Assembly: GCF_016598535.1 (NCBI RefSeq)
Contig: NZ_CP066779.1
Span: 1 to 64,000 of the forward strand
DNA: 64,000 nucleotides
DNA from: Rhodococcus sp. P-2
GTDB taxonomy: Bacteria; Actinomycetota; Actinomycetes; Mycobacteriales; Mycobacteriaceae
Direction of reading: 5' to 3'
The first letter of the stretch is position 1. Every line of letters starts with the position of its first letter. Shown piece by piece: positions 1 to 64,000 of this stretch. Position numbers and translations under genes: made by a program. The notes below the pieces were generated by a model. The model was not told the DNA's origin, ran no database searches, and saw only the letters and a program-made list of their open reading frames with translations.

Positions 1-2
1 CG

Positions 3-665
3 AAGTCCCGGGTGGACGAGGTGCTCGGGTTGGTCGGGTTGTCCGAGGTGGCGGGCAAGAAGGCCGGCGGGTTCTCGTTGGGTATGTCGCAGCGTCTCGG
101 GTTGGCGGGTGCGTTGTTGGGGGATCCGAAGGTGTTGTTGTTCGACGAGCCGGTCAACGGTCTCGATCCGGAGGGCATCGTCTGGATTCGTAAGTTCATG
201 CAGCGGTTGGCGGCTGAGGGCCGCACAGTGTTGGTGTCGAGTCATCTTCTGTCGGAGATGGCGTTGACGGCGGAGCAGTTGGTGGTGATCGGTCGGGGTC
301 GGTTGATTTCGGATTCGACGGTGGCGGAGTTCGTGGATCGTTCGTCGGAGTCGACGGTGCGCGTGCGTAGCCCACAACTCGACGCTCTCCATGCCGCATT
401 GACTGCCCACGGACTGACTGTCCGCGAGGAGCATTCAGGATCGGAGCCGGTGTTGGTGGTCGTGGATTCGACCACCGATGTGATCGGTGGTCTGGCTGGC
501 TCGCAGGGAATCGTGTTGCACGAGTTGGCGTCCCAGCAGGGATCGCTCGAGGACGCGTTCATGAAGTTGACCGGAGACGATGTCCAGTACCACGCATCCG
601 GTGTCGATCCGGGTGCCGGAGCCCACCACGCAAACACACAGCACGCTATGGGAGGTGCACTGTAA
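3..665 (+). CDS. ABC transporter ATP-binding protein (5' end outside window)
   Basis: The ATPase subunit of an ABC exporter, powering the permease that follows. The reading frame is open from the first bases, so the N-terminus with the Walker A motif lies upstream of the window. Visible are a signature-like FSLGMSQRL, Walker B VLLFDEPVNGLD and the switch histidine in VLVSSHLL. The last 100 or so residues form the accessory domain common in bacitracin/lantibiotic-type and YadH/NatA-type ATPases. Its stop overlaps the permease start by one base, so the two are one operon. The substrate cannot be read from the sequence. Confidence 0.93.
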   Translation, partial: KSRVDEVLGLVGLSEVAGKKAGGFSLGMSQRLGLAGALLGDPKVLLFDEPVNGLDPEGIVWIRKFMQRLAAEGRTVLVSSHLLSEMALTAEQLVVIGRGRLISDSTVAEFVDRSSESTVRVRSPQLDALHAALTAHGLTVREEHSGSEPVLVVVDSTTDVIGGLAGSQGIVLHELASQQGSLEDAFMKLTGDDVQYHASGVDPGAGAHHANTQHAMGGAL

Positions 666-1456
666 TGGCTGTTCTCAGTGCTGAACGAATCAAGATCACC
701 ACGACCAAGTCCCCGCTGTGGTGCACGATCACCATCATCGTCCTGGGGTTGGGCGTCGCCTGGATGATCGGGCGTTCGTCGAGTTCGAGCATTCAGGCGT
801 ACAACGACGAAGCCGCATCAGGAACTCCTGATTTCGAGAAATTCCTCCCCACGTTCAACGACGCGGGGCTTGGAGTTTCCGGCTTCGGCGTCATGGTCCT
901 GATGATCATGGCGGCGCTCGCGATCACCAGCGAGTACCGCTTCGGCATCATCCGCACGACCTTCCAAGCCATCCCGAGTCGGGCGTCGGTTCTGATCGCG
1001 AAAGCCGGCCTGATCGGAGCCTTCGGAGCGGTGCTGTCCTTTGTCCTCATGCTCGGCGCAGTCTTCATCACCAAAGCTGCTGCAGGCACTGAAGGTTCCA
1101 CCAACCTGGCACTCGACAACGCCGATGCCTGGCGCGCCGTCTACGGCGTACCGATCTTCGCGTTCCTTTGCGTCGTCCTCGCTATCGCCGTCGGAGCACT
1201 CCTCCGTCAATCTGCCGGAGCTATTGCACTACTGCTGCTGTGGCCGCTGCTCATCGAGAGCCTGTTCGGCATGTTCGGATCCTTCGGTAGAAACGTCACA
1301 CCGTTCCTCCCGTTCGCCAACGCCGACCACTTCCTCTCTTCGGGTTCGAGCACCAATTTTCATTGGGGCCCTTGGGGAAGCCTGTTCTACTTCGCCGCAT
1401 TTGTTCTGGTGGTTTTCGGAATCAGCATCGCCGTCGTCAACAAGCGCGACGCCTGA
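665..1456 (+). CDS. ABC transporter permease (ABC-2 type)
   Basis: A 263-aa integral membrane protein, partner of the preceding ATPase. Hydrophobic segments occur near residues 18-37, 75-95, 115-140, 165-190, 193-212 and 238-258, giving the six-helix layout usual for ABC-2 permeases. The ATG overlaps the ATPase stop (TAATG), which fixes the start. A strong inverted repeat follows the stop, so this is the last gene of the operon. The family covers export of drugs, lantibiotics or lipids, and nothing here narrows it. Confidence 0.88.
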   Translation: MAVLSAERIKITTTKSPLWCTITIIVLGLGVAWMIGRSSSSSIQAYNDEAASGTPDFEKFLPTFNDAGLGVSGFGVMVLMIMAALAITSEYRFGIIRTTFQAIPSRASVLIAKAGLIGAFGAVLSFVLMLGAVFITKAAAGTEGSTNLALDNADAWRAVYGVPIFAFLCVVLAIAVGALLRQSAGAIALLLLWPLLIESLFGMFGSFGRNVTPFLPFANADHFLSSGSSTNFHWGPWGSLFYFAAFVLVVFGISIAVVNKRDA

Positions 1457-1468
1457 CCGAACACCACG

Positions 1469-1504
1469 ACTGGCCGCACCGGAGATGGTTCCGGTACGGC
1501 CAGT
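1469..1504 (+). terminator. Rho-independent-like terminator after the ABC operon
   Basis: An inverted repeat (actggccg..accgga, loop gatgg, ttccggt..cggccagt) lies 13 bases past the permease stop and is followed by ttctcgtt. The stem is about 15 bp with two interruptions. Confidence 0.7.
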
Positions 1505-1535
1505 TTCTCGTTGCCACAACCGAAGTTCACATAAC

Positions 1536-1554
1536 TTAGGATAGGCTCACTTCT
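1536..1554 (+). promoter_or_regulatory. Possible IdeR/DtxR iron box
   Basis: The 19-mer ttaggataggctcacttct agrees at about 14 of 19 positions with the DtxR/IdeR consensus as I recall it (TTAGGTTAGGCTAACCTAA), the left half being nearly exact. It sits 36 bases upstream of the hydrolase start, a place where a repressor could block transcription. The right half is weak, so this is a suggestion. Confidence 0.4.
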
Positions 1555-1590
1555 ATTCGATTCGGCAACGAACTGAGGCAACGGACAGCG

Positions 1591-2391
1591 ATGCAGACTC
1601 TGACAACCCAGACGATTTCCACTCCGGGCACCGAGATGCGTGTGTGGCGCACGTCGGCGCTCGACCGGAAATGCGTGGTCTTCCTGCATGGCGCCGGAGT
1701 TGATCATCGAATGTTCGACGACCAGGTCGCGGAACTCGCGGGGGCCTATTCCCTGGTGCTACCCGATTTACGCGGTCAAGGGCTGTCCATCCTGAAGGAA
1801 GGCCACCGCGCCACTCTCGACACTGTGATCGACGACGTGAAGGTCATGTTCGACTCGCTCGGAATCGATCGGGCAAGCATCGTCGGACACTCGTTCGGCG
1901 GAAACATTGCGCAGGAGTTCACCCACCGCTATCCGGATCGAGTCGACAAGCTCGTCATGATCGGCAGCCCTGGACAGCACCGGGAAATGAGTGCCGCCGC
2001 TGCCTCGGCGATCAAGATCGGCACACATCTGTATCGACGAATTCCGTGGGGCCCCTTTGCCTTTTACAGTGGTCGGTGGTCGAGTCGAAATCCCGCAACT
2101 CGCAGATACGTTGCCGACTGCATGCTGGCCGCCGGACGGCAGACGTGGCTGGATTTGGGAACAAGCGGGTTCGCGTCACTCTGCCCGGTGGATACGGCAC
2201 CCCGAAAGGAGACCCTCCTGATGCGGGGAGAGGTAGACATGGCGCGCCAACTCGATCGCATCTACGACGCGCTGAGTGAACAACTCCCCGACCTGACTCG
2301 CCGGGTGGTGATCAGCGGTGTCGGACATCAATGCACACAGGACAACCCGGAAGAGGTCAACCGCGCGCTGGCCGAGTTCCTGGCAGACTGA
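1591..2391 (+). CDS. Alpha/beta-fold hydrolase
   Basis: A 266-aa soluble hydrolase. The nucleophile elbow is GHSFGG with Ser near residue 101, the oxyanion-hole region is FLHGAGVDHRMF near residues 31-42, and the likely catalytic histidine is in GVGHQC near residue 247. Length and layout fit the esterase/lipase/haloperoxidase-like branch. The substrate is unknown. A possible iron box upstream would fit a hydrolase acting on a siderophore ester, but that is inference. It converges on the trehalose-phosphatase gene, only 9 bases away. Confidence 0.85.
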   Translation: MQTLTTQTISTPGTEMRVWRTSALDRKCVVFLHGAGVDHRMFDDQVAELAGAYSLVLPDLRGQGLSILKEGHRATLDTVIDDVKVMFDSLGIDRASIVGHSFGGNIAQEFTHRYPDRVDKLVMIGSPGQHREMSAAAASAIKIGTHLYRRIPWGPFAFYSGRWSSRNPATRRYVADCMLAAGRQTWLDLGTSGFASLCPVDTAPRKETLLMRGEVDMARQLDRIYDALSEQLPDLTRRVVISGVGHQCTQDNPEEVNRALAEFLAD

Positions 2392-2400
2392 CCCTACGTG

Positions 2401-3189
2401 TCAGCGTTCCAGTTGCGCGGCAAGCTCTTTCATCCACTCCAGAAACGCCTGCGGGCCGTCGAACTGGACGCCGTCGACAGCAGCCACCTCCGGTGCAATG
2501 TCATCGCCCTTGACCACCAACGCTTCTCCACCCGAGGCAAGGACAGCAGCAAAGGCGGGTAGGTCACCCCGGTCGTCGCCCGCATACGCGACGACGTCGA
2601 CCCCTGCGGCTGCGATCGCGCGAAGGAGGCCTGTTCCCTTGTCCTCCTCAACGGGTGGGCGCAATTCCTCGACCAACTTGCCGGGCTCACGACGCAACCC
2701 GGTCCGGCTCGCGATTCCTGTTGTCGCCGCTTCCACCAGGCGCTGCGCGGCCACTCGATCCGCGGCCCGACGCCAATGCACTGCTACCGCAAGGCCTTTG
2801 CTCTCGACATGGATGCCAGGAACTGCCTGAGAGTCGAACAAGCGGCGCAGTTCGGCTTCTGCTTCGGTGACAGCATCGCTGAACGCCGCGACTGCCGGAA
2901 GCACTTGGATTCCGTCGTCCGTCCAGGTCTCGACGCCGTAGGAACCCATGAGCACAACGGAATTCAAGCTGAGCCGCTCTCGCAAGAACGACACCGGCCG
3001 TCCCGAGAGCAAGCCGACCACACAGAGGTGCTGCGCCAGGGTCGCGAGCACGTCTTCGGCGCCGGGCAGGAGTGCACTCGCCGACGGATCGTCGACGATG
3101 GGTGCAAGCACTCCGTCGAAATCCATCACCAGTCCCGCACGAGCTGGATCGGACGTGAGTCGGAGGATGACGTCCGAAGCGGTTCGCAT
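2401..3189 (-). CDS. otsB: Trehalose-6-phosphate phosphatase
   Basis: Removes phosphate from trehalose-6-phosphate to give trehalose, a stress solute and precursor of mycolate glycolipids. The 262-aa protein has the HAD nucleophile motif DFDGVL at residues 23-28, a middle cap region and the late acidic motif YAGDDRGD near residue 220, in the order typical of OtsB. The frame is open further upstream, but the ATG at 3189 puts the motif at the usual distance from the N-terminus. No synthase gene (otsA) is adjacent. Confidence 0.88.
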   Translation of the reverse strand: MRTASDVILRLTSDPARAGLVMDFDGVLAPIVDDPSASALLPGAEDVLATLAQHLCVVGLLSGRPVSFLRERLSLNSVVLMGSYGVETWTDDGIQVLPAVAAFSDAVTEAEAELRRLFDSQAVPGIHVESKGLAVAVHWRRAADRVAAQRLVEAATTGIASRTGLRREPGKLVEELRPPVEEDKGTGLLRAIAAAGVDVVAYAGDDRGDLPAFAAVLASGGEALVVKGDDIAPEVAAVDGVQFDGPQAFLEWMKELAAQLER

Positions 3190-3360
3190 GGTTCGAGTGT
3201 GCCAAATCGATCGCACTCGCAATACCAACACCGGAGCCGAATGTAATCTCTGCCACTTCGTCCAGGTTGTCCGGAACCGCTGAGTAGGTCGCGTCCTCTC
3301 CCTGCACATCCCCACATTGGTCCGCTAAAGTTCTCACGACGCTTACCAAACTGGGGGGTA

Positions 3361-3693
3361 ATGATGAGCGAATTGACTGTCGTCACTGACGGCATCCGAA
3401 AGTACGGCTCGACGTCGACCGAAGCGGCAGGACGCATCGCGCAGGCCGCCGCCGTCGATCTGGGTGCAAACATCGCTGCAGTCGCACCGGCCGTGGGCCC
3501 CGCCGGGATCGAATTTCTCGAAGCATTCGCGCGCGCTCAGGCCACACACACCAAAGATGTTGCAGCACTCGCCACGTTCTACGCCGGCAACGCCGCAACG
3601 GCCGGTGCAGCCGCGCAGGCCTACGACACCACAGATCAAGCAATCGCAACAGATCTGACCGCTGCGGCTGGATCGACGGGCGCGACCGCGTGA
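3361..3693 (+). CDS. EspC-like type VII secretion substrate
   Basis: A 110-aa alanine-rich, mostly helical protein without a signal peptide. It resembles the ESX-1 secretion-associated EspC family (small helical-hairpin proteins exported by type VII systems). Two ATG codons lie in tandem at 3361 and 3364 behind a very G-rich ribosome site (ggggggt). The next gene begins inside its stop codon (GTGA), so the pair is co-translated. The relation to EspC is from overall character and context, not a diagnostic motif. Confidence 0.65.
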   Translation: MMSELTVVTDGIRKYGSTSTEAAGRIAQAAAVDLGANIAAVAPAVGPAGIEFLEAFARAQATHTKDVAALATFYAGNAATAGAAAQAYDTTDQAIATDLTAAAGSTGATA

Positions 3694-4919
3694 GCACCGA
3701 AGACGACTCGACGACCGTCATCGAATTCCTTCACGGTGGTGCTCCGGCCCCGGTACTGCCGAACAACGCGGTCGAATCGATGCTCGCCGGCATACCGGTA
3801 CCGGCGCTACCCGGAATCGAAGATCTGTTCGCGCCCTTGATCGAACTCGGGAAGAGTCTCGGCACAGGCACTTTTGCGGGCATCGATCCCGTCGGCATCT
3901 TCGATCAGGCGTCCACTCTCATCGACCACGCCATGGGACTGTCCCAAAGCGCGGTCGCCGAGGTGGGCCAGACCTGGAACAGCACCGGTAGTGAAGCCGC
4001 GACCGAACTGTCGCGATCCGCCCAGAACAGCGGCGCCGAATTGAGCGAACGCGGAACCGCGATATCGAAAACTGCTGCCGCCGCCGCGGAATCGGTGCAG
4101 CGAGGCAACGCGAATCTCGCGGCAATCGCGCAGTCCTTCGCCACCACGGTTGCAGCTGCTGCGCCGATCGCGTGGACACCGCCAGGACAGGCGATGTTGC
4201 TTGCCTCGGCAGCTGAACACATGCAGGCAGCCGTCGCGTCGGTGACTCGGACTCGTGGGGAGATGCTCGGGCACACCGCAGCCATGAACGCCCTTGCCGG
4301 GTCGATCCCAGTTCCGACTCCACCGACCAGTGAGGCACTGTCCAACCTGGTCACTCCGGAGGCAATCAACAACGCCGCCCGTCAGATCGCCCAACCTCTG
4401 TCTGCCTCAACCGATGCCGGTGACGCGTACTCCACCCACCAGGACTCCACTCAGCCAGGCACCGACGCAGTCCGGACCTCGGCGGCGCAGGCAGGCGCCG
4501 GACTTGCGACCGGCGTCGACAAGTTGTGGGGCGCGGGCAATTCGTCGACGTCACTCACAGCTGGCGGGTCGCCGTCACCCAGTGCGACGACGAGCTCCGG
4601 TGGAGCATGGGTGGGTGGAAGCGGCACTATCGGTGGAATTGCAAGGGGCGCAGCGGGAGTTACTGCGGCTCAACCGGTCCCGATAGCAACGCCCGGCCTG
4701 GGTGCACCATCGTCGGCGGCCGCCAGTGCTGGCATGTCGCCGGGCGGCATGTTGGGCGGTGGACCCCGCGGATCTCGGGACGACGAGTCGTCACGCACTA
4801 CCCCGGGGTATCTCGTGACTGCCGGCGACGAGAATTCGATGGTCGACGACCTACCGATGGTGTCACCGCCCGTGCTCGGTGCCGAGAATCCCGATCAGTA
4901 TCTGTTCCGAGATCTTTGA
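3690..4919 (+). CDS. EspA/PPE-like large ESX-associated protein
   Basis: A 409-aa protein whose first ~210 residues are long Ala-rich amphipathic helices (LSRSAQNSGAELSERG and similar), followed by a Gly/Ser/Thr/Pro-rich low-complexity tail and an acidic C-terminus ending QYLFRDL. It has no signal peptide. Coupled to the EspC-like gene by a 4-base overlap, it matches the EspC-EspA pairing of mycobacterial ESX-1, where both partners are secreted together. No ESX core genes lie in the window, so the secretion machine must be elsewhere. Confidence 0.6.
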   Translation: MSTEDDSTTVIEFLHGGAPAPVLPNNAVESMLAGIPVPALPGIEDLFAPLIELGKSLGTGTFAGIDPVGIFDQASTLIDHAMGLSQSAVAEVGQTWNSTGSEAATELSRSAQNSGAELSERGTAISKTAAAAAESVQRGNANLAAIAQSFATTVAAAAPIAWTPPGQAMLLASAAEHMQAAVASVTRTRGEMLGHTAAMNALAGSIPVPTPPTSEALSNLVTPEAINNAARQIAQPLSASTDAGDAYSTHQDSTQPGTDAVRTSAAQAGAGLATGVDKLWGAGNSSTSLTAGGSPSPSATTSSGGAWVGGSGTIGGIARGAAGVTAAQPVPIATPGLGAPSSAAASAGMSPGGMLGGGPRGSRDDESSRTTPGYLVTAGDENSMVDDLPMVSPPVLGAENPDQYLFRDL

Positions 4920-4952
4920 TCGGGACTTCCCGGCCGGGGCGGCATTACAACC

Positions 4953-5939
4953 TCAGACGAAGCCCAACTCCCGTACCGCCGCGCGCTCCTGCTCCAATTC
5001 GCTGACGGACAGGTCAATCCGTTCGCGCGAGAAGTCGTCGATCGCGAGGTCGGGAACGATAGTGAATTCACCATCGGCGCAGGTCACCGGGAAAGACGAG
5101 ATCAATCCTTCGGGCACTCCGTAGGAACCGTCCGAACACACGGCCATGGACACCCAGTCCTCGGCCGTTCCGATCACCCAGTCGCGGACGTGGTCGATAG
5201 ACGCGCTGGCCGCACTTGCCGCCGAGGACGATCCACGCGCAGCGATGATGGCGGTGCCTCGTACCTGCACAGTCGGGATGAAATCGTTCTCCACCCAGTC
5301 GCGGTCGTTGATCACCGCGAGCGCAGGCTCACCCGCGACGGTCGCGTGGGACAGGTCCGGGTACTGCGTCGCCGAATGGTTTCCCCAGACGGACACCTTG
5401 CGCACCGACGACGCACGAACGCCGGTCTTCTTCACCACCTGCGCAATCGCTCGGTTGTGGTCGAGACGCGTCAACGCACTGAACCGAGTATCGGGTACAT
5501 CCGGCGCGTTGTTCATCGCGATGAGAGCGTTGGTGTTGGCCGGGTTGCCGACGACCAGCACCTTGACGTCCGAGGCGGCGTTGTTGTTGATCGCCTTCCC
5601 GTGCGCTGTGAAAATCGCGCCGTTCGCGCTCAGCAAGTCGGCGCGCTCCATGCCCTTGCTCCGCGGACGCGCACCGACCAGCATGCCGACGTTCGCACCG
5701 GAGAAGGCAACATCGGGATCGTCGGTGATGTCGATGGAGCTCAGCAACGGAAATGCGCCGTCTTCGAGTTCCATCGCAACGCCTTCGGCAGCGGACACGG
5801 CGGCGGGAATCTCAAGCAGTCGAAGTTTGATCGGTACGTCAGCGCCGAGCATCTCCCCCGCAGCTATGCGGAAAAGCATTCCGTATGCGATCTGACCCGA
5901 CGCTCCGGTCACCGTGACGGTTACGGGCGCAATACTCAT
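4953..5939 (-). CDS. mdh: Malate dehydrogenase
   Basis: Oxidises malate to oxaloacetate with NAD in the TCA cycle. The 328-aa protein has the Rossmann motif [10 protein letters not shown] near residues 11-20, the substrate arginines in [15 protein letters not shown] and the catalytic histidine in [13 protein letters not shown]. This is the cytosolic-type (group 1) malate dehydrogenase found in actinobacteria. The ATG at 5939 follows a gaggag ribosome site, which rules out the in-frame start further upstream. Confidence 0.96.
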
Positions 5940-6005
5940 TGCCGACTCCTCACCTGCCGTTTTCACGACTGTCCGTTCTACAACGCTGTAAGAACGGTTT
6001 CCACG

Positions 6006-6635
6006 CTAGTCGAGTAATCCGGCCACTTCGTGGTCTGTCAGTGTGGTTCTCGGCACTCGTCCCGCCGCCGTCACGAGTTCGACGGCGCGGTACAGCGGAC
6101 GCTCGTCCAGCCCGGCGCCGCGGGCTTCGGCACGCAACTGTTCGATCAGGACCGAAGACAACGCGGCCGCCGGTACCAACTCGCTGGCTGCCAGGGCGTC
6201 GGCGAGTTTGCGGAGCGCAAGGATCTCCAACTCGCGCCCGCCACCCGCGGTATACAACGCGAGCGGGATTCGCACGGTGGACCGCCCGTCGCCGAGCGTC
6301 AGGCTGACCTCGCTGATCCGGCCGGATCGCACCGTCAGCGCCGCTGTGAGTACCTCGGCGACGTCGACGTCGTTGGTTCGGAAGCCGGCTTGAGCCCGAA
6401 TCCTGTTGCCGTACAGGGTGATGTGTCGGCGCAACGTCATCAGAATGGCCAGCGACGTCGGCACCGCGATGACGGCACCGACGATCGCTCCCACGGTCGC
6501 CGTCGAGAAAACACTGACGATCAACCCGACGACAACACCGAACACCACCACGACGACAGCGAACTTCTTCAGCCGCGGCGCGATCAACGCCACGGGAACC
6601 AGATCGAGCGAAACCGGTTCGGCCTCAGTGCTCAA
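6006..6635 (-). CDS. Membrane protein with two N-terminal helices, unknown function
   Basis: A 209-aa protein with two adjacent hydrophobic helices (about residues 22-46 and 48-65) followed by a ~140-residue soluble region that starts like a bacterial PH-type domain ([11 protein letters not shown]). No ATG exists near the 5' end; a TTG at 6635 overlaps the end of hisS by 11 bases and is the best start, which implies coupling to hisS. I do not recognise a specific family. Confidence 0.6.
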
Positions 6636-7896
6636 CGAGATCCCCGAGCTTGTCGACGACCTGGTCGAGTGCCACCGACTCCTGCTCACCTGTCGCCAAC
6701 TGTTTGACGACGATCACGCCTTCTTCGAGTTCACGCTCGCCGAGAACCAACGCGATTGCGGCACCCGAGCGGTCGGCCGCTTTCATCGAGCCCTTCACAC
6801 CACGATTTCCGTAGGCGATGTCAACTCGAATTCCGTTGGCACGCAGCTGGTGAGCAATCTTCACCAGCGCTGCCTTCGCTTCGGTACCCATCGGCACACA
6901 GAACACATCGACACGTGCCGGTGGTGCTACCGACTTACCCTCGGCCTCGAGCGCGAGAACAGTGCGGTCGACGCCGATTCCGAATCCGATCCCCGAGAGC
7001 GGCTGTCCGCCCAGTTGTTCCATCAGACCGTCGTAGCGACCACCGCCACCGATTCCGGACTGCGCGCCCAGTCCGTCGTGCACGAACTCGAAGGTCGTCT
7101 TGGTGTAGTAGTCGAGGCCGCGAACCATGCGCGGGTTGACGACATAGGGAACACCCAAGGCGTCCAGGTGCGCGAGTACCTCGTCGAAGTGTGCCTTGCA
7201 GCTCTCCGACAGGTGATCGAGCATGAGCGGTGCGCCCGCAGTCATCTCACGCACATCCGGGCGCTTGTCGTCGAGCACGCGAAGCGGGTTGATCTCGGCG
7301 CGTCGACGCGTGTCCTCGTCGAGCGGGAGTGCAAAGAGAAACTCCTGCAGCAGTTCGCGGTACTGCGGTCGGCAGGTGTCGTCGCCGAGCGAGGTGATTT
7401 CGAGGCGGAAGCCGTCGAGCCCCAATGACCGGAATCCGGCGTCGGCGATCGCGATGACCTCTGCGTCGAGTGCGGGGTCGTCGATCCCGATGGCCTCGAC
7501 GCCGACCTGCTGCAACTGGCGGTAACGACCGGCCTGCGGACGCTCGTAGCGGAAGAACGGGCCCGCGTAGCTGACCTTGACCGGCAGCTGTCCACGATCG
7601 AGGCTGTGCTCGATGACCGCACGCATCACACCGGCGGTTCCCTCGGGACGCAACGTCACCGAACGGTCGCCACGGTCGGCGAACGTGTACATCTCTTTGC
7701 TCACGACGTCGGTCGACTCGCCGACGCCGCGCGCGAACAATCCGGTGTCCTCGAAGATCGGCAATTCGATGTGGCCGTATCCGGCCAATCTGGCGGCGCG
7801 CGTCAAACCGTCACGAACGGCGACGAATTCGGCTGACTGCGGCGGAACGTAGTCCGGAATACCCTTGGGTGCAGAGAAGGTGCTGGCTTTACTCAC
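6625..7896 (-). CDS. hisS: Histidyl-tRNA synthetase
   Basis: Charges tRNA-His with histidine. The 423-aa class II synthetase shows motif 2 ([13 protein letters not shown]), the histidine-binding GGGRYDGL and the C-terminal anticodon-binding domain ([19 protein letters not shown]). The start is GTG at 7896 behind aaggaaaag. It sits 16 bases downstream of the MBL-fold hydrolase gene, as in the syntenic mycobacterial locus. Confidence 0.97.
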
Positions 7897-7911
7897 GAGA
7901 GGTACTTTTCC

Positions 7912-8592
7912 TTATTCTTGTGCGCTGAGTCCAACGAGAAACGGGTTCGAGCTTCGCTCGGCGCCGATCGAACTGTTACCACCGTGCCCGGGCAGGACCA
8001 CTGTCTCGTCGCCGAGTACCAGTAGCTTGCGGGCGATCGAGGCGAGCAACTGCTCGTGATTTCCGCCGGGCAGGTCGCTGCGTCCGATCGAACCCTGGAA
8101 CAGCGTGTCACCGGTGAACGCCAAGTCCACGGGTCCGGTCTCCGTGTTCGCCTGGGTTCGGAACACCACGGATCCCTGCGTGTGCCCGGGTGTGTGGTCC
8201 ACGAAAAAAGACATTCCGGCCTCGGTGATCTTGTCTCCATCGGCCAGTTCGATCACCTCGTCCGGCTCCACGAACGTCATACCCTGGATGAATTCCTTCA
8301 TTGTCGGGCCGATTCCCCGTGCCGGATCACTGAGCATGTAGCGATCCTCGGGATGGATGTACGCGGGTACGGAGTACCGCTCACAGACCTCGCGGGCCGA
8401 CCACACGTGATCGAGATGGCCGTGTGTCAACAGGACCGCGTTGACCGTCATGTCTTTGGAGTCGAGATATTCGAAGAGCGGCTCGGCCGCGTCCTGCCCT
8501 GGATCGACGACCACACATTCGCACGCGTCGTCCTGGGCGAGTATGTAGCAGTTGGTTTGGAACATCCCGGCCGGAAAACCAGTGACGAGCAC
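7912..8592 (-). CDS. MBL-fold metallohydrolase (glyoxalase II-like)
   Basis: A 226-aa metallo-beta-lactamase-fold hydrolase. The metal motif THGHLDH lies near residues 60-66, with further ligands in DHTPGHTQGS, FTGDTLFQGSIG and LPGHGG, the set seen in hydroxyacylglutathione-hydrolase-like enzymes. The GTG at 8592 has a gaggag ribosome site at good spacing. Actinobacteria use mycothiol instead of glutathione, so the true thioester substrate is open. It stands directly upstream of hisS. Confidence 0.88.
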   Translation of the reverse strand: MLVTGFPAGMFQTNCYILAQDDACECVVVDPGQDAAEPLFEYLDSKDMTVNAVLLTHGHLDHVWSAREVCERYSVPAYIHPEDRYMLSDPARGIGPTMKEFIQGMTFVEPDEVIELADGDKITEAGMSFFVDHTPGHTQGSVVFRTQANTETGPVDLAFTGDTLFQGSIGRSDLPGGNHEQLLASIARKLLVLGDETVVLPGHGGNSSIGAERSSNPFLVGLSAQE

Positions 8593-8786
8593 GGGGGCAA
8601 CTCCTCTTCGAAGGGTGGAAACGAACAACACGGTGTCGGTTACAGCCTAAGCTGCTGCCCCGCCAGTAAGTTCTCAGGTTGCAATGGGAGACTCTGACGA
8701 CGAGTAGAGCCGCTTGCCGAAGCCGACCCCAGGGTGTCGCTCGGCCGGCCGACCACGATCCACCCGCGATACGGAGGACTACAGCA

Positions 8787-9668
8787 GTGCCGAGTAACGA
8801 GCAACGCCGCGAGGCGGCGAAACGCAAGCTCGAGCGTCAGCTCGAACGCCGCGCAGAACGTGCCCGCAAGCGCAAGCAGATGACGATCGCCGGAACTGCG
8901 CTCGGCGTGGTTGTCGTGGTCGGTGTCGTCGGTGGACTCATCTGGCTGAGCAACCGCAGTGACGACGACGCGAACACCACCAACACTGCTGCCGACGACT
9001 CGAGCCTCACGCCACAGACTGCGGGTGCCATGCCTGCCGGACTGTCGACGCCGCTCGCCGACACGGTGTCCTGCTCGTACCCGGCTGACGGCGCTACCGC
9101 GTCCAAGGCCAACAATCCGCCTCGTACCGACGGAATCCCCACCACCGCGCCCGACGCGACGCCGAGCATCAGCGTCGAGACCTCGCAGGGAAACATCGGG
9201 CTCACGCTCGACGGAACGAAGTCGCCGTGCACGGTCAACAGCTTCGTGAGCTTGGCGCAGCAGGACTACTTCAACGACACCACCTGCCACCGTATGACGA
9301 CGAGCCCCTCGCTCCAGGTTCTGCAGTGCGGTGACCCGTCGGGCACCGGCACCGGCGGACCGGGCTACGGATTCGACAACGAGTTCCCCACCACGGCCTA
9401 CGCCACCACCGACCCGGCAGCGCAAGAGCCCGTCACCTACGCGCGCGGCACGGTTGCGATGGCCAACACCGGGGCACCCGGTAGCAACGGCAGCCAGTTC
9501 TTCCTCGTCTACGGCGACTCACAACTCCCGCCGCAGTACACGGTTTTCGGCACGATCGACGAAACCGGGCTCGCCACTTTGGACAAGGTCGCGGCCGGCG
9601 GATCGACGCCAGAGGGCGACGGCAAGCCGAATCTGACCACCGACATCAAGACAGTAAGGCTCGACTGA
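8787..9668 (+). CDS. Membrane-anchored cyclophilin-type peptidyl-prolyl isomerase
   Basis: A 293-aa protein: a basic, charged N-terminal stretch (residues 1-31), one transmembrane helix (about 33-55), a Thr/Asp-rich linker, then a cyclophilin domain (about 120-290) with FFLVYGDSQLPPQYTVFG near its end. It faces the outside of the membrane and should assist folding of exported proteins. The GTG at 8787 follows cggagg at 9 bases, so the longer frame upstream is not used. It overlaps the next cyclophilin gene by one base (TGATG). Confidence 0.9.
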   Translation: MPSNEQRREAAKRKLERQLERRAERARKRKQMTIAGTALGVVVVVGVVGGLIWLSNRSDDDANTTNTAADDSSLTPQTAGAMPAGLSTPLADTVSCSYPADGATASKANNPPRTDGIPTTAPDATPSISVETSQGNIGLTLDGTKSPCTVNSFVSLAQQDYFNDTTCHRMTTSPSLQVLQCGDPSGTGTGGPGYGFDNEFPTTAYATTDPAAQEPVTYARGTVAMANTGAPGSNGSQFFLVYGDSQLPPQYTVFGTIDETGLATLDKVAAGGSTPEGDGKPNLTTDIKTVRLD

Positions 9669-10480
9669 TGCGACGTAATCCCGTGATGCGCTTTCCTGTA
9701 GTCATTGCCGCTGCAAGCGCCGCCGCGCTGCTTCTGGCTGGTTGTTCCAGTGATTCCGGTAGCTCGGACTCGCCGTCCAGTACCTCCAAGGCGAAGACGA
9801 CAACGGCTGCCATGCCGCCGCTCGACATGTCACAGTTCGACGCACTCCCGCCTGTCCCGACTCCGGCGTCGGCGACCGTCGACTGCTCGTACCCGAGCGC
9901 GGCGGGTGCAGCCAAAACCGTCAATCCGCCGAACTCCACGGGTGTGTCCACCGAGGGAACCGTCAACGTCGCGCTCACGACTACGGCCGGCCCGATCGGG
10001 ATGGAACTGAACCGCGCAGCAGCCCCCTGCACTGTCAACAGCATCGAGAGCCTGACCGAGCAGAAATTCTTCGACGACACCCCGTGCCATCGACTTTCGA
10101 CGATGCCAGGTCTGCAGATTCTCCAATGCGGCGACCCGTCGGGTAAGGGCACCGGTGGACCGGGGTACCAGTTTGCAAATGAGTACCCCACGACCACATA
10201 CGCTGGGAACGACCCGGCGCTGTCGCTGCCGGTCGTCTACCCCCGCGGCACTCTGGCGATGGCTCATTCGTCCGTACCTGACAGCAACGGCAGCCAGTTC
10301 TTCCTCGTCTACGAGGATTCGATGCTGCCGCCTGACTACACGGTTTTCGGAAAGATCGACGACGCCGGCCTGGCGACGATCGAGAAAATCGCAGCCGACG
10401 GCGACGACGGTGGCATGGGCGCAACCGGCGGCGGTGCACCCAACACCCCGATCACCATCGAGACTGCAGTAGTCGCCTGA
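9668..10480 (+). CDS. Cyclophilin-type peptidyl-prolyl isomerase, lipoprotein
   Basis: A 270-aa paralogue of the preceding gene. It begins with a lipoprotein signal peptide ending in the lipobox LLAGC (Cys26), then a Ser/Thr linker and a cyclophilin domain with FFLVYEDSMLPPDYTVFG. So the operon makes one transmembrane-anchored and one lipid-anchored isomerase from a tandem duplication. Both carry the same inserted Cys-containing segments (VDCSYPS, APCTVNS, TPCHRL, LQCGDPSG), suggesting conserved disulfides outside the cell. Confidence 0.9.
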   Translation: MRRNPVMRFPVVIAAASAAALLLAGCSSDSGSSDSPSSTSKAKTTTAAMPPLDMSQFDALPPVPTPASATVDCSYPSAAGAAKTVNPPNSTGVSTEGTVNVALTTTAGPIGMELNRAAAPCTVNSIESLTEQKFFDDTPCHRLSTMPGLQILQCGDPSGKGTGGPGYQFANEYPTTTYAGNDPALSLPVVYPRGTLAMAHSSVPDSNGSQFFLVYEDSMLPPDYTVFGKIDDAGLATIEKIAADGDDGGMGATGGGAPNTPITIETAVVA

Positions 10481-10484
10481 CCCA

Positions 10485-10528
10485 CTGTGCGCCTTTATTA
10501 ACCGCCCGCGGTTAATAAAGGCGCACAG
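10485..10528. terminator. 21-bp perfect inverted repeat between convergent genes
   Basis: Arms ctgtgcgcctttattaac.. and its exact complement, 21 bp each, are separated only by cc. It lies 5 bases after the cyclophilin operon and 3 bases before the end of rel on the opposite strand. It is best read as a bidirectional terminator, although no T-run follows on either strand. Confidence 0.65.
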
Positions 10529-10531
10529 CAG

Positions 10532-12943
10532 TTACGAAGCAGAGGTCACGCGGTAGACGTCGTAAACGCCTTCCACATTGCGAACCACATTCAGCACATG
10601 ACCCAGATGCTTCGGGTCGCCCATCTCGAAGGTGAACTTGCTGATTGCCACTCGGTCGCCGGACGTGGTGACCGAGGCGGACAGGATGTTCACCTTCTCG
10701 TCGGCCAACGCCTTGGTGACGTCGGAAAGCAACCGATGACGATCGAGCGCCTCGATCTGGATCGCGACCAGGAACACCGACGTCGCTGACGGTGCCCATT
10801 CGACGTCGATGATTCGCTCCGACTGATCGTGGAGCGAGTTGGCGTTGGTGCAGTCGGTACGGTGCACGCTGACCGCTCCGCCGCGCGTGACGAAGCCCAG
10901 AATCGAATCACCCGGAACCGGCGTGCAACACTTTGCCAGTTTGGCCACCGTGCCCGGCGCTCCGGGAACAAGAATTCCGGAGTCGCCCGTACTGCGGGTG
11001 CGTACCGGCATGGTCGACGGCGTCGAACGCTCGGCCAATTCCTCCTCGACGGCGCCGACGCCGCCCAGATGAGCAACGAGACGCTGCACGACGTGGTGCG
11101 CCGACACCTGGCTCTCGCCTACCGCCGTGTACAACGCCGAGACGTCGGGATAGCGAAGTTCGTGCGCGATCGTGCTCATCGATTCGGCATTCATCAACCG
11201 CTGCAACGGAAGTCCCACACGGCGGACTTCCTTCGCGATCTGATCCTTGCCGGACTCGAGCGCCTCTTCGCGGCGTTCCTTCGCGAACCACTGACGGATC
11301 TTCGCCTTGGCGCGCGGCGAGACGACGAACGTCTGCCAATCTCGGCTCGGCCCGGCGGTGGCAGCCTTCGACGTGAAGACCTCCACGACTTCGCCGTTCT
11401 CGAGAGTTCGTTCCAGTGCGACCAGTCGGCCGTTGACCCTGGCACCAATGCATCGGTGGCCGACCTCGGTATGCACCGCATACGCGAAATCAACGGGAGT
11501 CGATCCGGCAGGCAACGTGATGACGTCACCCTTCGGCGTGAAGACGAAGATCTCCTTGACGGCGAGGTCGTAACGCAACGATTCGAGGAACTCCCCCGGA
11601 TCGGCCGCTTCACGTTGCCAGTCGAGTAGCTGACGCATCCACGCCATGTCGTCGACCTCGGCGATGTCGCCGGCGTGCTTGCCCTTGGTCTCCTTGTACC
11701 GCCAGTGCGCGGCGATACCGAACTCCGCGGTCCGGTGCATGTCCTGGGTCCGGATCTGGACCTCAAGGGGCTTGCCTTCCGGTCCCACGACGGTGGTGTG
11801 CAGCGACTGGTAGACGCCGTAGCGCGGCTGCGCGATGTAGTCCTTGAAGCGTCCGGCCATCGGCTGCCACAGCGAGTGGACAACGCCGACCGCGGCGTAA
11901 CAGTCACGCACTTCTTCACACAGAATGCGCACGCCGACCAGATCGTGGATGTCGTCGAAATCGCGGCCCTTGACGATCATCTTCTGATAGATCGACCAGT
12001 AATGCTTGGGCCGGCCCTCGACGATGGCATTGATCCGCGAGGCGGACAGAGTCGAGTTGATCTCGGCGCGAACCTTGGCCAGATAGGTGTCTCGAGAAGG
12101 CGCGCGGTCAGCGACCAGTCGAACGATCTCGTCGTACTTCTTCGGGTGCAGGATTGCGAACGAGAGGTCCTCGAGTTCCCACTTGACGGTCGCCATTCCG
12201 AGCCGATGCGCAAGTGGCGCAATGACTTCGAGAGTCTCTCTGGCCTTACGTGCCTGCTTTTCGGGCGGAAGGAATCGCATCGTGCGCATGTTGTGCAGAC
12301 GATCCGCAACCTTGATCACGAGCACGCGTGGGTCCCGCGCCATCGCGATGATCATCTTGCGGATGGTTTCGCCCTCGGCTGCGGTGCCCAGAACGACCTT
12401 GTCGAGTTTGGTGACTCCGTCGACGAGGTGAGCGACCTCGTCACCGAAGTCCTTGGTCAACTCTTCGAGCGAATAACCGGTGTCCTCGACGGTGTCGTGC
12501 AGAAGGGCTGCGACGAGGGTGGTGGTGTCCATACCCAACTCGGCCAAAATGCTCGCGACGGCCAACGGATGCGTGATGTACGGATCGCCGGACTTGCGCC
12601 GCTGGCTCGAATGTCTGTCCTCGGCGACGTCGTACGCACGCTGGAGCAGCGCGAGGTCGGCCTTCGGATACAGCTCACGGTGGAGGCTGACCAACGGCTC
12701 GAGTACCGGGCGGATGGTGGCATTGCGCTGACCGGTGATGCGCCGCGCAAGCCGGGCACGCACCCTACGGGAGGCCGAAGCGGGCACGGCCAGATTCTGC
12801 CCACCCCGATTGCCGGGAGTTTGCGCTGATCCCGAAACGTCAGGAACCGCGGACTTCGATGGTGTCGTCTCCGGAGCGGGAACTGCACCCGTCTCCTGCG
12901 ACACTGCACCCGAGTTCTGTGATCGATCAAGATTCGACGTCAT
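10532..12943 (-). CDS. rel: Bifunctional (p)ppGpp synthetase/hydrolase Rel
   Basis: Makes and degrades the alarmone (p)ppGpp in the stringent response. The 803-aa protein has the full long-RSH layout: Ala/Pro-rich leader, HD hydrolase domain ([20 protein letters not shown]), synthetase domain ([18 protein letters not shown]), TGS domain ([15 protein letters not shown]), zinc-finger-like region (KCCTPVPGD) and C-terminal ACT domain. The ATG at 12943 has a ggagg ribosome site. It lies downstream of apt, the usual order in this order of bacteria. Confidence 0.97.
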
Positions 12944-13041
12944 GTCGCCACCTCCTACCACCGAGTTGGATGAGGCAACCGCCCTGCATCGGGTAATTGC
13001 CCTGGAGGTCTAACTCGACCCCCAGGAGACAACTTTAATAC

Positions 13042-13620
13042 TCAGACCTTCACCAGGGATGTCAGTGGGTACTTCAAGAAGCGATCACGGCCGCGCAATT
13101 CCTCGATCTCGAGCACCACTGCGACGCCGACGACGTTAGCTCCACCCAACTCAACCAACTGTACAGCCGCCTCGAGTGTCCCTCCGGTAGCCAGAACGTC
13201 GTCGATCACCAGAACATTCCGTCCGGTGAGATCGAAGCCGTTTGCCGGGATCTCGAGTGTCGACGATCCGTACTCGAGGCTGTACGAACGAGACAGCACG
13301 GGCGGCGGCAGTTTGCCGACCTTCCGCACGGCAACTACTCCCGCGCCCATCTTCGCGGCCGCGCCGGCACCGAGCAGGAAACCGCGAGCATCGACGGCGG
13401 CGATCGTGTCGGCGTCCGGAGCGCAGGCGACAAGGGCGTCGAGCACGGCTCCGAATCCCTCGGCGTCGGCGAACACCGGAGTCAGATCGGCGAACCGAAC
13501 CCCGGGACCGGGAAAGTTGTCCGCCCAGCGGGTCAACCGAACAACGGCGTCTCCGGCAGCCCGGCGGATTGCGATCAATTCTTCAGTCGTGTGCAAGGCA
13601 ACACCGTTCGAGACGCTCAT
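13042..13620 (-). CDS. apt: Adenine phosphoribosyltransferase
   Basis: Salvages adenine to AMP using PRPP. The 192-aa protein carries the PRPP-binding motif VLVIDDVLATGGT near residues 123-135 and the usual N-terminal ITRWADNFPGPGVRF-like segment (here RLTRWADNFPGPGV). Its ATG overlaps the stop of the upstream lipoprotein gene by 4 bases (ATGA), which sets the start and implies translational coupling. Confidence 0.95.
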   Translation of the reverse strand: MSVSNGVALHTTEELIAIRRAAGDAVVRLTRWADNFPGPGVRFADLTPVFADAEGFGAVLDALVACAPDADTIAAVDARGFLLGAGAAAKMGAGVVAVRKVGKLPPPVLSRSYSLEYGSSTLEIPANGFDLTGRNVLVIDDVLATGGTLEAAVQLVELGGANVVGVAVVLEIEELRGRDRFLKYPLTSLVKV

Positions 13621-15347
13621 CTGCGTAGTACCCATCTGTCCATGTTCCAGCCGGTAGCGGCCCGAGTCGGATTGACCAACACTGCCGACATGCCTGGGGC
13701 TACAGCGACAGTTCGTAGTTGATTGAACAGTGGAATCGTAGGCACCTGGGTCCACAGGATGTTCTCCGCCTCCACCGAGAGTCCCAATTGCGCACTGGTG
13801 CTCGCATCCACGTTCAACTGATCGATGATCTGATCGATCCTTGCGTTTCCGTACGTTCCGAGGTTTGCGCCGTTGCCCGATCGCAATGCTCCACGCGCGT
13901 CGATCATGCTCGCTGTGCCGCCTGCACCGACTTTGCCTGCCATGCCGGAAAGCACAGCGTCGACTCCCCCGGACTGCAGACTCGCCGGATCGAAGCTGTC
14001 GCTACTCGCGTCCTCGATCGTGATTCCCGCCGGAGCACACGCGGCTTTCGCCTCGGAGACGATCTGCGCCCGCACCGGGTCCGGTGCGAGGTACCCGACC
14101 CGGACGGTCAACTGATCGAGGTCGGCTTCCGACAACGACGTCTTCGCGGCCTCGACGTCGGCATTGGCGTACCGATCACCGTCGACCGCGGCGGCGTCGC
14201 CGTAGACCAGTGAATCCGGCGCCATCAGTCGTGAATCAACCACGCCGGAACCCAGACCGGCCTGCGGCGCATTCTCCGTCTGTCCGAACTTCTCGAAAAG
14301 TGTTGTCCGCGGAACACAATGCGCGAAGGCACGGCGCGCGGCCTCGTCCCCCAGCGCGCCCGAAGTCGCGAGAACGAACTGCTCGATCGACCGCGACGGA
14401 ATCTGCTGGACATCGAACCCGGACGGAGTGCCGAGTTCGCCTGCCGACCCGGAAGCGACGTCGACGACCTCGATCGAGTTCTTGTCGAGGTCCTCGGTCA
14501 GATTCACACCACGTGGCCAGACGACGATGCGATCGGTCGCCGGCTTGTTACCCCACCACCGCTCGTTCGCGACCAGCACCAGACCGTCATCGGCACTGTA
14601 CGAGTCGATTCGATACGGACCAGCGGAAGGCAGTACGGAGGTGTCCACTTGCCCGGGAGTCAGGTTCCACCCGGTGTTCCAGAAGTCCGCGATCTTCGAC
14701 AACGCTTCGGTGTCACCGGCATTCACCGCACTCACGACGTCGCCGACGCCGGCGCGCTGCGTCACGATGTGTGAAGGCATCAATGCAGTCGCACCGAACA
14801 AAGATCGCCAATCGGTGAACGACCGCCCGGGTTTGAAGAAGACAGTCGCGTCCTTCGACCCGCTCTGGCAGTCGATCCGGTCGATGTCCGCATATCCGAG
14901 ATTGTTCGCCGTGTCGAACATGGGCTTCACGACCCCATCGACGTCTTTGGTGAACTTGCCACTCGACGCCGCCCAGGTGAGGACCAGATCGTCACAGGAC
15001 ATCGGAATTCCGTCGGAGTACACGGACGCCGGATTGAGCTTGTACGAGACCGTGAGGACGTCACCGGGCAACTCCGACGCCGTTCCGATGTCGGTGTCCG
15101 ACACCGGTGCCCCGGCCGGGCCCGTGAACGTGAAGCCGGGAAGCACCCGGCCGAACGCGGCCATCGCCCCGGACACCGATCCGGCTGTCGTCTTGGCGTT
15201 GTACGTGGAGATGGAGTTGTCGATGGCGTATCCGATGGAGGGAACCTGCTCGGAGCTTTCCGAGCAGGCCGCCAACGAACCCGCAGCCACCGCAGTGGCT
15301 GCAACGAACGTCATCGATCGAACCAGTGTGCGTGTCCTTGGGAGCAT
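13617..15347 (-). CDS. Peptide-type ABC solute-binding lipoprotein (family 5)
   Basis: A 576-aa lipoprotein with signal peptide and lipobox SLAAC (Cys28), followed by a long extracytoplasmic binding domain of the oligopeptide/dipeptide type (bacterial extracellular solute-binding family 5). No permease or ATPase is linked; instead it sits between secF and apt, in the place occupied by a conserved lipoprotein in mycobacteria. Its ligand, and whether it works with a transporter at all, are unknown. Confidence 0.85.
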   Translation of the reverse strand: MLPRTRTLVRSMTFVAATAVAAGSLAACSESSEQVPSIGYAIDNSISTYNAKTTAGSVSGAMAAFGRVLPGFTFTGPAGAPVSDTDIGTASELPGDVLTVSYKLNPASVYSDGIPMSCDDLVLTWAASSGKFTKDVDGVVKPMFDTANNLGYADIDRIDCQSGSKDATVFFKPGRSFTDWRSLFGATALMPSHIVTQRAGVGDVVSAVNAGDTEALSKIADFWNTGWNLTPGQVDTSVLPSAGPYRIDSYSADDGLVLVANERWWGNKPATDRIVVWPRGVNLTEDLDKNSIEVVDVASGSAGELGTPSGFDVQQIPSRSIEQFVLATSGALGDEAARRAFAHCVPRTTLFEKFGQTENAPQAGLGSGVVDSRLMAPDSLVYGDAAAVDGDRYANADVEAAKTSLSEADLDQLTVRVGYLAPDPVRAQIVSEAKAACAPAGITIEDASSDSFDPASLQSGGVDAVLSGMAGKVGAGGTASMIDARGALRSGNGANLGTYGNARIDQIIDQLNVDASTSAQLGLSVEAENILWTQVPTIPLFNQLRTVAVAPGMSAVLVNPTRAATGWNMDRWVLRR

Positions 15348-15349
15348 GT

Positions 15350-16573
15350 TCAGTGCCCCTTCTTGTTTCGCTTTCCGGTCGGCCGCGCACCCGGCTGCGG
15401 AGCAACCGGCGCACGACGTGCAACTGGTGCGCCGACGGCAACCGCCTGCGTACCCTTCTCGGCCAGCGTAGCCCGGCGAGCGAGCACCTTACGAGTGTGT
15501 GCGGCGACGGGTCCCCAGCGTTCCTTCATCGACACCAGGAGCGGCGTCGCGAAGAAGATCGAGGAGTACGCACCGACGATGATGCCGACGAGCTGAACGA
15601 GCGCAAGGTCCTTGAGCGTGCCGACGCCGAGCATCCATACCGCGACAACCATCAGCGCGATCACCGGAAGCACACTGATGACGGTCGTGTTGATCGATCG
15701 CATCAAGGTCTGATTCACCGCGAGGTTGGCCTGCTCGCCGTACGTACGACGCGTCAGATGCAGAACACCGCGGGTGTTCTCTTCGACCTTGTCGAACACC
15801 ACCACTGTGTCGTACAGCGAGAAGCCGAGAATGGTGAGCAAACCGATCACCGTCGCGGGCGTCACCTCGAAACCGACAAGCGAATAGACGCCGGCAGTGA
15901 CGATGATGTCGAAGAACAACGCGACGATGGCTGCTACCGCCATGTCGCGCTCGAAGCGGATGGCGATGTAGATACTCACGATCACCAGGAACACAATCAG
16001 CGCGATCAGCGCCTTCTTGGTGATCTGGCCGCCCCAGGTTTCACTCACGTCCGCGAAACTGATGGCTTGCGCCGACGGGTTCCCGTTCTTGTCCTTGGGC
16101 TGGAACTCGTCGAAGAGAGCAGACTGAAGATCGTTGATCTGCGTCGCGTTCAACGTCTCCGACCGGATCTGCACGGTGGCGCTGGCACCCGAGCCGACCG
16201 TCTGCACGCTGACGGGCTCGAAGCCGAGTGTGTCGGAGTACACGGTTTCCACCGCCGACGTCTCGACTCCACCCTCGGCCGGGAACTGAATGCGCGATCC
16301 GCCTTCGAAGTCGATACCGAAGGTGAAGCCGCGCAAAATGATGCTCAGCAACGCGATCGCGACCAGAGCGCCGGTCAGTCCGTAGTAGAAGCGACGCTTG
16401 CCGACGACCTCGAACGCACCCGTTCCGGTGTACAGACGCGAGAGCCAGCTGTGCTTGGGCATCGCGCCCTGGTCGACGCCGGAGTCGGTGATCTCCGATC
16501 GGGCTGCGGCATCGGAGGACGCGGCCGAGGAACTGTTGTCGGACCCCATCGGGGAGTTGTTGGACTCGCTCAT
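15350..16573 (-). CDS. secF: Protein translocase subunit SecF
   Basis: With SecD it forms the proton-driven complex that pulls exported proteins through SecYEG. The 407-aa protein has a Ser/Asn-rich cytoplasmic leader, a first helix followed by [14 protein letters not shown], a small periplasmic domain and five further helices with the SecF signature region ([15 protein letters not shown]). The C-terminal tail is basic. It overlaps secD by 4 bases. Confidence 0.96.
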
Positions 16574-18291
16574 GCTCGTGTCTCCTTAGCCGACGCAGCG
16601 GCGGCAACCTTACGTTCGCGGGCAACCTCTTGCACTGCGCCGAGACCGTTGACGCTGGGCTTGGACCAGAACGCCGAACGGGACGCCATGCTGACCAGTG
16701 GCCACGTCACGAGGAACACGACAATCACGTCGAGGATGGTGGTAAGACCCAAGGTGAAGGCGAATCCTCGCACCTGTCCGACCGCCAGTACGTACAGAAC
16801 TGCAGCGGCGATGAAGCTCACCGCGTTGCCCGAAAGAATGGTTCGGCGCGCTCGCGCCCAACCGCGTGGCACCGCCGAGCGGAAGCTACGTCCCTCACGC
16901 ATTTCGTCCTTGATGCGTTCGAAGAACACGACGAAGGAGTCGGCGGTCATACCGATACCGATGATCAGACCGGCCATGCCGGCCAAGTCGAGTGTGAAGC
17001 CTATGTATCTGCCGAGCAGAACCATGATCGCGTAGACCATGACTCCGGAGAGAATCAGCGACAACGCCGTCAGAACGCCGAGCATGCGGTAGTAGACGAG
17101 GCAGTACAGCAGCACGAGTACGAGACCGACTGCTCCGGCGATCAATGCCGCCTGCAGTGAGGCCAGGCCGAGCGTGGCCGAGACCGTCTCGGCTTCCGAG
17201 GCGGCGAACGAGAGCGGAAGCGAACCGTACTTCAGTGTATTGGCCAGCTCCTTGGCGCTTTCTGCAGTGAAGCTGCCGGTGATCGAAGTGGCGCTACCCG
17301 CAGGCGTTGCGCCTTGAATCGTGGGAGCGCTGACGACCTTCGAGTCGAGCGTGAACGCTGCCTGCTTGCCGATGTTGGCTGAGGTGAACTCGGCCCAGGT
17401 GTTGCTGCCGGTCGTCTTGAACGAGAGGCTGATCTCGTGGCGCGACTGCTGTGAGTTGAAGACCGACGACGCGTCGGCAATCTCCTGGCCGTCGATGATC
17501 GAGGGACCCAGAAGGTAGATGTTCAGTCCGTCTTGCGAGCACGCGACCAGCGGCAGGGTCGGGTCGTCGTTGCCACGAAGTGGATCTGCAACCGAGCAGT
17601 CGAGGTTGGCCAGTGCCTGCTGCTGCACGGTTTGGTCGGTGCTCTGTCGAAGGGCGCGCGCTGCGGCGATTTCCGCTGCGGCTGCGTCGCCTTCGTCGGT
17701 GCCGTCGCTCGGCGCGTCTCCGGTGGGAGCCGGCGTTGTCGTCTCCGGCGCCGGGGTGGCCTCCGGGGTAGTCGGGTCCTGAGCCAGGAACGGACGGTTC
17801 TGCGGAGTCTGGGTCCCGTCAGCGGGCGCTTCGGGAGCCGGAGCATCGGTGGCCGGAGTTTCGGCCGCCGGCGCCTCGGGCGTAGCTGTCCGATTCGCGT
17901 CACGGGTGGCGACATCGATCGAACCCGTCACCGGGCGGATGTACAGACGCGCGGTCTGGCCGAGCGAGCGAGCCTGCGCACTGTCGTCGCCGGGAACGGT
18001 GATGACGAGGTTGTCACCGTCGACGACGACCTCGGAGCCGGAAACGCCGAGACCGTTGACGCGGGTCTCGATGATTTCCTGAGCCTGCTTCAGACTGTCC
18101 TGACTGGGAGCGCTGCCGTCCGGGGTACGAGCGGTCAACGTGACGCGCGTTCCACCCTGCAGGTCGATACCGAGCTTCGGCGTAGTCGACTTGTCGCCAG
18201 TGAAGAACACCAGGGCATACAGTGCCACCACCAGGACCCCGAAAAGGGCCAGGTAGCGGACCGGATGCACCGTTCCGGTGGAAGGTGCCAC
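16570..18291 (-). CDS. secD: Protein translocase subunit SecD
   Basis: The larger partner of SecF. The 573-aa protein has a first helix, [13 protein letters not shown] motif, P1 periplasmic head and a six-helix C-terminal half ending before a short basic tail. An Ala/Pro/Glu/Thr-rich insertion of about 70 residues (around 125-200) interrupts the head domain, as in other Corynebacteriales SecD proteins. The start is GTG at 18291 behind ctgaggag. Confidence 0.96.
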
Positions 18292-18528
18292 GATCTTTAA
18301 GTCTCCTCAGTAGGTGCAGAGCTTCAGTAAATGCAGGGCTCGGGCGGTCGACAACCACCCGAGCTGCGGTGTTCGAACTGCAACGATTGATCAACGGGAT
18401 GAACTGAGCTGCTGGTCAAAGAACGGCTCTGACGAAAGAACCATTCTCACGAAAGAACTACCACGGACAAACTGATCTGGACGTGTGTCCGAGTTCACAA
18501 CTCTAGAACACGTACCAGGTCGACGAAG

Positions 18529-18876
18529 TCAGGACTCCTTGGTGAGCCGGATTTCGGTGTCGGCAGCAGACTCTTCGATCTCCGAAATCGAGTCGTCGTC
18601 GTACTCGTCGGTCTCGGCCGTCTCGACCACGCGCTCACGGATGACCAGACGCGACCAGGTGGTGATGACGCCGTCGGCGATCTCGAGGTCCACGGTGTCG
18701 TCGTCCAGAGAAGCAATCGTGGCATAGAGCCCGGCCGTGGTCTGCACTCGATCGCCGACCTGCAGCGAGTCCTGCATCTCGGAAGTGGCAGCCAAAGCCT
18801 TCTTCTGCTTGCGCATGCCCAGGAACATGGGCACCAGCAGTGCGAGGATCAAGAGTGGGAAAAGCAAACTCGACAT
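18529..18876 (-). CDS. yajC: Preprotein translocase accessory subunit YajC
   Basis: A 115-aa single-pass membrane protein: N-terminal helix (residues 3-20), then the conserved RKQKKALA and QVGDRVQTTAGLYATI segments, and an acidic C-terminal extension longer than in enterobacteria. It binds SecDF. A 237-base spacer separates it from secD; I see no further gene in that spacer. Confidence 0.94.
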   Translation of the reverse strand: MSSLLFPLLILALLVPMFLGMRKQKKALAATSEMQDSLQVGDRVQTTAGLYATIASLDDDTVDLEIADGVITTWSRLVIRERVVETAETDEYDDDSISEIEESAADTEIRLTKES

Positions 18877-19014
18877 GTGTTGATCAACCTCGGTTGTGTT
18901 GCACGTTTTACGCCGCGATGGTCCCGGATGGACCTACGCAATACACCAGTGTGCCATTAGTTGCTGAGGATTCCTGACAGATCGGCCGTTCAAGTAGGCC
19001 TTTCCAGTCGAAAT

Positions 19015-20112
19015 TCACTCTCCGTTCGGATCGAACAACGTGGCCTGCGGTTCGTTGACACGAACCTCGATACCGCCCGCTGCGGCATCCGGCGGCGGTG
19101 TCATTCCGAGTTGTGTCCAGGCAGCGGCGGTAGCCACACGTCCTCGCGGCGTCCGGGCGATCATCCCGGCACGGACCAGGAACGGCTCGCACACTTCTTC
19201 CACCGTCGACGGTTCCTCGCCGACGGCCACCGCAAGCGTCGACACGCCGACAGGCCCGCCGCCGAACGACCGCACCAACGCACTCAGAACGGATCGGTCG
19301 AGACGGTCCAAGCCCAACTGGTCCACGTCGTAGACGGCCAAGGCTGCCTGAGCGACGTCCATGGTGACGATTCCGTCGGCGCGGACCTCGGCGAAGTCAC
19401 GAACCCGGCGCAGCAAGCGGTTCGCGATACGCGGCGTCCCGCGCGAGCGTCGCGCGATTTCGGCCCCGGCGTCAACTTCGAGATTGACGCCCAGAATTCC
19501 GGCCGACCTCATCAGAATCTGTTGCAGCTCTTCGGGTTCGTAGAAATCCATGTGCGCGGTGAATCCGAAACGATCGCGCAACGGACCGGTCAGCGCACCG
19601 GATCGGGTAGTCGCACCGACCAGCGTGAACGGTGCAACCTCCAGTGGAATCGACGTGGCGCCCGGCCCCTTGCCGACGACGACGTCGACACGGAAGTCCT
19701 CCATCGCCAGGTACAACATCTCCTCCGCCGGACGCGCGATGCGGTGAATCTCGTCGATGAACAACACGTCGCCTTCGACGAGATTGCTCAGCATCGCGGC
19801 CAAGTCTCCAGCGCGTTCGAGTGCGGGCCCGGACGTCAGCCGCAGTGAAGAGCCCAACTCCCCCGCGATGATCATCGCCATCGACGTCTTACCCAGCCCG
19901 GGCGGACCGGACATCAGGATGTGATCAGGCGTGCTGCCACGAAGTTTTGCACCGGTGAGCACCAGCTGCAATTGCTCGCGAACACGAGGTTGCCCGATGA
20001 AGTCGTCGAGACTCTTGGGACGCAAACTCGCTTCGACGTCGCCGTCCCCTGCCACCAATTCGGCGGAGACCTGCGACTCGTCCTCGAAATCGTCGATCGG
20101 GTCGAAGTTCAT
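19015..20112 (-). CDS. ruvB: Holliday junction branch migration helicase RuvB
   Basis: The hexameric AAA+ motor that drives branch migration of Holliday junctions with RuvA. The 365-aa protein has Walker [12 protein letters not shown] near residues 69-79, Walker [10 protein letters not shown], sensor region [16 protein letters not shown] and the C-terminal winged helix ([18 protein letters not shown]). It is the last gene of the ruvC-ruvA-ruvB chain and overlaps ruvA by 4 bases. Confidence 0.98.
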
Positions 20113-20708
20113 CGAGTCTTACCGAGCAACGACAGTGCAGAACGCAGCGCGACCGACGTGGTGGCCTCGGGTGATTCCGCCAGAACCGAGTCCGTGGCCT
20201 GCTCGGCCTGCTTGATCGGGAAGCCCAGACCTTCCAGAGCCTCGACGATCTGATCGCGGATCGAACTGCCGGCGACCACACCGGAAGCCGCGCCGGCCGT
20301 CGTCGCGACCGCGTCGACCTTGTCGCGCAGTTCGACGACCATGCGCTCAGCGCCGCGTTTTCCGATACCGGGGACCCTCGTCAACGCCGTCAGGTTGCCT
20401 TCCGAAAGTGCCCGCCGCAATGCGTCGGGTTCGAGAACTGCGAGAGTTGCCATCGCCAGGCGCGGCCCGACACCCGAGACCGTTTGCAAAAGGCTGAACA
20501 GATCCTTCGACTCGGTATCGGAAAAGCCGTACAACGTCATCGAGTCTTCGCGAACGATCATCGTCGTGAACAGTCGTGCTTCGCTTCCCCGATGCAGCGC
20601 ACCGAGGGTCACCGGGGTGGCATTGACCCGATAGCCGACGCCCGACGCTTCGATGACCGCATGGTCGAGCGCAATATCGAGTACCTCGCCGCGTACCGAC
20701 GCGATCAT
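20109..20708 (-). CDS. ruvA: Holliday junction DNA-binding protein RuvA
   Basis: The tetrameric junction-binding partner of RuvB. The 199-aa protein has the N-terminal OB fold, tandem helix-hairpin-helix motifs ([29 protein letters not shown]) and the C-terminal RuvB-binding domain after a flexible linker. It overlaps ruvC and ruvB by 4 bases each. Confidence 0.97.
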
Positions 20709-21274
20709 CGTGAACCTGCCTTCTTCGTCTCGGCCAATTTTGCCTGATACTTACGCATTTGTTCAGCGGCCATCGCCTCGGCGCGGGCCATTCTCTCGAT
20801 CATGGGAGCTCGCCAGCAGTGACAGATCGCCAGCGCCAGCGCGTCGGCGGCATCAGCAGGTTTCGGCGCAGTCTTCAAATTCAGGATTCGAGTCACCATC
20901 GCGGTGACCTGCGCCTTGTCTGCGTTACCGCTACCGGTGACGGCAGCCTTCACCTCACTGGGCGTGTGGAAACACACCGGGATTCCGCGCCTGGCTGCCG
21001 CGAGTGCCACAACACCGCCCGCTTGCGCCGTTCCCATCGCGGTACTGACGTTGTGCTGCGCGAACACTCGCTCGATCGCAACCACCTCGGGCTTGTACTG
21101 CTCGATCCACAGTTCGGCCGCATCGGAAATCCGCAGGAGCCGAGAACCGAGGTCCATCTCTGCCGGGGTCCGCACCACGTCGACTGCAATCGGGCGCACT
21201 TTCCTGCCGTTGCTCCCGTCGACCACGCCCAACCCGCAGCGAGTCAGCCCTGGGTCCACTCCGAGCACGCGCAC
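20705..21274 (-). CDS. ruvC: Holliday junction resolvase RuvC
   Basis: The endonuclease that cuts Holliday junctions. The 189-aa protein has the catalytic acids in [12 protein letters not shown] (Asp6), AIERVFAQ and [12 protein letters not shown]. An in-frame ATG lies six codons upstream, but the GTG at 21274 gives the standard N-terminus and has a gagagg ribosome site nine bases before it. Confidence 0.95.
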
Positions 21275-21350
21275 TTTGTCACACCTCTCCATACCGAACA
21301 GCTGTTCGATAGCTTAGCGGTGTGCGGTACTACTACCCCGCATCAACACG

Positions 21351-21386
21351 CAACCCGGCCCAGACGCGGACGTCCGGGCCGGGTTG
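21351..21386 (-). terminator. Terminator after yebC
   Basis: An 11-bp perfect inverted repeat (caacccggccc / gggccgggttg) with a 14-base loop lies 14 bases past the yebC stop on the minus strand. No strong T-run follows. Confidence 0.55.
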
Positions 21387-21399
21387 AGTTGAAAAGCAA

Positions 21400-22152
21400 T
21401 CAGTCTTCGAGAGCCGCGAGAACCTCGTCGGACAGATCGATGTTGGTGTAGACGTTCTGCACGTCGTCGGAGTCCTCGAGCGCGTCGACGAGCTTGAAGA
21501 TCTTGCGTGCGCCGTCGACATCCAGGGGAACCTCGACGGAAGCGCGGAAATCAGCTTCGGCTGAGTCGTAGTCGATGCCGGCTTCCTGCAGCGCCGAACG
21601 CACTGCAACCAGATCCTGTGGCTCACTGACGATTTCGAAGGTTTCACCGAGATCGGTGACCTCTTCGGCGCCGGCGTCGAGCACAGCCATCAGGACGTCG
21701 TCCTCCGACTGGCCGTTCTTCTCGAGCGTGACGACGCCCTTGCGAGCGAACAGGTAGGACACCGAACCCGGGTCTGCGAGGTTTCCACCGTTGCGGGTCA
21801 TCGCGGTGCGAACTTCACCGGCTGCGCGGTTGCGGTTGTCAGTGAGGCACTCGATCAGAACGGCGACGCCGTTGGGTCCGTAACCCTCGTACATGATGGT
21901 CTGCCAGTCTGCGCCGCCCGCTTCTTCACCGGCGCCGCGCTTGCGCGCACGCTCGATGTTGTCATTGGGAACTGACGTCTTCTTCGCCTTCTGGATGGCG
22001 TCGTACAAGGTGGGGTTGCCCGTGGGATCGCCACCGCCGGTTCGTGCCGCCACCTCGATGTTCTTGATCAGCTTCGCGAAGGATTTGCCACGACGTGCGT
22101 CGATCACAGCCTTCTTGTGCTTGGTGGTGGCCCATTTTGAGTGGCCGCTCAT
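21400..22152 (-). CDS. yebC: YebC/PmpR-family protein (TACO1-like)
   Basis: The 250-aa protein begins with the family hallmark [14 protein letters not shown] and continues with [19 protein letters not shown]. Members were long annotated as transcriptional regulators; recent work on the family links them to translation of proline-rich stretches. The ATG at 22152 gives the canonical N-terminus, so the open frame further upstream is not coding. Next to ruvC as in many bacteria. Confidence 0.96.
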
Positions 22153-22278
22153 GCGATTCAAGCCCCTTTCCTGCTGCGTTGCGCACGCCGAATGCGCGTC
22201 TTTCAGCTCTGCCGATGTTACCCGTCCCACGTCACAACTCGCTGCATCCCCCGACACGAATTAGTCAAACCTGGCATT

Positions 22279-22297
22279 GTTTGCATAGAATGCAAAC
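22279..22297 (+). promoter_or_regulatory. Operator and promoter of the GntR gene
   Basis: A perfect 8-bp inverted repeat (gtttgcatagaatgcaaac, 3-base spacer) ends exactly one base before the regulator's ATG. It contains a -10-like tagaat at 22286-22291, so transcription should begin at or next to the ATG and the mRNA would be leaderless. A repressor bound here would cover the promoter, which fits autoregulation. Confidence 0.7.
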
Positions 22298-22654
22298 ATG
22301 TTGGTCCGAATAGATCACGCCTCCACAACTCCACTCGCGGAGCAGATTGCAGCCGGGGTTCGTGGCTCGGTCATCCGCGGTGAGATCGGTCCAGGTGACC
22401 GCCTGCCGTCCGCTCGCGCCCTTGCCGAGTCGATCGACGTCAATCTCCATACGGTTCTTCGTGCGTACGCAACACTGCGCGACGAAGGCCTGCTCGACCT
22501 CCGACGCGGACGTGGCGCCGTCATTCGCGCCGAATTCGACTCGGGAAGAACAGCTCTCAACGAATCTGCGCGCGAGTTCGTACGGCAAGCCCGAAATCTC
22601 GGACTCGACACCGCGCACATGCTCGACCTCATCAAGGAGACCAGCACACAATGA
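22298..22654 (+). CDS. GntR-family transcriptional regulator (YtrA type)
   Basis: A 118-aa protein with an N-terminal winged helix (TPLAEQIAAGVRGSVIRGEI, then DRLPSARALAESIDVNLHTV) and only a short C-terminal helix, the small YtrA-like form that usually controls a linked membrane protein or transporter. It overlaps the next gene by 4 bases (ATGA). The palindrome at its start codon is the obvious operator. Confidence 0.9.
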   Translation: MLVRIDHASTTPLAEQIAAGVRGSVIRGEIGPGDRLPSARALAESIDVNLHTVLRAYATLRDEGLLDLRRGRGAVIRAEFDSGRTALNESAREFVRQARNLGLDTAHMLDLIKETSTQ

Positions 22655-23571
22655 CGACCAGCAAGATCCGACTCTGGACAGCAGCTTCGCTGACTCTGAT
22701 CCCGACCCTGATCCTGGTTCTCGCACGCTTCGCGTGGGGTGACCGCCTACCCGAGACCGTCGCGAGCCATTGGTCCGGGTCGAACCCGGACGGGTTCAGC
22801 ACCACGACGACCTTTTTCTCCATCGCGCTGGCGATATCACTGGTGGCAGTCGTTATCGCGTGTGTTGTCGCGGCCCGTTCGAGTGACAACGCCCCCCTGT
22901 TTCTCGCCGTCACCTCGATCTCGAGCGCAACGCTGGCGACGATCTGGATTCTGAGCGTTGCCCTGACGCTCGATGCCGGAACGCCGGCAGACGCACGTAT
23001 CGGCTGGTGGATTCTTGCGCCGATCGCGGCGGTACTCGTGGGAGTTCTGGCATACGCGCTGCCTGACCAGCAACGAAACGGCCCGAAGTCGCCCCTGCCG
23101 ACTCCGACGCTCGACACTCCACTGACGTCATCCGAACGTGCAGTGTGGATCGGGCAGGTCCGCAGCGTCTGGCCGTGGATCGCTACCGCCGGCCTCGTAG
23201 TTCTCGTGATCGCGACTGCCGCGTATTCGGATTGGTGGGTTGCCGTGATCCTGGGTGTATCCACCCTCGCCGTCACAGCATTCGCGTCGGTCACCGTGCG
23301 CGTCGACCGTCACGGTGTCGGCATCAGTTCCTGGGGCGTTCGATGGAAGAAGATCCCCATTTCGAAGGTGAAGTCCGCGTCGGTCGACGCGATACGTCCG
23401 GCCGAATGGGGTGGATGGGGGTACCGGATCACACCTCGTGGAACAGCCGTCACGCTCCGCTCGGGCGAGGCCATCGTGGTCACTCTCGAGAACGGACGAC
23501 TGTTCGCCGTGACCGTCGATCACCCGGAAGACGGTGTGAAGCTGATCAATTCGCTGGTTCAGGCCGGTTGA
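22651..23571 (+). CDS. DUF1648-type membrane protein
   Basis: A 306-aa membrane protein. It starts with the DUF1648 pattern (a helix, then LPETVASHWSGSNPDGFS, then a second helix) as in SdpI-like immunity and regulator-linked proteins. Four to six hydrophobic segments lie between residues 5 and 215; the last ~100 residues are soluble and PH-like (VDRHGVGISSWGVRWKKIP). Co-translated with the GntR gene, so probably its target. The effector is unknown. Confidence 0.8.
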   Translation: MTTSKIRLWTAASLTLIPTLILVLARFAWGDRLPETVASHWSGSNPDGFSTTTTFFSIALAISLVAVVIACVVAARSSDNAPLFLAVTSISSATLATIWILSVALTLDAGTPADARIGWWILAPIAAVLVGVLAYALPDQQRNGPKSPLPTPTLDTPLTSSERAVWIGQVRSVWPWIATAGLVVLVIATAAYSDWWVAVILGVSTLAVTAFASVTVRVDRHGVGISSWGVRWKKIPISKVKSASVDAIRPAEWGGWGYRITPRGTAVTLRSGEAIVVTLENGRLFAVTVDHPEDGVKLINSLVQAG

Positions 23572-23584
23572 TTCACGAACGACG

Positions 23585-24286
23585 TCAATTTACGAACAAC
23601 ACGGCAGCGGCATTGCCGGCGAGGTAGAAGCCGGCAATGCCGAACACCCAACCCATTGCGCTGTCGCCGTGGTGAGAGATGAACGAATCCACTCGGCGCA
23701 GCGGCTTGTCGAGGCGGTGGCCGGCCACGACCCGCCCGAACAGAAGAAGGACCGCTGGCGCGGCCATGATCAGACAGTAACCGGCAAGTATCGACGCAGA
23801 CGTGACTGCGGACAACCCAGCAGCGGTGATCATCGCGATTGCCGCCAAGTAAGGCAGCATCGTCACCAATTCAGCAGTCCCGGCAGCAATCGCCAGAAGT
23901 ACAACACTTCTCGCGGAACTCGCCGAGCCCAGCACCCGCTCTCGCCAAACATGAGTTCGATCGGCCTGACCGGATGTGCGCCTCCTCTCGGAATCGAATC
24001 GAAAGCTCCACGCGAACAACGCGATACCGAGAATCAACTGCGCACCGCGGGCTGCGGGGGTTTCGAGCAGCGGGGCGACGACAGGCATGCCTGCCCGTGC
24101 CGTCGTCCAGACTGCCACCCCGACAACAAAATAGAACGTCGTGATGACCACCAGATAGATCAGCAGCCTGCGAACGTGCGGTCGTCCCGGCATCAACAAC
24201 ATCCAGACCGGGACGACCAACGTTCCGATGCTCGTACTGTCCAGCAGGGCGAGTCCGCCCAGGGTCACGAGTAGGACGAGGTCCAC
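23585..24286 (-). CDS. GAP-family (Sap-like) membrane protein
   Basis: A 233-aa polytopic membrane protein with about six helices, starting LVLLVTLGGLALLDSTSIGT, the hallmark of the GAP/Sap family linked in mycobacteria to glycolipid export. The GTG at 24286 follows the stop of the small upstream gene with one base between them. The substrate is unknown. Confidence 0.72.
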   Translation of the reverse strand: MDLVLLVTLGGLALLDSTSIGTLVVPVWMLLMPGRPHVRRLLIYLVVITTFYFVVGVAVWTTARAGMPVVAPLLETPAARGAQLILGIALFAWSFRFDSERRRTSGQADRTHVWRERVLGSASSARSVVLLAIAAGTAELVTMLPYLAAIAMITAAGLSAVTSASILAGYCLIMAAPAVLLLFGRVVAGHRLDKPLRRVDSFISHHGDSAMGWVFGIAGFYLAGNAAAVLFVN

Positions 24287-24287
24287 G

Positions 24288-24488
24288 TCAGTCGTTTCGG
24301 CGCTCGGGTATCGCCGTCTCCCTCGTTCGGACTGCATTCACGATGTCGAAAGCACCGATGATCGCGAGGATCACGCCGAGTGGCCCGCCGCGAAACCAGA
24401 AGAACTCGGCGTCACGCGCGAACAGCCACAGGCAGCCGCCACCGACGACCAAGAGAATGCCGATCATCAACTCGAATCGAATTTTCAT
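24288..24488 (-). CDS. Small two-helix membrane protein
   Basis: A 66-aa protein with two hydrophobic segments (about residues 6-24 and 36-52) and a basic C-terminus (RTRETAIPERRND). Its stop lies one base from the start of the GAP-family gene, so the two are likely co-expressed. A ggagg sits very close to the ATG. I do not recognise the family. Confidence 0.6.
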   Translation of the reverse strand: MKIRFELMIGILLVVGGGCLWLFARDAEFFWFRGGPLGVILAIIGAFDIVNAVRTRETAIPERRND

Positions 24489-24596
24489 GCCTCCAGCGTG
24501 TCTTCTCTCTCGAATCCGCACATCAGTCATCGGAACAACGCCGATCTCATCATTTGGTATGACAAGTCGAGCGCCCCGATGTGCTCTGATAAGTCT

Positions 24597-25826
24597 GTGG
24601 TGACCAGAAGTCGGAGTGTCGGCAAGTGGAACGATCCGCTCATCGCCTTCGGCTTGTTCGCGATCGGGGCGCTCCTCTACCTCGTCGGCTTGTACGAAAT
24701 GTGGACCGATGTCGGAGCTGTCGCCGACGTCCCCGTCGGAGTCCGGATCGGGATGCTGGCTCTGCTGTGTGCAATCGACTCGTTCCGGCGGGTGCGCCCG
24801 GCCACGGCCCTGGCGGCGGGGACCGTCATCGTCGCGGTCGACGCCGCCCTTGGCCCCACTCTGCCGATGTGGCTGGTTCTCTCGGATCTCACCTACGCCG
24901 CAGTTCTGTACGGGACGGCTCGGCTGGGCCGCGTGGTGTGTTCTCTGACCGCGGTGACGGTTGCCGCGCTCGCCGCCCTCGTCTATCTGTCCACCCAGGA
25001 CGTCCGCGCTGCAGCCGGGGCAGGCGTCGTGACCGCTCTGTTCTTCGGTACGCCGGTGTGGTGGGCACTGGTCATCCGTCGACAGGTCGAACTGACCGAG
25101 GCCGAACGTGAGCGTTCCCGAGTCCACGAAGCACTCGCCGTTCTGGACCGCGAGGCCGCAGTCGCTCACGAACGCGCGACCATGGCGCGCGATCTGCACG
25201 ACGTGATCGCGAGCCACCTCTCCGCCATCGCAATCCACTCGGAGGCCGCACTGTCCACCGCAGCTCTCTCCGCTGAACGGGGTGAACCCGACGATGAACG
25301 ACAAACTGGCTTGCGGGAGATGATCGGGGCGATCAGATCGAGCAGTCTCGCGGGCCTTTCCGAGATGCGGTCGATGATCGAACTGCTCCACGCCGGAGAC
25401 GACGAGACCCCGGACCCGCGTTCCTCTCCCCCGAGGCTGACCGAGTTGCCCGTCGTCCTGGACGCAGTTCGGGCAGCCGGCGGCACTGTGCACGTTGCGA
25501 TCGACATCGATGCTGCCGATCTGCCGAGCGTGGTCGATCATACGGCGTATCGAATCACCCAGGAGGCGTTGACCAATGCACTCAAGCATGCGCCCGGAGC
25601 GCCGATCTCGATGTCGATCTCTCTCCAGCACAATGCATTACAGATCGAGATCCGAAACCCCGTCGGTCACGACACATCCAATCCGCGGGTAGGAACGCAT
25701 GGACTTGCAAACATGCGTCACCGCGCCGAGCTGCTGGGCGGTTCACTCGACGCACTTCCGGTCGACGGAGAATGGACGGTATGCGCGCAACTACCGGTCC
25801 CCGCACCGAGCGGAACGGATCGGTGA
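24597..25826 (+). CDS. Two-component sensor histidine kinase (NarL/DesK type)
   Basis: A 409-aa membrane kinase: four to six helices in the first ~160 residues, then a HisKA_3 dimerisation region with the phospho-acceptor in ARDLHDVIASHLSAIA, and an HATPase domain (YRITQEALTNALKHAPG, GTHGLANMRHRAELLGG). The start is taken as GTG 24597; a -10-like gataag lies just before it, so the message may be leaderless. It overlaps its response regulator by 4 bases. The signal is unknown. Confidence 0.88.
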   Translation: MVTRSRSVGKWNDPLIAFGLFAIGALLYLVGLYEMWTDVGAVADVPVGVRIGMLALLCAIDSFRRVRPATALAAGTVIVAVDAALGPTLPMWLVLSDLTYAAVLYGTARLGRVVCSLTAVTVAALAALVYLSTQDVRAAAGAGVVTALFFGTPVWWALVIRRQVELTEAERERSRVHEALAVLDREAAVAHERATMARDLHDVIASHLSAIAIHSEAALSTAALSAERGEPDDERQTGLREMIGAIRSSSLAGLSEMRSMIELLHAGDDETPDPRSSPPRLTELPVVLDAVRAAGGTVHVAIDIDAADLPSVVDHTAYRITQEALTNALKHAPGAPISMSISLQHNALQIEIRNPVGHDTSNPRVGTHGLANMRHRAELLGGSLDALPVDGEWTVCAQLPVPAPSGTDR

Positions 25827-26458
25827 TCACTGTCGCTCTGGTCGACGACCACGCCGCGATCCGTTCCGGCGTGTCGATGATCCTGCGGCAGCACGACGAC
25901 ATCGAAGTCGTCGCGGAGGCCGGTGACGGAGCGTCGGCGATCACGGTCACTCGGACACATCAACCCGACGTCGTGCTGATGGACATCCGGATGCCGGGCA
26001 CCGACGGCATCGAAGCGACACGCCAGATCGTCGGAACTACCCGAAGCCACGTACTGGTGTTGACCACCTTCGATCTCGACGAATACGTCTTCGCGGCCCT
26101 GCGCGCTGGTGCGTCGGGATTCCTGGTCAAGACTGCGACCGCAGACGAGCTGACCAGTGCTATCCGCAATGTCGCAGCCGGAGATGCAGTGCTCGCTCCT
26201 CGCGCGGCGCGTGCACTGATCGGCGAGTTCGTCCAGCGTGCACCCAAACCCACCGAACCGATGGGATTGAGCGAGCTCACCGACCGTGAACGTGAGGTGC
26301 TCGCGCTGCTGGGGACCGGTCTGTCGAATGCCGAACTGTCGCGGGAACTCGGTGTCGGTGCTCCGACGGTGAAGTCGCATGTGTCGCGAGTTCTGTCGAA
26401 GTTGCACCTCACCTCACGCGTCCAGGCGGCGATCCTTGCCCGCGAACTGGAGCTGTAG
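25823..26458 (+). CDS. NarL/LuxR-family response regulator
   Basis: A 211-aa regulator with a receiver domain (phospho-acceptor Asp in VLMDIRMPGTDG) and a C-terminal LuxR helix-turn-helix (LTDREREVLALLGTGLSN, VKSHVSRVLSKL). The GTG at 25823 overlaps the kinase stop (GTGA) and gives the standard N-terminus VITVALVDDHAA. It acts with the preceding kinase; the regulon cannot be inferred, though the divergent small membrane and GAP-family genes are candidates. Confidence 0.93.
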   Translation: MITVALVDDHAAIRSGVSMILRQHDDIEVVAEAGDGASAITVTRTHQPDVVLMDIRMPGTDGIEATRQIVGTTRSHVLVLTTFDLDEYVFAALRAGASGFLVKTATADELTSAIRNVAAGDAVLAPRAARALIGEFVQRAPKPTEPMGLSELTDREREVLALLGTGLSNAELSRELGVGAPTVKSHVSRVLSKLHLTSRVQAAILARELEL

Positions 26459-26484
26459 GTTCGGCCGAGGCTGAGTGTGCATCG

Positions 26485-27093
26485 TTATCCGCGCACCAGA
26501 TCGACGAACATCTCGTGCACCCGACGGTCACCGGTCACCTCGGGATGGAATGACGTGGCGATCACCGAGCCCTGCCGAACCGCGACGATCCGGCCCGCGG
26601 CCTCCCCCGCAGCGGCGGGAACCTGCGCAAGGACCTGAACGCCCGGACCGACTCGCTCCACCCACGGGGCGCGGATGAAGACGGCGCGGATGGGATCACC
26701 GATGATGCCCTCGAACTCCAGGTCGGACTCGAAAGAATCGACCTGCCTGCCGAAAGCGTTGCGGCGCACCGTCATGTCGATGGCGCCGAGATGTTCGGCG
26801 TCCGGCCGGGTGTCGAGTACCTCGCTGGCGAGCAGAATCATGCCGGCACACGAACCGTAGGCCGGCAGCCCGCCGCGGAGTCGCTCACGAAGCGGTTCCA
26901 ACAGTTCGAACACCTGCAGAAGCCGGCTCATGGTGGTGGATTCGCCACCCGGAATCACGATTCCGTCTACCTTGTCCAACTCCTCCGGCCGACGGACACC
27001 CACGGCATCGGCACCCGAATCATCAAGTGCGGCAAGGTGCTCGCGAACATCACCCTGGAGAGCGAGTACACCGATCAAAGGACGCGTCATCAC
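26485..27093 (-). CDS. pdxT: Pyridoxal 5'-phosphate synthase glutaminase subunit PdxT
   Basis: Supplies ammonia from glutamine to PdxS for vitamin B6 synthesis. The 202-aa amidotransferase has the [11 protein letters not shown] loop, nucleophile Cys in [11 protein letters not shown] and the His-Glu pair in SFHPEVTGD. The start is GTG 27093 or ATG 27090; both overlap the stop of the upstream tesB gene. Its partner pdxS lies 5.3 kb away, on the same strand. Confidence 0.95.
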
Positions 27094-27959
27094 ACAGTTC
27101 CTGTCTTGTTCTCACGGCTGTTCTTGCTCTCATGGCTGTCGGGTTCGCGTTCCAGACGCGTCAAACCCTCCTGAACCACCGCTGCCACCATGTTGCCATC
27201 GCGATCGTAGATACGCCCCTGAGTGAGCGCGCGACCGAAACCTGCCGACGGTGACGTCTGGTCGTAGAGCAACCACTCGTCCGCCCGGAACGGACGCAGG
27301 AACCACATCGCATGATCGAGCGAAGCAGTCTGCGTCTTCACGCCCCGGTGCGGGACTTTCGAAGTTCCGAGCAGGGTCATGTCACTGAGGTACGCAAGCG
27401 TGCAGATGTGCAGCAGCGGACGATCCGGCAGAGCCTCGCGGTAGCGCATCCACACGCGTTGTTGCGCGGCGAGATCCGGCGCTGACGCGCTCTGCTCAGC
27501 GGGCACAATTCTGATGTCCCAGTTCTTCCACTCCTGGTAGAACTGCGATTCAGCCAATTTGGGAACAGTCTGCGCGTCCGGCAAATCCTCCGGCGCCGGA
27601 ACGGAGGGCATCCGATCCTGGTGCTCGATACCTTCGTCGTCGACGTGGAACGAGGCCGACATCGTGAAGATCGTCTTGCCGTCCTGGACTGCGTTCACCC
27701 GGCGGGTGCAGAACGAGCGTCCGTCGCGGATGCGGTCCACCAGGTAGACCGTCGGAATCTTCGGGTTGCCCGGACGCAGAAAGTATCCGTGCAACGAGTG
27801 CACGTGGTAGCTCTCGTCAACGGTGCTCACGGCAGAAACCAACGACTGCCCGGCAACCTGCCCGCCGAACGTCCGTTGAAGCGCGGTGGGATGGACCGCA
27901 CCACGGAAGATGTCCTTCTCCAGGTGTTCGAGCGCGAGGATCTCCTCGATACCAACCAT
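27090..27959 (-). CDS. tesB: Acyl-CoA thioesterase II (TesB), copy 1
   Basis: Hydrolyses acyl-CoA to fatty acid and CoA. The 289-aa protein shows the double hot-dog layout with [10 protein letters not shown] near residue 35 and [17 protein letters not shown] near the end. The ATG at 27959 has a cggagg ribosome site. It overlaps pdxT, as in mycobacteria where tesB lies between pdxS and pdxT. A second copy lies at 28.7 kb. Confidence 0.92.
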
Positions 27960-27996
27960 GAGTCCTCCGAAAACATAGACCGCCACACTGGGCGCG

Positions 27997-28662
27997 ATGA
28001 CGGTTCACAATATCGCCTCGGCGAGCGGGCACGGCACCATGGTGGGCGTGAGTACATTCATCCCGTCCACTCCCCTCGCCCTGGCCGAGCAGATTGCAAG
28101 GCTGAGCGGATCCCTTCCGTCGGTGGCGGTAGTAGCGATCGACGGACCTGATTGTGCGCAGCCGTCTCGGCTCGCGGAACTGGTCGGCGCCGCGGTCGAG
28201 TCGCACAACAGACCGAGTGCTGTTGTGTCACTGCACGACTACGTGCGACCGGCCTCGCTGCGATACGAGTTCGGCCACGAGGATGGGTTGAGTTACCGCA
28301 CCATCTGGTTCGACTATCCGGCACTCGATCGCGAAGTGATCACCGCGGCCCGCACCAAACGAACGCTGTTGCCGAAACTCTGGGACGAACCCACCGATCG
28401 ATCGGCTCGCTCGATCCGTATCCCCGTCCATGAGCGCGCGGTCATCGTGATCGCCGGTCCGATGTTGCTCGGGCGTGGGCTGGAGTTCGACGTCAGCGTC
28501 CGCCTGGACATGAGCGAGGCTGCCATGCGGCGGCACACACCGGAGGCGGATCTGTGGACCGTCGACGCACTCCTCGAACACCGATCAGAGGTGTACGAGG
28601 AGGTCGATTTCGAGGTCAGGTACGACCATCCAGCTCGGCCTGCGGTGCGGTCTCGCCCCTGA
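27997..28662 (+). CDS. Uridine-kinase-like protein with degenerate P-loop
   Basis: A 221-aa protein with the overall shape of a uridine kinase/P-loop nucleoside kinase: VAVVAIDGPDCAQPSRLAEL where the P-loop should be, a mid-region SLHDYVRP and a late DMSEAAMRRH segment. The canonical GxxxxGK(S/T) is missing, so ATP binding in the usual way is doubtful. It is divergent from tesB copy 1 and flanked by the two tesB genes. Function unknown. Confidence 0.6.
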   Translation: MTVHNIASASGHGTMVGVSTFIPSTPLALAEQIARLSGSLPSVAVVAIDGPDCAQPSRLAELVGAAVESHNRPSAVVSLHDYVRPASLRYEFGHEDGLSYRTIWFDYPALDREVITAARTKRTLLPKLWDEPTDRSARSIRIPVHERAVIVIAGPMLLGRGLEFDVSVRLDMSEAAMRRHTPEADLWTVDALLEHRSEVYEEVDFEVRYDHPARPAVRSRP

Positions 28663-28698
28663 AGGGTCTCACTGCGATGGGTCTCACTTCAGGCGACG

Positions 28699-29520
28699 TC
28701 ACTTCGGCCGATAGAGCCTGGTCAGGCCTTCCTGGACGACTGCAGCAACCATATTTCCTCGGCTGTCGAAGATTCGTCCCTGCGTCAGTGCGCGACCGAA
28801 GCCCGCTGACGGCGACGTCTGGTCGTACAACAGCCACTCGTCGGCCCGGAACGGACGCAGGAACCACATGGCGTGATCGAGCGACGCGCTTTGCATGGCG
28901 ACGTCCATGTGAGGGCCGCGGGAAGATCCGAGCAGCGTCATGTCGCTCATGTACGCAAGCGTGCACACGTGAAATACCGGGTCGTCCGGGAGAGCCTCGC
29001 GGGAACGGAACCACACTTGCTGCTGCGCGGCAGCGCCTGGACGTTTGTTGATATCGGCCTTCGGCACCATTCGCAGGTCCCAGTCGGACCACTCGCGCGC
29101 CAACCACGCAGTTTCTGGGTCTTCCGAATCCTGGGCGATGGCCAAGGTCTCGGGGTCGGGGACCGGTGGCATCTCGTCCTGGTGCTCGATGCCTTCGTCC
29201 TGGACGTGGAAGGATGCCGACATCGTGAAAATGGCTTGTCCGTCTTGGATTCCGGTGACGAGTCGGGTCGCGAACGATCGACCGTCTCGAACTCGATCCA
29301 CCAGAAAGACCGTCGGTTCCATCGGATTGCCCGGACGCAGGAAGTACCCGTGCAGCGAATGTACCGAGTAGGCCGGATCGACTGTGCGTACCGCCGATAC
29401 CAATGCCTGTCCGGCGACCTGGCCGCCGAAAGTGCGGGTCAGGGTGGTCTCCGCGATGATTCCTCGAAAGATGTCCCGCTCGAGGCGTTCCAACTCCAGA
29501 ATTTCTTCGATCCTCGCCAT
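28699..29520 (-). CDS. tesB: Acyl-CoA thioesterase II (TesB), copy 2
   Basis: A 273-aa paralogue of the gene at 27.1 kb, with the same [10 protein letters not shown] and [17 protein letters not shown] motifs and a shared C-terminal [14 protein letters not shown]. The ATG at 29520 matches the N-terminus of copy 1 (MARIEEILELERLERD vs [16 protein letters not shown]). The copies are clearly diverged, so the duplication is not recent. Confidence 0.9.
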   Translation of the reverse strand: MARIEEILELERLERDIFRGIIAETTLTRTFGGQVAGQALVSAVRTVDPAYSVHSLHGYFLRPGNPMEPTVFLVDRVRDGRSFATRLVTGIQDGQAIFTMSASFHVQDEGIEHQDEMPPVPDPETLAIAQDSEDPETAWLAREWSDWDLRMVPKADINKRPGAAAQQQVWFRSREALPDDPVFHVCTLAYMSDMTLLGSSRGPHMDVAMQSASLDHAMWFLRPFRADEWLLYDQTSPSAGFGRALTQGRIFDSRGNMVAAVVQEGLTRLYRPK

Positions 29521-29633
29521 CGATGCTCCACATCTTCCCGTGTACCGACGTCTACCGACCTTCACACAATGCCTGACGCACCCCCCGCCACCAAAGTGGG
29601 CATCCAAAATCAAGGAGTGACACGCCGATCTAC

Positions 29634-31145
29634 TCAGAATGGTGGTGGATCGTCTCCGTGATCGACGGTCTTCCGTCGGCCCCTCTTCTTCATTCGCAGG
29701 TGCATTCGTAACCGCTGCCGCCGGCGTTCACCTTTGACGCGCACAGCCTTGTTTTCCAGACGTGTGCGCCGACGCCGACCGCCCTCGGGCGGTACTGGCT
29801 CGAGCATTCCCGACATCAGACCTGACGGCCTCGTTCGGTAGCAATGTCCGGTCGGCGAGGTCAGCATGACGCTGCGGTCCGGGTTCGAGGTGTGCATCCA
29901 CTGACCGGAATGCTTGAGGCGGTGATGGTTTCGACAGTAAGCACTCATATTCGACGCCACGGTCTTTCCACCACGAGTGGGATCACGATGATCAAAAGGT
30001 TCAGTGTGATCGAGATCTGAATTCCATGCCGCGACATCGCAGTGCAACCACTGGCAGCTTCCTGCGATCACCCGCAACCAGGTGTCGAGGAACGCGCCCG
30101 GGCGGTACACGAACGCCGAAGGGGTTACGGGCGAAGGTGCTTGCTCGCTCGCACCGGCAGACTCACGCTCCGCGTCGGCTGGAACCTTCACCTTCCGAAT
30201 CACCGCACCCGCAGCGATGTCACGCGCATGCTCCGCACTGATCACTCCGTACCCGTCGAGGTGAGCGGGTTCGTCTGCGCCTGGTGCTTCACCACCTTGA
30301 AGCGCGGACTCAAGCACGACCACATGAACCAACGGCCGACGCACCACAACAATCCCGCTTCGACGTTGTGGGCAGTCGGCCCGGCCGCAATCACACGGCA
30401 GAATCGTCGACCCGGCTACCAACGCTCCCAATGCGTCGGCTCGTCGCTGCTCGTACTTACGGGAATCATGTCGACACACTGACAGTGCCAACTCCCGCAA
30501 CCGACCGTCGAAAGCCCGTGCGTTCTCCGCCGGAATACTCCCCAAGATCCGGGCCATTCCGTCCTCGGCAGCGCTCACACCCACAAACCGATCGGCCAGG
30601 GCGCGGCGTCGACGTTCCCTCATTCCCTCGGGATCCACCACGGCGACGATCCGGTCGATAGCCGCCGTCAATCGGCGACCGGTCAGGCCCGTACCGCCGT
30701 GAATCGGTGGGGCCGAAATCTTCTCGAGGAGTTGCCGTTCCACCTCGTCGATCACATCGTCGGCGACGTTGGCCGTTGCGGAGTCGATCAAGCCCACTCG
30801 ATAGAGATCGAGTTCTCCACGCGCCATAGCGGCACGCGTGCGGTGGAGGCGAGTCTTGAGAGAAAAGCCGAGACCGATCAACTTTCCCGCCGCGGCACGA
30901 CCCATGGTCAACGCCGCGCCGAGCTCTGCCTCAGCCAGTTCGTGAGCGGTGGACGACCACGCGCCGGCATCGGAGTGGTCAGCGCTGCGACGCTCGAAGA
31001 ACTCGGCAATGGCGGCGAGTTTCCGTTCCACGAGCATCGATTCACGCGCATGCAGGTCGGCGATGAGATCGATGAGGGCGCAGTCGGATTCGGCACCGGG
31101 CAGCTGCGCTGCGGTACCTGAACTTCCTACTCCGTCATCGAACAT
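29634..31145 (-). CDS. DUF222/13E12-repeat protein with HNH nuclease domain
   Basis: A 503-aa protein of the family widespread in Corynebacteriales (13E12 repeat in M. tuberculosis). The N-terminal DUF222 region is helical and Arg/Ala-rich; the C-terminal HNH domain has DLDHTEPFDH and YCRNHHRLKHSG, and the tail is very basic. The nuclease fold is clear, but the biological role of this multi-copy family is not established. It is an insertion relative to the mycobacterial pdx locus. Confidence 0.85.
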   Translation of the reverse strand: MFDDGVGSSGTAAQLPGAESDCALIDLIADLHARESMLVERKLAAIAEFFERRSADHSDAGAWSSTAHELAEAELGAALTMGRAAAGKLIGLGFSLKTRLHRTRAAMARGELDLYRVGLIDSATANVADDVIDEVERQLLEKISAPPIHGGTGLTGRRLTAAIDRIVAVVDPEGMRERRRRALADRFVGVSAAEDGMARILGSIPAENARAFDGRLRELALSVCRHDSRKYEQRRADALGALVAGSTILPCDCGRADCPQRRSGIVVVRRPLVHVVVLESALQGGEAPGADEPAHLDGYGVISAEHARDIAAGAVIRKVKVPADAERESAGASEQAPSPVTPSAFVYRPGAFLDTWLRVIAGSCQWLHCDVAAWNSDLDHTEPFDHRDPTRGGKTVASNMSAYCRNHHRLKHSGQWMHTSNPDRSVMLTSPTGHCYRTRPSGLMSGMLEPVPPEGGRRRRTRLENKAVRVKGERRRQRLRMHLRMKKRGRRKTVDHGDDPPPF

Positions 31146-31274
31146 TCCTCAACCATATTCGAAACTCTGTTCGAATCGCTATGGTTTCCGGAAATCAGTC
31201 CGAAGAATCCCGATTGACCGAAAATTGTTGCGGAGCAACATTTGCGGCCACTCTTGTTTCGGCAACGGATTCCA

Positions 31275-31697
31275 CTACTGAATCAGGGCGTCGATAATGC
31301 GAGCGACTCCGGCCGGGTAGATGGGGCGGTCGGACACACCTGTCAGTACCCAGTGGACTGGACTACCTTCGTCGAGGACTCGGAGTTGCACGTCGAGCGG
31401 AATCGCATCGATGTCAGCCGAGTCGACTGCAAAGACATGGACAATCTCATGCCCAAGTCGCCCCTCGAACTCGAAGATGTTCTCGACGACCTCGAGCAAC
31501 TCGGCGCTCCCCAACGTGACGCCGAGTTCCTCCGCGAACTCGCGTCGCAGCGCTGCCTCGGCCGTCTCACCGAACTCGATACCGCCACCGATCAATCGAT
31601 GGAAGTTCTCCCCCGTGACAGAGTCCGTGCCGTCGAGCATGAGTACGTGACCGGAACGGACAGGTAGCCCCAGCGAGATGTTGCGAATTGACGACAT
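31275..31697 (-). CDS. Nudix hydrolase
   Basis: A 140-aa protein with a complete Nudix box (GGGIEFGETAEAALRREF, then AEELGV) near residues 37-60. Such small enzymes hydrolyse nucleoside diphosphates linked to another moiety. The substrate is unknown. It is divergent from the RidA gene. Confidence 0.88.
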   Translation of the reverse strand: MSSIRNISLGLPVRSGHVLMLDGTDSVTGENFHRLIGGGIEFGETAEAALRREFAEELGVTLGSAELLEVVENIFEFEGRLGHEIVHVFAVDSADIDAIPLDVQLRVLDEGSPVHWVLTGVSDRPIYPAGVARIIDALIQ

Positions 31698-31859
31698 ACA
31701 ACAAAGCTTAGGTGGCCGAATCGAACACCATTTTGAATCCGACGACAGTGAGTATCACCAAAAGTGATGGGGTGGGCGCAAATACGACTTGGACTTGCAG
31801 ACACCGCCGATGACAGACTCGAACACCATTCCCGGACAAAAGACCCCATTGAGGAACCG

Positions 31860-32336
31860 ATGAACGACGCAAGTACCTGGACCGCACGACTCGCCGCGCT
31901 CGACCTGACCCTCCCGCCGGTTGCCGCCCCCGCAGGTTCTTATCTCCCTGCCGTTCAGACGGGGTCATACGTTTACACGTCGGGGCAATTGCCTCTCGTC
32001 GACGGCACCACGACGTGCATCGGCAAGTTGGGCGAAGGCGTGTCCGTCGAAGACGCAGCCCTGGCGACGCGGTTGTGCACTCTGAACGGACTCGCAGCCG
32101 TCGATGCATTGGTCGGGCTCGACCGCATCGTTCGCGTCGTCAAAGTCGTTGGATTTGTCGCTTCGGGATCAGGATTCTCGCAGCAGCCCCAGGTGATCAA
32201 CGGCGCATCCGACCTGTTGGCCGAGATCTTCGGTACGGCCGGACAACATGCCCGCTCTGCGATCGGTGTGGCCGAACTCCCCCGAAACAGTGCCGTCGAG
32301 GTCGAGTTCGTGTTCGAGGTATCGGACAGCATCTGA
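31860..32336 (+). CDS. RidA-family protein
   Basis: A 158-aa member of the Rid (YjgF/YER057c/UK114) superfamily, with YVYTSGQLPLVDG near residue 39 and the C-terminal pattern ARSAIGVAELPRNSAVEVEFV. RidA enzymes hydrolyse reactive enamine/imine intermediates made by PLP enzymes, which may explain its place beside pdxS. The ATG at 31860 has a gagga ribosome site. A strong terminator follows. Confidence 0.88.
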   Translation: MNDASTWTARLAALDLTLPPVAAPAGSYLPAVQTGSYVYTSGQLPLVDGTTTCIGKLGEGVSVEDAALATRLCTLNGLAAVDALVGLDRIVRVVKVVGFVASGSGFSQQPQVINGASDLLAEIFGTAGQHARSAIGVAELPRNSAVEVEFVFEVSDSI

Positions 32337-32353
32337 CCCGGTCTGCCATACGC

Positions 32354-32393
32354 CGAAGGGGCGGCGGTTGCCAATGCAACCGCCGCCCCTTCG
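32354..32393. terminator. 18-bp perfect stem-loop terminator
   Basis: Arms cgaaggggcggcggttgc and its exact complement with loop caat, between the convergent RidA and pdxS genes. It probably works on both strands. Confidence 0.8.
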
Positions 32394-32438
32394 TCTGTGA
32401 AGACCTTCAGGCGTTGAGCCCGGTCATCGAGCCTGGTG

Positions 32439-33347
32439 TCACCAGCCGCGCTCTGCGAGGCGATGCCCGACGGGCAGGTCGTCGACGTTGATGCCGACCA
32501 TTGCCTCACCGAGTCCGCGTGAGACCTTGGCGAGCACGTCCGGGTCGTCGTAGAACGTGGTGGCCTTGACGATGGCCTCGGCGCGCTGCTTCGGGTTGCC
32601 GGACTTGAAGATGCCCGATCCGACGAACACGCCTTCGGCGCCGAGCTGCATCATCATCGCAGCATCTGCCGGGGTGGCGATGCCGCCGGCGGTGAACATG
32701 GTGACAGGCAGCTTGCCGGCCTTGGCGACCTCGACGACCAGTTCGTACGGGGCCTGCAGTTCCTTGGCGGCCACGTACAGTTCGTCCTCGCTGAGCGAGG
32801 TCAACCGGCGGATCTCGCCGCGGATAGTGCGCATATGGGTGGTGGCGTTGGAGACGTCGCCGGTGCCGGCTTCACCCTTCGAGCGGATCATGGCCGCGCC
32901 TTCGTTGATGCGACGCAGCGCTTCGCCGAGGTTGGTGGCGCCACAGACGAAGGGAGCGGTGAACTTCCACTTGTCGATGTGGTTGGCGTAGTCGGCCGGG
33001 GTCAGGACCTCGGACTCGTCGATGTAGTCCACGCCGAGGCTCTGCAGGATCTGCGCTTCGACGAAGTGACCGATGCGTGCCTTCGCCATGACGGGGATGC
33101 TGACGGTGGAGATGATGCTGTCGATCATGTCCGGGTCGCTCATGCGGGAGACGCCGCCCTGCGCGCGAATGTCCGCGGGGACCCGCTCGAGTGCCATGAC
33201 GGCGACGGCGCCTGCGTCTTCGGCGATCTTGGCCTGCTCAGCGGTGACCACATCCATGATCACACCGCCCTTGAGCATTTCAGCCATGCCGCGCTTGACG
33301 CGTGCGGTGCCGACGGCGGTGGTGGGGGCAGAGTCGGGGGTGCTCAC
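32439..33347 (-). CDS. pdxS: Pyridoxal 5'-phosphate synthase subunit PdxS
   Basis: Builds pyridoxal phosphate from ribose 5-phosphate, glyceraldehyde 3-phosphate and ammonia delivered by PdxT. The 302-aa TIM-barrel protein has the conserved [32 protein letters not shown] and [13 protein letters not shown] segments. The GTG at 33347 follows gcaggag. The 18-residue N-terminal tail before the core is slightly longer than usual. Confidence 0.97.
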
Positions 33348-33518
33348 AGCAAACTCCTGCAGTAGTGGCGTGACAAAAGAAACGAGGCACGGCGAACACA
33401 CGAGTTCGTTCGCTCGGAGGCCTCTGGCCAGAACTCTAGGACTAACCGGCCTTCGATTCCGTATCCAATTTGGCATTGCTGGCCTTAAACGGCCGCGACC
33501 GCTGAACGGCCGACCGGT

Positions 33519-34541
33519 TCAACGGATGGAACGCACTTCCGGATCCTCGGAACCGTCCGCGATCGTCGCCGCCTCCACCAGGAGGTTTGCCAGATCCAAC
33601 GGGTAGACGGGCTCACCGGACTTGGCCAGTCGGCGGATCTCGTCGGCGCTGCACCAGCGATGGCCGGTGATCGCGCGCTGCTCCAATTCCGTGTGGCCTT
33701 GGAAGACCGGCTCGAAGCCGTGAGTGCGTGTGGCGAAGAACAGCTCTTCCGAACGGATCAGCTCACCGTCGAACGGGAAAATCGCCACGCGACGCCAGAG
33801 CGGACCTCGCAGGTTCTCCGGCGCTACCTTGAACCCCGTTTCCTCCTCGATCTCACGAACCGCGGCCGCTCGCAGATGTTCGCCGCGTTCGAGCCCGCCA
33901 CCGACGGTGAACCAGAAGTAAGTGTTCGGGATCTTGGGATCGTGGCCGCGCAACAGCAGCACCCGATCCTCCTCGTCCAGCATGACCACGCGGGCGGAGG
34001 TCCGCGAGGTGTCGACGGTGATGCCCTCGGGCACCGCCGCCGCGGTCGTGCGCTCCGATATCTCGAAATACTGAGGCAGCGGTGCTGTTCCCCCGAGGTG
34101 CAGCCAGCGCACAAGTCGACGCGTACGCAACGCGAGAGTGTCGCGCACCGCGTCGTTGTGGAACCGCCGAGCGATCAGCACCCTCGCCTCTGCATCGGCC
34201 AACTCGGCCACCAGTTGAGGTCGCAGCGACGTCGTGCCATAGGCGGCAAGAGCGTTGGAGAGCCTGTTTTCGGCCAGTTCGCGATCCTGACGATCCGCTC
34301 GTTCGGCAGCGTCCGCCAAGGTGACGAATCTGCGGGCGTCGTCGGCGCTCATGTCCACCGCCGCAGCGCGGACAACCGCGGCACGACGGGACAGTGCCGC
34401 ATCGAGCGCCAGCCACGACTGATCCGAACGTACATGCAGCCGATCGAGTCGGTTCGCCGTCCCGTACGCCCACAGTCCGACGACCAGGACGACGGCAGCG
34501 ACGAGCCCGAGAATGAAGATCGTCAGAGCGGAGAAGGTCAT
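33519..34541 (-). CDS. Membrane-anchored Nudix hydrolase
   Basis: A 340-aa protein with one N-terminal transmembrane helix (residues 5-27), a LemA-like helical region (to about 140) and a C-terminal Nudix domain with box GGGLERGEHLRAAAVREI then EEETGF. Its gene starts within the stop of pimA's neighbour region (ATGA overlap with pimA), so it belongs to the PIM lipid gene chain. The mycobacterial orthologue has the same place. Substrate unknown. Confidence 0.85.
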   Translation of the reverse strand: MTFSALTIFILGLVAAVVLVVGLWAYGTANRLDRLHVRSDQSWLALDAALSRRAAVVRAAAVDMSADDARRFVTLADAAERADRQDRELAENRLSNALAAYGTTSLRPQLVAELADAEARVLIARRFHNDAVRDTLALRTRRLVRWLHLGGTAPLPQYFEISERTTAAAVPEGITVDTSRTSARVVMLDEEDRVLLLRGHDPKIPNTYFWFTVGGGLERGEHLRAAAVREIEEETGFKVAPENLRGPLWRRVAIFPFDGELIRSEELFFATRTHGFEPVFQGHTELEQRAITGHRWCSADEIRRLAKSGEPVYPLDLANLLVEAATIADGSEDPEVRSIR

Positions 34542-35665
34542 GAACCCACCACGCGTACGCCGGTGCCGCCAACCGTGACGGTCTCGTAGACACGCAGGAT
34601 CTGTTCGGCCACCACCGGCCAGTCGTATTCGGCAACAACACTTGTCGCGGTGTTGACCAGCGCGCGTCGTCGATCCGGGTCACCGAGAACGGAATCGATT
34701 GCCTCGGCCAAGGCATCGGAGTTCCCGATGGGGACCAGCAAGCCTGCCTGACCGTCGCGAAGAACACGGCGGAAAGCGTCCAACTCACTCGCCACGACGG
34801 CAGTGCCCGCCGCCATGGCCTCGACCAGCACGATCCCGAAGCTCTCACCACCGAGATTGGGCGCGCAGTAGACGTCCGCACTGCGAAGCGCCGACGCTTT
34901 CTCCTCATCGCTGACCTGCCCGAGCAGGCGGAGATGCTTGAAGTACTTGCCCGCCTCTTTGCGGAGTTTTTCCTCGTCGCCGCGTCCGACCACGATCACT
35001 TCGAGATCCGGATGACGCTCGACCAACTCCGGCAGCGCACCGAGGAGGACAGCCATCCCCTTCCGCGGTTCGTCGTAGCGACCGAGGAACAGAATGGTTC
35101 CACCTTCGCGCGGGTAACCGGGCAACATGTCGGCCTCGGCAAACGCTGAGACGTCGACGCCGTTGGGAATTTCGACCGCGTCGGATCCGAGGGACTCGAC
35201 CTGCCAACGACGCGCCAACTCCGAGACTGCGATCCGGCCGCTGATCTTCTCGAGATACGGAGCCAAGACACCCTGAAAAGTGCTCAGCACCAAGGACTTC
35301 GTGGTCGACGTGTGGAAGGTGGCGACGATCGGGCCTTCCGCGATACGCAACGCGAGCATGGACAGACTCGGCGCATTGGGTTCGTGGATATGCAGAACGT
35401 CGAAGTCACCTTCCGCGATGAACTTGCGGAGGCGGGCGTTCGCCGTCGGGCCGAAGGACAACCGCGCAACAGAACCGTTGTAGGGAATCGCGACGGCTTT
35501 ACCGGCGGAAACCACAAAATCCGGCAACTCGTCGTCGTCGGACGACGGCGCCAGCACACTCACTTTGTGGCCACGTTCGATCAGCACCTCGGCCAGATCC
35601 ACCACGTGCGCCTGCACGCCGCCGGGGACGTCGAAGGAGTACGGGCAGATCATGCCGATTTTCAT
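34538..35665 (-). CDS. pimA: Phosphatidylinositol alpha-mannosyltransferase PimA
   Basis: Transfers the first mannose from GDP-mannose to phosphatidylinositol at the inner face of the membrane, the first step to PIMs and lipoarabinomannan. The 375-aa GT4 glycosyltransferase shows GGVQAHVVDLAEVL at the N-terminus, FLGRYDEPRKGM in the middle and the nucleotide-sugar motif ESFGIVLVEAMAAGT. It overlaps the acyltransferase gene upstream by 4 bases. Confidence 0.95.
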   Translation of the reverse strand: MKIGMICPYSFDVPGGVQAHVVDLAEVLIERGHKVSVLAPSSDDDELPDFVVSAGKAVAIPYNGSVARLSFGPTANARLRKFIAEGDFDVLHIHEPNAPSLSMLALRIAEGPIVATFHTSTTKSLVLSTFQGVLAPYLEKISGRIAVSELARRWQVESLGSDAVEIPNGVDVSAFAEADMLPGYPREGGTILFLGRYDEPRKGMAVLLGALPELVERHPDLEVIVVGRGDEEKLRKEAGKYFKHLRLLGQVSDEEKASALRSADVYCAPNLGGESFGIVLVEAMAAGTAVVASELDAFRRVLRDGQAGLLVPIGNSDALAEAIDSVLGDPDRRRALVNTATSVVAEYDWPVVAEQILRVYETVTVGGTGVRVVGS

Positions 35666-36564
35666 TCACCCTCCATGCGGGCGAGCCGCGATTCGGAGAG
35701 GTCCGAGCGCCACAGAGGTTGAAGCATGTGCCAGTCAGCGGGGTGCGCTGCGATGTTGACCGCGAAACGGTCGGCGAGTGCCTGTGTGGCCGGGCCGACG
35801 CCGCCGGAAACGTCGATCGGTGGGTCGATCTTGAAACCCCATCCGTCGGGAGTGAACCAGCAGTGAACCGGTAGCAGCGGCGCGCCGGTGTCGATCGCGA
35901 GCTTCGCCGGGCCGGCGGGCATGCGAGTCGGTTCTCCGAAGAACGTGACCGGTACACCCTTCTTCGCCAGATCGCGCTCCCCCAACAGGCACACGATCTT
36001 GTTCTCTCGCAGGTGCTTGGAGAGTTCGACGAACGGAGGATGCTCCCCGCCGCTGAGCGGGAAAATCTCGAAGCCGAGACTCTCGCGATAGTCGACGAAC
36101 CGTTCGTAGAGGGATTCGGGCTTGAGCCGCTCGGCAACGGAGGTCAACCCACCCCATTGCTGAACACACCACACCCCGGCCATGTCCCAGTTGCCACTGT
36201 GCGGCAACGCCAGCACTGCGCCATGACCTGCCGCCATCGCTTTTTCCAGATGTTCCTGGCCTTCGACCAGTGCATGCAGCGCTTTACCGGTGGCGACCAG
36301 GTCCATCGACGGAAGTCGGAACGCCTCACGCCAGTACCGGGCGTACGAGCGCATCGAATCCTTGATCAACTGATCCGGAACTTGCTCCGGTGTCGTGCCC
36401 AGAACTCTCGCGAGGTTCTTCCTGAGTTGTTCGGGACCGCCTTTGCGTGCCGCGAAATCCGCTCCGGCGTCGAACAGCTTGACCGCCACCGATTCCGGCA
36501 GGCTTCGCACCAGACGCCAACCCGCGGCGTATCCCAGATCGGTTGCACGCTCGGCAAAGCTCAT
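35662..36564 (-). CDS. patA: PIM acyltransferase (PatA type)
   Basis: Acylates the mannose added by PimA. The 300-aa protein belongs to the lipid A/HtrB-like acyltransferases, with the histidine motif LPHSGNWDMAG near residues 123-133 and the ERDLAKKGVPVTFFGEPT segment. It sits between pgsA and pimA with 4-base overlaps on both sides, so the three lipid steps are co-translated. Confidence 0.93.
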   Translation of the reverse strand: MSFAERATDLGYAAGWRLVRSLPESVAVKLFDAGADFAARKGGPEQLRKNLARVLGTTPEQVPDQLIKDSMRSYARYWREAFRLPSMDLVATGKALHALVEGQEHLEKAMAAGHGAVLALPHSGNWDMAGVWCVQQWGGLTSVAERLKPESLYERFVDYRESLGFEIFPLSGGEHPPFVELSKHLRENKIVCLLGERDLAKKGVPVTFFGEPTRMPAGPAKLAIDTGAPLLPVHCWFTPDGWGFKIDPPIDVSGGVGPATQALADRFAVNIAAHPADWHMLQPLWRSDLSESRLARMEGE

Positions 36565-37256
36565 TTCTCTGCCTCGCCGTCCGTTTTAGGCTCGCCGTCG
36601 GTGTTCGGCGTGCCTTCGACCGTCGATGCGGCCGGGGCGATCGGCAGAAGCTCCCGGGCGCCAGGGGAATTGCGCACCGCGAGCACTCGCTGGAAGACCG
36701 TCACGATGCTTCCGGCGGCAAGTACCCACATCGCGATGTGGATCGCCCACGGTAGACCCATACCCGTCAGGCCAGATCCGACCAGCACGATGATCAGTCG
36801 GTCCGGGCGCTCGATCCACCCGCCGTCCGCAGTCAGCCCGCTCGCCTCCGCGCGCGCCTTCGCGTACGAGATGACCTGCGAGGTGACGAGGCAGATGAGC
36901 GTCGCGACGAGCAGCCACTTGCTGTTCTCGTGGTAGACCGCCCACCAGGCGAGGCCGGCAAAAATCGCGCCGTCGGCCACGCGGTCGCAGGTCGCGTCCA
37001 GTACCGCCCCGTACCGCGTTCCGCCGCCGCGAGCACGAGCCATTGCGCCGTCGAGCATGTCGAACATGACGAAGAACCAGATGAACATGGTTCCCCAGAA
37101 CAGATGTCCGGACGGAAACAGCGTCACCGCACCGGCGACGCTTGCCACCGTGCCGATCACTGTCACCGAGTCCGGCGTCAGACCGGTCTTGACCAGCGCT
37201 TTCCCCATAGGTGCCGTCACCTTGGACACCGATGCGCGCCCGAAGAAGCTCAACAC
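36561..37256 (-). CDS. pgsA: Phosphatidylinositol phosphate synthase
   Basis: Condenses CDP-diacylglycerol with inositol phosphate, feeding PimA. The 231-aa membrane protein carries the CDP-alcohol phosphotransferase motif (DGAMARARGG...YGAVLDATCDR) near residues 70-95 and about six helices. The frame is open 21 codons further, but the GTG at 37256 with a gggaggg ribosome site gives the N-terminus seen in orthologues. Overlaps patA. Confidence 0.94.
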   Translation of the reverse strand: MLSFFGRASVSKVTAPMGKALVKTGLTPDSVTVIGTVASVAGAVTLFPSGHLFWGTMFIWFFVMFDMLDGAMARARGGGTRYGAVLDATCDRVADGAIFAGLAWWAVYHENSKWLLVATLICLVTSQVISYAKARAEASGLTADGGWIERPDRLIIVLVGSGLTGMGLPWAIHIAMWVLAAGSIVTVFQRVLAVRNSPGARELLPIAPAASTVEGTPNTDGEPKTDGEAEK

Positions 37257-37337
37257 CGCAGGAACCCTCCCCGTCGTGAGTTCCGGTTCGGAACTCGTTG
37301 CAGCAATGCATCCTGCCATGAAGCCGGATGCGTCAAC

Positions 37338-37892
37338 CTATTGTTGCCAGGCACCGGCGAGTAGTCCCCTGGTCTCCCGCAGCAATTGCGGCATCACCTT
37401 GACCCCACCGAGCACGGTGATGAAGTTGGCGTCGCCGCCCCAACGTGGCACTACGTGTTGGTGAAGGTGCTCGGACAGCGAACCGCCCGCAGCCGCACCG
37501 AGATTCAGGCCCACGTTGAATCCGTGAGGATTCGACACGCTCTTGATCACCCGCAACGCCTGCTGGGTGAACGCCATCAACTCGGCGCTCTCCTCCGGCG
37601 TCAGGTCTTCGAGCGCCGCGACCTTGCGGTACGGAACCACCATCAGGTGCCCCGGGTTGTACGGGTACAGGTTCAGAACCGCATAGACATGCTCACCGCG
37701 CGCAACGATGAGCCCTTCTTCGTCCGACATCTTCGGAATGTCGATGAACGGTTCACCCGTCGTACCCGGGGTGTTGGGCGCCTCGGTGATGTACGACATC
37801 CGATGCGGCGACCAGATGCGCTGCAAATGGTCAGGGTCGCCGACACCGTGGTCGATCAGCGAACCTGGACCCTCGTCACCGGGGGCGCTCAC
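37338..37892 (-). CDS. HIT-family hydrolase/phosphorylase
   Basis: A 184-aa HIT protein with the nucleotide-binding triad [10 protein letters not shown] near residues 145-154 and [16 protein letters not shown], the pattern of Ap4A-phosphorylase-like actinobacterial HIT proteins. The GTG at 37892 overlaps the thrS stop (GTGA), setting the start. It may recycle diadenosine polyphosphates made by synthetases such as ThrS; this is inference from the coupling. Confidence 0.87.
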
Positions 37893-39946
37893 TGCGCCAC
37901 ACTTGGCTGCACCAGTTCGGCTGTCGGCGAGGCGTTCTCGCGGCGGCCGATCCACTCGGTGATGATCCGGACGGCGTCGTCGACGGGAATTCCGTTGATC
38001 TGCGTGCCGTCACGGAAACGGAAGCTGACCGCGCCGGCCTCCACGTCACGCTCGCCCGCGAGGAGCATGAAGGGGACCTTCTGCGTGGTGTGGTTACGGA
38101 TCTTCTTCTGCATACGGTCGTCGCTGAAGTCGACTTCGGCACGCACACCGGCTGCCTTGAGCTTCTTCGTGACGTCGAACAGGTGATCGGCGAACGCCTC
38201 GGCCACCGGAATTCCGACGACCTGCACCGGTGCCAGCCACGCTGGGAAAGCTCCGGCGTAGTGCTCGGTCAGCACACCGAAGAACCGTTCGATCGAGCCG
38301 AACAGCGCGCGGTGGATCATGACCGGACGAGTCTTGACGCCGTCGCTGCCGGTGTACTCGAGTTCGAACCGTTCCGGCAGGTTGAAGTCGAGTTGGATGG
38401 TCGACATCTGCCAGGTGCGGCCGAGGGCGTCCTTGACCTGAACGGAGATCTTGGGACCGTAGAACGCGGCTCCGCCCGGATCCGGAACCAGGGTCAGACC
38501 CGAAGCTTCGCCGACCTCGGCGAGCGTCGCGGTCGCCTCTTCCCAGACGTCTTCGCTACCGACGAACTTGTCCGGGTTCTTGGTGGACAGCTCGAGGTAG
38601 AAGTCGTCGAGGCCGTAGTCCTTGAGTAGGTTCAGCACGAACTGCAGCGTGGTGGTCAGCTCGTCGCGCATCTGCTCACGGGTGCAGTAGATGTGAGCAT
38701 CGTCCTGAGTCATGCCACGCACACGGGTCAGCCCGTGGATGACGCCGGACTTCTCGTAGCGGTAGACCGAGCCGAACTCGAAGAGCCGCAACGGCAATTC
38801 ACGGTACGAACGTCCGCGAGCACGGAAGATCAGGTTGTGCATCGGGCAGTTCATCGGCTTGAGGTAGTAGTCCTGGCCCGGCTTGCGCACGGTGCCGTCC
38901 TCGTTGAGCTCCTCGTCGACGTGCATCGCCGGGAACATGCCGTCGCGGTACCAGTCGAGGTGACCGGAGACCTCGTACAGATGCCCCTTGGTGATGTGCG
39001 GAGTGTTGACGAACTCGTAACCCGCCTCGATGTGGCGGCTGCGCGAGTAGTTCTCCATCTCCGTGCGGATGATGCCGCCCTTGGGATGGAACACCGGCAG
39101 ACCCGAACCGAGCTCGTCGGGGAAGCTGAAGAGGTCCAGTTCCGTACCGAGCTTGCGGTGATCACGACGCTCTGCCTCGGCAAGCAGTTCGAGGTACTCG
39201 TCCTGAGCCTCGGTGGACTCCCACGCGGTGCCGTAGACACGCTGAAGATCGGCGTTGTCCTGGTTGCCACGCCAGTAGGCGGCGGAGCTTCGGGTCAACT
39301 TGAAGGCCGGGATGTGCTTGGTGGTCGGAATATGCGGGCCGCGGCACAGATCGGACCAGATCTTGTCGCCGGTACGAGGATCGAGATTGTCGTAGATGGT
39401 CAGCTCGTTGCCACCCACCTCCATGATCTCGGGATCGTCGATACCGGACTTGTCGTCGATGAGTTCGAGCTTGAAAGGTTCGTCGGCCAACTCGACCCGA
39501 GCGTCCTCGATCGAATCGACCACTCGACGCGAGAAACGCTGCGATCCCTTGATGATCTGCTTCATACGCTTTTCGAGCTTGGCCAGATCCTCCGGAGTGA
39601 ACGGACGATCCACCGCGAAGTCGTAGTAGAAGCCGTCCTTGATCGGCGGACCGATCCCGAGCTTCGCGTCGGGGAATTCTTTCTGGACCGCCTGCGCCAG
39701 GACGTGGGCCGCGGAGTGCCGGATGACGCTGCGTCCGTCTTCGGTGGAAGCCGCCACCGGCTCGACGTCGACATCGACCTCAGGTGTCCACGACAGATCC
39801 TTGAGCGTTCCCTCGCCATCCCGGACAACGACGATCACGTCGGGCCCCTTCGTGGGGTATCCGGCTTCACGCACTGCAGTCCCGGCGGTCGTCCCCGCGG
39901 GCACCCGGAGTGGGGCGGCTGAGTGCTCTGGCGCGGGACTGGTCAC
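37889..39946 (-). CDS. thrS: Threonyl-tRNA synthetase
   Basis: Charges tRNA-Thr. The 685-aa class II synthetase has TGS, editing ([11 protein letters not shown]), catalytic (zinc ligand in [30 protein letters not shown]) and anticodon-binding domains in order. The start is GTG at 39946. The DNA upstream shows no clear T-box; none is expected in this lineage for thrS. Confidence 0.97.
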
Positions 39947-40077
39947 GGCGATGTGCTCCTAAGGTATTGCGACAAGTAAGACAGGCGTCGTACCCACTGC
40001 GAGCACGCGCACGATCATGTTATCGGCCCTACCGACATGTCGAGACAACCGAGTGAAGGAAACCGGCCTCGTTCAGC

Positions 40078-40539
40078 TCACAGTGGCGATTCGAGCCACG
40101 AGTAGTCCAGGCCCACCCGTGTCCCGATCAGGCCGAAGGTGCCGAGCACCCACAAAGTCGCCAGGACGATCACTGTGGTGAACAGAACGCCCAATCCTTT
40201 GACGAACAACGACTGCTTGCCGAACCATTCCATGAACCGGTCGTATCGAGCCTTCGCGAAATGAAGGAGTCGATGTGCCCACGCGAACTCCGACGCCAGG
40301 ATGCCGAGGCCGGCGAAGACGATGAGCCAACCGGGCCCCGGGTACGGAATAGCCACGATGCCGGCGGCGAACACGATCGCGCCCACGACTCCGACGCCGA
40401 TGCGGTACGCAAGATTGAGTGTGGGCCGCGCGGCGATTCCAGCACGCCACCGCTCCCAACGGGACTCTGCCTCTTGAAAGACGGACAGGTCTGAATCGTC
40501 GACGGAAGAATCGACCTTTTCGGTACTCAAGTCAGTCAC
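40078..40539 (-). CDS. TIGR02611-like membrane protein
   Basis: A protein of about 153 aa with four hydrophobic segments and the central IPYPGPGWLIVFAGLGILA pattern of the actinobacterial TIGR02611 family. The start is uncertain: GTG 40539 was chosen, but ATG codons in frame at 40584 and 40614 would add 15 or 25 residues. Function unknown. It is the last chromosomal gene before the integrative element. Confidence 0.72.
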   Translation of the reverse strand: MTDLSTEKVDSSVDDSDLSVFQEAESRWERWRAGIAARPTLNLAYRIGVGVVGAIVFAAGIVAIPYPGPGWLIVFAGLGILASEFAWAHRLLHFAKARYDRFMEWFGKQSLFVKGLGVLFTTVIVLATLWVLGTFGLIGTRVGLDYSWLESPL

Positions 40540-40656
40540 CTTTTCGGTCGCGAAATGTCTCTTCGACCAGGCTACCGAAATCATCGCCCGGCGACCTGCG
40601 ACGACGGTCTGCATGCCGAAACAACCGGGCCCTCGAACAGCTGTGCTCTCAAACGA

Positions 40657-40691
40657 CTGAAGGCGTCCCCGATAATCGGGAACGCCTTCAG
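40657..40691. terminator. Stem-loop, probably the original tRNA-Val terminator
   Basis: An inverted repeat (ctgaaggcgt..cccgat / atcggg..acgccttcag) with one mismatch, followed on the plus strand by tattttt. Read from the minus strand it lies just past the left att copy, where the tRNA-Val transcript would have ended before integration. Confidence 0.6.
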
Positions 40692-40700
40692 TATTTTTCT

Positions 40701-40725
40701 GTGGTCCCGGCTGGGATCGAACCAG
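40701..40725 (-). repeat. Left att repeat (attL core, tRNA-Val 3' remnant)
   Basis: A 25-bp perfect match to 58499-58523, including ggtcccggctgggatcgaac. It holds the T-arm and acceptor 3' half of tRNA-Val and nothing more of the tRNA. It marks the left border of the element. Confidence 0.9.
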
Positions 40726-40815
40726 ATGTGATATATCTGCTCGGAGCAGCTAACTATATGGTCAGAGGCACCACGGAGTGCCACGCCGTGCCAAGATATG
40801 CCAACTTCTGACACT

Positions 40816-40838
40816 CTAGGGCCCACGTAGGGCCCACG
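40816..40838. repeat. Internal 23-bp repeat, probable integrase arm site (left)
   Basis: Two tandem 11-mers sharing tagggcccac, repeated exactly at 58417-58439. It lies 91 bases inside the left core and 21 bases before the integrase ATG. Paired tandem sites flanking the core at each side are what arm-type binding sites of tyrosine integrases look like. Confidence 0.6.
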
Positions 40839-40858
40839 AAATCAAGGAAAACAGCTGA

Positions 40859-42022
40859 ATGGCCAGAAAAGTATTCGGACGCATTGAAAAGTTGCCGTCA
40901 GGCCGGTACCGAGCCCGCCACCCCGACCCCACTCCGGGGAGCACGGAGCGCATCCCGGCACCCAGCACGTTTAGCACCAAGGGCGCTGCACAGACCTGGC
41001 TGAACACGCAGCAGGACGCAATCGCCGGGGGCACCTGGGTACACCCAGATGACGCTGCCGTGGCACAGCAAGCCACCAAGGCCGAGAAGGCACGTAAAGC
41101 TGTCGCGTTCGGTGTGTACGCCGAGAAATGGGTCGCCACCAGGACCAATAGCAAGGGTGAGCCGCTACGCCCCCGCACCCGCAAGGAATACGAGCGGATG
41201 CTTGGCACAACCGGATCGCTATTCCATTGGGCGGCAACACCTATCAACGAAATACGTGCCGATGCAGTGCGCGAGTGGCGATCTGAACTACTCGCATCCG
41301 GCAAGGCCACAGCCACCGCGAGGGCCTACGACTTAATGAAGTCGATATTGAAAACAGCCGTAGAAGACGGCCTGATCAGCGCAAACCCGTGCAAAATCAA
41401 GGGTGGCTCGCTGACTACCACGGGGAAGTCCACAACGCCGCCGACCGAGGTCGAACTGGACATCGTCATCGAAAAGATCGTGCCGAAGTACAAACCATTC
41501 GTGATCATCGCCGCCGCCGGCGGCCTACGATTCGGCGAAGTCATCGGCCTGACTAGCGACGATGTGGCCGTTGAGCGCGATGGCGACGGCGATGTGGATG
41601 CGGTGCGGATCGCTGTCGTGCGCAGCATCGTCGAAGGCAATGGCATCGCCAAGGTAGCCGGACCTCCGAAGAGCGCCGCAGGGCGACGAATCATCGCAAT
41701 TTTCGGCCACGACGCCCGGATCGTGGCCGCCCACGTCGAATCCGTGAAACCGGGCGCACTGCTGTGGACAGACCGTAGCGGTGGTTATGTGTCACAAAGC
41801 ACAGTGAATAACCACTGGCGAAAGGCTCGGGCAGCAGCAGGCCGCTCCGACTTGGCGTTTCACTCGCTGCGCCACTATGCGGGAACTCGCTACGCGCAAA
41901 CCGGCGCAACGGTGGCCGAAACTATGGCGCGGCTGGGACACAGCAGCGTGAAAGCCGCAATGCGCTATCAACATGCCGGTACCCGTGACGACGAGCTCGC
42001 CAGGCGCGCTTCGCGCCGGTGA
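40859..42022 (+). CDS. int: Tyrosine-type site-specific integrase
   Basis: Catalyses integration into and excision from the tRNA-Val site. The 387-aa protein has an N-terminal arm-binding region, a core-binding SAM-like domain (about 80-165) and the catalytic domain with Arg in AAGGLRFGEVIGL (near 222), HSLRHYAGTRYA (near 333), LGHSS and the nucleophile Tyr in AMRYQHAG (near 368). It is complete and begins 134 bases inside the left border, pointing inward. Confidence 0.96.
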   Translation: MARKVFGRIEKLPSGRYRARHPDPTPGSTERIPAPSTFSTKGAAQTWLNTQQDAIAGGTWVHPDDAAVAQQATKAEKARKAVAFGVYAEKWVATRTNSKGEPLRPRTRKEYERMLGTTGSLFHWAATPINEIRADAVREWRSELLASGKATATARAYDLMKSILKTAVEDGLISANPCKIKGGSLTTTGKSTTPPTEVELDIVIEKIVPKYKPFVIIAAAGGLRFGEVIGLTSDDVAVERDGDGDVDAVRIAVVRSIVEGNGIAKVAGPPKSAAGRRIIAIFGHDARIVAAHVESVKPGALLWTDRSGGYVSQSTVNNHWRKARAAAGRSDLAFHSLRHYAGTRYAQTGATVAETMARLGHSSVKAAMRYQHAGTRDDELARRASRR

Positions 42023-42376
42023 CACCGGCCACCACCCCGTATGGGGTTCTCAAGACAAAAGCAATGGAGGATCGTGCCCAGATGACCGATCATGAATTGT
42101 CGAAAACACTATGCCGCACGTGCAATCCGACGTAGAATTTCGACTCGGGTTATCGACAGCTCCAACCTGTGATCAACTTGCGTAAATGCGGTGGTCGCTC
42201 GAGCCTCGTAAACCGATCTAATTTCGACACACAGTTCGGGTGACAGTAATACTGGCTCGCCACCAGTGCTCATTACGCTGGCAAGGTTCAACTCCCTATC
42301 GACCAGCGTGAACGCGGACCAACAATAGCCGAGCCGAATTGAGAACGAATCGGACGACTCTTGTCGTGGTGTAAGT
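42023..42376. other. Intergenic region after the integrase
   Basis: About 350 bases. Right after the integrase stop lies a short near-palindrome (gccggtgacaccggc) that may end transcription. On the minus strand a 54-codon frame (ATG at 42273, stop at 42109; ends VEILRRIARAA) is open but has no recognisable relatives or clear ribosome site. I support nothing else here. Confidence 0.4.
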
Positions 42377-43618
42377 ATGAAACAAATTTGCGACGACACA
42401 TTGGATCAAGACGTGACCGAAGACCGTGAGCCGACCGCAGCTGAGATCGAGGCTTGGCAGCGTGAAGAGCTGTTCATACCTGCAGATGAGACGACTGTTG
42501 GTACCTATCCCCGGATCTCGAATATGTCAGCCGGATTCATCTACAACGGCATCATCAGACCGGAACAGCCGGAAACCCCGGAATACGTCACAATCCCGAT
42601 GAAATCCAGCTCAGTGGAACTGGACGTCGCGGTCAGCCGCTGGAACATGTTGTGGGAGTCTGCTCAGTTCCGCCGCCGGTTCTTCGACTCCGACGAGCTT
42701 CCAGGCAAGTTGGGTGAACTCGCCGAACTTGGCGATGTCAATCTGCTCTTGGTGCCCCGTACTGCAACCCGATACTTCGAGTACGCGCCGCTCCTGCACC
42801 TTCTATCGAGACGGACTCTCGAGCATTTCGGACTCCCACTTCTCCGAATGGGACAGTGGCCGTTCCTTATCGAACGGGCGAATATCGACAAGTACCTACC
42901 CCATGACTTTGAGCGGCGCTTATCCCGTGCGTGGGCGTGGGAGGTTTGGCCACACCTGAACTCTGGATCCGGGTTGCGTGCCTTCTCGGAGGATGATCCG
43001 ATCCGGCTTCTTGCCCATAATCTCGATTTCTGGGTACCTCCGGTCACTTCTATCATCCAGGGCATTCTGCGCGAGTTTCCTGAAGTCGACAAAGGCGTAC
43101 TTCCAGGACCAGTCCCGTTGATAGACGGCGGATTCCTCGAAGGCGCGGTCACTGGGAATCCACGCATGGGCGGGGACATCTGGTGCGGTGAGCGGGAAGC
43201 TGCTGACGTACTCAAACAGACTGTGAATGAAGGCGATTCGACAGGTCGATTGCGCGAAATTCTCGATGCCGTCCGTTCGAACCGACTCGAAGACGATTTC
43301 TCAGATCGGTGGTCCTACGCACGCGAGGATTTCGAACGCAAGCTTTACAACAAGCGCGCGAAAGTATCGGTTCGGTTCGTCGAGCTGACCGACACGATTC
43401 CGGTGCAAGGACCCGAGAGTGAGGTGCTCGGCAACATGGTGACCAATGATTTCCTCGCTCTGCTCGATGAGCAGCAGCGCCAGGTCGTCATCCTGCTCAA
43501 CAGTGGATGGACCAAGCAAAAGGAGATCGCCGAGCGTCTCGGCTATGCCAACCACAGCCCGATTTCGAAGCGTCTGACCGACATTAGGAAGACAGCAGAA
43601 AAGTTCTTCGGCGAGTGA
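42377..43618 (+). CDS. Unknown 413-aa protein with C-terminal helix-turn-helix
   Basis: Not recognised over most of its length. The last ~65 residues (NDFLALLDEQQRQVVILLNS, then KQKEIAERLGYANHSPISKR) have the pattern of a sigma-70 region-4-like helix-turn-helix, so it likely binds DNA. The N-terminal 330 residues are soluble, with an acidic start and several Trp/Phe-rich segments. Preceded by a divergent-looking intergenic region and followed by a 320-base gap. A regulator of the island or a sensor is the best guess. Confidence 0.6.
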   Translation: MKQICDDTLDQDVTEDREPTAAEIEAWQREELFIPADETTVGTYPRISNMSAGFIYNGIIRPEQPETPEYVTIPMKSSSVELDVAVSRWNMLWESAQFRRRFFDSDELPGKLGELAELGDVNLLLVPRTATRYFEYAPLLHLLSRRTLEHFGLPLLRMGQWPFLIERANIDKYLPHDFERRLSRAWAWEVWPHLNSGSGLRAFSEDDPIRLLAHNLDFWVPPVTSIIQGILREFPEVDKGVLPGPVPLIDGGFLEGAVTGNPRMGGDIWCGEREAADVLKQTVNEGDSTGRLREILDAVRSNRLEDDFSDRWSYAREDFERKLYNKRAKVSVRFVELTDTIPVQGPESEVLGNMVTNDFLALLDEQQRQVVILLNSGWTKQKEIAERLGYANHSPISKRLTDIRKTAEKFFGE

Positions 43619-43860
43619 AGAGTCCAGCGCGCATACAGAGCAATACGTCGACCACATCAACGATTCCGGTGCCCAACCCCAGAAAGGCTCTTATGCGCAA
43701 GTCGGGTACCTCACTAGACACTTTGCGAGGCACTTCTAACCTCATTCACACCGTGCAATCGCTTTTCTGGGGCCATCCCTTCGGTGGCGCCGACGATGTA
43801 GAGCCCAAACCAGTTGGCAATCAAACTCGGAGTGATCGGCTGATCGCTCGTGCTACGGCG
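43619..43860. other. Intergenic region upstream of the regulatory pair
   Basis: I find no convincing gene between the stop of the 413-aa gene and the promoter near 43861. One open frame crosses it (43615-43911) but has weak codon bias and no ribosome site. Confidence 0.4.
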
Positions 43861-43905
43861 TTCGACATACCACCGATGTCCATATTTACTACCTCAAATG
43901 AGGTA
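43861..43905 (+). promoter_or_regulatory. Promoter with palindromic operator
   Basis: A -35-like ttcgac (43861-43866), 16-base spacer and -10-like tattta (43883-43888), directly followed by the perfect palindrome tacctcaaatgaggta (43890-43905, 7-bp arms, aa centre). The palindrome covers the expected transcription start, as an operator for the linked XRE repressor would. Confidence 0.55.
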
Positions 43906-43938
43906 CGGTAAGTGGACACCCTGAAGGAAGGTAGCCAA

Positions 43939-44598
43939 ATGGAGGCCCTACGGCTTGCTGGACTGCCGGAATCCGACGCCCGTCTCGCACAGTTCGATCT
44001 CTCTGTGGCCGAGATCCACAATCAAGTCATTTTCCCTGCGCTGCAGTCGGCTGCCAATGTCAGTCCGCTCGCGCCCAAGGGTGCAAGCGGAAGAAGTATG
44101 TACGACACCGGCGTTCAATCGCTCCGCTCGCTGTTGCTGCCCAAAGGGTGGTCAATTGCCGAGGCGGACAACGTCGCTCGCACCGTCCAACGCGATCGCG
44201 GAATTGCGATCGTGTTTTCGAAGGGTAATGCGTCTACGGGCCTTCACGGACTGACAGGCAGCTTGACGACCGGATGGCCGAAGGGTTCGGCCGCGTTCTC
44301 GAACGCTCGCGCTACCCCTCCAAGTGGGCTCGAGTCGGTCGATCCTTCTGGCTTCAACTGGTTCCCCAAGAAGGGCGACCGGGACGAATGGGACTTGTGG
44401 TACTTGATGTACTACCCAACCGAGTCCGAGATCCGGCTGGAGCTCAGTGCGCCAACATGGCAGGACAACACCGGGTATCCACGGGGATGGAACGACAACG
44501 ACCGCATTCTCCTCCCACCCATTCCGACAAATCCGAACTCCGAGATCGACGACGAGGAAGACTCCCCCATCCCAGACGTTCCCGTCGAGGAATTGTGA
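43939..44598 (+). CDS. Unknown 219-aa protein paired with XRE/ImmA protein
   Basis: Not recognised. A soluble protein with a Trp-rich middle (FNWFPKKGDRDEWDLWYLMY), a likely beta-rich domain and an acidic Pro/Asp tail. The ATG at 43939 has aaggaagg eight bases before it; the in-frame GTG at 43912 is less likely. The next gene begins in its stop codon. The pairing resembles ImmA-linked partner genes whose product is regulated or cleaved by the peptidase; this is inference. Confidence 0.6.
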   Translation: MEALRLAGLPESDARLAQFDLSVAEIHNQVIFPALQSAANVSPLAPKGASGRSMYDTGVQSLRSLLLPKGWSIAEADNVARTVQRDRGIAIVFSKGNASTGLHGLTGSLTTGWPKGSAAFSNARATPPSGLESVDPSGFNWFPKKGDRDEWDLWYLMYYPTESEIRLELSAPTWQDNTGYPRGWNDNDRILLPPIPTNPNSEIDDEEDSPIPDVPVEEL

Positions 44599-45707
44599 CC
44601 GCACACGTCAAGTCCGAGTTCCTACCGTCGCGGCTCGAATTCGCGCGCCGGCGACGGGGACTCCCTCGAACCAAGTTGGCCCAACAGGTCGACGTGGCAT
44701 CAAAGACACTTCAGAGGTGGGAATGCGGCGACGTCGAGCCGAGCCCAGAGCAACAGGACGCACTGGCGCGCACACTCGGTGTGCTCCCGAGCTTCTTTCA
44801 CGCGGACGAGATCGACCCACTGCCTGATGGGTCGGTGAGTTTTCGTGCATTAAGCAAGATGACCGCGGGTGAACGTGGAAGCGCAACCGCGGCAGGCCGA
44901 CTTGGCGTCGAATTTATGCAGTGGATTGAGACCCGATTCAAGCTGCCAGGAAATGGCGTGCCGATTCTTACCGGTTTGGATCCAGAGACTGCGGCCGAAG
45001 GTGTGCGCGCACAATGGGGTCTGGGTGCCAAGCCTATTGCTCAGCTGGTACCGACACTCGAGATGCACGGCATCCGGGTACTGAGCTTGGCGCCGGACTA
45101 CCGAAATGTGGACGCATTCAGTTTCTATCGCGATGGCACTCCTTATGTGTTCCTCGATACAAGCAAAACCGCGGAACGTCTGCGATTTGATGCGGCCCAC
45201 GAACTTGGTCATCTGGTGTTGCACGGTGAACACGTTCATCCGCAAGGCAGGGAAGTCGAATCGGAAGCGAACCAGTTCGCGAGCTCTTTCCTCATGCCGA
45301 AGGACAGCATTTTGGCGGCCAACTTGTATGGTGCGAACGCCGACCAAATCATTCGAGCCAAGCGGAAGTGGCGTGTATCTGCAATGGCGCTTGCGCACCG
45401 ATTGAACGGGTTGAACCTATTGTCCGAGTGGGGATATCGATCCGTCTGTGTCGATCTCAGCAAACGAGGCTTTCGTCGCAGCGAGCCAGGATCTGACATG
45501 GTCCGAGAGTCTTCTCAGCTGCTCAGCAAGGTTATGAATGTGCTTCGTAACCGTGGCATGTCTCACAAGGAGATCGCGAAACAGCTCGGACTCCCCCCGG
45601 AAGAGCTTGCCAGCTATCTGTTCGGGCTAACCGTAACCCCCCTCCCCGGCGAAAGCCAAGGAGGAGGAAACCGGTCAATGGCAGCACTGACGCTGGTTCG
45701 AGAGTGA
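44595..45707 (+). CDS. XRE-family regulator fused to ImmA/IrrE metallopeptidase
   Basis: A 370-aa protein with an N-terminal XRE helix-turn-helix (LPRTKLAQQVDVASKTLQRW, near residues 18-40) and a central zinc-peptidase domain with the HExxH motif DAAHELGHLVLHGE, plus a downstream Glu-rich ligand region (ESEANQFASSFLMP). A second helix-turn-helix-like stretch lies near the C-terminus (SHKEIAKQLGLPPEELASYL). The GTG start overlaps the partner's stop (GTGA). Such proteins control mobile elements or antitoxins by cleaving a repressor. Confidence 0.88.
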   Translation: MTAHVKSEFLPSRLEFARRRRGLPRTKLAQQVDVASKTLQRWECGDVEPSPEQQDALARTLGVLPSFFHADEIDPLPDGSVSFRALSKMTAGERGSATAAGRLGVEFMQWIETRFKLPGNGVPILTGLDPETAAEGVRAQWGLGAKPIAQLVPTLEMHGIRVLSLAPDYRNVDAFSFYRDGTPYVFLDTSKTAERLRFDAAHELGHLVLHGEHVHPQGREVESEANQFASSFLMPKDSILAANLYGANADQIIRAKRKWRVSAMALAHRLNGLNLLSEWGYRSVCVDLSKRGFRRSEPGSDMVRESSQLLSKVMNVLRNRGMSHKEIAKQLGLPPEELASYLFGLTVTPLPGESQGGGNRSMAALTLVRE

Positions 45708-45921
45708 CAACGAGCAAACCAAGAGCGCCTCATCAGCGAACTTCAATGACCGGCCCGCGGATCTCCAACTGCCTATCCGTGATTGTGGGAGACGTCGTGA
45801 CCCAAACCGATCAACTAACTACCTAACCGTTCTGCCATCGCAGACCAGGCTCATTCTGGGGAACCAGCGCAGCAGCCAACTCCACGCCAGCATGACCCGC
45901 AGAGAATGAGGAACTACACAG
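45708..45921. promoter_or_regulatory. Leader region of the methylase-helicase operon
   Basis: 214 bases between the XRE/ImmA gene and the methylase. It should hold the operon promoter, but I cannot pick a clear -10/-35 pair; the 43890 palindrome is not repeated here. The gap is AC-rich with no inverted repeat strong enough for a terminator. Confidence 0.35.
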
Positions 45922-48900
45922 ATGCCAATCGCCAGCGCGGACGGTAACGCCAACAACTTGGTGCCAGAGTGGGACGACTGGTTGAAGTGGGAACGTAAGT
46001 CCGGACCGATCATCGCGACAAAGGTTCTGCGCGGGAGTGTGGAGACTAACCTCGCAGTCATCCTCGCATCTGCTCCGTCGATTCCGACGAAGTCCGATCT
46101 CCAATTCATGTGGCGGGACAGGTCACATGGCGGGGTCAACCCGGTATTGGTCACGGTCACCTACGAAGCCCAGAAAGTCCCGCTGGTCGCCTTGCTCGGC
46201 CTCGATGATGACGCGGTACCAGTGATGGGCCTCGCACCCGAACTAGCTGATCAACTAGTTCGGGATGCGTTGGAGATGTCCAGTCTCAGTGCACTCCACA
46301 GCGAGGTCCGTCGCCGGCTGGGTACCCTCGCCGCCGGGGTCGCCTCTGGGGTCAGGAACGAAGGCCTGTTCGCCTCGCACGTGCTCGAACAACAACCACA
46401 AACCGCCGCCTGGATAGGTCTGTGCGAATCGGCGAAACCTCTGCTCGCCAAGCGAGGCGAGGGCCTTCTGAACGGTCTCGGTTACACGGTGGAACCCGTG
46501 CCGGAAGGTCGCGTACTGCGCGATACGAGCGGATCGGTACGCAGTGCAGCTGCGGTACTGCTTGCCGATGGGGAGTCCTTCGATAATCCGCTTGGTCGAT
46601 TACATGGCAGCAATGCCGTAAGTCATGGGCTCGCTCTCGCTCGACGAGAGCACCTGGATTGGCTGGTCGTACTCGGTGGTTCGGTTATCCGCCTGTATCC
46701 GGTCGATCCGGACGTGGGTGTCGGCCGCAAGGGGCAGACACAGACCTTCGTCGAACTGGACCTGTCGTTTCTCACTGCCGGCCAGGCAGGCTTCCTGACA
46801 CTGTTGCTTTCTCCGGACTCTCTTCGGGACAAAGGCACGATCACGCAGTTGCTCAGCGACTCGGTCCGGTTTGCTGCCGGACTCTCTGAACGGCTTCGCG
46901 ATCGCATCTACAGCGACGTCATCCCGCCGCTCGCTGTGGCCGTCGCGGCCAAGCTCGGTGTTGCTGATCTGCCGCAGGATGAACAGAAGTCTGCCCTTGA
47001 CGAGGCATACCACCAGTCGATGATCATCCTATTCCGCCTGCTGTTCGTCGCGTACGCCGAGGACAGGAAACTGCTGCCCTACGAGGTCAGTGATCGATAC
47101 ACGCGCAATGCGCTCAAGACGCTCGCGTTGGATATCCTCACCGACCCAGAACAGCTGTTCGACAAAAACTCGACCACTCTCTGGGATGATCTGACCCAGG
47201 TATGGAAGGTTATCGACACTGGTGACCTGCACGGTTGGGGTGTCCCTGCGTACAACGGGGGACTCTTCACTCACGACAAGGTCAAGAACCCTGCCGGCGC
47301 ATCGACCTATGAACTAGAGCTAACAAACAGCACGATCGGGCCCGTCCTGCGCGGTCTCCTCATCGACGACACCCGCGATGGCACCCTCGGCGCAGTCGAC
47401 TTCCGGTCGCTATCAGTTCGCGAATTCGGCACCATCTACGAAGGACTCCTCGAATCCGGTCTCGGCATCGCAGAAGCCGACCTCACCCTCGACGAGAACG
47501 ACACCTATGTCCCTGCCCAGAGCGGCAACAGGGCAGTCGTGTCGGCGGGCGAAGTGTATTTTCACTCTCGTAGCGGATCCCGCAAAGCAACAGGCTCCTA
47601 CTTCACTAAGCCTTTCGCAGTCGAACATCTCCTTGATACGGCATTGGAGCCGGCACTAGACACCCACCTCGACCGCATTGCGGGTCTCCTCACGGCAGGC
47701 GCAACCAAATCCGCGGCCGAGGCGTTATTCGACTTCCGCGTCGCCGACCTCGCGATGGGCTCAGCGCACTTTCTGGTCGCCGCTGTCGACCGCATCGAAG
47801 CTCGATTCTCAGCGTTCCTTATCGAAAACCCACTGCCGGAGGTTGCCGTCGAGCTCCACACCCTCCGTACTGTCGCAGCAAAGCAGCTCGGACTCGATCC
47901 GGCTGAATCCGGGATCGACGATGGAGTGCTGCTGCGTCGCCAGATCGCCCGCCGTTGCATTTACGGCCTCGACATAAACGAGATTGCGGTCGAGTTGGCC
48001 CGACTCGGGCTCTGGATCCACACATTTGTACCGGGTCTACCACTTTCATTTCTCAACCACGGTCTGATCTGGGGTAACAGCCTCACCGGTGTTGGCACAC
48101 TGGCCGAAATTAGTGAAGCGCTCACGGAAGCAGAAAAACGCGAACTGAAGAAGGGACACGCAATCCAATCGAGCACTCTCGACGACGCGCTACTCGAATT
48201 CATGGACCGTTCAAGCGCCCATCTCGCCGCACTCGGGTCCTTGGCCGACGCCAGCGTGGGCGATGTCGCCCACGCTGGCAAGGTCCAATCCGACCTCCTG
48301 GCAGCACTCGCGCCACTTTCGGCGCTGTGCGACCTCATCACTGCTGAGCGAGCAACCCGGCACCTCGGCAACGAGAGCATTGAGGTCGTTGTCGACCCAG
48401 GGTTCGGGCAGCCGAAAAAGACGAAAAAGAAGTCGGTCCCGCATCCGGACAGGGTCCTGTTGACCGCAAATCCGGGGCTATTCACGGCGCTGAATGCTGA
48501 GACTCTCGAGATCGCGATCATCGCGCACCCTGATCTTCCCAGGGCACGCAGGATCGCAGCCTCGCTTCATGCCGCGCACATGCCGGTTCAATTTCCTGAG
48601 GTGTTCCGCCGCGAGAGTCCTGGATTCGATTGTCTCCTCGGAAATCCCCCCTGGGACAAGGTTCGCCATGAGCCTCAACAGTTTTGGGTGACTCGAGATC
48701 CAGGCCTCAACGCGCTCAGTACGCCAGGGCGAAACAAGCGCATCAGCTTCCTCCGCGACAACAAGCCCGAGGACGCCGAGGACGAGCGAAGGGAACAAGA
48801 CCTCCGGGAGACCATCCAAGCGATTGCATCGAACGGTTACACCTTACTGGGTGGAGGGCATTTCGATTTCGCAAAGATGTTCTGCGAGAGGTTTGTTCGG

Positions 48901-50082
48901 CTGGTTCGAGTCGACGGTACGATCGGGGTCGTACTTCCGCAGGCTGCCATGCTCCTGTCCGGTTGGTCGAAGCTGAGGGCGCAGTTAGTTTCCAATGGTC
49001 GCGTAGTCGCCGCGGAATGCAGGAATGCAGGAGGTTGGCTGTTCGAGAATGTTCATCACAGCACCGCGGTTGTTCTGATGTCACGGACTTCGAATGATGG
49101 CGGCGTCACGATCCTTCCCGGGCTGACATCACGCGCAGCATTCGATAGACGGTGGGAAGTCGGTATCGACCTCACGAGCTCAGAAGTTTCGGAACTTTCG
49201 GACACCCACGTACTGCCGTGGTTCAACACACCTGCCGATTCTCGCCCATTCAATCTCATGCGCTCACATCCGAAGCTGAGTAGCGGAGATGGATGGATCA
49301 CCGGGACAAGCGATTCTGGCAGGTGGGATTTCAGCGGAAGCGGAGCTCACAGCGATTACGCACTGCCGACTCCCCTGGAAGATGGCAATTGGTTGATACT
49401 CAAGACCAGACACGTCGATGCATTCACGATCACCAACGACCCGTACGACAAACAGATCGATCCGTTTGAACTTGAACCGCTCGGCCGCGGGATCGTGACC
49501 TCTGAAGGCGTAGCACGACTAGATAGCTCACACCCGATGATTACGTACCGGTTCCCGAGCCGGAACGATGACAGTCGCACACTCATCGCCACCGCACTGC
49601 CAGAAGCTGGCTATCTGTTCAGCACGGGATATGCCCATGGAGTCAAGCATCCGACAGGGACAGAGATCGCTCCGATCCTCGCGCTGCTCGGGTATATGAA
49701 CTCGATTGTGGCGGACTGGTGGTCACGCAGATTCGTCGATCGTCACGTAGGCGCACGCATAATCAACGGCCTGGTTCTCCCGCAGTGGAGTACGGATCAG
49801 ATCGAGGAGGCCGCTGCATGCACTCGTGATCTTCTGATCGCCGGAGGAACAACGCGCGTTGCAGAGGGCATCTCACTTTCCGCGGTTGCTCCAAATGTTG
49901 TGGTAAACGGCGACCCAAGAGTTCGGCTCGATGCGTTGGCGATCAGAGGAATTGGCATGACAAGTGAGGACGTGCAGGTCTTGTTGTCGGACTTCAAGAT
50001 AACCGCCGCTGCCGTGCCAGCTCGGCATCGAGCTGACTTGGTGGCATCGCTTTCGGCATACGAAGCGGGAGGCACCCAATGA
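45922..50082 (+). CDS. PglX/Eco57I-type N6-adenine DNA methyltransferase
   Basis: A 1386-aa protein. The catalytic core has the S-adenosylmethionine motif VADLAMGSAHFLVAA (near 606-620) and the adenine-methylase motif NPPW (908-911), about 290 residues apart as in PglX, DrmMI and type IIG Eco57I-like enzymes. The first ~550 residues resemble the N-terminal region of type IIG enzymes without an obvious PD-(D/E)XK nuclease; the last ~300 (ILKTRHVDAF, NSIVADWWSRRFVDRHVGAR) look like a target-recognition domain. It overlaps the helicase gene by 4 bases (ATGA). Probably marks self DNA for the partner nuclease. Confidence 0.9.
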   Translation: MPIASADGNANNLVPEWDDWLKWERKSGPIIATKVLRGSVETNLAVILASAPSIPTKSDLQFMWRDRSHGGVNPVLVTVTYEAQKVPLVALLGLDDDAVPVMGLAPELADQLVRDALEMSSLSALHSEVRRRLGTLAAGVASGVRNEGLFASHVLEQQPQTAAWIGLCESAKPLLAKRGEGLLNGLGYTVEPVPEGRVLRDTSGSVRSAAAVLLADGESFDNPLGRLHGSNAVSHGLALARREHLDWLVVLGGSVIRLYPVDPDVGVGRKGQTQTFVELDLSFLTAGQAGFLTLLLSPDSLRDKGTITQLLSDSVRFAAGLSERLRDRIYSDVIPPLAVAVAAKLGVADLPQDEQKSALDEAYHQSMIILFRLLFVAYAEDRKLLPYEVSDRYTRNALKTLALDILTDPEQLFDKNSTTLWDDLTQVWKVIDTGDLHGWGVPAYNGGLFTHDKVKNPAGASTYELELTNSTIGPVLRGLLIDDTRDGTLGAVDFRSLSVREFGTIYEGLLESGLGIAEADLTLDENDTYVPAQSGNRAVVSAGEVYFHSRSGSRKATGSYFTKPFAVEHLLDTALEPALDTHLDRIAGLLTAGATKSAAEALFDFRVADLAMGSAHFLVAAVDRIEARFSAFLIENPLPEVAVELHTLRTVAAKQLGLDPAESGIDDGVLLRRQIARRCIYGLDINEIAVELARLGLWIHTFVPGLPLSFLNHGLIWGNSLTGVGTLAEISEALTEAEKRELKKGHAIQSSTLDDALLEFMDRSSAHLAALGSLADASVGDVAHAGKVQSDLLAALAPLSALCDLITAERATRHLGNESIEVVVDPGFGQPKKTKKKSVPHPDRVLLTANPGLFTALNAETLEIAIIAHPDLPRARRIAASLHAAHMPVQFPEVFRRESPGFDCLLGNPPWDKVRHEPQQFWVTRDPGLNALSTPGRNKRISFLRDNKPEDAEDERREQDLRETIQAIASNGYTLLGGGHFDFAKMFCERFVRLVRVDGTIGVVLPQAAMLLSGWSKLRAQLVSNGRVVAAECRNAGGWLFENVHHSTAVVLMSRTSNDGGVTILPGLTSRAAFDRRWEVGIDLTSSEVSELSDTHVLPWFNTPADSRPFNLMRSHPKLSSGDGWITGTSDSGRWDFSGSGAHSDYALPTPLEDGNWLILKTRHVDAFTITNDPYDKQIDPFELEPLGRGIVTSEGVARLDSSHPMITYRFPSRNDDSRTLIATALPEAGYLFSTGYAHGVKHPTGTEIAPILALLGYMNSIVADWWSRRFVDRHVGARIINGLVLPQWSTDQIEEAAACTRDLLIAGGTTRVAEGISLSAVAPNVVVNGDPRVRLDALAIRGIGMTSEDVQVLLSDFKITAAAVPARHRADLVASLSAYEAGGTQ

Positions 50083-53000
50083 CATCGTGGAGGTGGGAGG
50101 GTCGACCCGACTTCGCAACGAACGATCCGACGCAGCCGGTGTCGGTGGCCGACGCGGTGAACGAAATGCTGGAGTTCACACTCCCGAATGAGTCACAGGA
50201 CCGGTCTGTGGCGATCGCATCCGCTTACTTCAATGTAGGTGGGTGGCAATTACTTTCGGACGAGTTGAAGCAAGTCGGAAAAGTACGACTGATGTTGGGC
50301 GCCGAACCGCAGCGCGACACGAACCCTGTAGTGCTTCGTCCCGGAACCACCCCGCGGCGTCGTGCCGCGGAAGCGAACCTTGCTGAAGCGCTGAACGCAC
50401 AGCAGAACGCCCTCGCACTCGAACGCAACCTCGGCGACTTCACCTCTCTAGCGCGCTCACAGGTCGAGGACATGATCTCTTGGCTCCGAGCGGGCAAGGT
50501 TGAGGTCCGCAGGTACACAAAGGAGTTCCTGCACGGCAAGGCGTATCTGATCGACAACCCCGCGCTGGGGGTGATCGCCGGGTCCAGCAACTTCACATAT
50601 GCAGGGCTGGCGAAGAACCGGGAACTGAACTTGGGCCAGTACAACCAGTCGACGATCGTCGCGGTCAGAGACTGGTTTGACGAACTGTGGGCCGAGGCAG
50701 ACACGTTCGATCTGGCCGGATTTTACGCGCAGCAGGTGATCCCGGATGAGCCGTGGATCGTCTTCCTACGGATGCTGTGGGAGTCCTACGGCAGCCAGAT
50801 CGAGGGGGACGAGCAATCTCTTGCGGCGGACCCATCGATGCGGGATTTGCTGCCCTTCCAGAAGGACGGCGTCGGCAGGGCACGGCGCATCCTGGAAAAG
50901 CACACCGGCGTCCTGATCGCCGATGAGGTCGGGCTGGGCAAAACATACGTCGGCGGCGCGCTGGTCAAGGACACGGTACGAGCCCGACAGCGAGTTCTGA
51001 TCGTCGCCCCTAAGATCATCCGGGATTCCGTGTGGAAACCGTACGTCGATGTCAACAATCTGGGCGGATGGGTCGACGTCGTCTCCTATGACGACCTGAT
51101 GAAGGTCGACCAGGACGACAACCCCACCTACGGACTACCTGCCGGCCGTGACCCGGACGAATTCGCTCTGGTGCTACTCGACGAGGCGCACACGGTCCGC
51201 AACACCGACACCCGCCGCGCCAAGCAGCTGGTCGGGATCTTGAAGGGCAACCCACGTAAACGGGTAGTGCTCCTTACCGCAACCCCGGTCAACAACGCGC
51301 TCGGGGACCTACACAGCCTGTTGTCGTACTTCATCGTGCACGATGACGAGTTCGCAGAGATCGGCATCCCGAGCCTGGCCGGGCACTTCAAAGCCGCCGA
51401 CAAAATGAACCCAGACGACCTGTCTCCAGAGCATCTGTTCGACATCCTCGATGCCGTCGCGGTCCGGCGCACCCGCCGATTCGTCCGCAACCATTACGTC
51501 GGTCAGAAAATCGACAAGACCGGCGCGACGTTGGTATTCCCCGAACCGAAGGTGCGCCGCGTCGACTACGACCTCACAACCGTATTGGAAGGTTTCTTCG
51601 ACACGTTCGCTCACGCACTCGGTGCTGACCGGGACGAGAACGAACCAGACCCGTTTTACGCCGGTGAGATCCCCGACGAAGGCCTGGCCAGCATCGACGG
51701 GAACAGGCTCACGCTCGCCGGCTACACACCGTCGAGGTATCGGTACGACAAAAACTACAGGCCGTACGAAGTGCAGGTTGCGGGACTGTTGCGTTCCGGT
51801 CTACTCAAGAGATTTGAGTCATCAGGATACGCCTTCATTTCGACGTGTCGCAAGATGGCCGAAACCCTGGGCGGGGTCGTCGATCTGATCGAACAAGAAC
51901 AACTCGTGGCATCGGGCGACTCCTTACGGGAATGGATGCGCATCGACCTGGATGACCCTGCAACCCTTGATGAGTGGCGCCAAACAGCAGACTACGAACC
52001 TGTCGGCGACTACCGCGCCGCCCCATTGGCTGCAGACATCCGCAACGATATTCTTCTACTTGGGAAGATGGCGACCACTGTCGAGGACAGCATCAAGCCG
52101 GGCGCCGATCCGAAGTTGGCGGCACTGACCGAAACCCTGGTGAAGGTGGTCGCCGAGGCGGACCGCGACGCCGGTTTACGCGCAGCTTCCCTGCTCGACA
52201 TCGACCCGGCCGAGAAGAAGTCTCGCGACCGCGACGACCTCAAGATTGTCGTCTTCTCCTACTTCGCCGACACCATTCACTATTTGCAGGACAACATCAA
52301 TCAGATCCTGAACGACTCCCGACTGGCCGCATACAAAGACCGGTTCGCATTCGTGACTGGAAGCATGAGGAAGACCGTGGGGCACGGCGCCGGAGCAGGA
52401 ACCGTCAACCAGGAACAAGCGGTAGAGGGGTTCGCCCCCAAAACCGGTGGCCCCCAAGACCGTGACGGCAACCCGACCGCCACAGACCGGTACGACCTAC
52501 TCTTCGCCACAGATGTTCTCGCCGAAGGCGTGAACCTTCAGCAGGCCCGCAACATCGTCAACTACGACCTGCCATGGAACCCGATGCGACTGGTGCAACG
52601 GCATGGCCGCGTGGACCGAATCGGCAGCGACCACCCGTACGTGTACCTGTGGTGTTTCTTCCCCGACCAGGCGCTAGATCGACTGCTGAAACTGGAAGCA
52701 ATTCTGCACCGCAAACTTGCGAAGGCCGCGAAATCCATCGGCACCGGACAAGTCCTCCCGGGTATCGCAGCCGGCGACGACGTCGTATTTAACGCCCGAC
52801 GTGACCAGATCACCGCCATCGCAGACGGCGACAACGCACTCTTCCTCGGGACCAGCGGAGGGCTCATCTCCGGCGAAGAGTTCCGCGCGACGCTCCGCAC
52901 GGCCATCGACGACGACTCCCTCGCTAACCGCCTCGAAGCGCTGCCTTGGGGGATCGGATCCGGTTTCACCGCCTCGGATCGGGCAGCAGGCTTTGTCTTC

Positions 53001-53684
53001 TGCGCTCGGATCCTCGACAGGGACGGCGAACCCGCGTACCGGTTCATCGCGCTACCACCAGCCCTCCTGCCGCATCCGGAAGAAGGGGAACTCCAGGTCC
53101 CAGTAGAAGAACTGTCCGCGGAAGATCTGCTCGAATCGGGTGTCGCAGAGCAAGGAGGACGACCCAACATCGACGGCACACCCGTCGATGTCATTCGCGA
53201 CACCCTCTCTGCTCTTACCGTCGCCCGCCCTTCGAGTCCACACACGCCTGCGGTGCTACCGGAGTCGTGGCGTGAGCTCGCGTACAAGGCATGGGCCGTC
53301 GCACAGCAAGACATTGCTGACATGTGGAACGACAGCCTCGACACCACCGGCCAATCCGGTCCGGTCCCGCCGACCATCCGCGAAGCCGTTAAACACCTGT
53401 CACAGCACGGTGAACACCGCAACCGCGATGACGTGGACCTGGCGATGAAAGTCTATTCCCGTGGACAAGCCTCCCGTGTCACCAGCGTCGTCCGGTCCGT
53501 CATGCACGACGAAAACCTGACTGATCAGAACCAGACGGACAGGCTCATCGAACTAGTCGATGAACTCGGACTATCCGCGCCGGAGAACAAACCGAAACGG
53601 TTCGCCATCGAGTCGAGCGATATTCATCTCATCGCGTGGATGGCAGTCCAGCCGGAGTTCCCTATCGAAGCGGTAAAGGAATAG
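50079..53684 (+). CDS. PLD-nuclease / SNF2-type helicase fusion
   Basis: A 1201-aa protein. N-terminal phospholipase-D domain (to about 230) with HGKAYLID and AGSSNFT, the single HKD-type motif of PLD nucleases. Then a superfamily 2 helicase: Walker A DEVGLGKTYVGG (near 282), LVLLDEAHTVRN (near 365), LLTATPVNN (near 397), and C-terminal LFATDVLAEGVNLQ and QRHGRVDRIG (near 840), which place it in the RapA/HepA-like SNF2 group. The last ~300 residues are unassigned. Translationally coupled to the methylase. Predicted to translocate on DNA and cut unmodified targets. Confidence 0.9.
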   Translation: MTSWRWEGRPDFATNDPTQPVSVADAVNEMLEFTLPNESQDRSVAIASAYFNVGGWQLLSDELKQVGKVRLMLGAEPQRDTNPVVLRPGTTPRRRAAEANLAEALNAQQNALALERNLGDFTSLARSQVEDMISWLRAGKVEVRRYTKEFLHGKAYLIDNPALGVIAGSSNFTYAGLAKNRELNLGQYNQSTIVAVRDWFDELWAEADTFDLAGFYAQQVIPDEPWIVFLRMLWESYGSQIEGDEQSLAADPSMRDLLPFQKDGVGRARRILEKHTGVLIADEVGLGKTYVGGALVKDTVRARQRVLIVAPKIIRDSVWKPYVDVNNLGGWVDVVSYDDLMKVDQDDNPTYGLPAGRDPDEFALVLLDEAHTVRNTDTRRAKQLVGILKGNPRKRVVLLTATPVNNALGDLHSLLSYFIVHDDEFAEIGIPSLAGHFKAADKMNPDDLSPEHLFDILDAVAVRRTRRFVRNHYVGQKIDKTGATLVFPEPKVRRVDYDLTTVLEGFFDTFAHALGADRDENEPDPFYAGEIPDEGLASIDGNRLTLAGYTPSRYRYDKNYRPYEVQVAGLLRSGLLKRFESSGYAFISTCRKMAETLGGVVDLIEQEQLVASGDSLREWMRIDLDDPATLDEWRQTADYEPVGDYRAAPLAADIRNDILLLGKMATTVEDSIKPGADPKLAALTETLVKVVAEADRDAGLRAASLLDIDPAEKKSRDRDDLKIVVFSYFADTIHYLQDNINQILNDSRLAAYKDRFAFVTGSMRKTVGHGAGAGTVNQEQAVEGFAPKTGGPQDRDGNPTATDRYDLLFATDVLAEGVNLQQARNIVNYDLPWNPMRLVQRHGRVDRIGSDHPYVYLWCFFPDQALDRLLKLEAILHRKLAKAAKSIGTGQVLPGIAAGDDVVFNARRDQITAIADGDNALFLGTSGGLISGEEFRATLRTAIDDDSLANRLEALPWGIGSGFTASDRAAGFVFCARILDRDGEPAYRFIALPPALLPHPEEGELQVPVEELSAEDLLESGVAEQGGRPNIDGTPVDVIRDTLSALTVARPSSPHTPAVLPESWRELAYKAWAVAQQDIADMWNDSLDTTGQSGPVPPTIREAVKHLSQHGEHRNRDDVDLAMKVYSRGQASRVTSVVRSVMHDENLTDQNQTDRLIELVDELGLSAPENKPKRFAIESSDIHLIAWMAVQPEFPIEAVKE

Positions 53685-53687
53685 CGC

Positions 53688-53771
53688 ATGGACTATTTCG
53701 TCATGGGATTCGCTTGCAACATTGCTGAGGCCAGAGACAGGTGGTGCGGATATGTCGGTCAGTCTGGATGA
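53688..53771 (+). CDS. Possible 27-codon ORF overlapping the nucleotidase start
   Basis: An ATG three bases after the helicase stop, behind a strong aaagga ribosome site, opens a frame MDYFVMGFACNIAEARDR... that ends inside the nucleotidase gene, 20 bases past its ATG. It could carry ribosomes into the nucleotidase start (coupling) or be a real small protein. Only the ribosome site and the geometry support it. Confidence 0.35.
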   Translation: MDYFVMGFACNIAEARDRWCGYVGQSG

Positions 53772-54738
53772 TCAGCTGGTCATTGGTGTTGCGTCCAGCG
53801 CATTGTTCGACCTCAAGGAATCGCATGACGTATTCCTTCGGGAAGGCGAGGAAGGGTATCGGAAGTTCCAGGAGGAGCATCTCGACGATCCGCTTCGTCC
53901 TGGGGCGGCCTTCGCGTTCATCAAGCGACTTCTGTCTCTCAATGACCGCGCCCCAGAGGATGATTCACCGTTCGTCGAAGTGATCGTCCTATCCCGTAAC
54001 GATCCTGACACGGGGTTACGAGTGATGCGCTCGATCCAGCATCATGGTCTTTCCATCACTCGAGCAGTCTTTCGTCAAGGGCGTTCACCACACAAGTTCA
54101 TGCCAGCGTTCAACATGTCCTTATTCCTTTCCGGAAACGAGGAAGATGTCCGTCAAGCCGTCGCAGCAGGCCACCCAGCTCGGCTGGTGCTCGGAGATGC
54201 AGTGGAAGATGCTGATAACAACGCCGATCTGCGAATTGCATTCGACTTCGACGGCGTACTTGCCTCGGACGAATCTGAACGCGTGATGCAGCAAAGCGGA
54301 TTGGATGACTTCCACCTCAATGAGGTCGAGAAAGTTTCCGAACCATTGAAGCCAGGTCCCTTGCGGGACTTACTCGCCGCTGTAAACCGCATCCAGAAAG
54401 TTGAAGAAAAGCGCCGCTTGGCCGACCCTGCGTATCGGATTCGGGTACATGTCGCGATCGTCACCGCACGAAACGCCCCTTCGCACGAACGTGCAGTCCG
54501 TAGCCTCAAAAGCTGGGGCGTCACCGTAAATGATGCCTTCTTTCTCGGCGGGGTATCGAAGGCAAAAGTCCTTGAGATCCTCAAACCGCACATCTTCTTC
54601 GACGACCAGACCAAGCATCTTCTACCAGCGTCCAAGGTCACCCCGTGTGTACATGTTCCTTTCGGGATCACCAATACAGACGTATCTCGACAGCAGCAGT
54701 CAGAGAGCAAGAATGAAGCAGTGGAGGTCTCTTCGTGA
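53752..54738 (+). CDS. Cytosolic 5'-nucleotidase I-like HAD protein
   Basis: A 328-aa protein matching the cN-I 5'-nucleotidase family: the HAD nucleophile motif AFDFDGVLASDESE near residues 163-176, VAIVTARNAPSHER near 235-248 and the late acid motif KPHIFFDDQTKHL near 277-289. The N-terminal half (VIVLSRNDPDTGLRVMRSI) is the family's conserved first domain. Family members dephosphorylate (deoxy)nucleoside monophosphates. The ATG at 53752 has aggtgg before it. It closes the methylase-helicase operon, an unusual place for a nucleotide enzyme. Confidence 0.85.
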   Translation: MSVSLDDQLVIGVASSALFDLKESHDVFLREGEEGYRKFQEEHLDDPLRPGAAFAFIKRLLSLNDRAPEDDSPFVEVIVLSRNDPDTGLRVMRSIQHHGLSITRAVFRQGRSPHKFMPAFNMSLFLSGNEEDVRQAVAAGHPARLVLGDAVEDADNNADLRIAFDFDGVLASDESERVMQQSGLDDFHLNEVEKVSEPLKPGPLRDLLAAVNRIQKVEEKRRLADPAYRIRVHVAIVTARNAPSHERAVRSLKSWGVTVNDAFFLGGVSKAKVLEILKPHIFFDDQTKHLLPASKVTPCVHVPFGITNTDVSRQQQSESKNEAVEVSS

Positions 54739-54869
54739 GGGTTACGGGAGGAGACGGGCCTTCCACGGAGTGCTATCGAACGGCAATCTGGTGCCGAGAC
54801 TATGCCTCCGGCAGCGTGGATTTACTACGACCGACACGCCATCGTCGTAGTTGTAAATCCTCCTCGTAA
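54735..54869 (+). CDS. Possible short coupled ORF after the nucleotidase
   Basis: A GTG overlapping the nucleotidase stop (GTGA) with ggagg seven bases before it opens a 44-codon frame (MRVTGGDGPSTECYRTAIWC...). The overlap style is the same as elsewhere in the island, but the C-terminal part is Arg/Ser-rich and looks non-coding, so it may be the head of a decayed gene. Confidence 0.3.
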   Translation: MRVTGGDGPSTECYRTAIWCRDYASGSVDLLRPTRHRRSCKSSS

Positions 54870-55166
54870 AACGAACTTGGTCTCAACAGGTCAAGAACGA
54901 TTCCGAGGCATGCAAAGATGTGACATCGTCGTCGGTGCCATCCTGACCCTCCGTGACGGCATGCCGAAACCCCGGGCGCGGAATTTCAGACATGGTCTTC
55001 CCCCTCTGTGATCTTGCGCACAACGCGTTTGACGCATGACCCTCGACATCTCGGGTTCCTCGCCCGTGGCGGTCGATCTATTTCCTGGTGTTGGATTCAA
55101 TCAAGCTTTATGTCGGTGAGCTGGAGAACAGCCGCTACTGTCAGCACACCCCGGCCGAGTCGAGGT
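54870..55166. other. Gap between the defence block and the lipoprotein cluster
   Basis: A frame at 54802-55011 (MPPAAWIYYDRHAIVVVVNP...) runs into this gap but has no clear ribosome site or relatives. No insertion-sequence ends or strong hairpins are visible. It may hold gene remnants. Confidence 0.3.
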
Positions 55167-56186
55167 TCAGAAGTGACGTTCGAGCGCGGCGAGGGTGGCC
55201 GCGTCCATCGCCCCGGTCAGCTGCGTGTCGTCGAGGTCGACGGGGATCAGCTTGCCGACAGCAAGGTGACCTGAATGTTCCCGAAGGTGAGCGATGTGAC
55301 CAACAGTTCTCCCTGGCCCGACCGAGATGAAGACGAGTGTCGGGTTGGCAGGGTACTCACTCGCATCGTCGGCTGCACCGTTCGGCAGGACGCGTTGAAT
55401 ACCACCGCGAATCGCGGTGAGATGCGAGTAATGTTCGCCGGCCGCCACCGCACTCATGTACTCGGACAGATTGCGAGAGTCCACGACATGCGTTGGCATC
55501 AACGATTCTTCAAGGACGGCACCGTCTTTGGTGCCGAACAGTATCGCTGTCCGCGCAAAGGTTGCCGCGTCGGTGAGCGCAGTATCGGCGGCGAGTGTGC
55601 AGACGGTCTCGTGCACGGTATCGATCACACGCTGGAAGTCGGCTTCGGCGTGGGCTACCTGTTCGGCGGCGGGAATCCGCGAATCGAGGGACTCCGACCA
55701 GAACTGCAGTATCCGATTCCGAGCAAGTTGATGCGTGTCGTGAACTCGATCGCTCAGCTTGGGTGGCGCGAAGGTTTCGGTCTGCAGATGCGGCGGTGTC
55801 AACGGATTCGACAACGAGATCGTCCAACCATGTCGCCCCGATGGAAAGATCATCCCGGCCCCTTGACCGAGAAGGTCGAGGACGATTTCGCTTCCTACCT
55901 CAGCGTCGTTGAGGTGACTCGGATCCAGTGGTGAGAATTCCTCGAACGCCAACTCTTGATCACGCAGGTAGCGCGTGATGCGGACGCGTTCACTCGGATC
56001 AACATTCGTCCGGGCTTGCTGAGCTGCGACCTGCGCCTTACCGAGGTCGGTAGTGTCGAGAACGTGTGTGGCCGTTCCCGATCGAGATGAACTGACGACG
56101 TAACGGTTTCTGCGTAGCTTCGCAAACATGAGGCCAGTGTAGGTATTGCCGTCGACAGTGTTTGCGACAGCTCGAGTCCAGCTCAC
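55167..56186 (-). CDS. Unknown 339-aa protein coupled to a lipoprotein
   Basis: Not recognised. A soluble, mixed alpha/beta protein without signal peptide or membrane segment; a beta-rich start (KLRRNRYVVSSSRSGTATHV), a central helical part (ISLSNPLTPPHLQT...LARNRILQFW) and VFISVGPGRTVGHIAHLREH near the end. The GTG at 56186 overlaps the lipoprotein stop by 4 bases; an ATG at 56129 is an alternative start. Cargo of the element. Confidence 0.6.
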   Translation of the reverse strand: MSWTRAVANTVDGNTYTGLMFAKLRRNRYVVSSSRSGTATHVLDTTDLGKAQVAAQQARTNVDPSERVRITRYLRDQELAFEEFSPLDPSHLNDAEVGSEIVLDLLGQGAGMIFPSGRHGWTISLSNPLTPPHLQTETFAPPKLSDRVHDTHQLARNRILQFWSESLDSRIPAAEQVAHAEADFQRVIDTVHETVCTLAADTALTDAATFARTAILFGTKDGAVLEESLMPTHVVDSRNLSEYMSAVAAGEHYSHLTAIRGGIQRVLPNGAADDASEYPANPTLVFISVGPGRTVGHIAHLREHSGHLAVGKLIPVDLDDTQLTGAMDAATLAALERHF

Positions 56187-56881
56187 CAGGTGAGGTAATC
56201 GGTCGAGGAGATGTGGAAACCGTGTCTTGCTCCAGGTTCGAGGAGACAGGTCAGCCTACTCGGCCGGGAACCACAGGTGACCGACGTTTTATCTGCAATG
56301 GAGAGCAGGATCGTCATCTTCGTGCCGTATTCGAAGACCGCGGAGGAGGCGGCATAGTCCGGACCGACACCGCTTGTGCCTTGCCGCGCACAGTGTGCCG
56401 GCGCCTGGGTGTACGGGGCGGGAGGGTTGCCCCAACCGATGAGGTTGGAATCAGAGACCAGGTCGTTGCGGTTGACCGCGCACCAGTCTCCGCTGCGCCA
56501 TTCCGGCGGATCGACCACGTAGCAAGTGCCCTGCGTTGGAGTGAAATTGCAGCCGACGGTGCTGTCGAGCGCACTGAAATGAGTACCAAGCCCATTCCCG
56601 GTGTACGGCAGGGCAGAGACCTCGGTCAGGTCCGACATGTCGGCGAGCTGGGTGGGACTGAGAACGAGAGGTGTCGATGTCACCGAAGATGAGGTAGGGC
56701 TAGATGCACTTGTGCTTGTGCCGGTTCCGGCGGTGATCGGTACCTGTGTCGTTGAGAACCTGGTCTCGGAAGTGGGTGATGCGCTGCCGGTGGTATCGGA
56801 TGAGCATCCTGCGAGAAGGCCGGCGAACGCCGCGATCGCGGCGGCTGTCGCCAGGTACCTGCGTGAGCTGTTGCGAAGCAT
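56183..56881 (-). CDS. Lipoprotein, unknown function
   Basis: A 232-aa lipoprotein: signal peptide MLRNSSRRYLATAAAIAAFA with lipobox LLAGC (Cys25), a long Ser/Thr/Pro linker and an extracytoplasmic domain with six cysteines that probably form disulfides (VGCNFTPTQGTCYVV, GDWCAVN, HCARQG, VTCGSRPSRLTCLL). The frame is open 30 codons further upstream, but the ATG at 56881 has a ggggga ribosome site. Typical of Rhodococcus/Nocardia surface proteins of unknown role. Confidence 0.75.
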   Translation of the reverse strand: MLRNSSRRYLATAAAIAAFAGLLAGCSSDTTGSASPTSETRFSTTQVPITAGTGTSTSASSPTSSSVTSTPLVLSPTQLADMSDLTEVSALPYTGNGLGTHFSALDSTVGCNFTPTQGTCYVVDPPEWRSGDWCAVNRNDLVSDSNLIGWGNPPAPYTQAPAHCARQGTSGVGPDYAASSAVFEYGTKMTILLSIADKTSVTCGSRPSRLTCLLEPGARHGFHISSTDYLTW

Positions 56882-56958
56882 GATGATTTCCCCCGGTTTT
56901 TCGTTCGAATGAAACTTACGTCGAGCCCACGACATGAGGTCGTGCCTGTCCGCCTGGT

Positions 56959-57228
56959 CTACAGAGTGCAAACCATCGACTCGGGGAGATGGGCAGGCAT
57001 GGTGCCAACTTTGCTGACCTTCCCGCTATCCCAGGTGAGGGTGTAGTTCGCCCGGCCGGTCATACCGGGATTGCTGTCACCGAGTTCGGGATAGCGGTAT
57101 GTCACCGCGACTGTGTTCTCGCCTGCAGCTTCGACGGCGGAGATGGTGACGTAGCACGTCGATGCCGGACCCACGAATGCACCGTCGTGGAGGAGCGGAA
57201 TGGCAACCGGGCTGGAATTGGTGGCCAT
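56959..57228 (-). pseudogene. Secreted-protein-like ORF lacking a normal start
   Basis: From ATG 57228 the frame encodes 89 residues with two cysteines (ASTCYVTIS, SMVCTL) and a beta-rich look. Upstream in the same frame, back to a stop at 57331, the codons read like a signal peptide (RRHIVAGPCAALSFATTTVA) but contain no ATG, GTG or TTG. Either translation starts at 57228 without the export signal, or the start has been lost by mutation. It lies upstream of the lipoprotein on the same strand. Confidence 0.45.
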
Positions 57229-57303
57229 TGCGACCGTGGTCGTTGCGAAACTCAGTGCCGCGCAGGGTCCAGCGACGATGTGTCGGCGGTGCTCTCCCCC
57301 GAC

Positions 57304-57763
57304 CCGATGCTCGGAGCGACGGGGTGGGATTCACCCCGCAGCTTGCTCTCCTGTTCATTCGCAATGACTCCAAGGCCCCGCAGGATGCCGCTCAGCGCCT
57401 CAAACGTGCTCTTGGGCGCTCACCACCCCGTGCATCCGGGTCCATGATGCTCACTGCTCGCTGACGGATGGCGCCGTCGGGCCTCCCAAGCATCCGCAGG
57501 CGTGCATACGGCTTTGCCGACACCATTGCGTCCAGGAATAGGTACACAGCAACACTGGAGGCCATCTGGCAGCCTTCGCCGCGTCCTGGCACGCCGCAGA
57601 CACACCCAGGTCTTACCCACGCCCCACTGCTAGGAAGAACACGCAGCCGACCTCGAGTAGCGGGCCGTCGAGGTCGGGACCCAGCGGTGGGTCAGCAGTG
57701 CCGGAGACCGTGGTGAGCCCGATGTCGATGGGCTCGACATTGGGCTGTAGCCGGACCGCCTAC
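57304..57763. other. Low-coding stretch, probable gene remnants
   Basis: About 460 bases. Short frames on the minus strand (for example the one ending at 57392 with SAKPYARLRMLGRPDGAIRQ) have coding-like codon use but no intact start or length. It probably holds decayed element genes. Confidence 0.35.
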
Positions 57764-57907
57764 TCACGCGCCATTAGCCTTGTCGCGGGTGGCAGCGACA
57801 TCTCCGCGCTCTAGCCGGTTCAGCGTGCCGGCCGACACGGATACGGCGAGCCTGTCGATATGGCCCGCGTCCGCGAGGGACTCGCAGAGACAGCCGTAAG
57901 CGGCCAC
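57764..57907 (-). CDS. Possible small gene downstream of the excisionase
   Basis: A GTG-started 47-codon frame (VAAYGCLCESLADAGH...LNRLERGDVAATRDKANGA) 79 bases after the excisionase-like gene on the same strand. The sequence GTLNRLERGDVA resembles the end of an XRE-type recognition helix. Short, and may be a remnant. Confidence 0.35.
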   Translation of the reverse strand: MAAYGCLCESLADAGHIDRLAVSVSAGTLNRLERGDVAATRDKANGA

Positions 57908-57986
57908 CGTAGTTATCGTTGTCCCAAGCTACTCAGTTTTCTTCGAGGCCCCGTCAGCGCTGCTGGCGGGTTTTATGCGTGCGACA

Positions 57987-58226
57987 TCAGGCATCGCCAC
58001 CGATACCGTCACGGTGGCCGTTGGCCAGAAGTGCCCGCAAGCTTTCGGCCGGAATGCGTACCGGAACGCCCGGCTTGCGGGCGAAAAGAGTTTTGAGGTG
58101 GCCGTCGGCAAGCAAGCGCCAGATGGCGCGCTGGCTCAGCTGTAGGCGTTCGGCCACCTCAGGCACGCTGAACGCCCGTAAGTCGGCGTACGGATCGGGT
58201 GTCGATGCAAAAGTTCGAGTGGACAA
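57987..58226 (-). CDS. xis: Excisionase/MerR-like DNA-binding protein
   Basis: A 79-aa protein with the excisionase-type winged helix (FSVPEVAERLQLSQRAIWRL, then RKPGVPVRIPAESLRALLAN). With the integrase it should bend the right end and direct excision. The start is TTG 58226 with ggag five bases before it. A perfect palindrome 10 bases upstream (58237-58254) is a likely operator. It lies 190 bases inside the right arm-site repeat. Confidence 0.8.
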   Translation of the reverse strand: MSTRTFASTPDPYADLRAFSVPEVAERLQLSQRAIWRLLADGHLKTLFARKPGVPVRIPAESLRALLANGHRDGIGGDA

Positions 58227-58236
58227 GGAGACTCCA

Positions 58237-58254
58237 GGACAGATATTTCTGTCC
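58237..58254 (-). promoter_or_regulatory. Palindrome upstream of the excisionase gene
   Basis: ggacagatatttctgtcc: 7-bp perfect arms around tatt, ten bases before the TTG start. A repressor bound here would block expression of the excisionase. Confidence 0.5.
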
Positions 58255-58416
58255 GGCTCCCGCGCGCAGTGGCGTCTTACCCGGCTAAGTATCGGGGGTA
58301 TCTCAGACGACCCCGAGGCTTCTCTTGTCTAGCTCCAAGCCTACATGCCACGCCATTGCAGTCGCCCGCCACGACACGGCGTGCCACAGGGCCTACCAGA
58401 CAGCGCCGTAAACTGC

Positions 58417-58439
58417 TAGGGCCCACGTAGGGCCCACGG
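58417..58439. repeat. Internal 23-bp repeat, probable integrase arm site (right)
   Basis: Exact copy of 40816-40838 (tandem tagggcccac units) in the same orientation, 59 bases inside the right core. Nearby shared short words (tgccacgcc, cggcgtgcca) occur at both ends too, as expected for protein-binding arms. Confidence 0.6.
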
Positions 58440-58470
58440 CCCCACGCTTAACCCTCCGCAAAACGAAGAA

Positions 58471-58492
58471 AACCCCCTGTTGCCAGGGGGTT
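58471..58492 (-). terminator. Terminator for tRNA-Val supplied by the element
   Basis: On the minus strand a 9-bp stem (aaccccctg / cagggggtt) is followed by ttttcttcgtttt, a good Rho-independent terminator eight bases past the tRNA 3' end. Confidence 0.75.
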
Positions 58493-58498
58493 CTTCGG

Positions 58499-58523
58499 GT
58501 GGTCCCGGCTGGGATCGAACCAG
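58499..58523 (-). repeat. Right att repeat (attR core)
   Basis: Matches 40701-40725 over 25 bp; it forms the 3' end of the intact tRNA-Val gene, so the element restored the tRNA on integration. Confidence 0.9.
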
Positions 58524-58571
58524 CGACCTTCCGCGTGTGAAGCGGACGCTCTCCCACTGAGCCACGGGACC
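58500..58571 (-). tRNA. tRNA-Val (anticodon CAC)
   Basis: A full cloverleaf: acceptor ggtcccg/cgggacc, D-arm gctc/gagc, anticodon stem tccgc with loop ttcacac (CAC, reads GUG), T-arm gctgg-ttcgatc-ccagc, discriminator A. CCA is not encoded (ACCC follows). A taatgt-like -10 lies about 38 bases upstream on the minus strand. It is the target gene of the integrative element. Confidence 0.96.
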
Positions 58572-58784
58572 GTAAGTCATCCGAACGCATGCGCTCGAAC
58601 GAGTTGGAACATTAACACGGCTGCGCGGCGAATACGAATCACCAGGTTGGCATTCGTTTTGCCCGAGGTGACCCCGAAATCCACGAATTCGAGCCGATTT
58701 CAGGCCGTATTCATCGCCAAGTCGGACTGTTGCAACGCCCGCGACGGGTCGATTCGACGTCGAACACGCCACTGAGCTGGTGAT

Positions 58785-58814
58785 TTGTGTGTATCCGACA
58801 CGGTCGGCTAATGT
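58785..58814 (+). promoter_or_regulatory. Probable promoter of the tRNA cluster
   Basis: ttgtgt, 18 bases, taatgt, placed about 50 bases before the first tRNA-Gly. The rest of the 290 bases between the divergent tRNA genes shows no gene. Confidence 0.4.
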
Positions 58815-58864
58815 TTCCAACGCACCGAGGAGAGCAAGCAGCTCCCCAAGCAACACGGTGCGAT

Positions 58865-58937
58865 GCGGACGTGGCGCAGCTGGTAGCGCACAACCTTGCC
58901 AAGGTTGGGGTCGCGGGTTCGAATCCCGTCGTCCGCT
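58865..58937 (+). tRNA. tRNA-Gly (anticodon GCC), copy 1
   Basis: Cloverleaf with acceptor gcggacg/cgtccgc, anticodon stem caacc/ggttg and loop ttgccaa (GCC), T-arm gcggg-ttcgaat-cccgt. CCA is not encoded after the discriminator T. Confidence 0.96.
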
Positions 58938-58962
58938 CGAGAGGTGTGACTCAACCTTTTAC

Positions 58963-59033
58963 GGTGGAGTGGCCGAGTGGTGAGGCAACGGCCTGCAAAG
59001 CCGTGCACACGGGTTCGATTCCCGTCTCCACCT
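58963..59033 (+). tRNA. tRNA-Cys (anticodon GCA)
   Basis: Acceptor ggtggag/ctccacc, anticodon stem acggc/gccgt with loop ctgcaaa (GCA), T-arm acggg-ttcgatt-cccgt. CCA is not encoded. It ends one base before tRNA-Val. Confidence 0.95.
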
Positions 59034-59034
59034 C

Positions 59035-59106
59035 GCGCGATTAGCTCAGCGGGAGAGCGCTTCCCTGACACGGAAGAGGTCACTGGTTCAATCCCAGTAT
59101 CGCGCA
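59035..59106 (+). tRNA. tRNA-Val (anticodon GAC), copy 1
   Basis: Acceptor gcgcgat/atcgcgc, anticodon stem cttcc/ggaag with loop ctgacac (GAC), T-arm actgg-ttcaatc-ccagt. CCA is encoded at 59107-59109. Confidence 0.96.
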
Positions 59107-59111
59107 CCACG

Positions 59112-59153
59112 TCAGGCCCTCGGGCCTGATGGTCAAGACCTGCTTGCAGGTCT
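59112..59153 (+). terminator. Tandem hairpins after the first tRNA group
   Basis: Two perfect stems, tcaggccc/gggcctga (59112-59129) and agacctgc/gcaggtct (59136-59153), directly follow tRNA-Val. They may terminate transcription or be processing signals. Confidence 0.5.
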
Positions 59154-59201
59154 GATAAGTTAGAAAAGTACTGAGTTCCGGTAACGGAGTTCATTGCTCA
59201 T

Positions 59202-59274
59202 GCGGACGTGGCGCAGCTGGTAGCGCACAACCTTGCCAAGGTTGGGGTCGCGGGTTCGAATCCCGTCGTCCGCT
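59202..59274 (+). tRNA. tRNA-Gly (anticodon GCC), copy 2
   Basis: Identical over its 73 bases to the copy at 58865, but here CCA is encoded (59275-59277). Confidence 0.96.
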
Positions 59275-59293
59275 CCATTTTTCTCCAGAACCC

Positions 59294-59365
59294 GCGCGAT
59301 TAGCTCAGCGGGAGAGCGCTTCCCTGACACGGAAGAGGTCACTGGTTCAATCCCAGTATCGCGCA
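59294..59365 (+). tRNA. tRNA-Val (anticodon GAC), copy 2
   Basis: Identical to the copy at 59035, with encoded CCA at 59366-59368. The second group lacks a tRNA-Cys. Confidence 0.96.
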
Positions 59366-59377
59366 CCATTTGAGAAT

Positions 59378-59413
59378 GCAGAAAGCCGGAACCTCAGGGT
59401 TCCGGCTTTCTGC
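59378..59413 (+). terminator. Terminator after the tRNA cluster
   Basis: A 16-bp perfect stem (gcagaaagccggaacc and complement) with loop tcag, ten bases past the last encoded CCA. Confidence 0.8.
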
Positions 59414-59436
59414 GTTCGAGCGCCAAACATACGGGG

Positions 59437-59485
59437 CCGCAGTACTGACGCAGGGCCCCTCGGGCGCTCCGTGTCAGTACCGCGG
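59437..59485 (-). terminator. Hairpin after the LeuA-domain gene
   Basis: Arms ccgc-a-gtactgac and gtcagtac-c-gcgg around a 23-base GC-rich loop, 32 bases past the stop of the minus-strand gene. Confidence 0.5.
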
Positions 59486-59516
59486 TTGATGTAGCTGATC
59501 AGATTGTTGTCACTGC

Positions 59517-59996
59517 TCAGTGAGAGAAGCGGTTCGCTGCCGAAGTCATCGCGCGCAGCGAGGACTCCGTCGACGACTCCGCGATACCCATCGCCCAGCT
59601 CCGACTGCCGTCGCACTCGGTGAAGATGAACGTCGCAGTGCGGTGGCCGATCTGGTGCTGATGGAAAGACAGGATCTCGAGCGAGATTCCCGCGTCGTGC
59701 AGCATCGACGTCATGGCCGAGATCGCGCCGGTCGAGGTGGCGGACGCCTTCTGGATGCGCTCCCCCAGCCCGAGTGTCGCTTCGAAGGTCCAACGACCCG
59801 GTGCAATCTTCTCGGAGGACCACGCACCCAGACGGATCGGGCCGCTCATAGCCGCATACGTGGACTCGAACTCGGTCCACGACATCGCTGAGCATTCGGC
59901 ACGCAGGCCAGCGGGCAGGGATCTTCCGTGACGCGCCGCGAAGGGATCAGCAGCGATAGAAGAAGAATCAGAAGCGAAAGCGAAGTTGTAAGTCAT
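59517..59996 (-). CDS. Free-standing LeuA allosteric-domain protein
   Basis: A 159-aa protein. Residues ~70-157 match the C-terminal regulatory (leucine-binding, dimerisation) domain of 2-isopropylmalate synthase: a start like RWTFEATLGLGERIQKASAT, GISLEILSFHQHQIGHRTAT, and RSWAMGIAESSTESSLRAM near the end. The catalytic TIM barrel is absent. The ATG at 59996 has aggaag before it. It is preceded by a branched-chain-rich leader peptide, so its expression likely follows leucine/valine/isoleucine supply. It might bind and modulate LeuA or sense leucine by itself; this is inference. Confidence 0.75.
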   Translation of the reverse strand: MTYNFAFASDSSSIAADPFAARHGRSLPAGLRAECSAMSWTEFESTYAAMSGPIRLGAWSSEKIAPGRWTFEATLGLGERIQKASATSTGAISAMTSMLHDAGISLEILSFHQHQIGHRTATFIFTECDGSRSWAMGIAESSTESSLRAMTSAANRFSH

Positions 59997-60001
59997 GATC
60001 G

Positions 60002-60070
60002 TGGTCTTCCTGGAATGAAGTGGAGGACCAACTGGTAGCAAGACGACCCGCAGCGAGGGGTCGGTCCGAT
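60002..60070 (-). promoter_or_regulatory. Switchable hairpins between leader peptide and LeuA-domain gene
   Basis: On the minus strand tggtc-c-tcc pairs with gga-a-gacca (60002-60030), enclosing the aggaag ribosome site. Upstream, ggacc (60063-60067) could instead pair with ggtcc (60025-60029) and free the site; a ggggtc/gacccc stem overlaps the leader's stop codon. These mutually exclusive pairings suit translational attenuation. Confidence 0.55.
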
Positions 60071-60112
60071 TCAGACCCCGCTACGGCGGCTTACTACAAG
60101 AATTCGCTTCAT
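60071..60112 (-). CDS. Leader peptide rich in branched-chain residues
   Basis: A 13-codon frame, MKRILVVSRRSGV, whose Ile-Leu-Val-Val run resembles leaders of ilv and leu operons in corynebacteria and mycobacteria. It ends 74 bases before the LeuA-domain ATG, right where the alternative hairpins begin. Confidence 0.6.
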   Translation of the reverse strand: MKRILVVSRRSGV

Positions 60113-60171
60113 GAGAGACGAGGCTAGGCGGCCTGGTTCCATAAAGCAACTCAGACCGCCTCCGCTGCAGG

Positions 60172-61557
60172 TCAGACCTGAGCCGCTTTGTGCTCGGCGA
60201 TCAGAGCGCGATACCACTCGAACGAGGCCTTCGGTGTGCGCTTCTGGGTGTCGAAATCGACGTGTACCAGGCCGAAACGCTCTTTGTACCCCGCAGCCCA
60301 TTCGAAATTGTCGAGAAGCGACCACACGAAATAGCCGCGTACATCGACACCGTCGTCGATGGCCGATCGGAGGGCGCGAAGGTGCGCATCGTGGTAGTCG
60401 ATTCGTGCTTCGTCCTCGACAACTCCTGCGGCATCCGGAGCATCGTGGAACGAACACCCGCTTTCCGTGATGTAGATCGGCGGCAGTGCGTCACCGAAGC
60501 GTGCTTGGAACGTCCGCAATATCTCACCTAGTCCCTCAGGAACGATCGGCCAACCGAAATCTGTTGTGGGATAACCGGTAATCGCGACGGGGGCAAAGGG
60601 CAGGCCCGGCGGCAGGTCGACTTCGAGCACACCTTCGGTCCCCTGGCCTTCCACCGGAGCGGCAATCATCGTCGGCTCGTAGTAGTTGATCCCGTACCAG
60701 TCGAGCGGCGCCCCGATGATCTTCAAGTCCTCGTCGACCGGACCGCTGAGCAGCTGAGCGAATTCGTCGGCGGGGTATTTCCCGACCAGAACCGGGTCGG
60801 CGAACATCCAATTGACGACGTGGTCGTAGATGTCGGCAGCCATCACGTCTTCCGGGGAATCCGAAGCGGCCCGCACCGGCGCATGGTTCGAGGCGATTCC
60901 GATGTTCGTGCATCCGGTTGCCCGAAGCGCTTCGACAGCGAGGCCGTGCCCGAGCAGTTGATGATGTGCGGCTTGGAAAGCCTCGAACCCCAGAGCGAGT
61001 CCGGGGGCGTGAACTCCCAAGGCATGTCCGTAGAGCGTGTGCACCACCGGTTCGTTGAGCGGCATCCACATTCCGACTCGATCCGACAGTCGCTCACCGA
61101 CTACCTGCGCGTACTCCCCCAGTCGATACGAGGTGTCGCGGTTCATCCAGCCGCCCTGCTCCTGCAATGCGAGGGGCAGATCCCAGTGAAAAAGCGTCAC
61201 AGCGGGGGTAATTCCCACCGCACACAGTCGATCGACGAGTCGGTCGTAGAAGTCGAGCCCTTTCGCGTTCACTGCCCCCGATCCGGTGGGCAGAATTCGC
61301 GACCACGACAGGGACAGCCGATAGGCGTCGAGCCCGAGCTGTTCCATCAGTTCGATGTCCGATTCCCAGCGGTGATAATGATCGGCAGCGACCGTCCCGG
61401 TGTCGCCCCCGACGACAACACCGGGACGGTCACAGAACTCGTCCCAGATCGACGGCCCGCGACCGTCTTCGGCCACAGCTCCTTCGATTTGATAGGCCGC
61501 AGTTGCGGTTCCCCAGACGAAAGAAGACGGAAATTCTGGTGTCGGCTGCCGAGTCAT
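60172..61557 (-). CDS. Beta-glucosidase, glycoside hydrolase family 1
   Basis: A 461-aa cytosolic enzyme that splits beta-glucosides. It starts with the GH1 signature FVWGTATAAYQIEGA, has the acid/base Glu in MPLNEPVVHTLYG (near 168) and the nucleophile Glu in YITESGCSFHD (near 360), where Ser replaces the more usual Asn of ITENG. Length is normal. It is divergent from an MFS transporter that may import its substrate. Confidence 0.94.
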   Translation of the reverse strand: MTRQPTPEFPSSFVWGTATAAYQIEGAVAEDGRGPSIWDEFCDRPGVVVGGDTGTVAADHYHRWESDIELMEQLGLDAYRLSLSWSRILPTGSGAVNAKGLDFYDRLVDRLCAVGITPAVTLFHWDLPLALQEQGGWMNRDTSYRLGEYAQVVGERLSDRVGMWMPLNEPVVHTLYGHALGVHAPGLALGFEAFQAAHHQLLGHGLAVEALRATGCTNIGIASNHAPVRAASDSPEDVMAADIYDHVVNWMFADPVLVGKYPADEFAQLLSGPVDEDLKIIGAPLDWYGINYYEPTMIAAPVEGQGTEGVLEVDLPPGLPFAPVAITGYPTTDFGWPIVPEGLGEILRTFQARFGDALPPIYITESGCSFHDAPDAAGVVEDEARIDYHDAHLRALRSAIDDGVDVRGYFVWSLLDNFEWAAGYKERFGLVHVDFDTQKRTPKASFEWYRALIAEHKAAQV

Positions 61558-61673
61558 GTCGGTCAGTTAATCAAAGAACCGTGCAAAACACGCAGGTTTG
61601 TTGGACACTCGACCAGTATCAAGATCCAGTACCGTTCGGCCTACCCGAACGAACGAGACAAAGGCCCTGCTTG

Positions 61674-62870
61674 ATGACGGATAACACCCGCACCCTGACG
61701 AGGGCCCGGATCGCCACTTCGGTGGCCTTCGGACTTCAAGGATTCCTGCTCGCCGCCATACTGACGCAGCTTCCGCAGTACAAGGACTTGTTCGAGCTGA
61801 GCGAGACACTGGTTGTGGTTGCGGTTGTCACCGTGTCCGTCATCGCCGGGCTCGGCAGCGTGCTCGCCGAGATGCTGGCCGTACGGACGTCGAGCAAGAT
61901 GACTCTGCGAACCGGACTTGCCGTCATCGCAGTCTTCGGCGGGGCAACCGGAATTGCGCCAAACGCGGCGATGTTTTTCGTCTCCCTGGCGATCTACGGC
62001 ATCGGACTCGGCATGGTCGACGCGGCCGCCAACATGCAGGCGGTCTCGATCCAACACGCCAAGGGCCGCTTCATCCTCTCCTCCTTCCATGCTTCCTGGA
62101 GCGTCGGAGCGATTGTCGGCGCTCTCTTCATCTCTGCTACTGCAGGCCTCGACGTCTCGATCCGCGTGACCCAGGTGATCGCGGGAGTTGTTGTCGGACT
62201 GATGCTTCTGGCCTTCGGTCCGCAACTGCTCGATCGCTCCGAGTCTCCGGTTGCCGATGCAAACATCACGAGCACCGCAAAATTCACCGTCCCCACCCGC
62301 GCCTTCGTCCTCCTCGGCGTCGCGATGGCCCTGTTCTACGCGGTCGACTTCAGCGTCGGAAACTGGTCGACTCTCTACGTCAAGGACGAACTGTTAGCCG
62401 ACGCCGGGACGGCTGCACTCTCCGTAGCGGCGTACCAAATCGCGGCACTGATCGCACGACTGACCGGCGACTACTGGGTCGGCAAGTTCGGTGAGACCAC
62501 CGTCGTGCGGATCGGCTCTCTCATCGGCGTGTTCGGCATGACGATCGTCGTCCTCGCACAATCTCCCGCCGTTGCCATCGCCGGCTTCCTGATCGTCGGC
62601 CTCGGCGTACCGGTAATCGCCCCGATCTGCTTCAGCGCCGCCGGGCGAATGGCACCCCCAGATCAGGTCGATGCGGTTATCGCACGCATCAACCTCTTCA
62701 ACTACGTCGGCACAGTGGTCGGCGGCGGCATCGTCGGCGCGGTCGCTGCCTTCAGTGACCTTCGAATCGGGTTCCTGATTCCGCTGGCGTTCTGCGCGAT
62801 CTTGATAGTTCTTGCTCCCGCGTTCGCTCCGAAACGAGCCACGACGCCGGTCACCGAGAACGCCGCTTGA
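61674..62870 (+). CDS. Major facilitator superfamily transporter
   Basis: A 398-aa membrane protein with about twelve helices in two halves of six. The ATG at 61674 begins MTDNTRTLTRARIATSVAFG; the frame is open 57 codons further, into the divergent beta-glucosidase region, but that part is hydrophilic and Arg-rich. The layout resembles FucP/YbjJ-like sugar transporters. Substrate unknown. Confidence 0.86.
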   Translation: MTDNTRTLTRARIATSVAFGLQGFLLAAILTQLPQYKDLFELSETLVVVAVVTVSVIAGLGSVLAEMLAVRTSSKMTLRTGLAVIAVFGGATGIAPNAAMFFVSLAIYGIGLGMVDAAANMQAVSIQHAKGRFILSSFHASWSVGAIVGALFISATAGLDVSIRVTQVIAGVVVGLMLLAFGPQLLDRSESPVADANITSTAKFTVPTRAFVLLGVAMALFYAVDFSVGNWSTLYVKDELLADAGTAALSVAAYQIAALIARLTGDYWVGKFGETTVVRIGSLIGVFGMTIVVLAQSPAVAIAGFLIVGLGVPVIAPICFSAAGRMAPPDQVDAVIARINLFNYVGTVVGGGIVGAVAAFSDLRIGFLIPLAFCAILIVLAPAFAPKRATTPVTENAA

Positions 62871-62937
62871 GCGTTGTGCCCGAGGAAAGTGGTGTACTTG
62901 ATCGACCGAATCATGTGCGCGAGAGGTAGAAACTGAC

Positions 62938-63471
62938 GTGACGATCACCGTTGACCGGGCCGGGATCTGGGATTCCGAAGCAATCGCCGATGTGGCTGCG
63001 GTGACTTTTCCGCTGGCCTGCCCACCGGACGCATCCGACGACGACATCAGCGCCTTCATCGACAATGTTCTCTCGGTCGACAAGTTCTCCGAGTATCTGA
63101 CGGACCCGACACGAACGGTTCTCAAGGTCATTCGCGACGGCTCGATCGTCGGCTACGCGATGCTTGTCGACGACGAGCCCGCCGATCCGGACGTCAAAGC
63201 TGCTGTGACACTTCGCCCGACGACGGAACTGAGCAAGTTGTACGTACTTCCGGGAAACCACGGAACCGGCGCGGCGGCATCCTTGATGGACGCGGTTGTC
63301 GACCATGCACGACGCGGCGGAAGTGCCGGGATCTGGCTGGGTGTCAATCAGGAGAATCTGCGCGCCCAGAAGTTCTACGCCAAGCACGGTTTCACGCAGG
63401 TCGGCACCAAGACTTTTCTCGTGGGCGCACAACTCCACCACGATTTCGTGATGGAGCGCCCCGTCAGCTGA
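62938..63471 (+). CDS. GNAT-family N-acetyltransferase
   Basis: A 177-aa acetyltransferase with the acetyl-CoA loop YVLPGNHGTGAAASLMDAV near residues 101-119 and the typical late RAQKFYAKHGFTQVG strand-helix motif. The GTG start follows gagaggtag. Orthologues in mycobacteria stand next to the ZapE-like ATPase gene, as here. The acetyl acceptor is unknown. Confidence 0.9.
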   Translation: MTITVDRAGIWDSEAIADVAAVTFPLACPPDASDDDISAFIDNVLSVDKFSEYLTDPTRTVLKVIRDGSIVGYAMLVDDEPADPDVKAAVTLRPTTELSKLYVLPGNHGTGAAASLMDAVVDHARRGGSAGIWLGVNQENLRAQKFYAKHGFTQVGTKTFLVGAQLHHDFVMERPVS

Positions 63472-63483
63472 CAGGCCTGCCGA

Positions 63484-64000
63484 TCAGCCGGCCGCGACCT
63501 CGAAACGAGAAAGCGCGAGCAGACGCGAGGTCGCGCGCAGGTACTTCTTCTTGTACCCACCTGCGAGCATCTCGGGAGTGAATATCTCGTCGAGGCGTGC
63601 GCCGGAAACGGTGACCGGGATGCTCGCGTCGTACAAGCGGTCGGCGAGAACCACGATGCGCAAAGCGACCGACTGATCCGTTGCGGGGTGAACGCCGTCG
63701 ATGAAGACTGCCTTCACACCCTCGACCAGCTTGTTGTAGCGCGACGGGTGCAGTGTGCTGAGGTGCTTGCACAGCTCGTCGAAGTTGTCGAGCGTGGCGC
63801 CGTCGATGGCGTCGGCCCGAGAGACCAACTCCTCCGAGGAGATGGGCTCCGGTGCGGGCGGAAGGTCACGGTGACGGTAGTCGGGACCGTCGACGCGAAT
63901 CGTCTCGAAGATCGAGCCGAGCTTCTTGATCTCGCGCAGGAAGTCCTGCGCGGCGAAGCGGCCCTCACCGAGCTGGCCGGGAAGCGTGTTCGACGTCGCG
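63484..64000 (-). CDS. zapE: Cell division ATPase ZapE (AFG1-like), C-terminal part
   Basis: The frame is open to the window edge, so the N-terminus with the Walker motifs is missing. The visible 171 residues begin ATSNTLPGQLGEGRFAAQDF, the sensor-type segment typical of ZapE/AFG1 AAA ATPases, and end with ATSRLLALSRFEVAAG. ZapE acts at the division septum in proteobacteria; its role in actinobacteria is not settled. Confidence 0.88.
   Translation of the reverse strand, partial: ATSNTLPGQLGEGRFAAQDFLREIKKLGSIFETIRVDGPDYRHRDLPPAPEPISSEELVSRADAIDGATLDNFDELCKHLSTLHPSRYNKLVEGVKAVFIDGVHPATDQSVALRIVVLADRLYDASIPVTVSGARLDEIFTPEMLAGGYKKKYLRATSRLLALSRFEVAAG

What the first reader, a model, noticed from the sequence alone, without database searches (positions are those of the whole stretch)
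45922..54738. Candidate restriction-type defence system: PglX-like methylase, PLD-SNF2 fusion and a 5'-nucleotidase in one operon
Seen: methylase motifs (DLAMGSAHF, NPPW), a coupled protein joining a PLD nuclease to an SNF2-type motor, then a cN-I-like HAD protein. Known: PglX (BREX) and DrmMI/DrmD/DrmC (DISARM) use methylase, SNF2 and PLD parts, but as separate genes with further partners (PglZ, BrxC, DrmA, DrmB) that are absent here. Inference: this is a compact system in which the fusion replaces several subunits and the nucleotidase starves replication by consuming nucleoside monophosphates. The nucleotidase link is the part I have not seen described.
Basis: partly seen in the sequence, partly recalled or inferred. 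Interest (0 to 1): 0.82.

Follow-up and report, generated by a model that had tools for sequence, protein, structure and literature searches.

The report
Two-gene restriction system on mobile island
A bacterial mobile DNA island carries a compact two-gene system that probably marks the cell's own DNA and shreds foreign DNA; a nucleotide-degrading enzyme and a known antiphage toxin-antitoxin pair sit beside it but do not appear to be part of it.

Summary
The three genes are real, at the stated coordinates. Two form a conserved unit: an Eco57I-type adenine methylase (45922-50082) and, overlapping it by 4 nt, a PLD(HKD)-SNF2 fusion (50079-53684). All 25 close loci I compared carry both; no third gene recurs in more than 4. 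Best reading: an ATP-dependent restriction-modification module. The methylase carries the target recognition and a nuclease-like N-terminal fold that looks dead; cutting falls to the PLD-SNF2 motor, as in CglI or SauUSI. The nucleotidase (PF06189; PADLOC PDC-S08) behaves as an independent mobile gene: absent from the DNA held for 86 of 86 other PLD-SNF2 loci. Of 296 Actinomycetota genomes, 27 have a PLD-SNF2 relative, 7 the nucleotidase, and only the window's own has both. BREX, DISARM and Type-2 BREX-related membership fail on defining parts. Restriction activity is inferred, not shown.

The parts
40701..40725 (.). left copy of a 25-bp direct repeat (attachment-site repeat)
40859..42022 (+). 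tyrosine integrase of the island
   Evidence: Phage_integrase PF00589 54.9 bits
43912..44598 (+). RmrT-like toxin of a RosmerTA pair (neighbouring system, not part of the restriction module)
   Evidence: PADLOC RmrT 123.8 bits
44595..45707 (+). RmrA-like antitoxin (HTH + ImmA/IrrE protease domain), GTG start overlapping the RmrT stop by 4 nt
   Evidence: PADLOC RmrA 461 bits; Pfam; start
45922..50082 (+). Eco57I-type N6-adenine DNA methylase with a nuclease-like, apparently degenerate N-terminal fold and a variable C-terminal region
50079..53684 (+). PLD(HKD) nuclease - SNF2 motor fusion, 4-nt ATGA overlap with the methylase gene
53752..54738 (+). PF06189 5'-nucleotidase (HAD), PADLOC PDC-S08; likely an independent cargo gene
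58499..58523 (.). right copy of the 25-bp repeat, in the 3' end of the tRNA-Val(CAC) gene 58498-58571 (minus)

Best explanation
A two-gene ATP-dependent restriction-modification module carried as cargo on a 17.8-kb integrative island. The methylase recognises a short DNA site, probably with its variable C-terminal region, and methylates adenine to mark self DNA (inferred from family). The PLD-SNF2 protein, probably as a dimer because one HKD motif was seen per chain (inferred), is directed to unmethylated sites, uses ATP to translocate and cuts DNA with the PLD domain (inferred from CglI, NgoAVII and SauUSI). The nucleotidase and the RosmerTA pair are separate cargo of the same island.
For: Shown: both genes in 25 of 25 close loci from Actinomycetota, haloarchaea and others, and no other gene in more than 4 of 25. 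In 12 of 17 junctions checked the PLD-SNF2 frame can start in a 4-nt overlap with the methylase stop. In 296 Actinomycetota genomes all 7 with a methylase match below E 1e-100 also have a PLD-SNF2 match. HGK/HAK motif in 24 of 25, QRxGRxxR in 25 of 25, Walker A in 23 of 25. GNPP[W/F/Y] in 19 of 19 methylases. Methylase identity to the window 55-61% over residues 501-700 but 14-33% over 1051-1386, as expected for a recognition region that changes. Residues ~170-311 of the methylase model resemble type IIG nuclease domains (BpuSI Z 6.9, DrdV 6.8), but the strand where I expect ExK reads A-x-A in 16 of 19 rows, which leaves cutting to the PLD partner. SNF2 motor Z 18.4. In the distant PLD-SNF2 group 61 of 67 loci carry a second conserved gene; both examples scanned are Eco57I methylases.
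Against: No activity, methylome or phage data. Z of 6.9 is in the range where unrelated folds score, Foldseek alone found no match below E 0.001 for that model, and the place of ExK is my reading of the strand order, not a residue alignment. The methylase N-terminus (residues 1-250) is also poorly conserved, 12-35%, so low identity alone does not prove a recognition region. Eight of the 20 genomes with a methylase match have no PLD-SNF2 match at E 1e-60; all eight are weak matches, 1e-31 to 1e-39. A methylation-dependent (type IV-like) mode is not excluded. One close relative, L068, lacks the Walker A pattern, L186 lacks several motifs, and in six of the 25 loci the methylase is partial or in more than one frame.
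Confidence: 0.72

Rival explanations
1. Three-gene system: methylase, PLD-SNF2 and nucleotidase act together, the nucleotidase draining nucleoside monophosphates to starve phage replication.
For: Same strand, 67 bp apart, with no terminator-like site listed between them. HAD residues D175, D177, T248, K280, D294, D295 invariant in 8 of 8 rows (the motif assignment is recalled). Plasmid pTC1 carries both pair and nucleotidase, 49 kb apart. HAD phosphatases that lower nucleotide levels serve as effectors elsewhere (PMC12715507, passages).
Against: Nucleotidase in 0 of 86 other PLD-SNF2 loci, within the DNA held; joint occurrence in 1 of 296 genomes, the window's own; nearest relatives, 83% identical, on plasmids without the pair in the stretches fetched.
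Confidence: 0.07
2. The nucleotidase is a stand-alone antiphage gene (phage defence candidate) that travels in mobile and defence islands and happens to be next to this system.
For: PADLOC PDC-S08 461.8 bits, as are 6 of 6 further nucleotidases scanned; PDCs were named by guilt-by-embedding (PMC10855318, passages). Type I R-M genes within the fetched stretch in 9 of 33 nucleotidase loci (7 E. coli, 1 Klebsiella, 1 Arcobacter) and in 0 of 20 random actinobacterial stretches. Other neighbours include Dsr1, TerY-P, Hhe, AbiH and SAVED/ThiF.
Against: The R-M queries came from the same loci and the controls from other taxa; no R-M query matched any actinobacterial nucleotidase locus in that call, the window aside; one of eight E. 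coli regions viewed has none; several loci show only plasmid or metabolic genes. No functional test turned up in searches.
Confidence: 0.5
3. The pair is a DISARM or BREX-related remnant that lost its partners.
For: Methylase matches DrmMI at 200.6 bits and helicase DrmD at 106 bits; a 2026 paper describes HKD-SNF2 plus N6-methylase in Type-2 BREX-related systems (PMC12839542, passages).
Against: The two-gene form recurs in 25 of 25 close loci without a widely conserved third gene, so it is not a local remnant. DUF499 is not found in this genome and not beside the pair in the two of nine genomes that have it; PglZ not found here.
Confidence: 0.12

Closest known systems
CglI / NgoAVII restriction-modification systems (PMC5737866 abstract; PMC4267653 search listing)
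   Same: ATP-dependent restriction with a separate methylase and a helicase-like ATPase; that the R subunit is a PLD nuclease is recalled, not read in a call
   Different: three genes with nuclease and ATPase separate; here both are fused in one SNF2-type protein, and the methylase is a large Eco57I/type IIG-like protein
SauUSI (PMC7913695 abstract)
   Same: nuclease domains that dimerise plus a helicase-like ATPase that translocates and shreds DNA; the PLD label for its nuclease is recalled
   Different: SauUSI recognises methylated targets with its own recognition domain; here a methylase gene lies adjacent in all 25 close loci compared
Type-2 BREX-related (BR) systems, the group also named Hma (PMC12839542, passages)
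   Same: N-terminal HKD endonuclease fused to a Swi2/Snf2 helicase of RapA-like layout, plus an N6-methylase
   Different: BR systems centre on a DUF499 ATPase, and Type-2 nearly always adds DUF3780; DUF499 was not found in this genome
DISARM class 1 (DrmD, DrmMI)
   Same: partial profile matches of helicase and methylase
   Different: below the DrmD family cut-off; no DrmB or DrmC match, and DrmA only as a weak helicase-domain hit, among nine island ORFs
RosmerTA (RmrT/RmrA, PMC10440598, passages)
   Same: both profiles matched, genes overlapping by 4 nt
   Different: a neighbouring system, not the subject of the finding; toxin activity untested

Membership tests
BREX | PglZ present | tested here: not met
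   PF08665: no match in the window's genome
BREX | full PglX methylase | tested here: not met
   NCBIfam PglX model 28.4 bits, cut-off 500
BREX | BrxC ATPase | tested here: inconclusive
   not seen in PADLOC scans of nine island ORFs; whole genome not searched
DISARM | DrmD helicase | tested here: not met
   NF038317 127.8 bits against a cut-off of 610
DISARM | DrmA, DrmB and DrmC beside the pair | tested here: not met
   none among the nine island ORFs scanned, apart from a weak DrmA hit (50 bits) of the SNF2 motor itself
Type-2 BREX-related system | HKD-SNF2 fusion and N6-methylase | tested here: met
Type-2 BREX-related system | DUF499 ATPase | tested here: not met
   PF04465: no match in G000; matches in 2 of 9 pair-bearing genomes, 0.8 Mb away or on other contigs
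Type-2 BREX-related system | DUF3780 gene | tested here: inconclusive
   no third gene in more than 4 of 25 loci; profile not searched genome-wide
Type IIG restriction enzyme | methylase with an active nuclease domain in the same chain | tested here: inconclusive
   nuclease-like fold at ~170-311 but A-x-A in 16 of 19 rows at the place where ExK is expected
ATP-dependent restriction-modification (CglI/SauUSI-like) | PLD active-site and SF2 motor motifs | tested here: met
   present in the window protein; HGK/HAK 24 of 25, Walker A 23 of 25 loci
ATP-dependent restriction-modification (CglI/SauUSI-like) | ATP-dependent cleavage and protective methylation | not testable with these tools
   needs biochemistry and a methylome
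RosmerTA | adjacent RmrT toxin and ImmA-type RmrA antitoxin | tested here: met
   by profile only; definition
PF06189 5'-nucleotidase / PDC-S08 | full-length profile match with HAD catalytic residues | tested here: met

The most novel reading that the evidence does not exclude
The PF06189 nucleotidase is a general partner of restriction in mobile islands. After restriction enzymes shred phage DNA it dephosphorylates the released 5'-deoxynucleotides so that they cannot be recycled into new phage genomes; here it does so next to a PLD-SNF2 shredder, in enterobacterial islands next to type I systems.
Probability: 0.1. Interest if true: 0.75.

Novelty: new variant of a known kind. Interest (0 to 1): 0.37.

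Why it matters
It points to a widespread two-gene form of ATP-dependent restriction, for which my searches found no name, that needs none of the extra BREX or DISARM subunits, occurs in bacteria and archaea, and is small enough to test whole in a laboratory host. It also separates a tempting but unsupported nucleotidase link from the real unit.

Tried and rejected
Nucleotidase as third subunit: rejected on co-occurrence. BREX, DISARM and Type-2 BR membership: rejected on missing parts. The N-terminal methylase domain as an active nuclease: not favoured. A solved structure for the nucleotidase: none by sequence profile. For the methylase profile only two distinct PDB sequences matched, weakly. 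Promoter and terminator scan of 43500-55300: no more sites than in shuffles, so it says nothing about transcripts. Phage and viral collections: 3 of 50,697 phage records and 5 loci from the viral contigs carry a nucleotidase relative. The occupied site in G021 was looked at for a sister defence island: its ends match, but the integrase frame is short (140 codons); I only listed its ORFs and profiled none. The type I R-M association of the nucleotidase is weak evidence: queries came from the same loci, two queries (ThiF, Hhe) were translated in a wrong frame from cut genes and are unreliable, the stretches differ in length (3 to 20 kb), some loci are near-duplicates, and the controls were actinobacterial only. 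Literature searches that returned no paper naming the two-gene form: (open-licence PMC only). PMC12255303 was searched for RmrA, PLD, SNF2, nucleotidase and ImmA without a match.

Full report
WHAT IS THERE. The window is the first 64 kb of a 6.34-Mb single-contig genome; its identity is not given, and close plasmid relatives of its nucleotidase suggest Nocardiaceae (inference). Three frames lie on the + strand: a 1386-aa methylase at 45922-50082, a 1201-aa PLD-SNF2 protein at 50079-53684, and a nucleotidase whose likely ATG is at 53752, ending at 54738. Profiles confirm the three identities.

THE SURROUNDINGS. A 25-bp direct repeat at 40701-40725 and 58499-58523 has its right copy in the 3' end of tRNA-Val(CAC). 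In six of the 28 genomes of the genus searched (own genome included; G015, G010, G017, G025, G008, G004) the left flank up to 40725 and the right flank from 58499 meet with an overlap of exactly 25 bases, the empty site; G003 and G011 show slightly longer overlaps compatible with it. The island is thus 17,798 bp, with a tyrosine integrase at 40859-42022. In G021 both island ends are present 29 kb apart, with other content. Inside the island, just upstream of the methylase, RmrT (124 bits) and RmrA (461 bits) overlap by 4 nt: by profile a RosmerTA pair, a known antiphage toxin-antitoxin type (PMC10440598, passages).

THE CONSERVED UNIT. tblastn of the PLD-SNF2 protein against 72,556 plasmids gave 6 records with at least 80% coverage. 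All 6 have the methylase directly upstream, at 38-46% (PLD-SNF2) and 34-46% (methylase) identity to the window; they come from Rhodococcus, Euzebya, Mycobacterium, Paenarthrobacter and two haloarchaea. L064, L066, L071, split contigs (L189, L190) and weaker or shorter loci were dropped. Methylase and PLD-SNF2 occur in 25 of 25; in L062, L063, L065, L072, L073 and L182 the methylase is partial or in more than one frame. The next most frequent neighbour, in 4 of 25, has a GmrSD (DUF262) domain in the one member scanned. In the 296-genome sample the methylase matches 20 genomes (E up to 1e-30) and PLD-SNF2 27 (E up to 1e-60); 12 have both, among them all 7 with a methylase E below 1e-100, while the 8 weakest methylase matches lack PLD-SNF2. 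A more distant PLD-SNF2 group shows a second conserved gene in 61 of 67 loci; the two scanned are Eco57I methylases, and in the six examples printed the gene lies downstream of the helicase. At 17 junctions 14 show a start codon overlapping the methylase stop; two of these (L067, L070) do not open into the PLD-SNF2 frame, leaving 12.

DOMAINS. The methylase N-terminal model (552 aa, pLDDT 85) holds at ~170-311 a fold resembling the nuclease domains of type IIG enzymes BpuSI (Z 6.9, rmsd 4.1, 119 aligned) and DrdV (Z 6.8, rmsd 15.5, 228 aligned) and of HsdR (Z 5.0). These Z values are modest and Foldseek alone gave nothing below E 0.001. The strand where I expect the ExK motif reads A-x-A in 16 of 19 rows; the assignment is mine, from strand order. 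I infer a degenerate nuclease domain. The C-terminal third is poorly conserved (14-33% over 1051-1386 against 55-61% over 501-700), but so is the N-terminus (12-35% over 1-250). The PLD-SNF2 model (pLDDT 80.7) ranks RapA first in Foldseek (E 3e-15, low TM), and its motor matches SNF2 remodellers at Z 18.4. HGK/HAK was found in 24 of 25, QRxGRxxR in 25, GSxN in 24, Walker A in 23, DExH and TATP in 22.

THE NUCLEOTIDASE. It is a full PF06189 member with the HAD residues conserved, found in 0 of 14 control genomes and once in this genome. It is absent from 80 of 80 genome loci and 6 of 6 plasmid loci of the PLD-SNF2 family, within the DNA held (loci range from about 3 to 24 kb). In one sample of 296 Actinomycetota genomes the PLD-SNF2 profile matches 27, the nucleotidase 7 (E up to 1e-20), and only the window's own genome has both; 0.6 would be expected by chance. 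In the genus it is in 1 of 28, the window's own. Its closest plasmid relatives (86.2% and 82.5% by tblastn, 83% in the alignment) sit by recombinase, sigma-factor and helicase genes. Against my reading: plasmid pTC1 has both, 49 kb apart. In E. coli, relatives occur in 96 of 5,426 genomes. Of eight E. coli regions viewed, seven hold type I restriction genes, six of these beside an integrase or its fragment; the eighth does not. In one search, 9 of 33 nucleotidase loci held type I genes, all from E. coli, Klebsiella or Arcobacter. PADLOC files it as phage defence candidate PDC-S08, which in the held library appears in one paper, with an even split between resistant and susceptible strains (PMC10855318, passages).

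MECHANISM. Shown: conserved pairing, gene overlap, motif conservation, island location. Inferred: adenine methylation of self DNA, site recognition by the variable region, ATP-driven translocation and PLD cleavage of unmodified DNA. Precedents: CglI (PMC5737866, abstract), SauUSI (PMC7913695, abstract). I put this at 0.72.

COMPARISON. The nearest described architecture is the HKD-SNF2 helicase of Type-2 BREX-related systems (PMC12839542, passages), which centre on DUF499 and nearly always carry DUF3780. DUF499 was not found in this genome; in two of nine pair-bearing genomes it occurs, but on other contigs or 0.8 Mb away. PglZ was not found in this genome. PADLOC's C3a139 'HKD+Snf2' model matches at 164 bits; I did not find its source. 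HKD domains fused to helicases in R-M operons were noted as early as 2008 (PMC2292703, passages). Hence: a new variant of a known kind, ordinary in its logic, with the nucleotidase link set aside.

Noticed in passing
43912-45707: RosmerTA pair (RmrT, RmrA) directly upstream of the methylase on the same strand; RmrA may or may not also control the restriction genes.
   Followed up: partly
40701-58523: 17.8-kb tRNA-Val island with exact empty sites in six relatives; a second 23-bp repeat (40816-40838 and 58416-58438) lies just inside both ends, perhaps integrase arm sites.
   Followed up: partly
L223-L224 (G021:C41:215800-251100): The same tRNA-Val site holds a different island of about 29 kb with matching ends in another genome of the genus.
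   Followed up: partly
42377-43618: 413-aa protein with a weak sigma-70-like C-terminus (20 bits, below cut-off), no Pfam or PADLOC match.
   Followed up: no
L061, L226-L231: In seven of eight E. coli regions viewed the PF06189 nucleotidase lies with type I restriction genes, often also a gene annotated as phosphorothioated-DNA-binding endonuclease and an integrase.
   Followed up: partly
L192 (G204:C8), L076, L081: Distant PLD-SNF2 relatives have the opposite gene order, helicase first and methylase second.
   Followed up: partly
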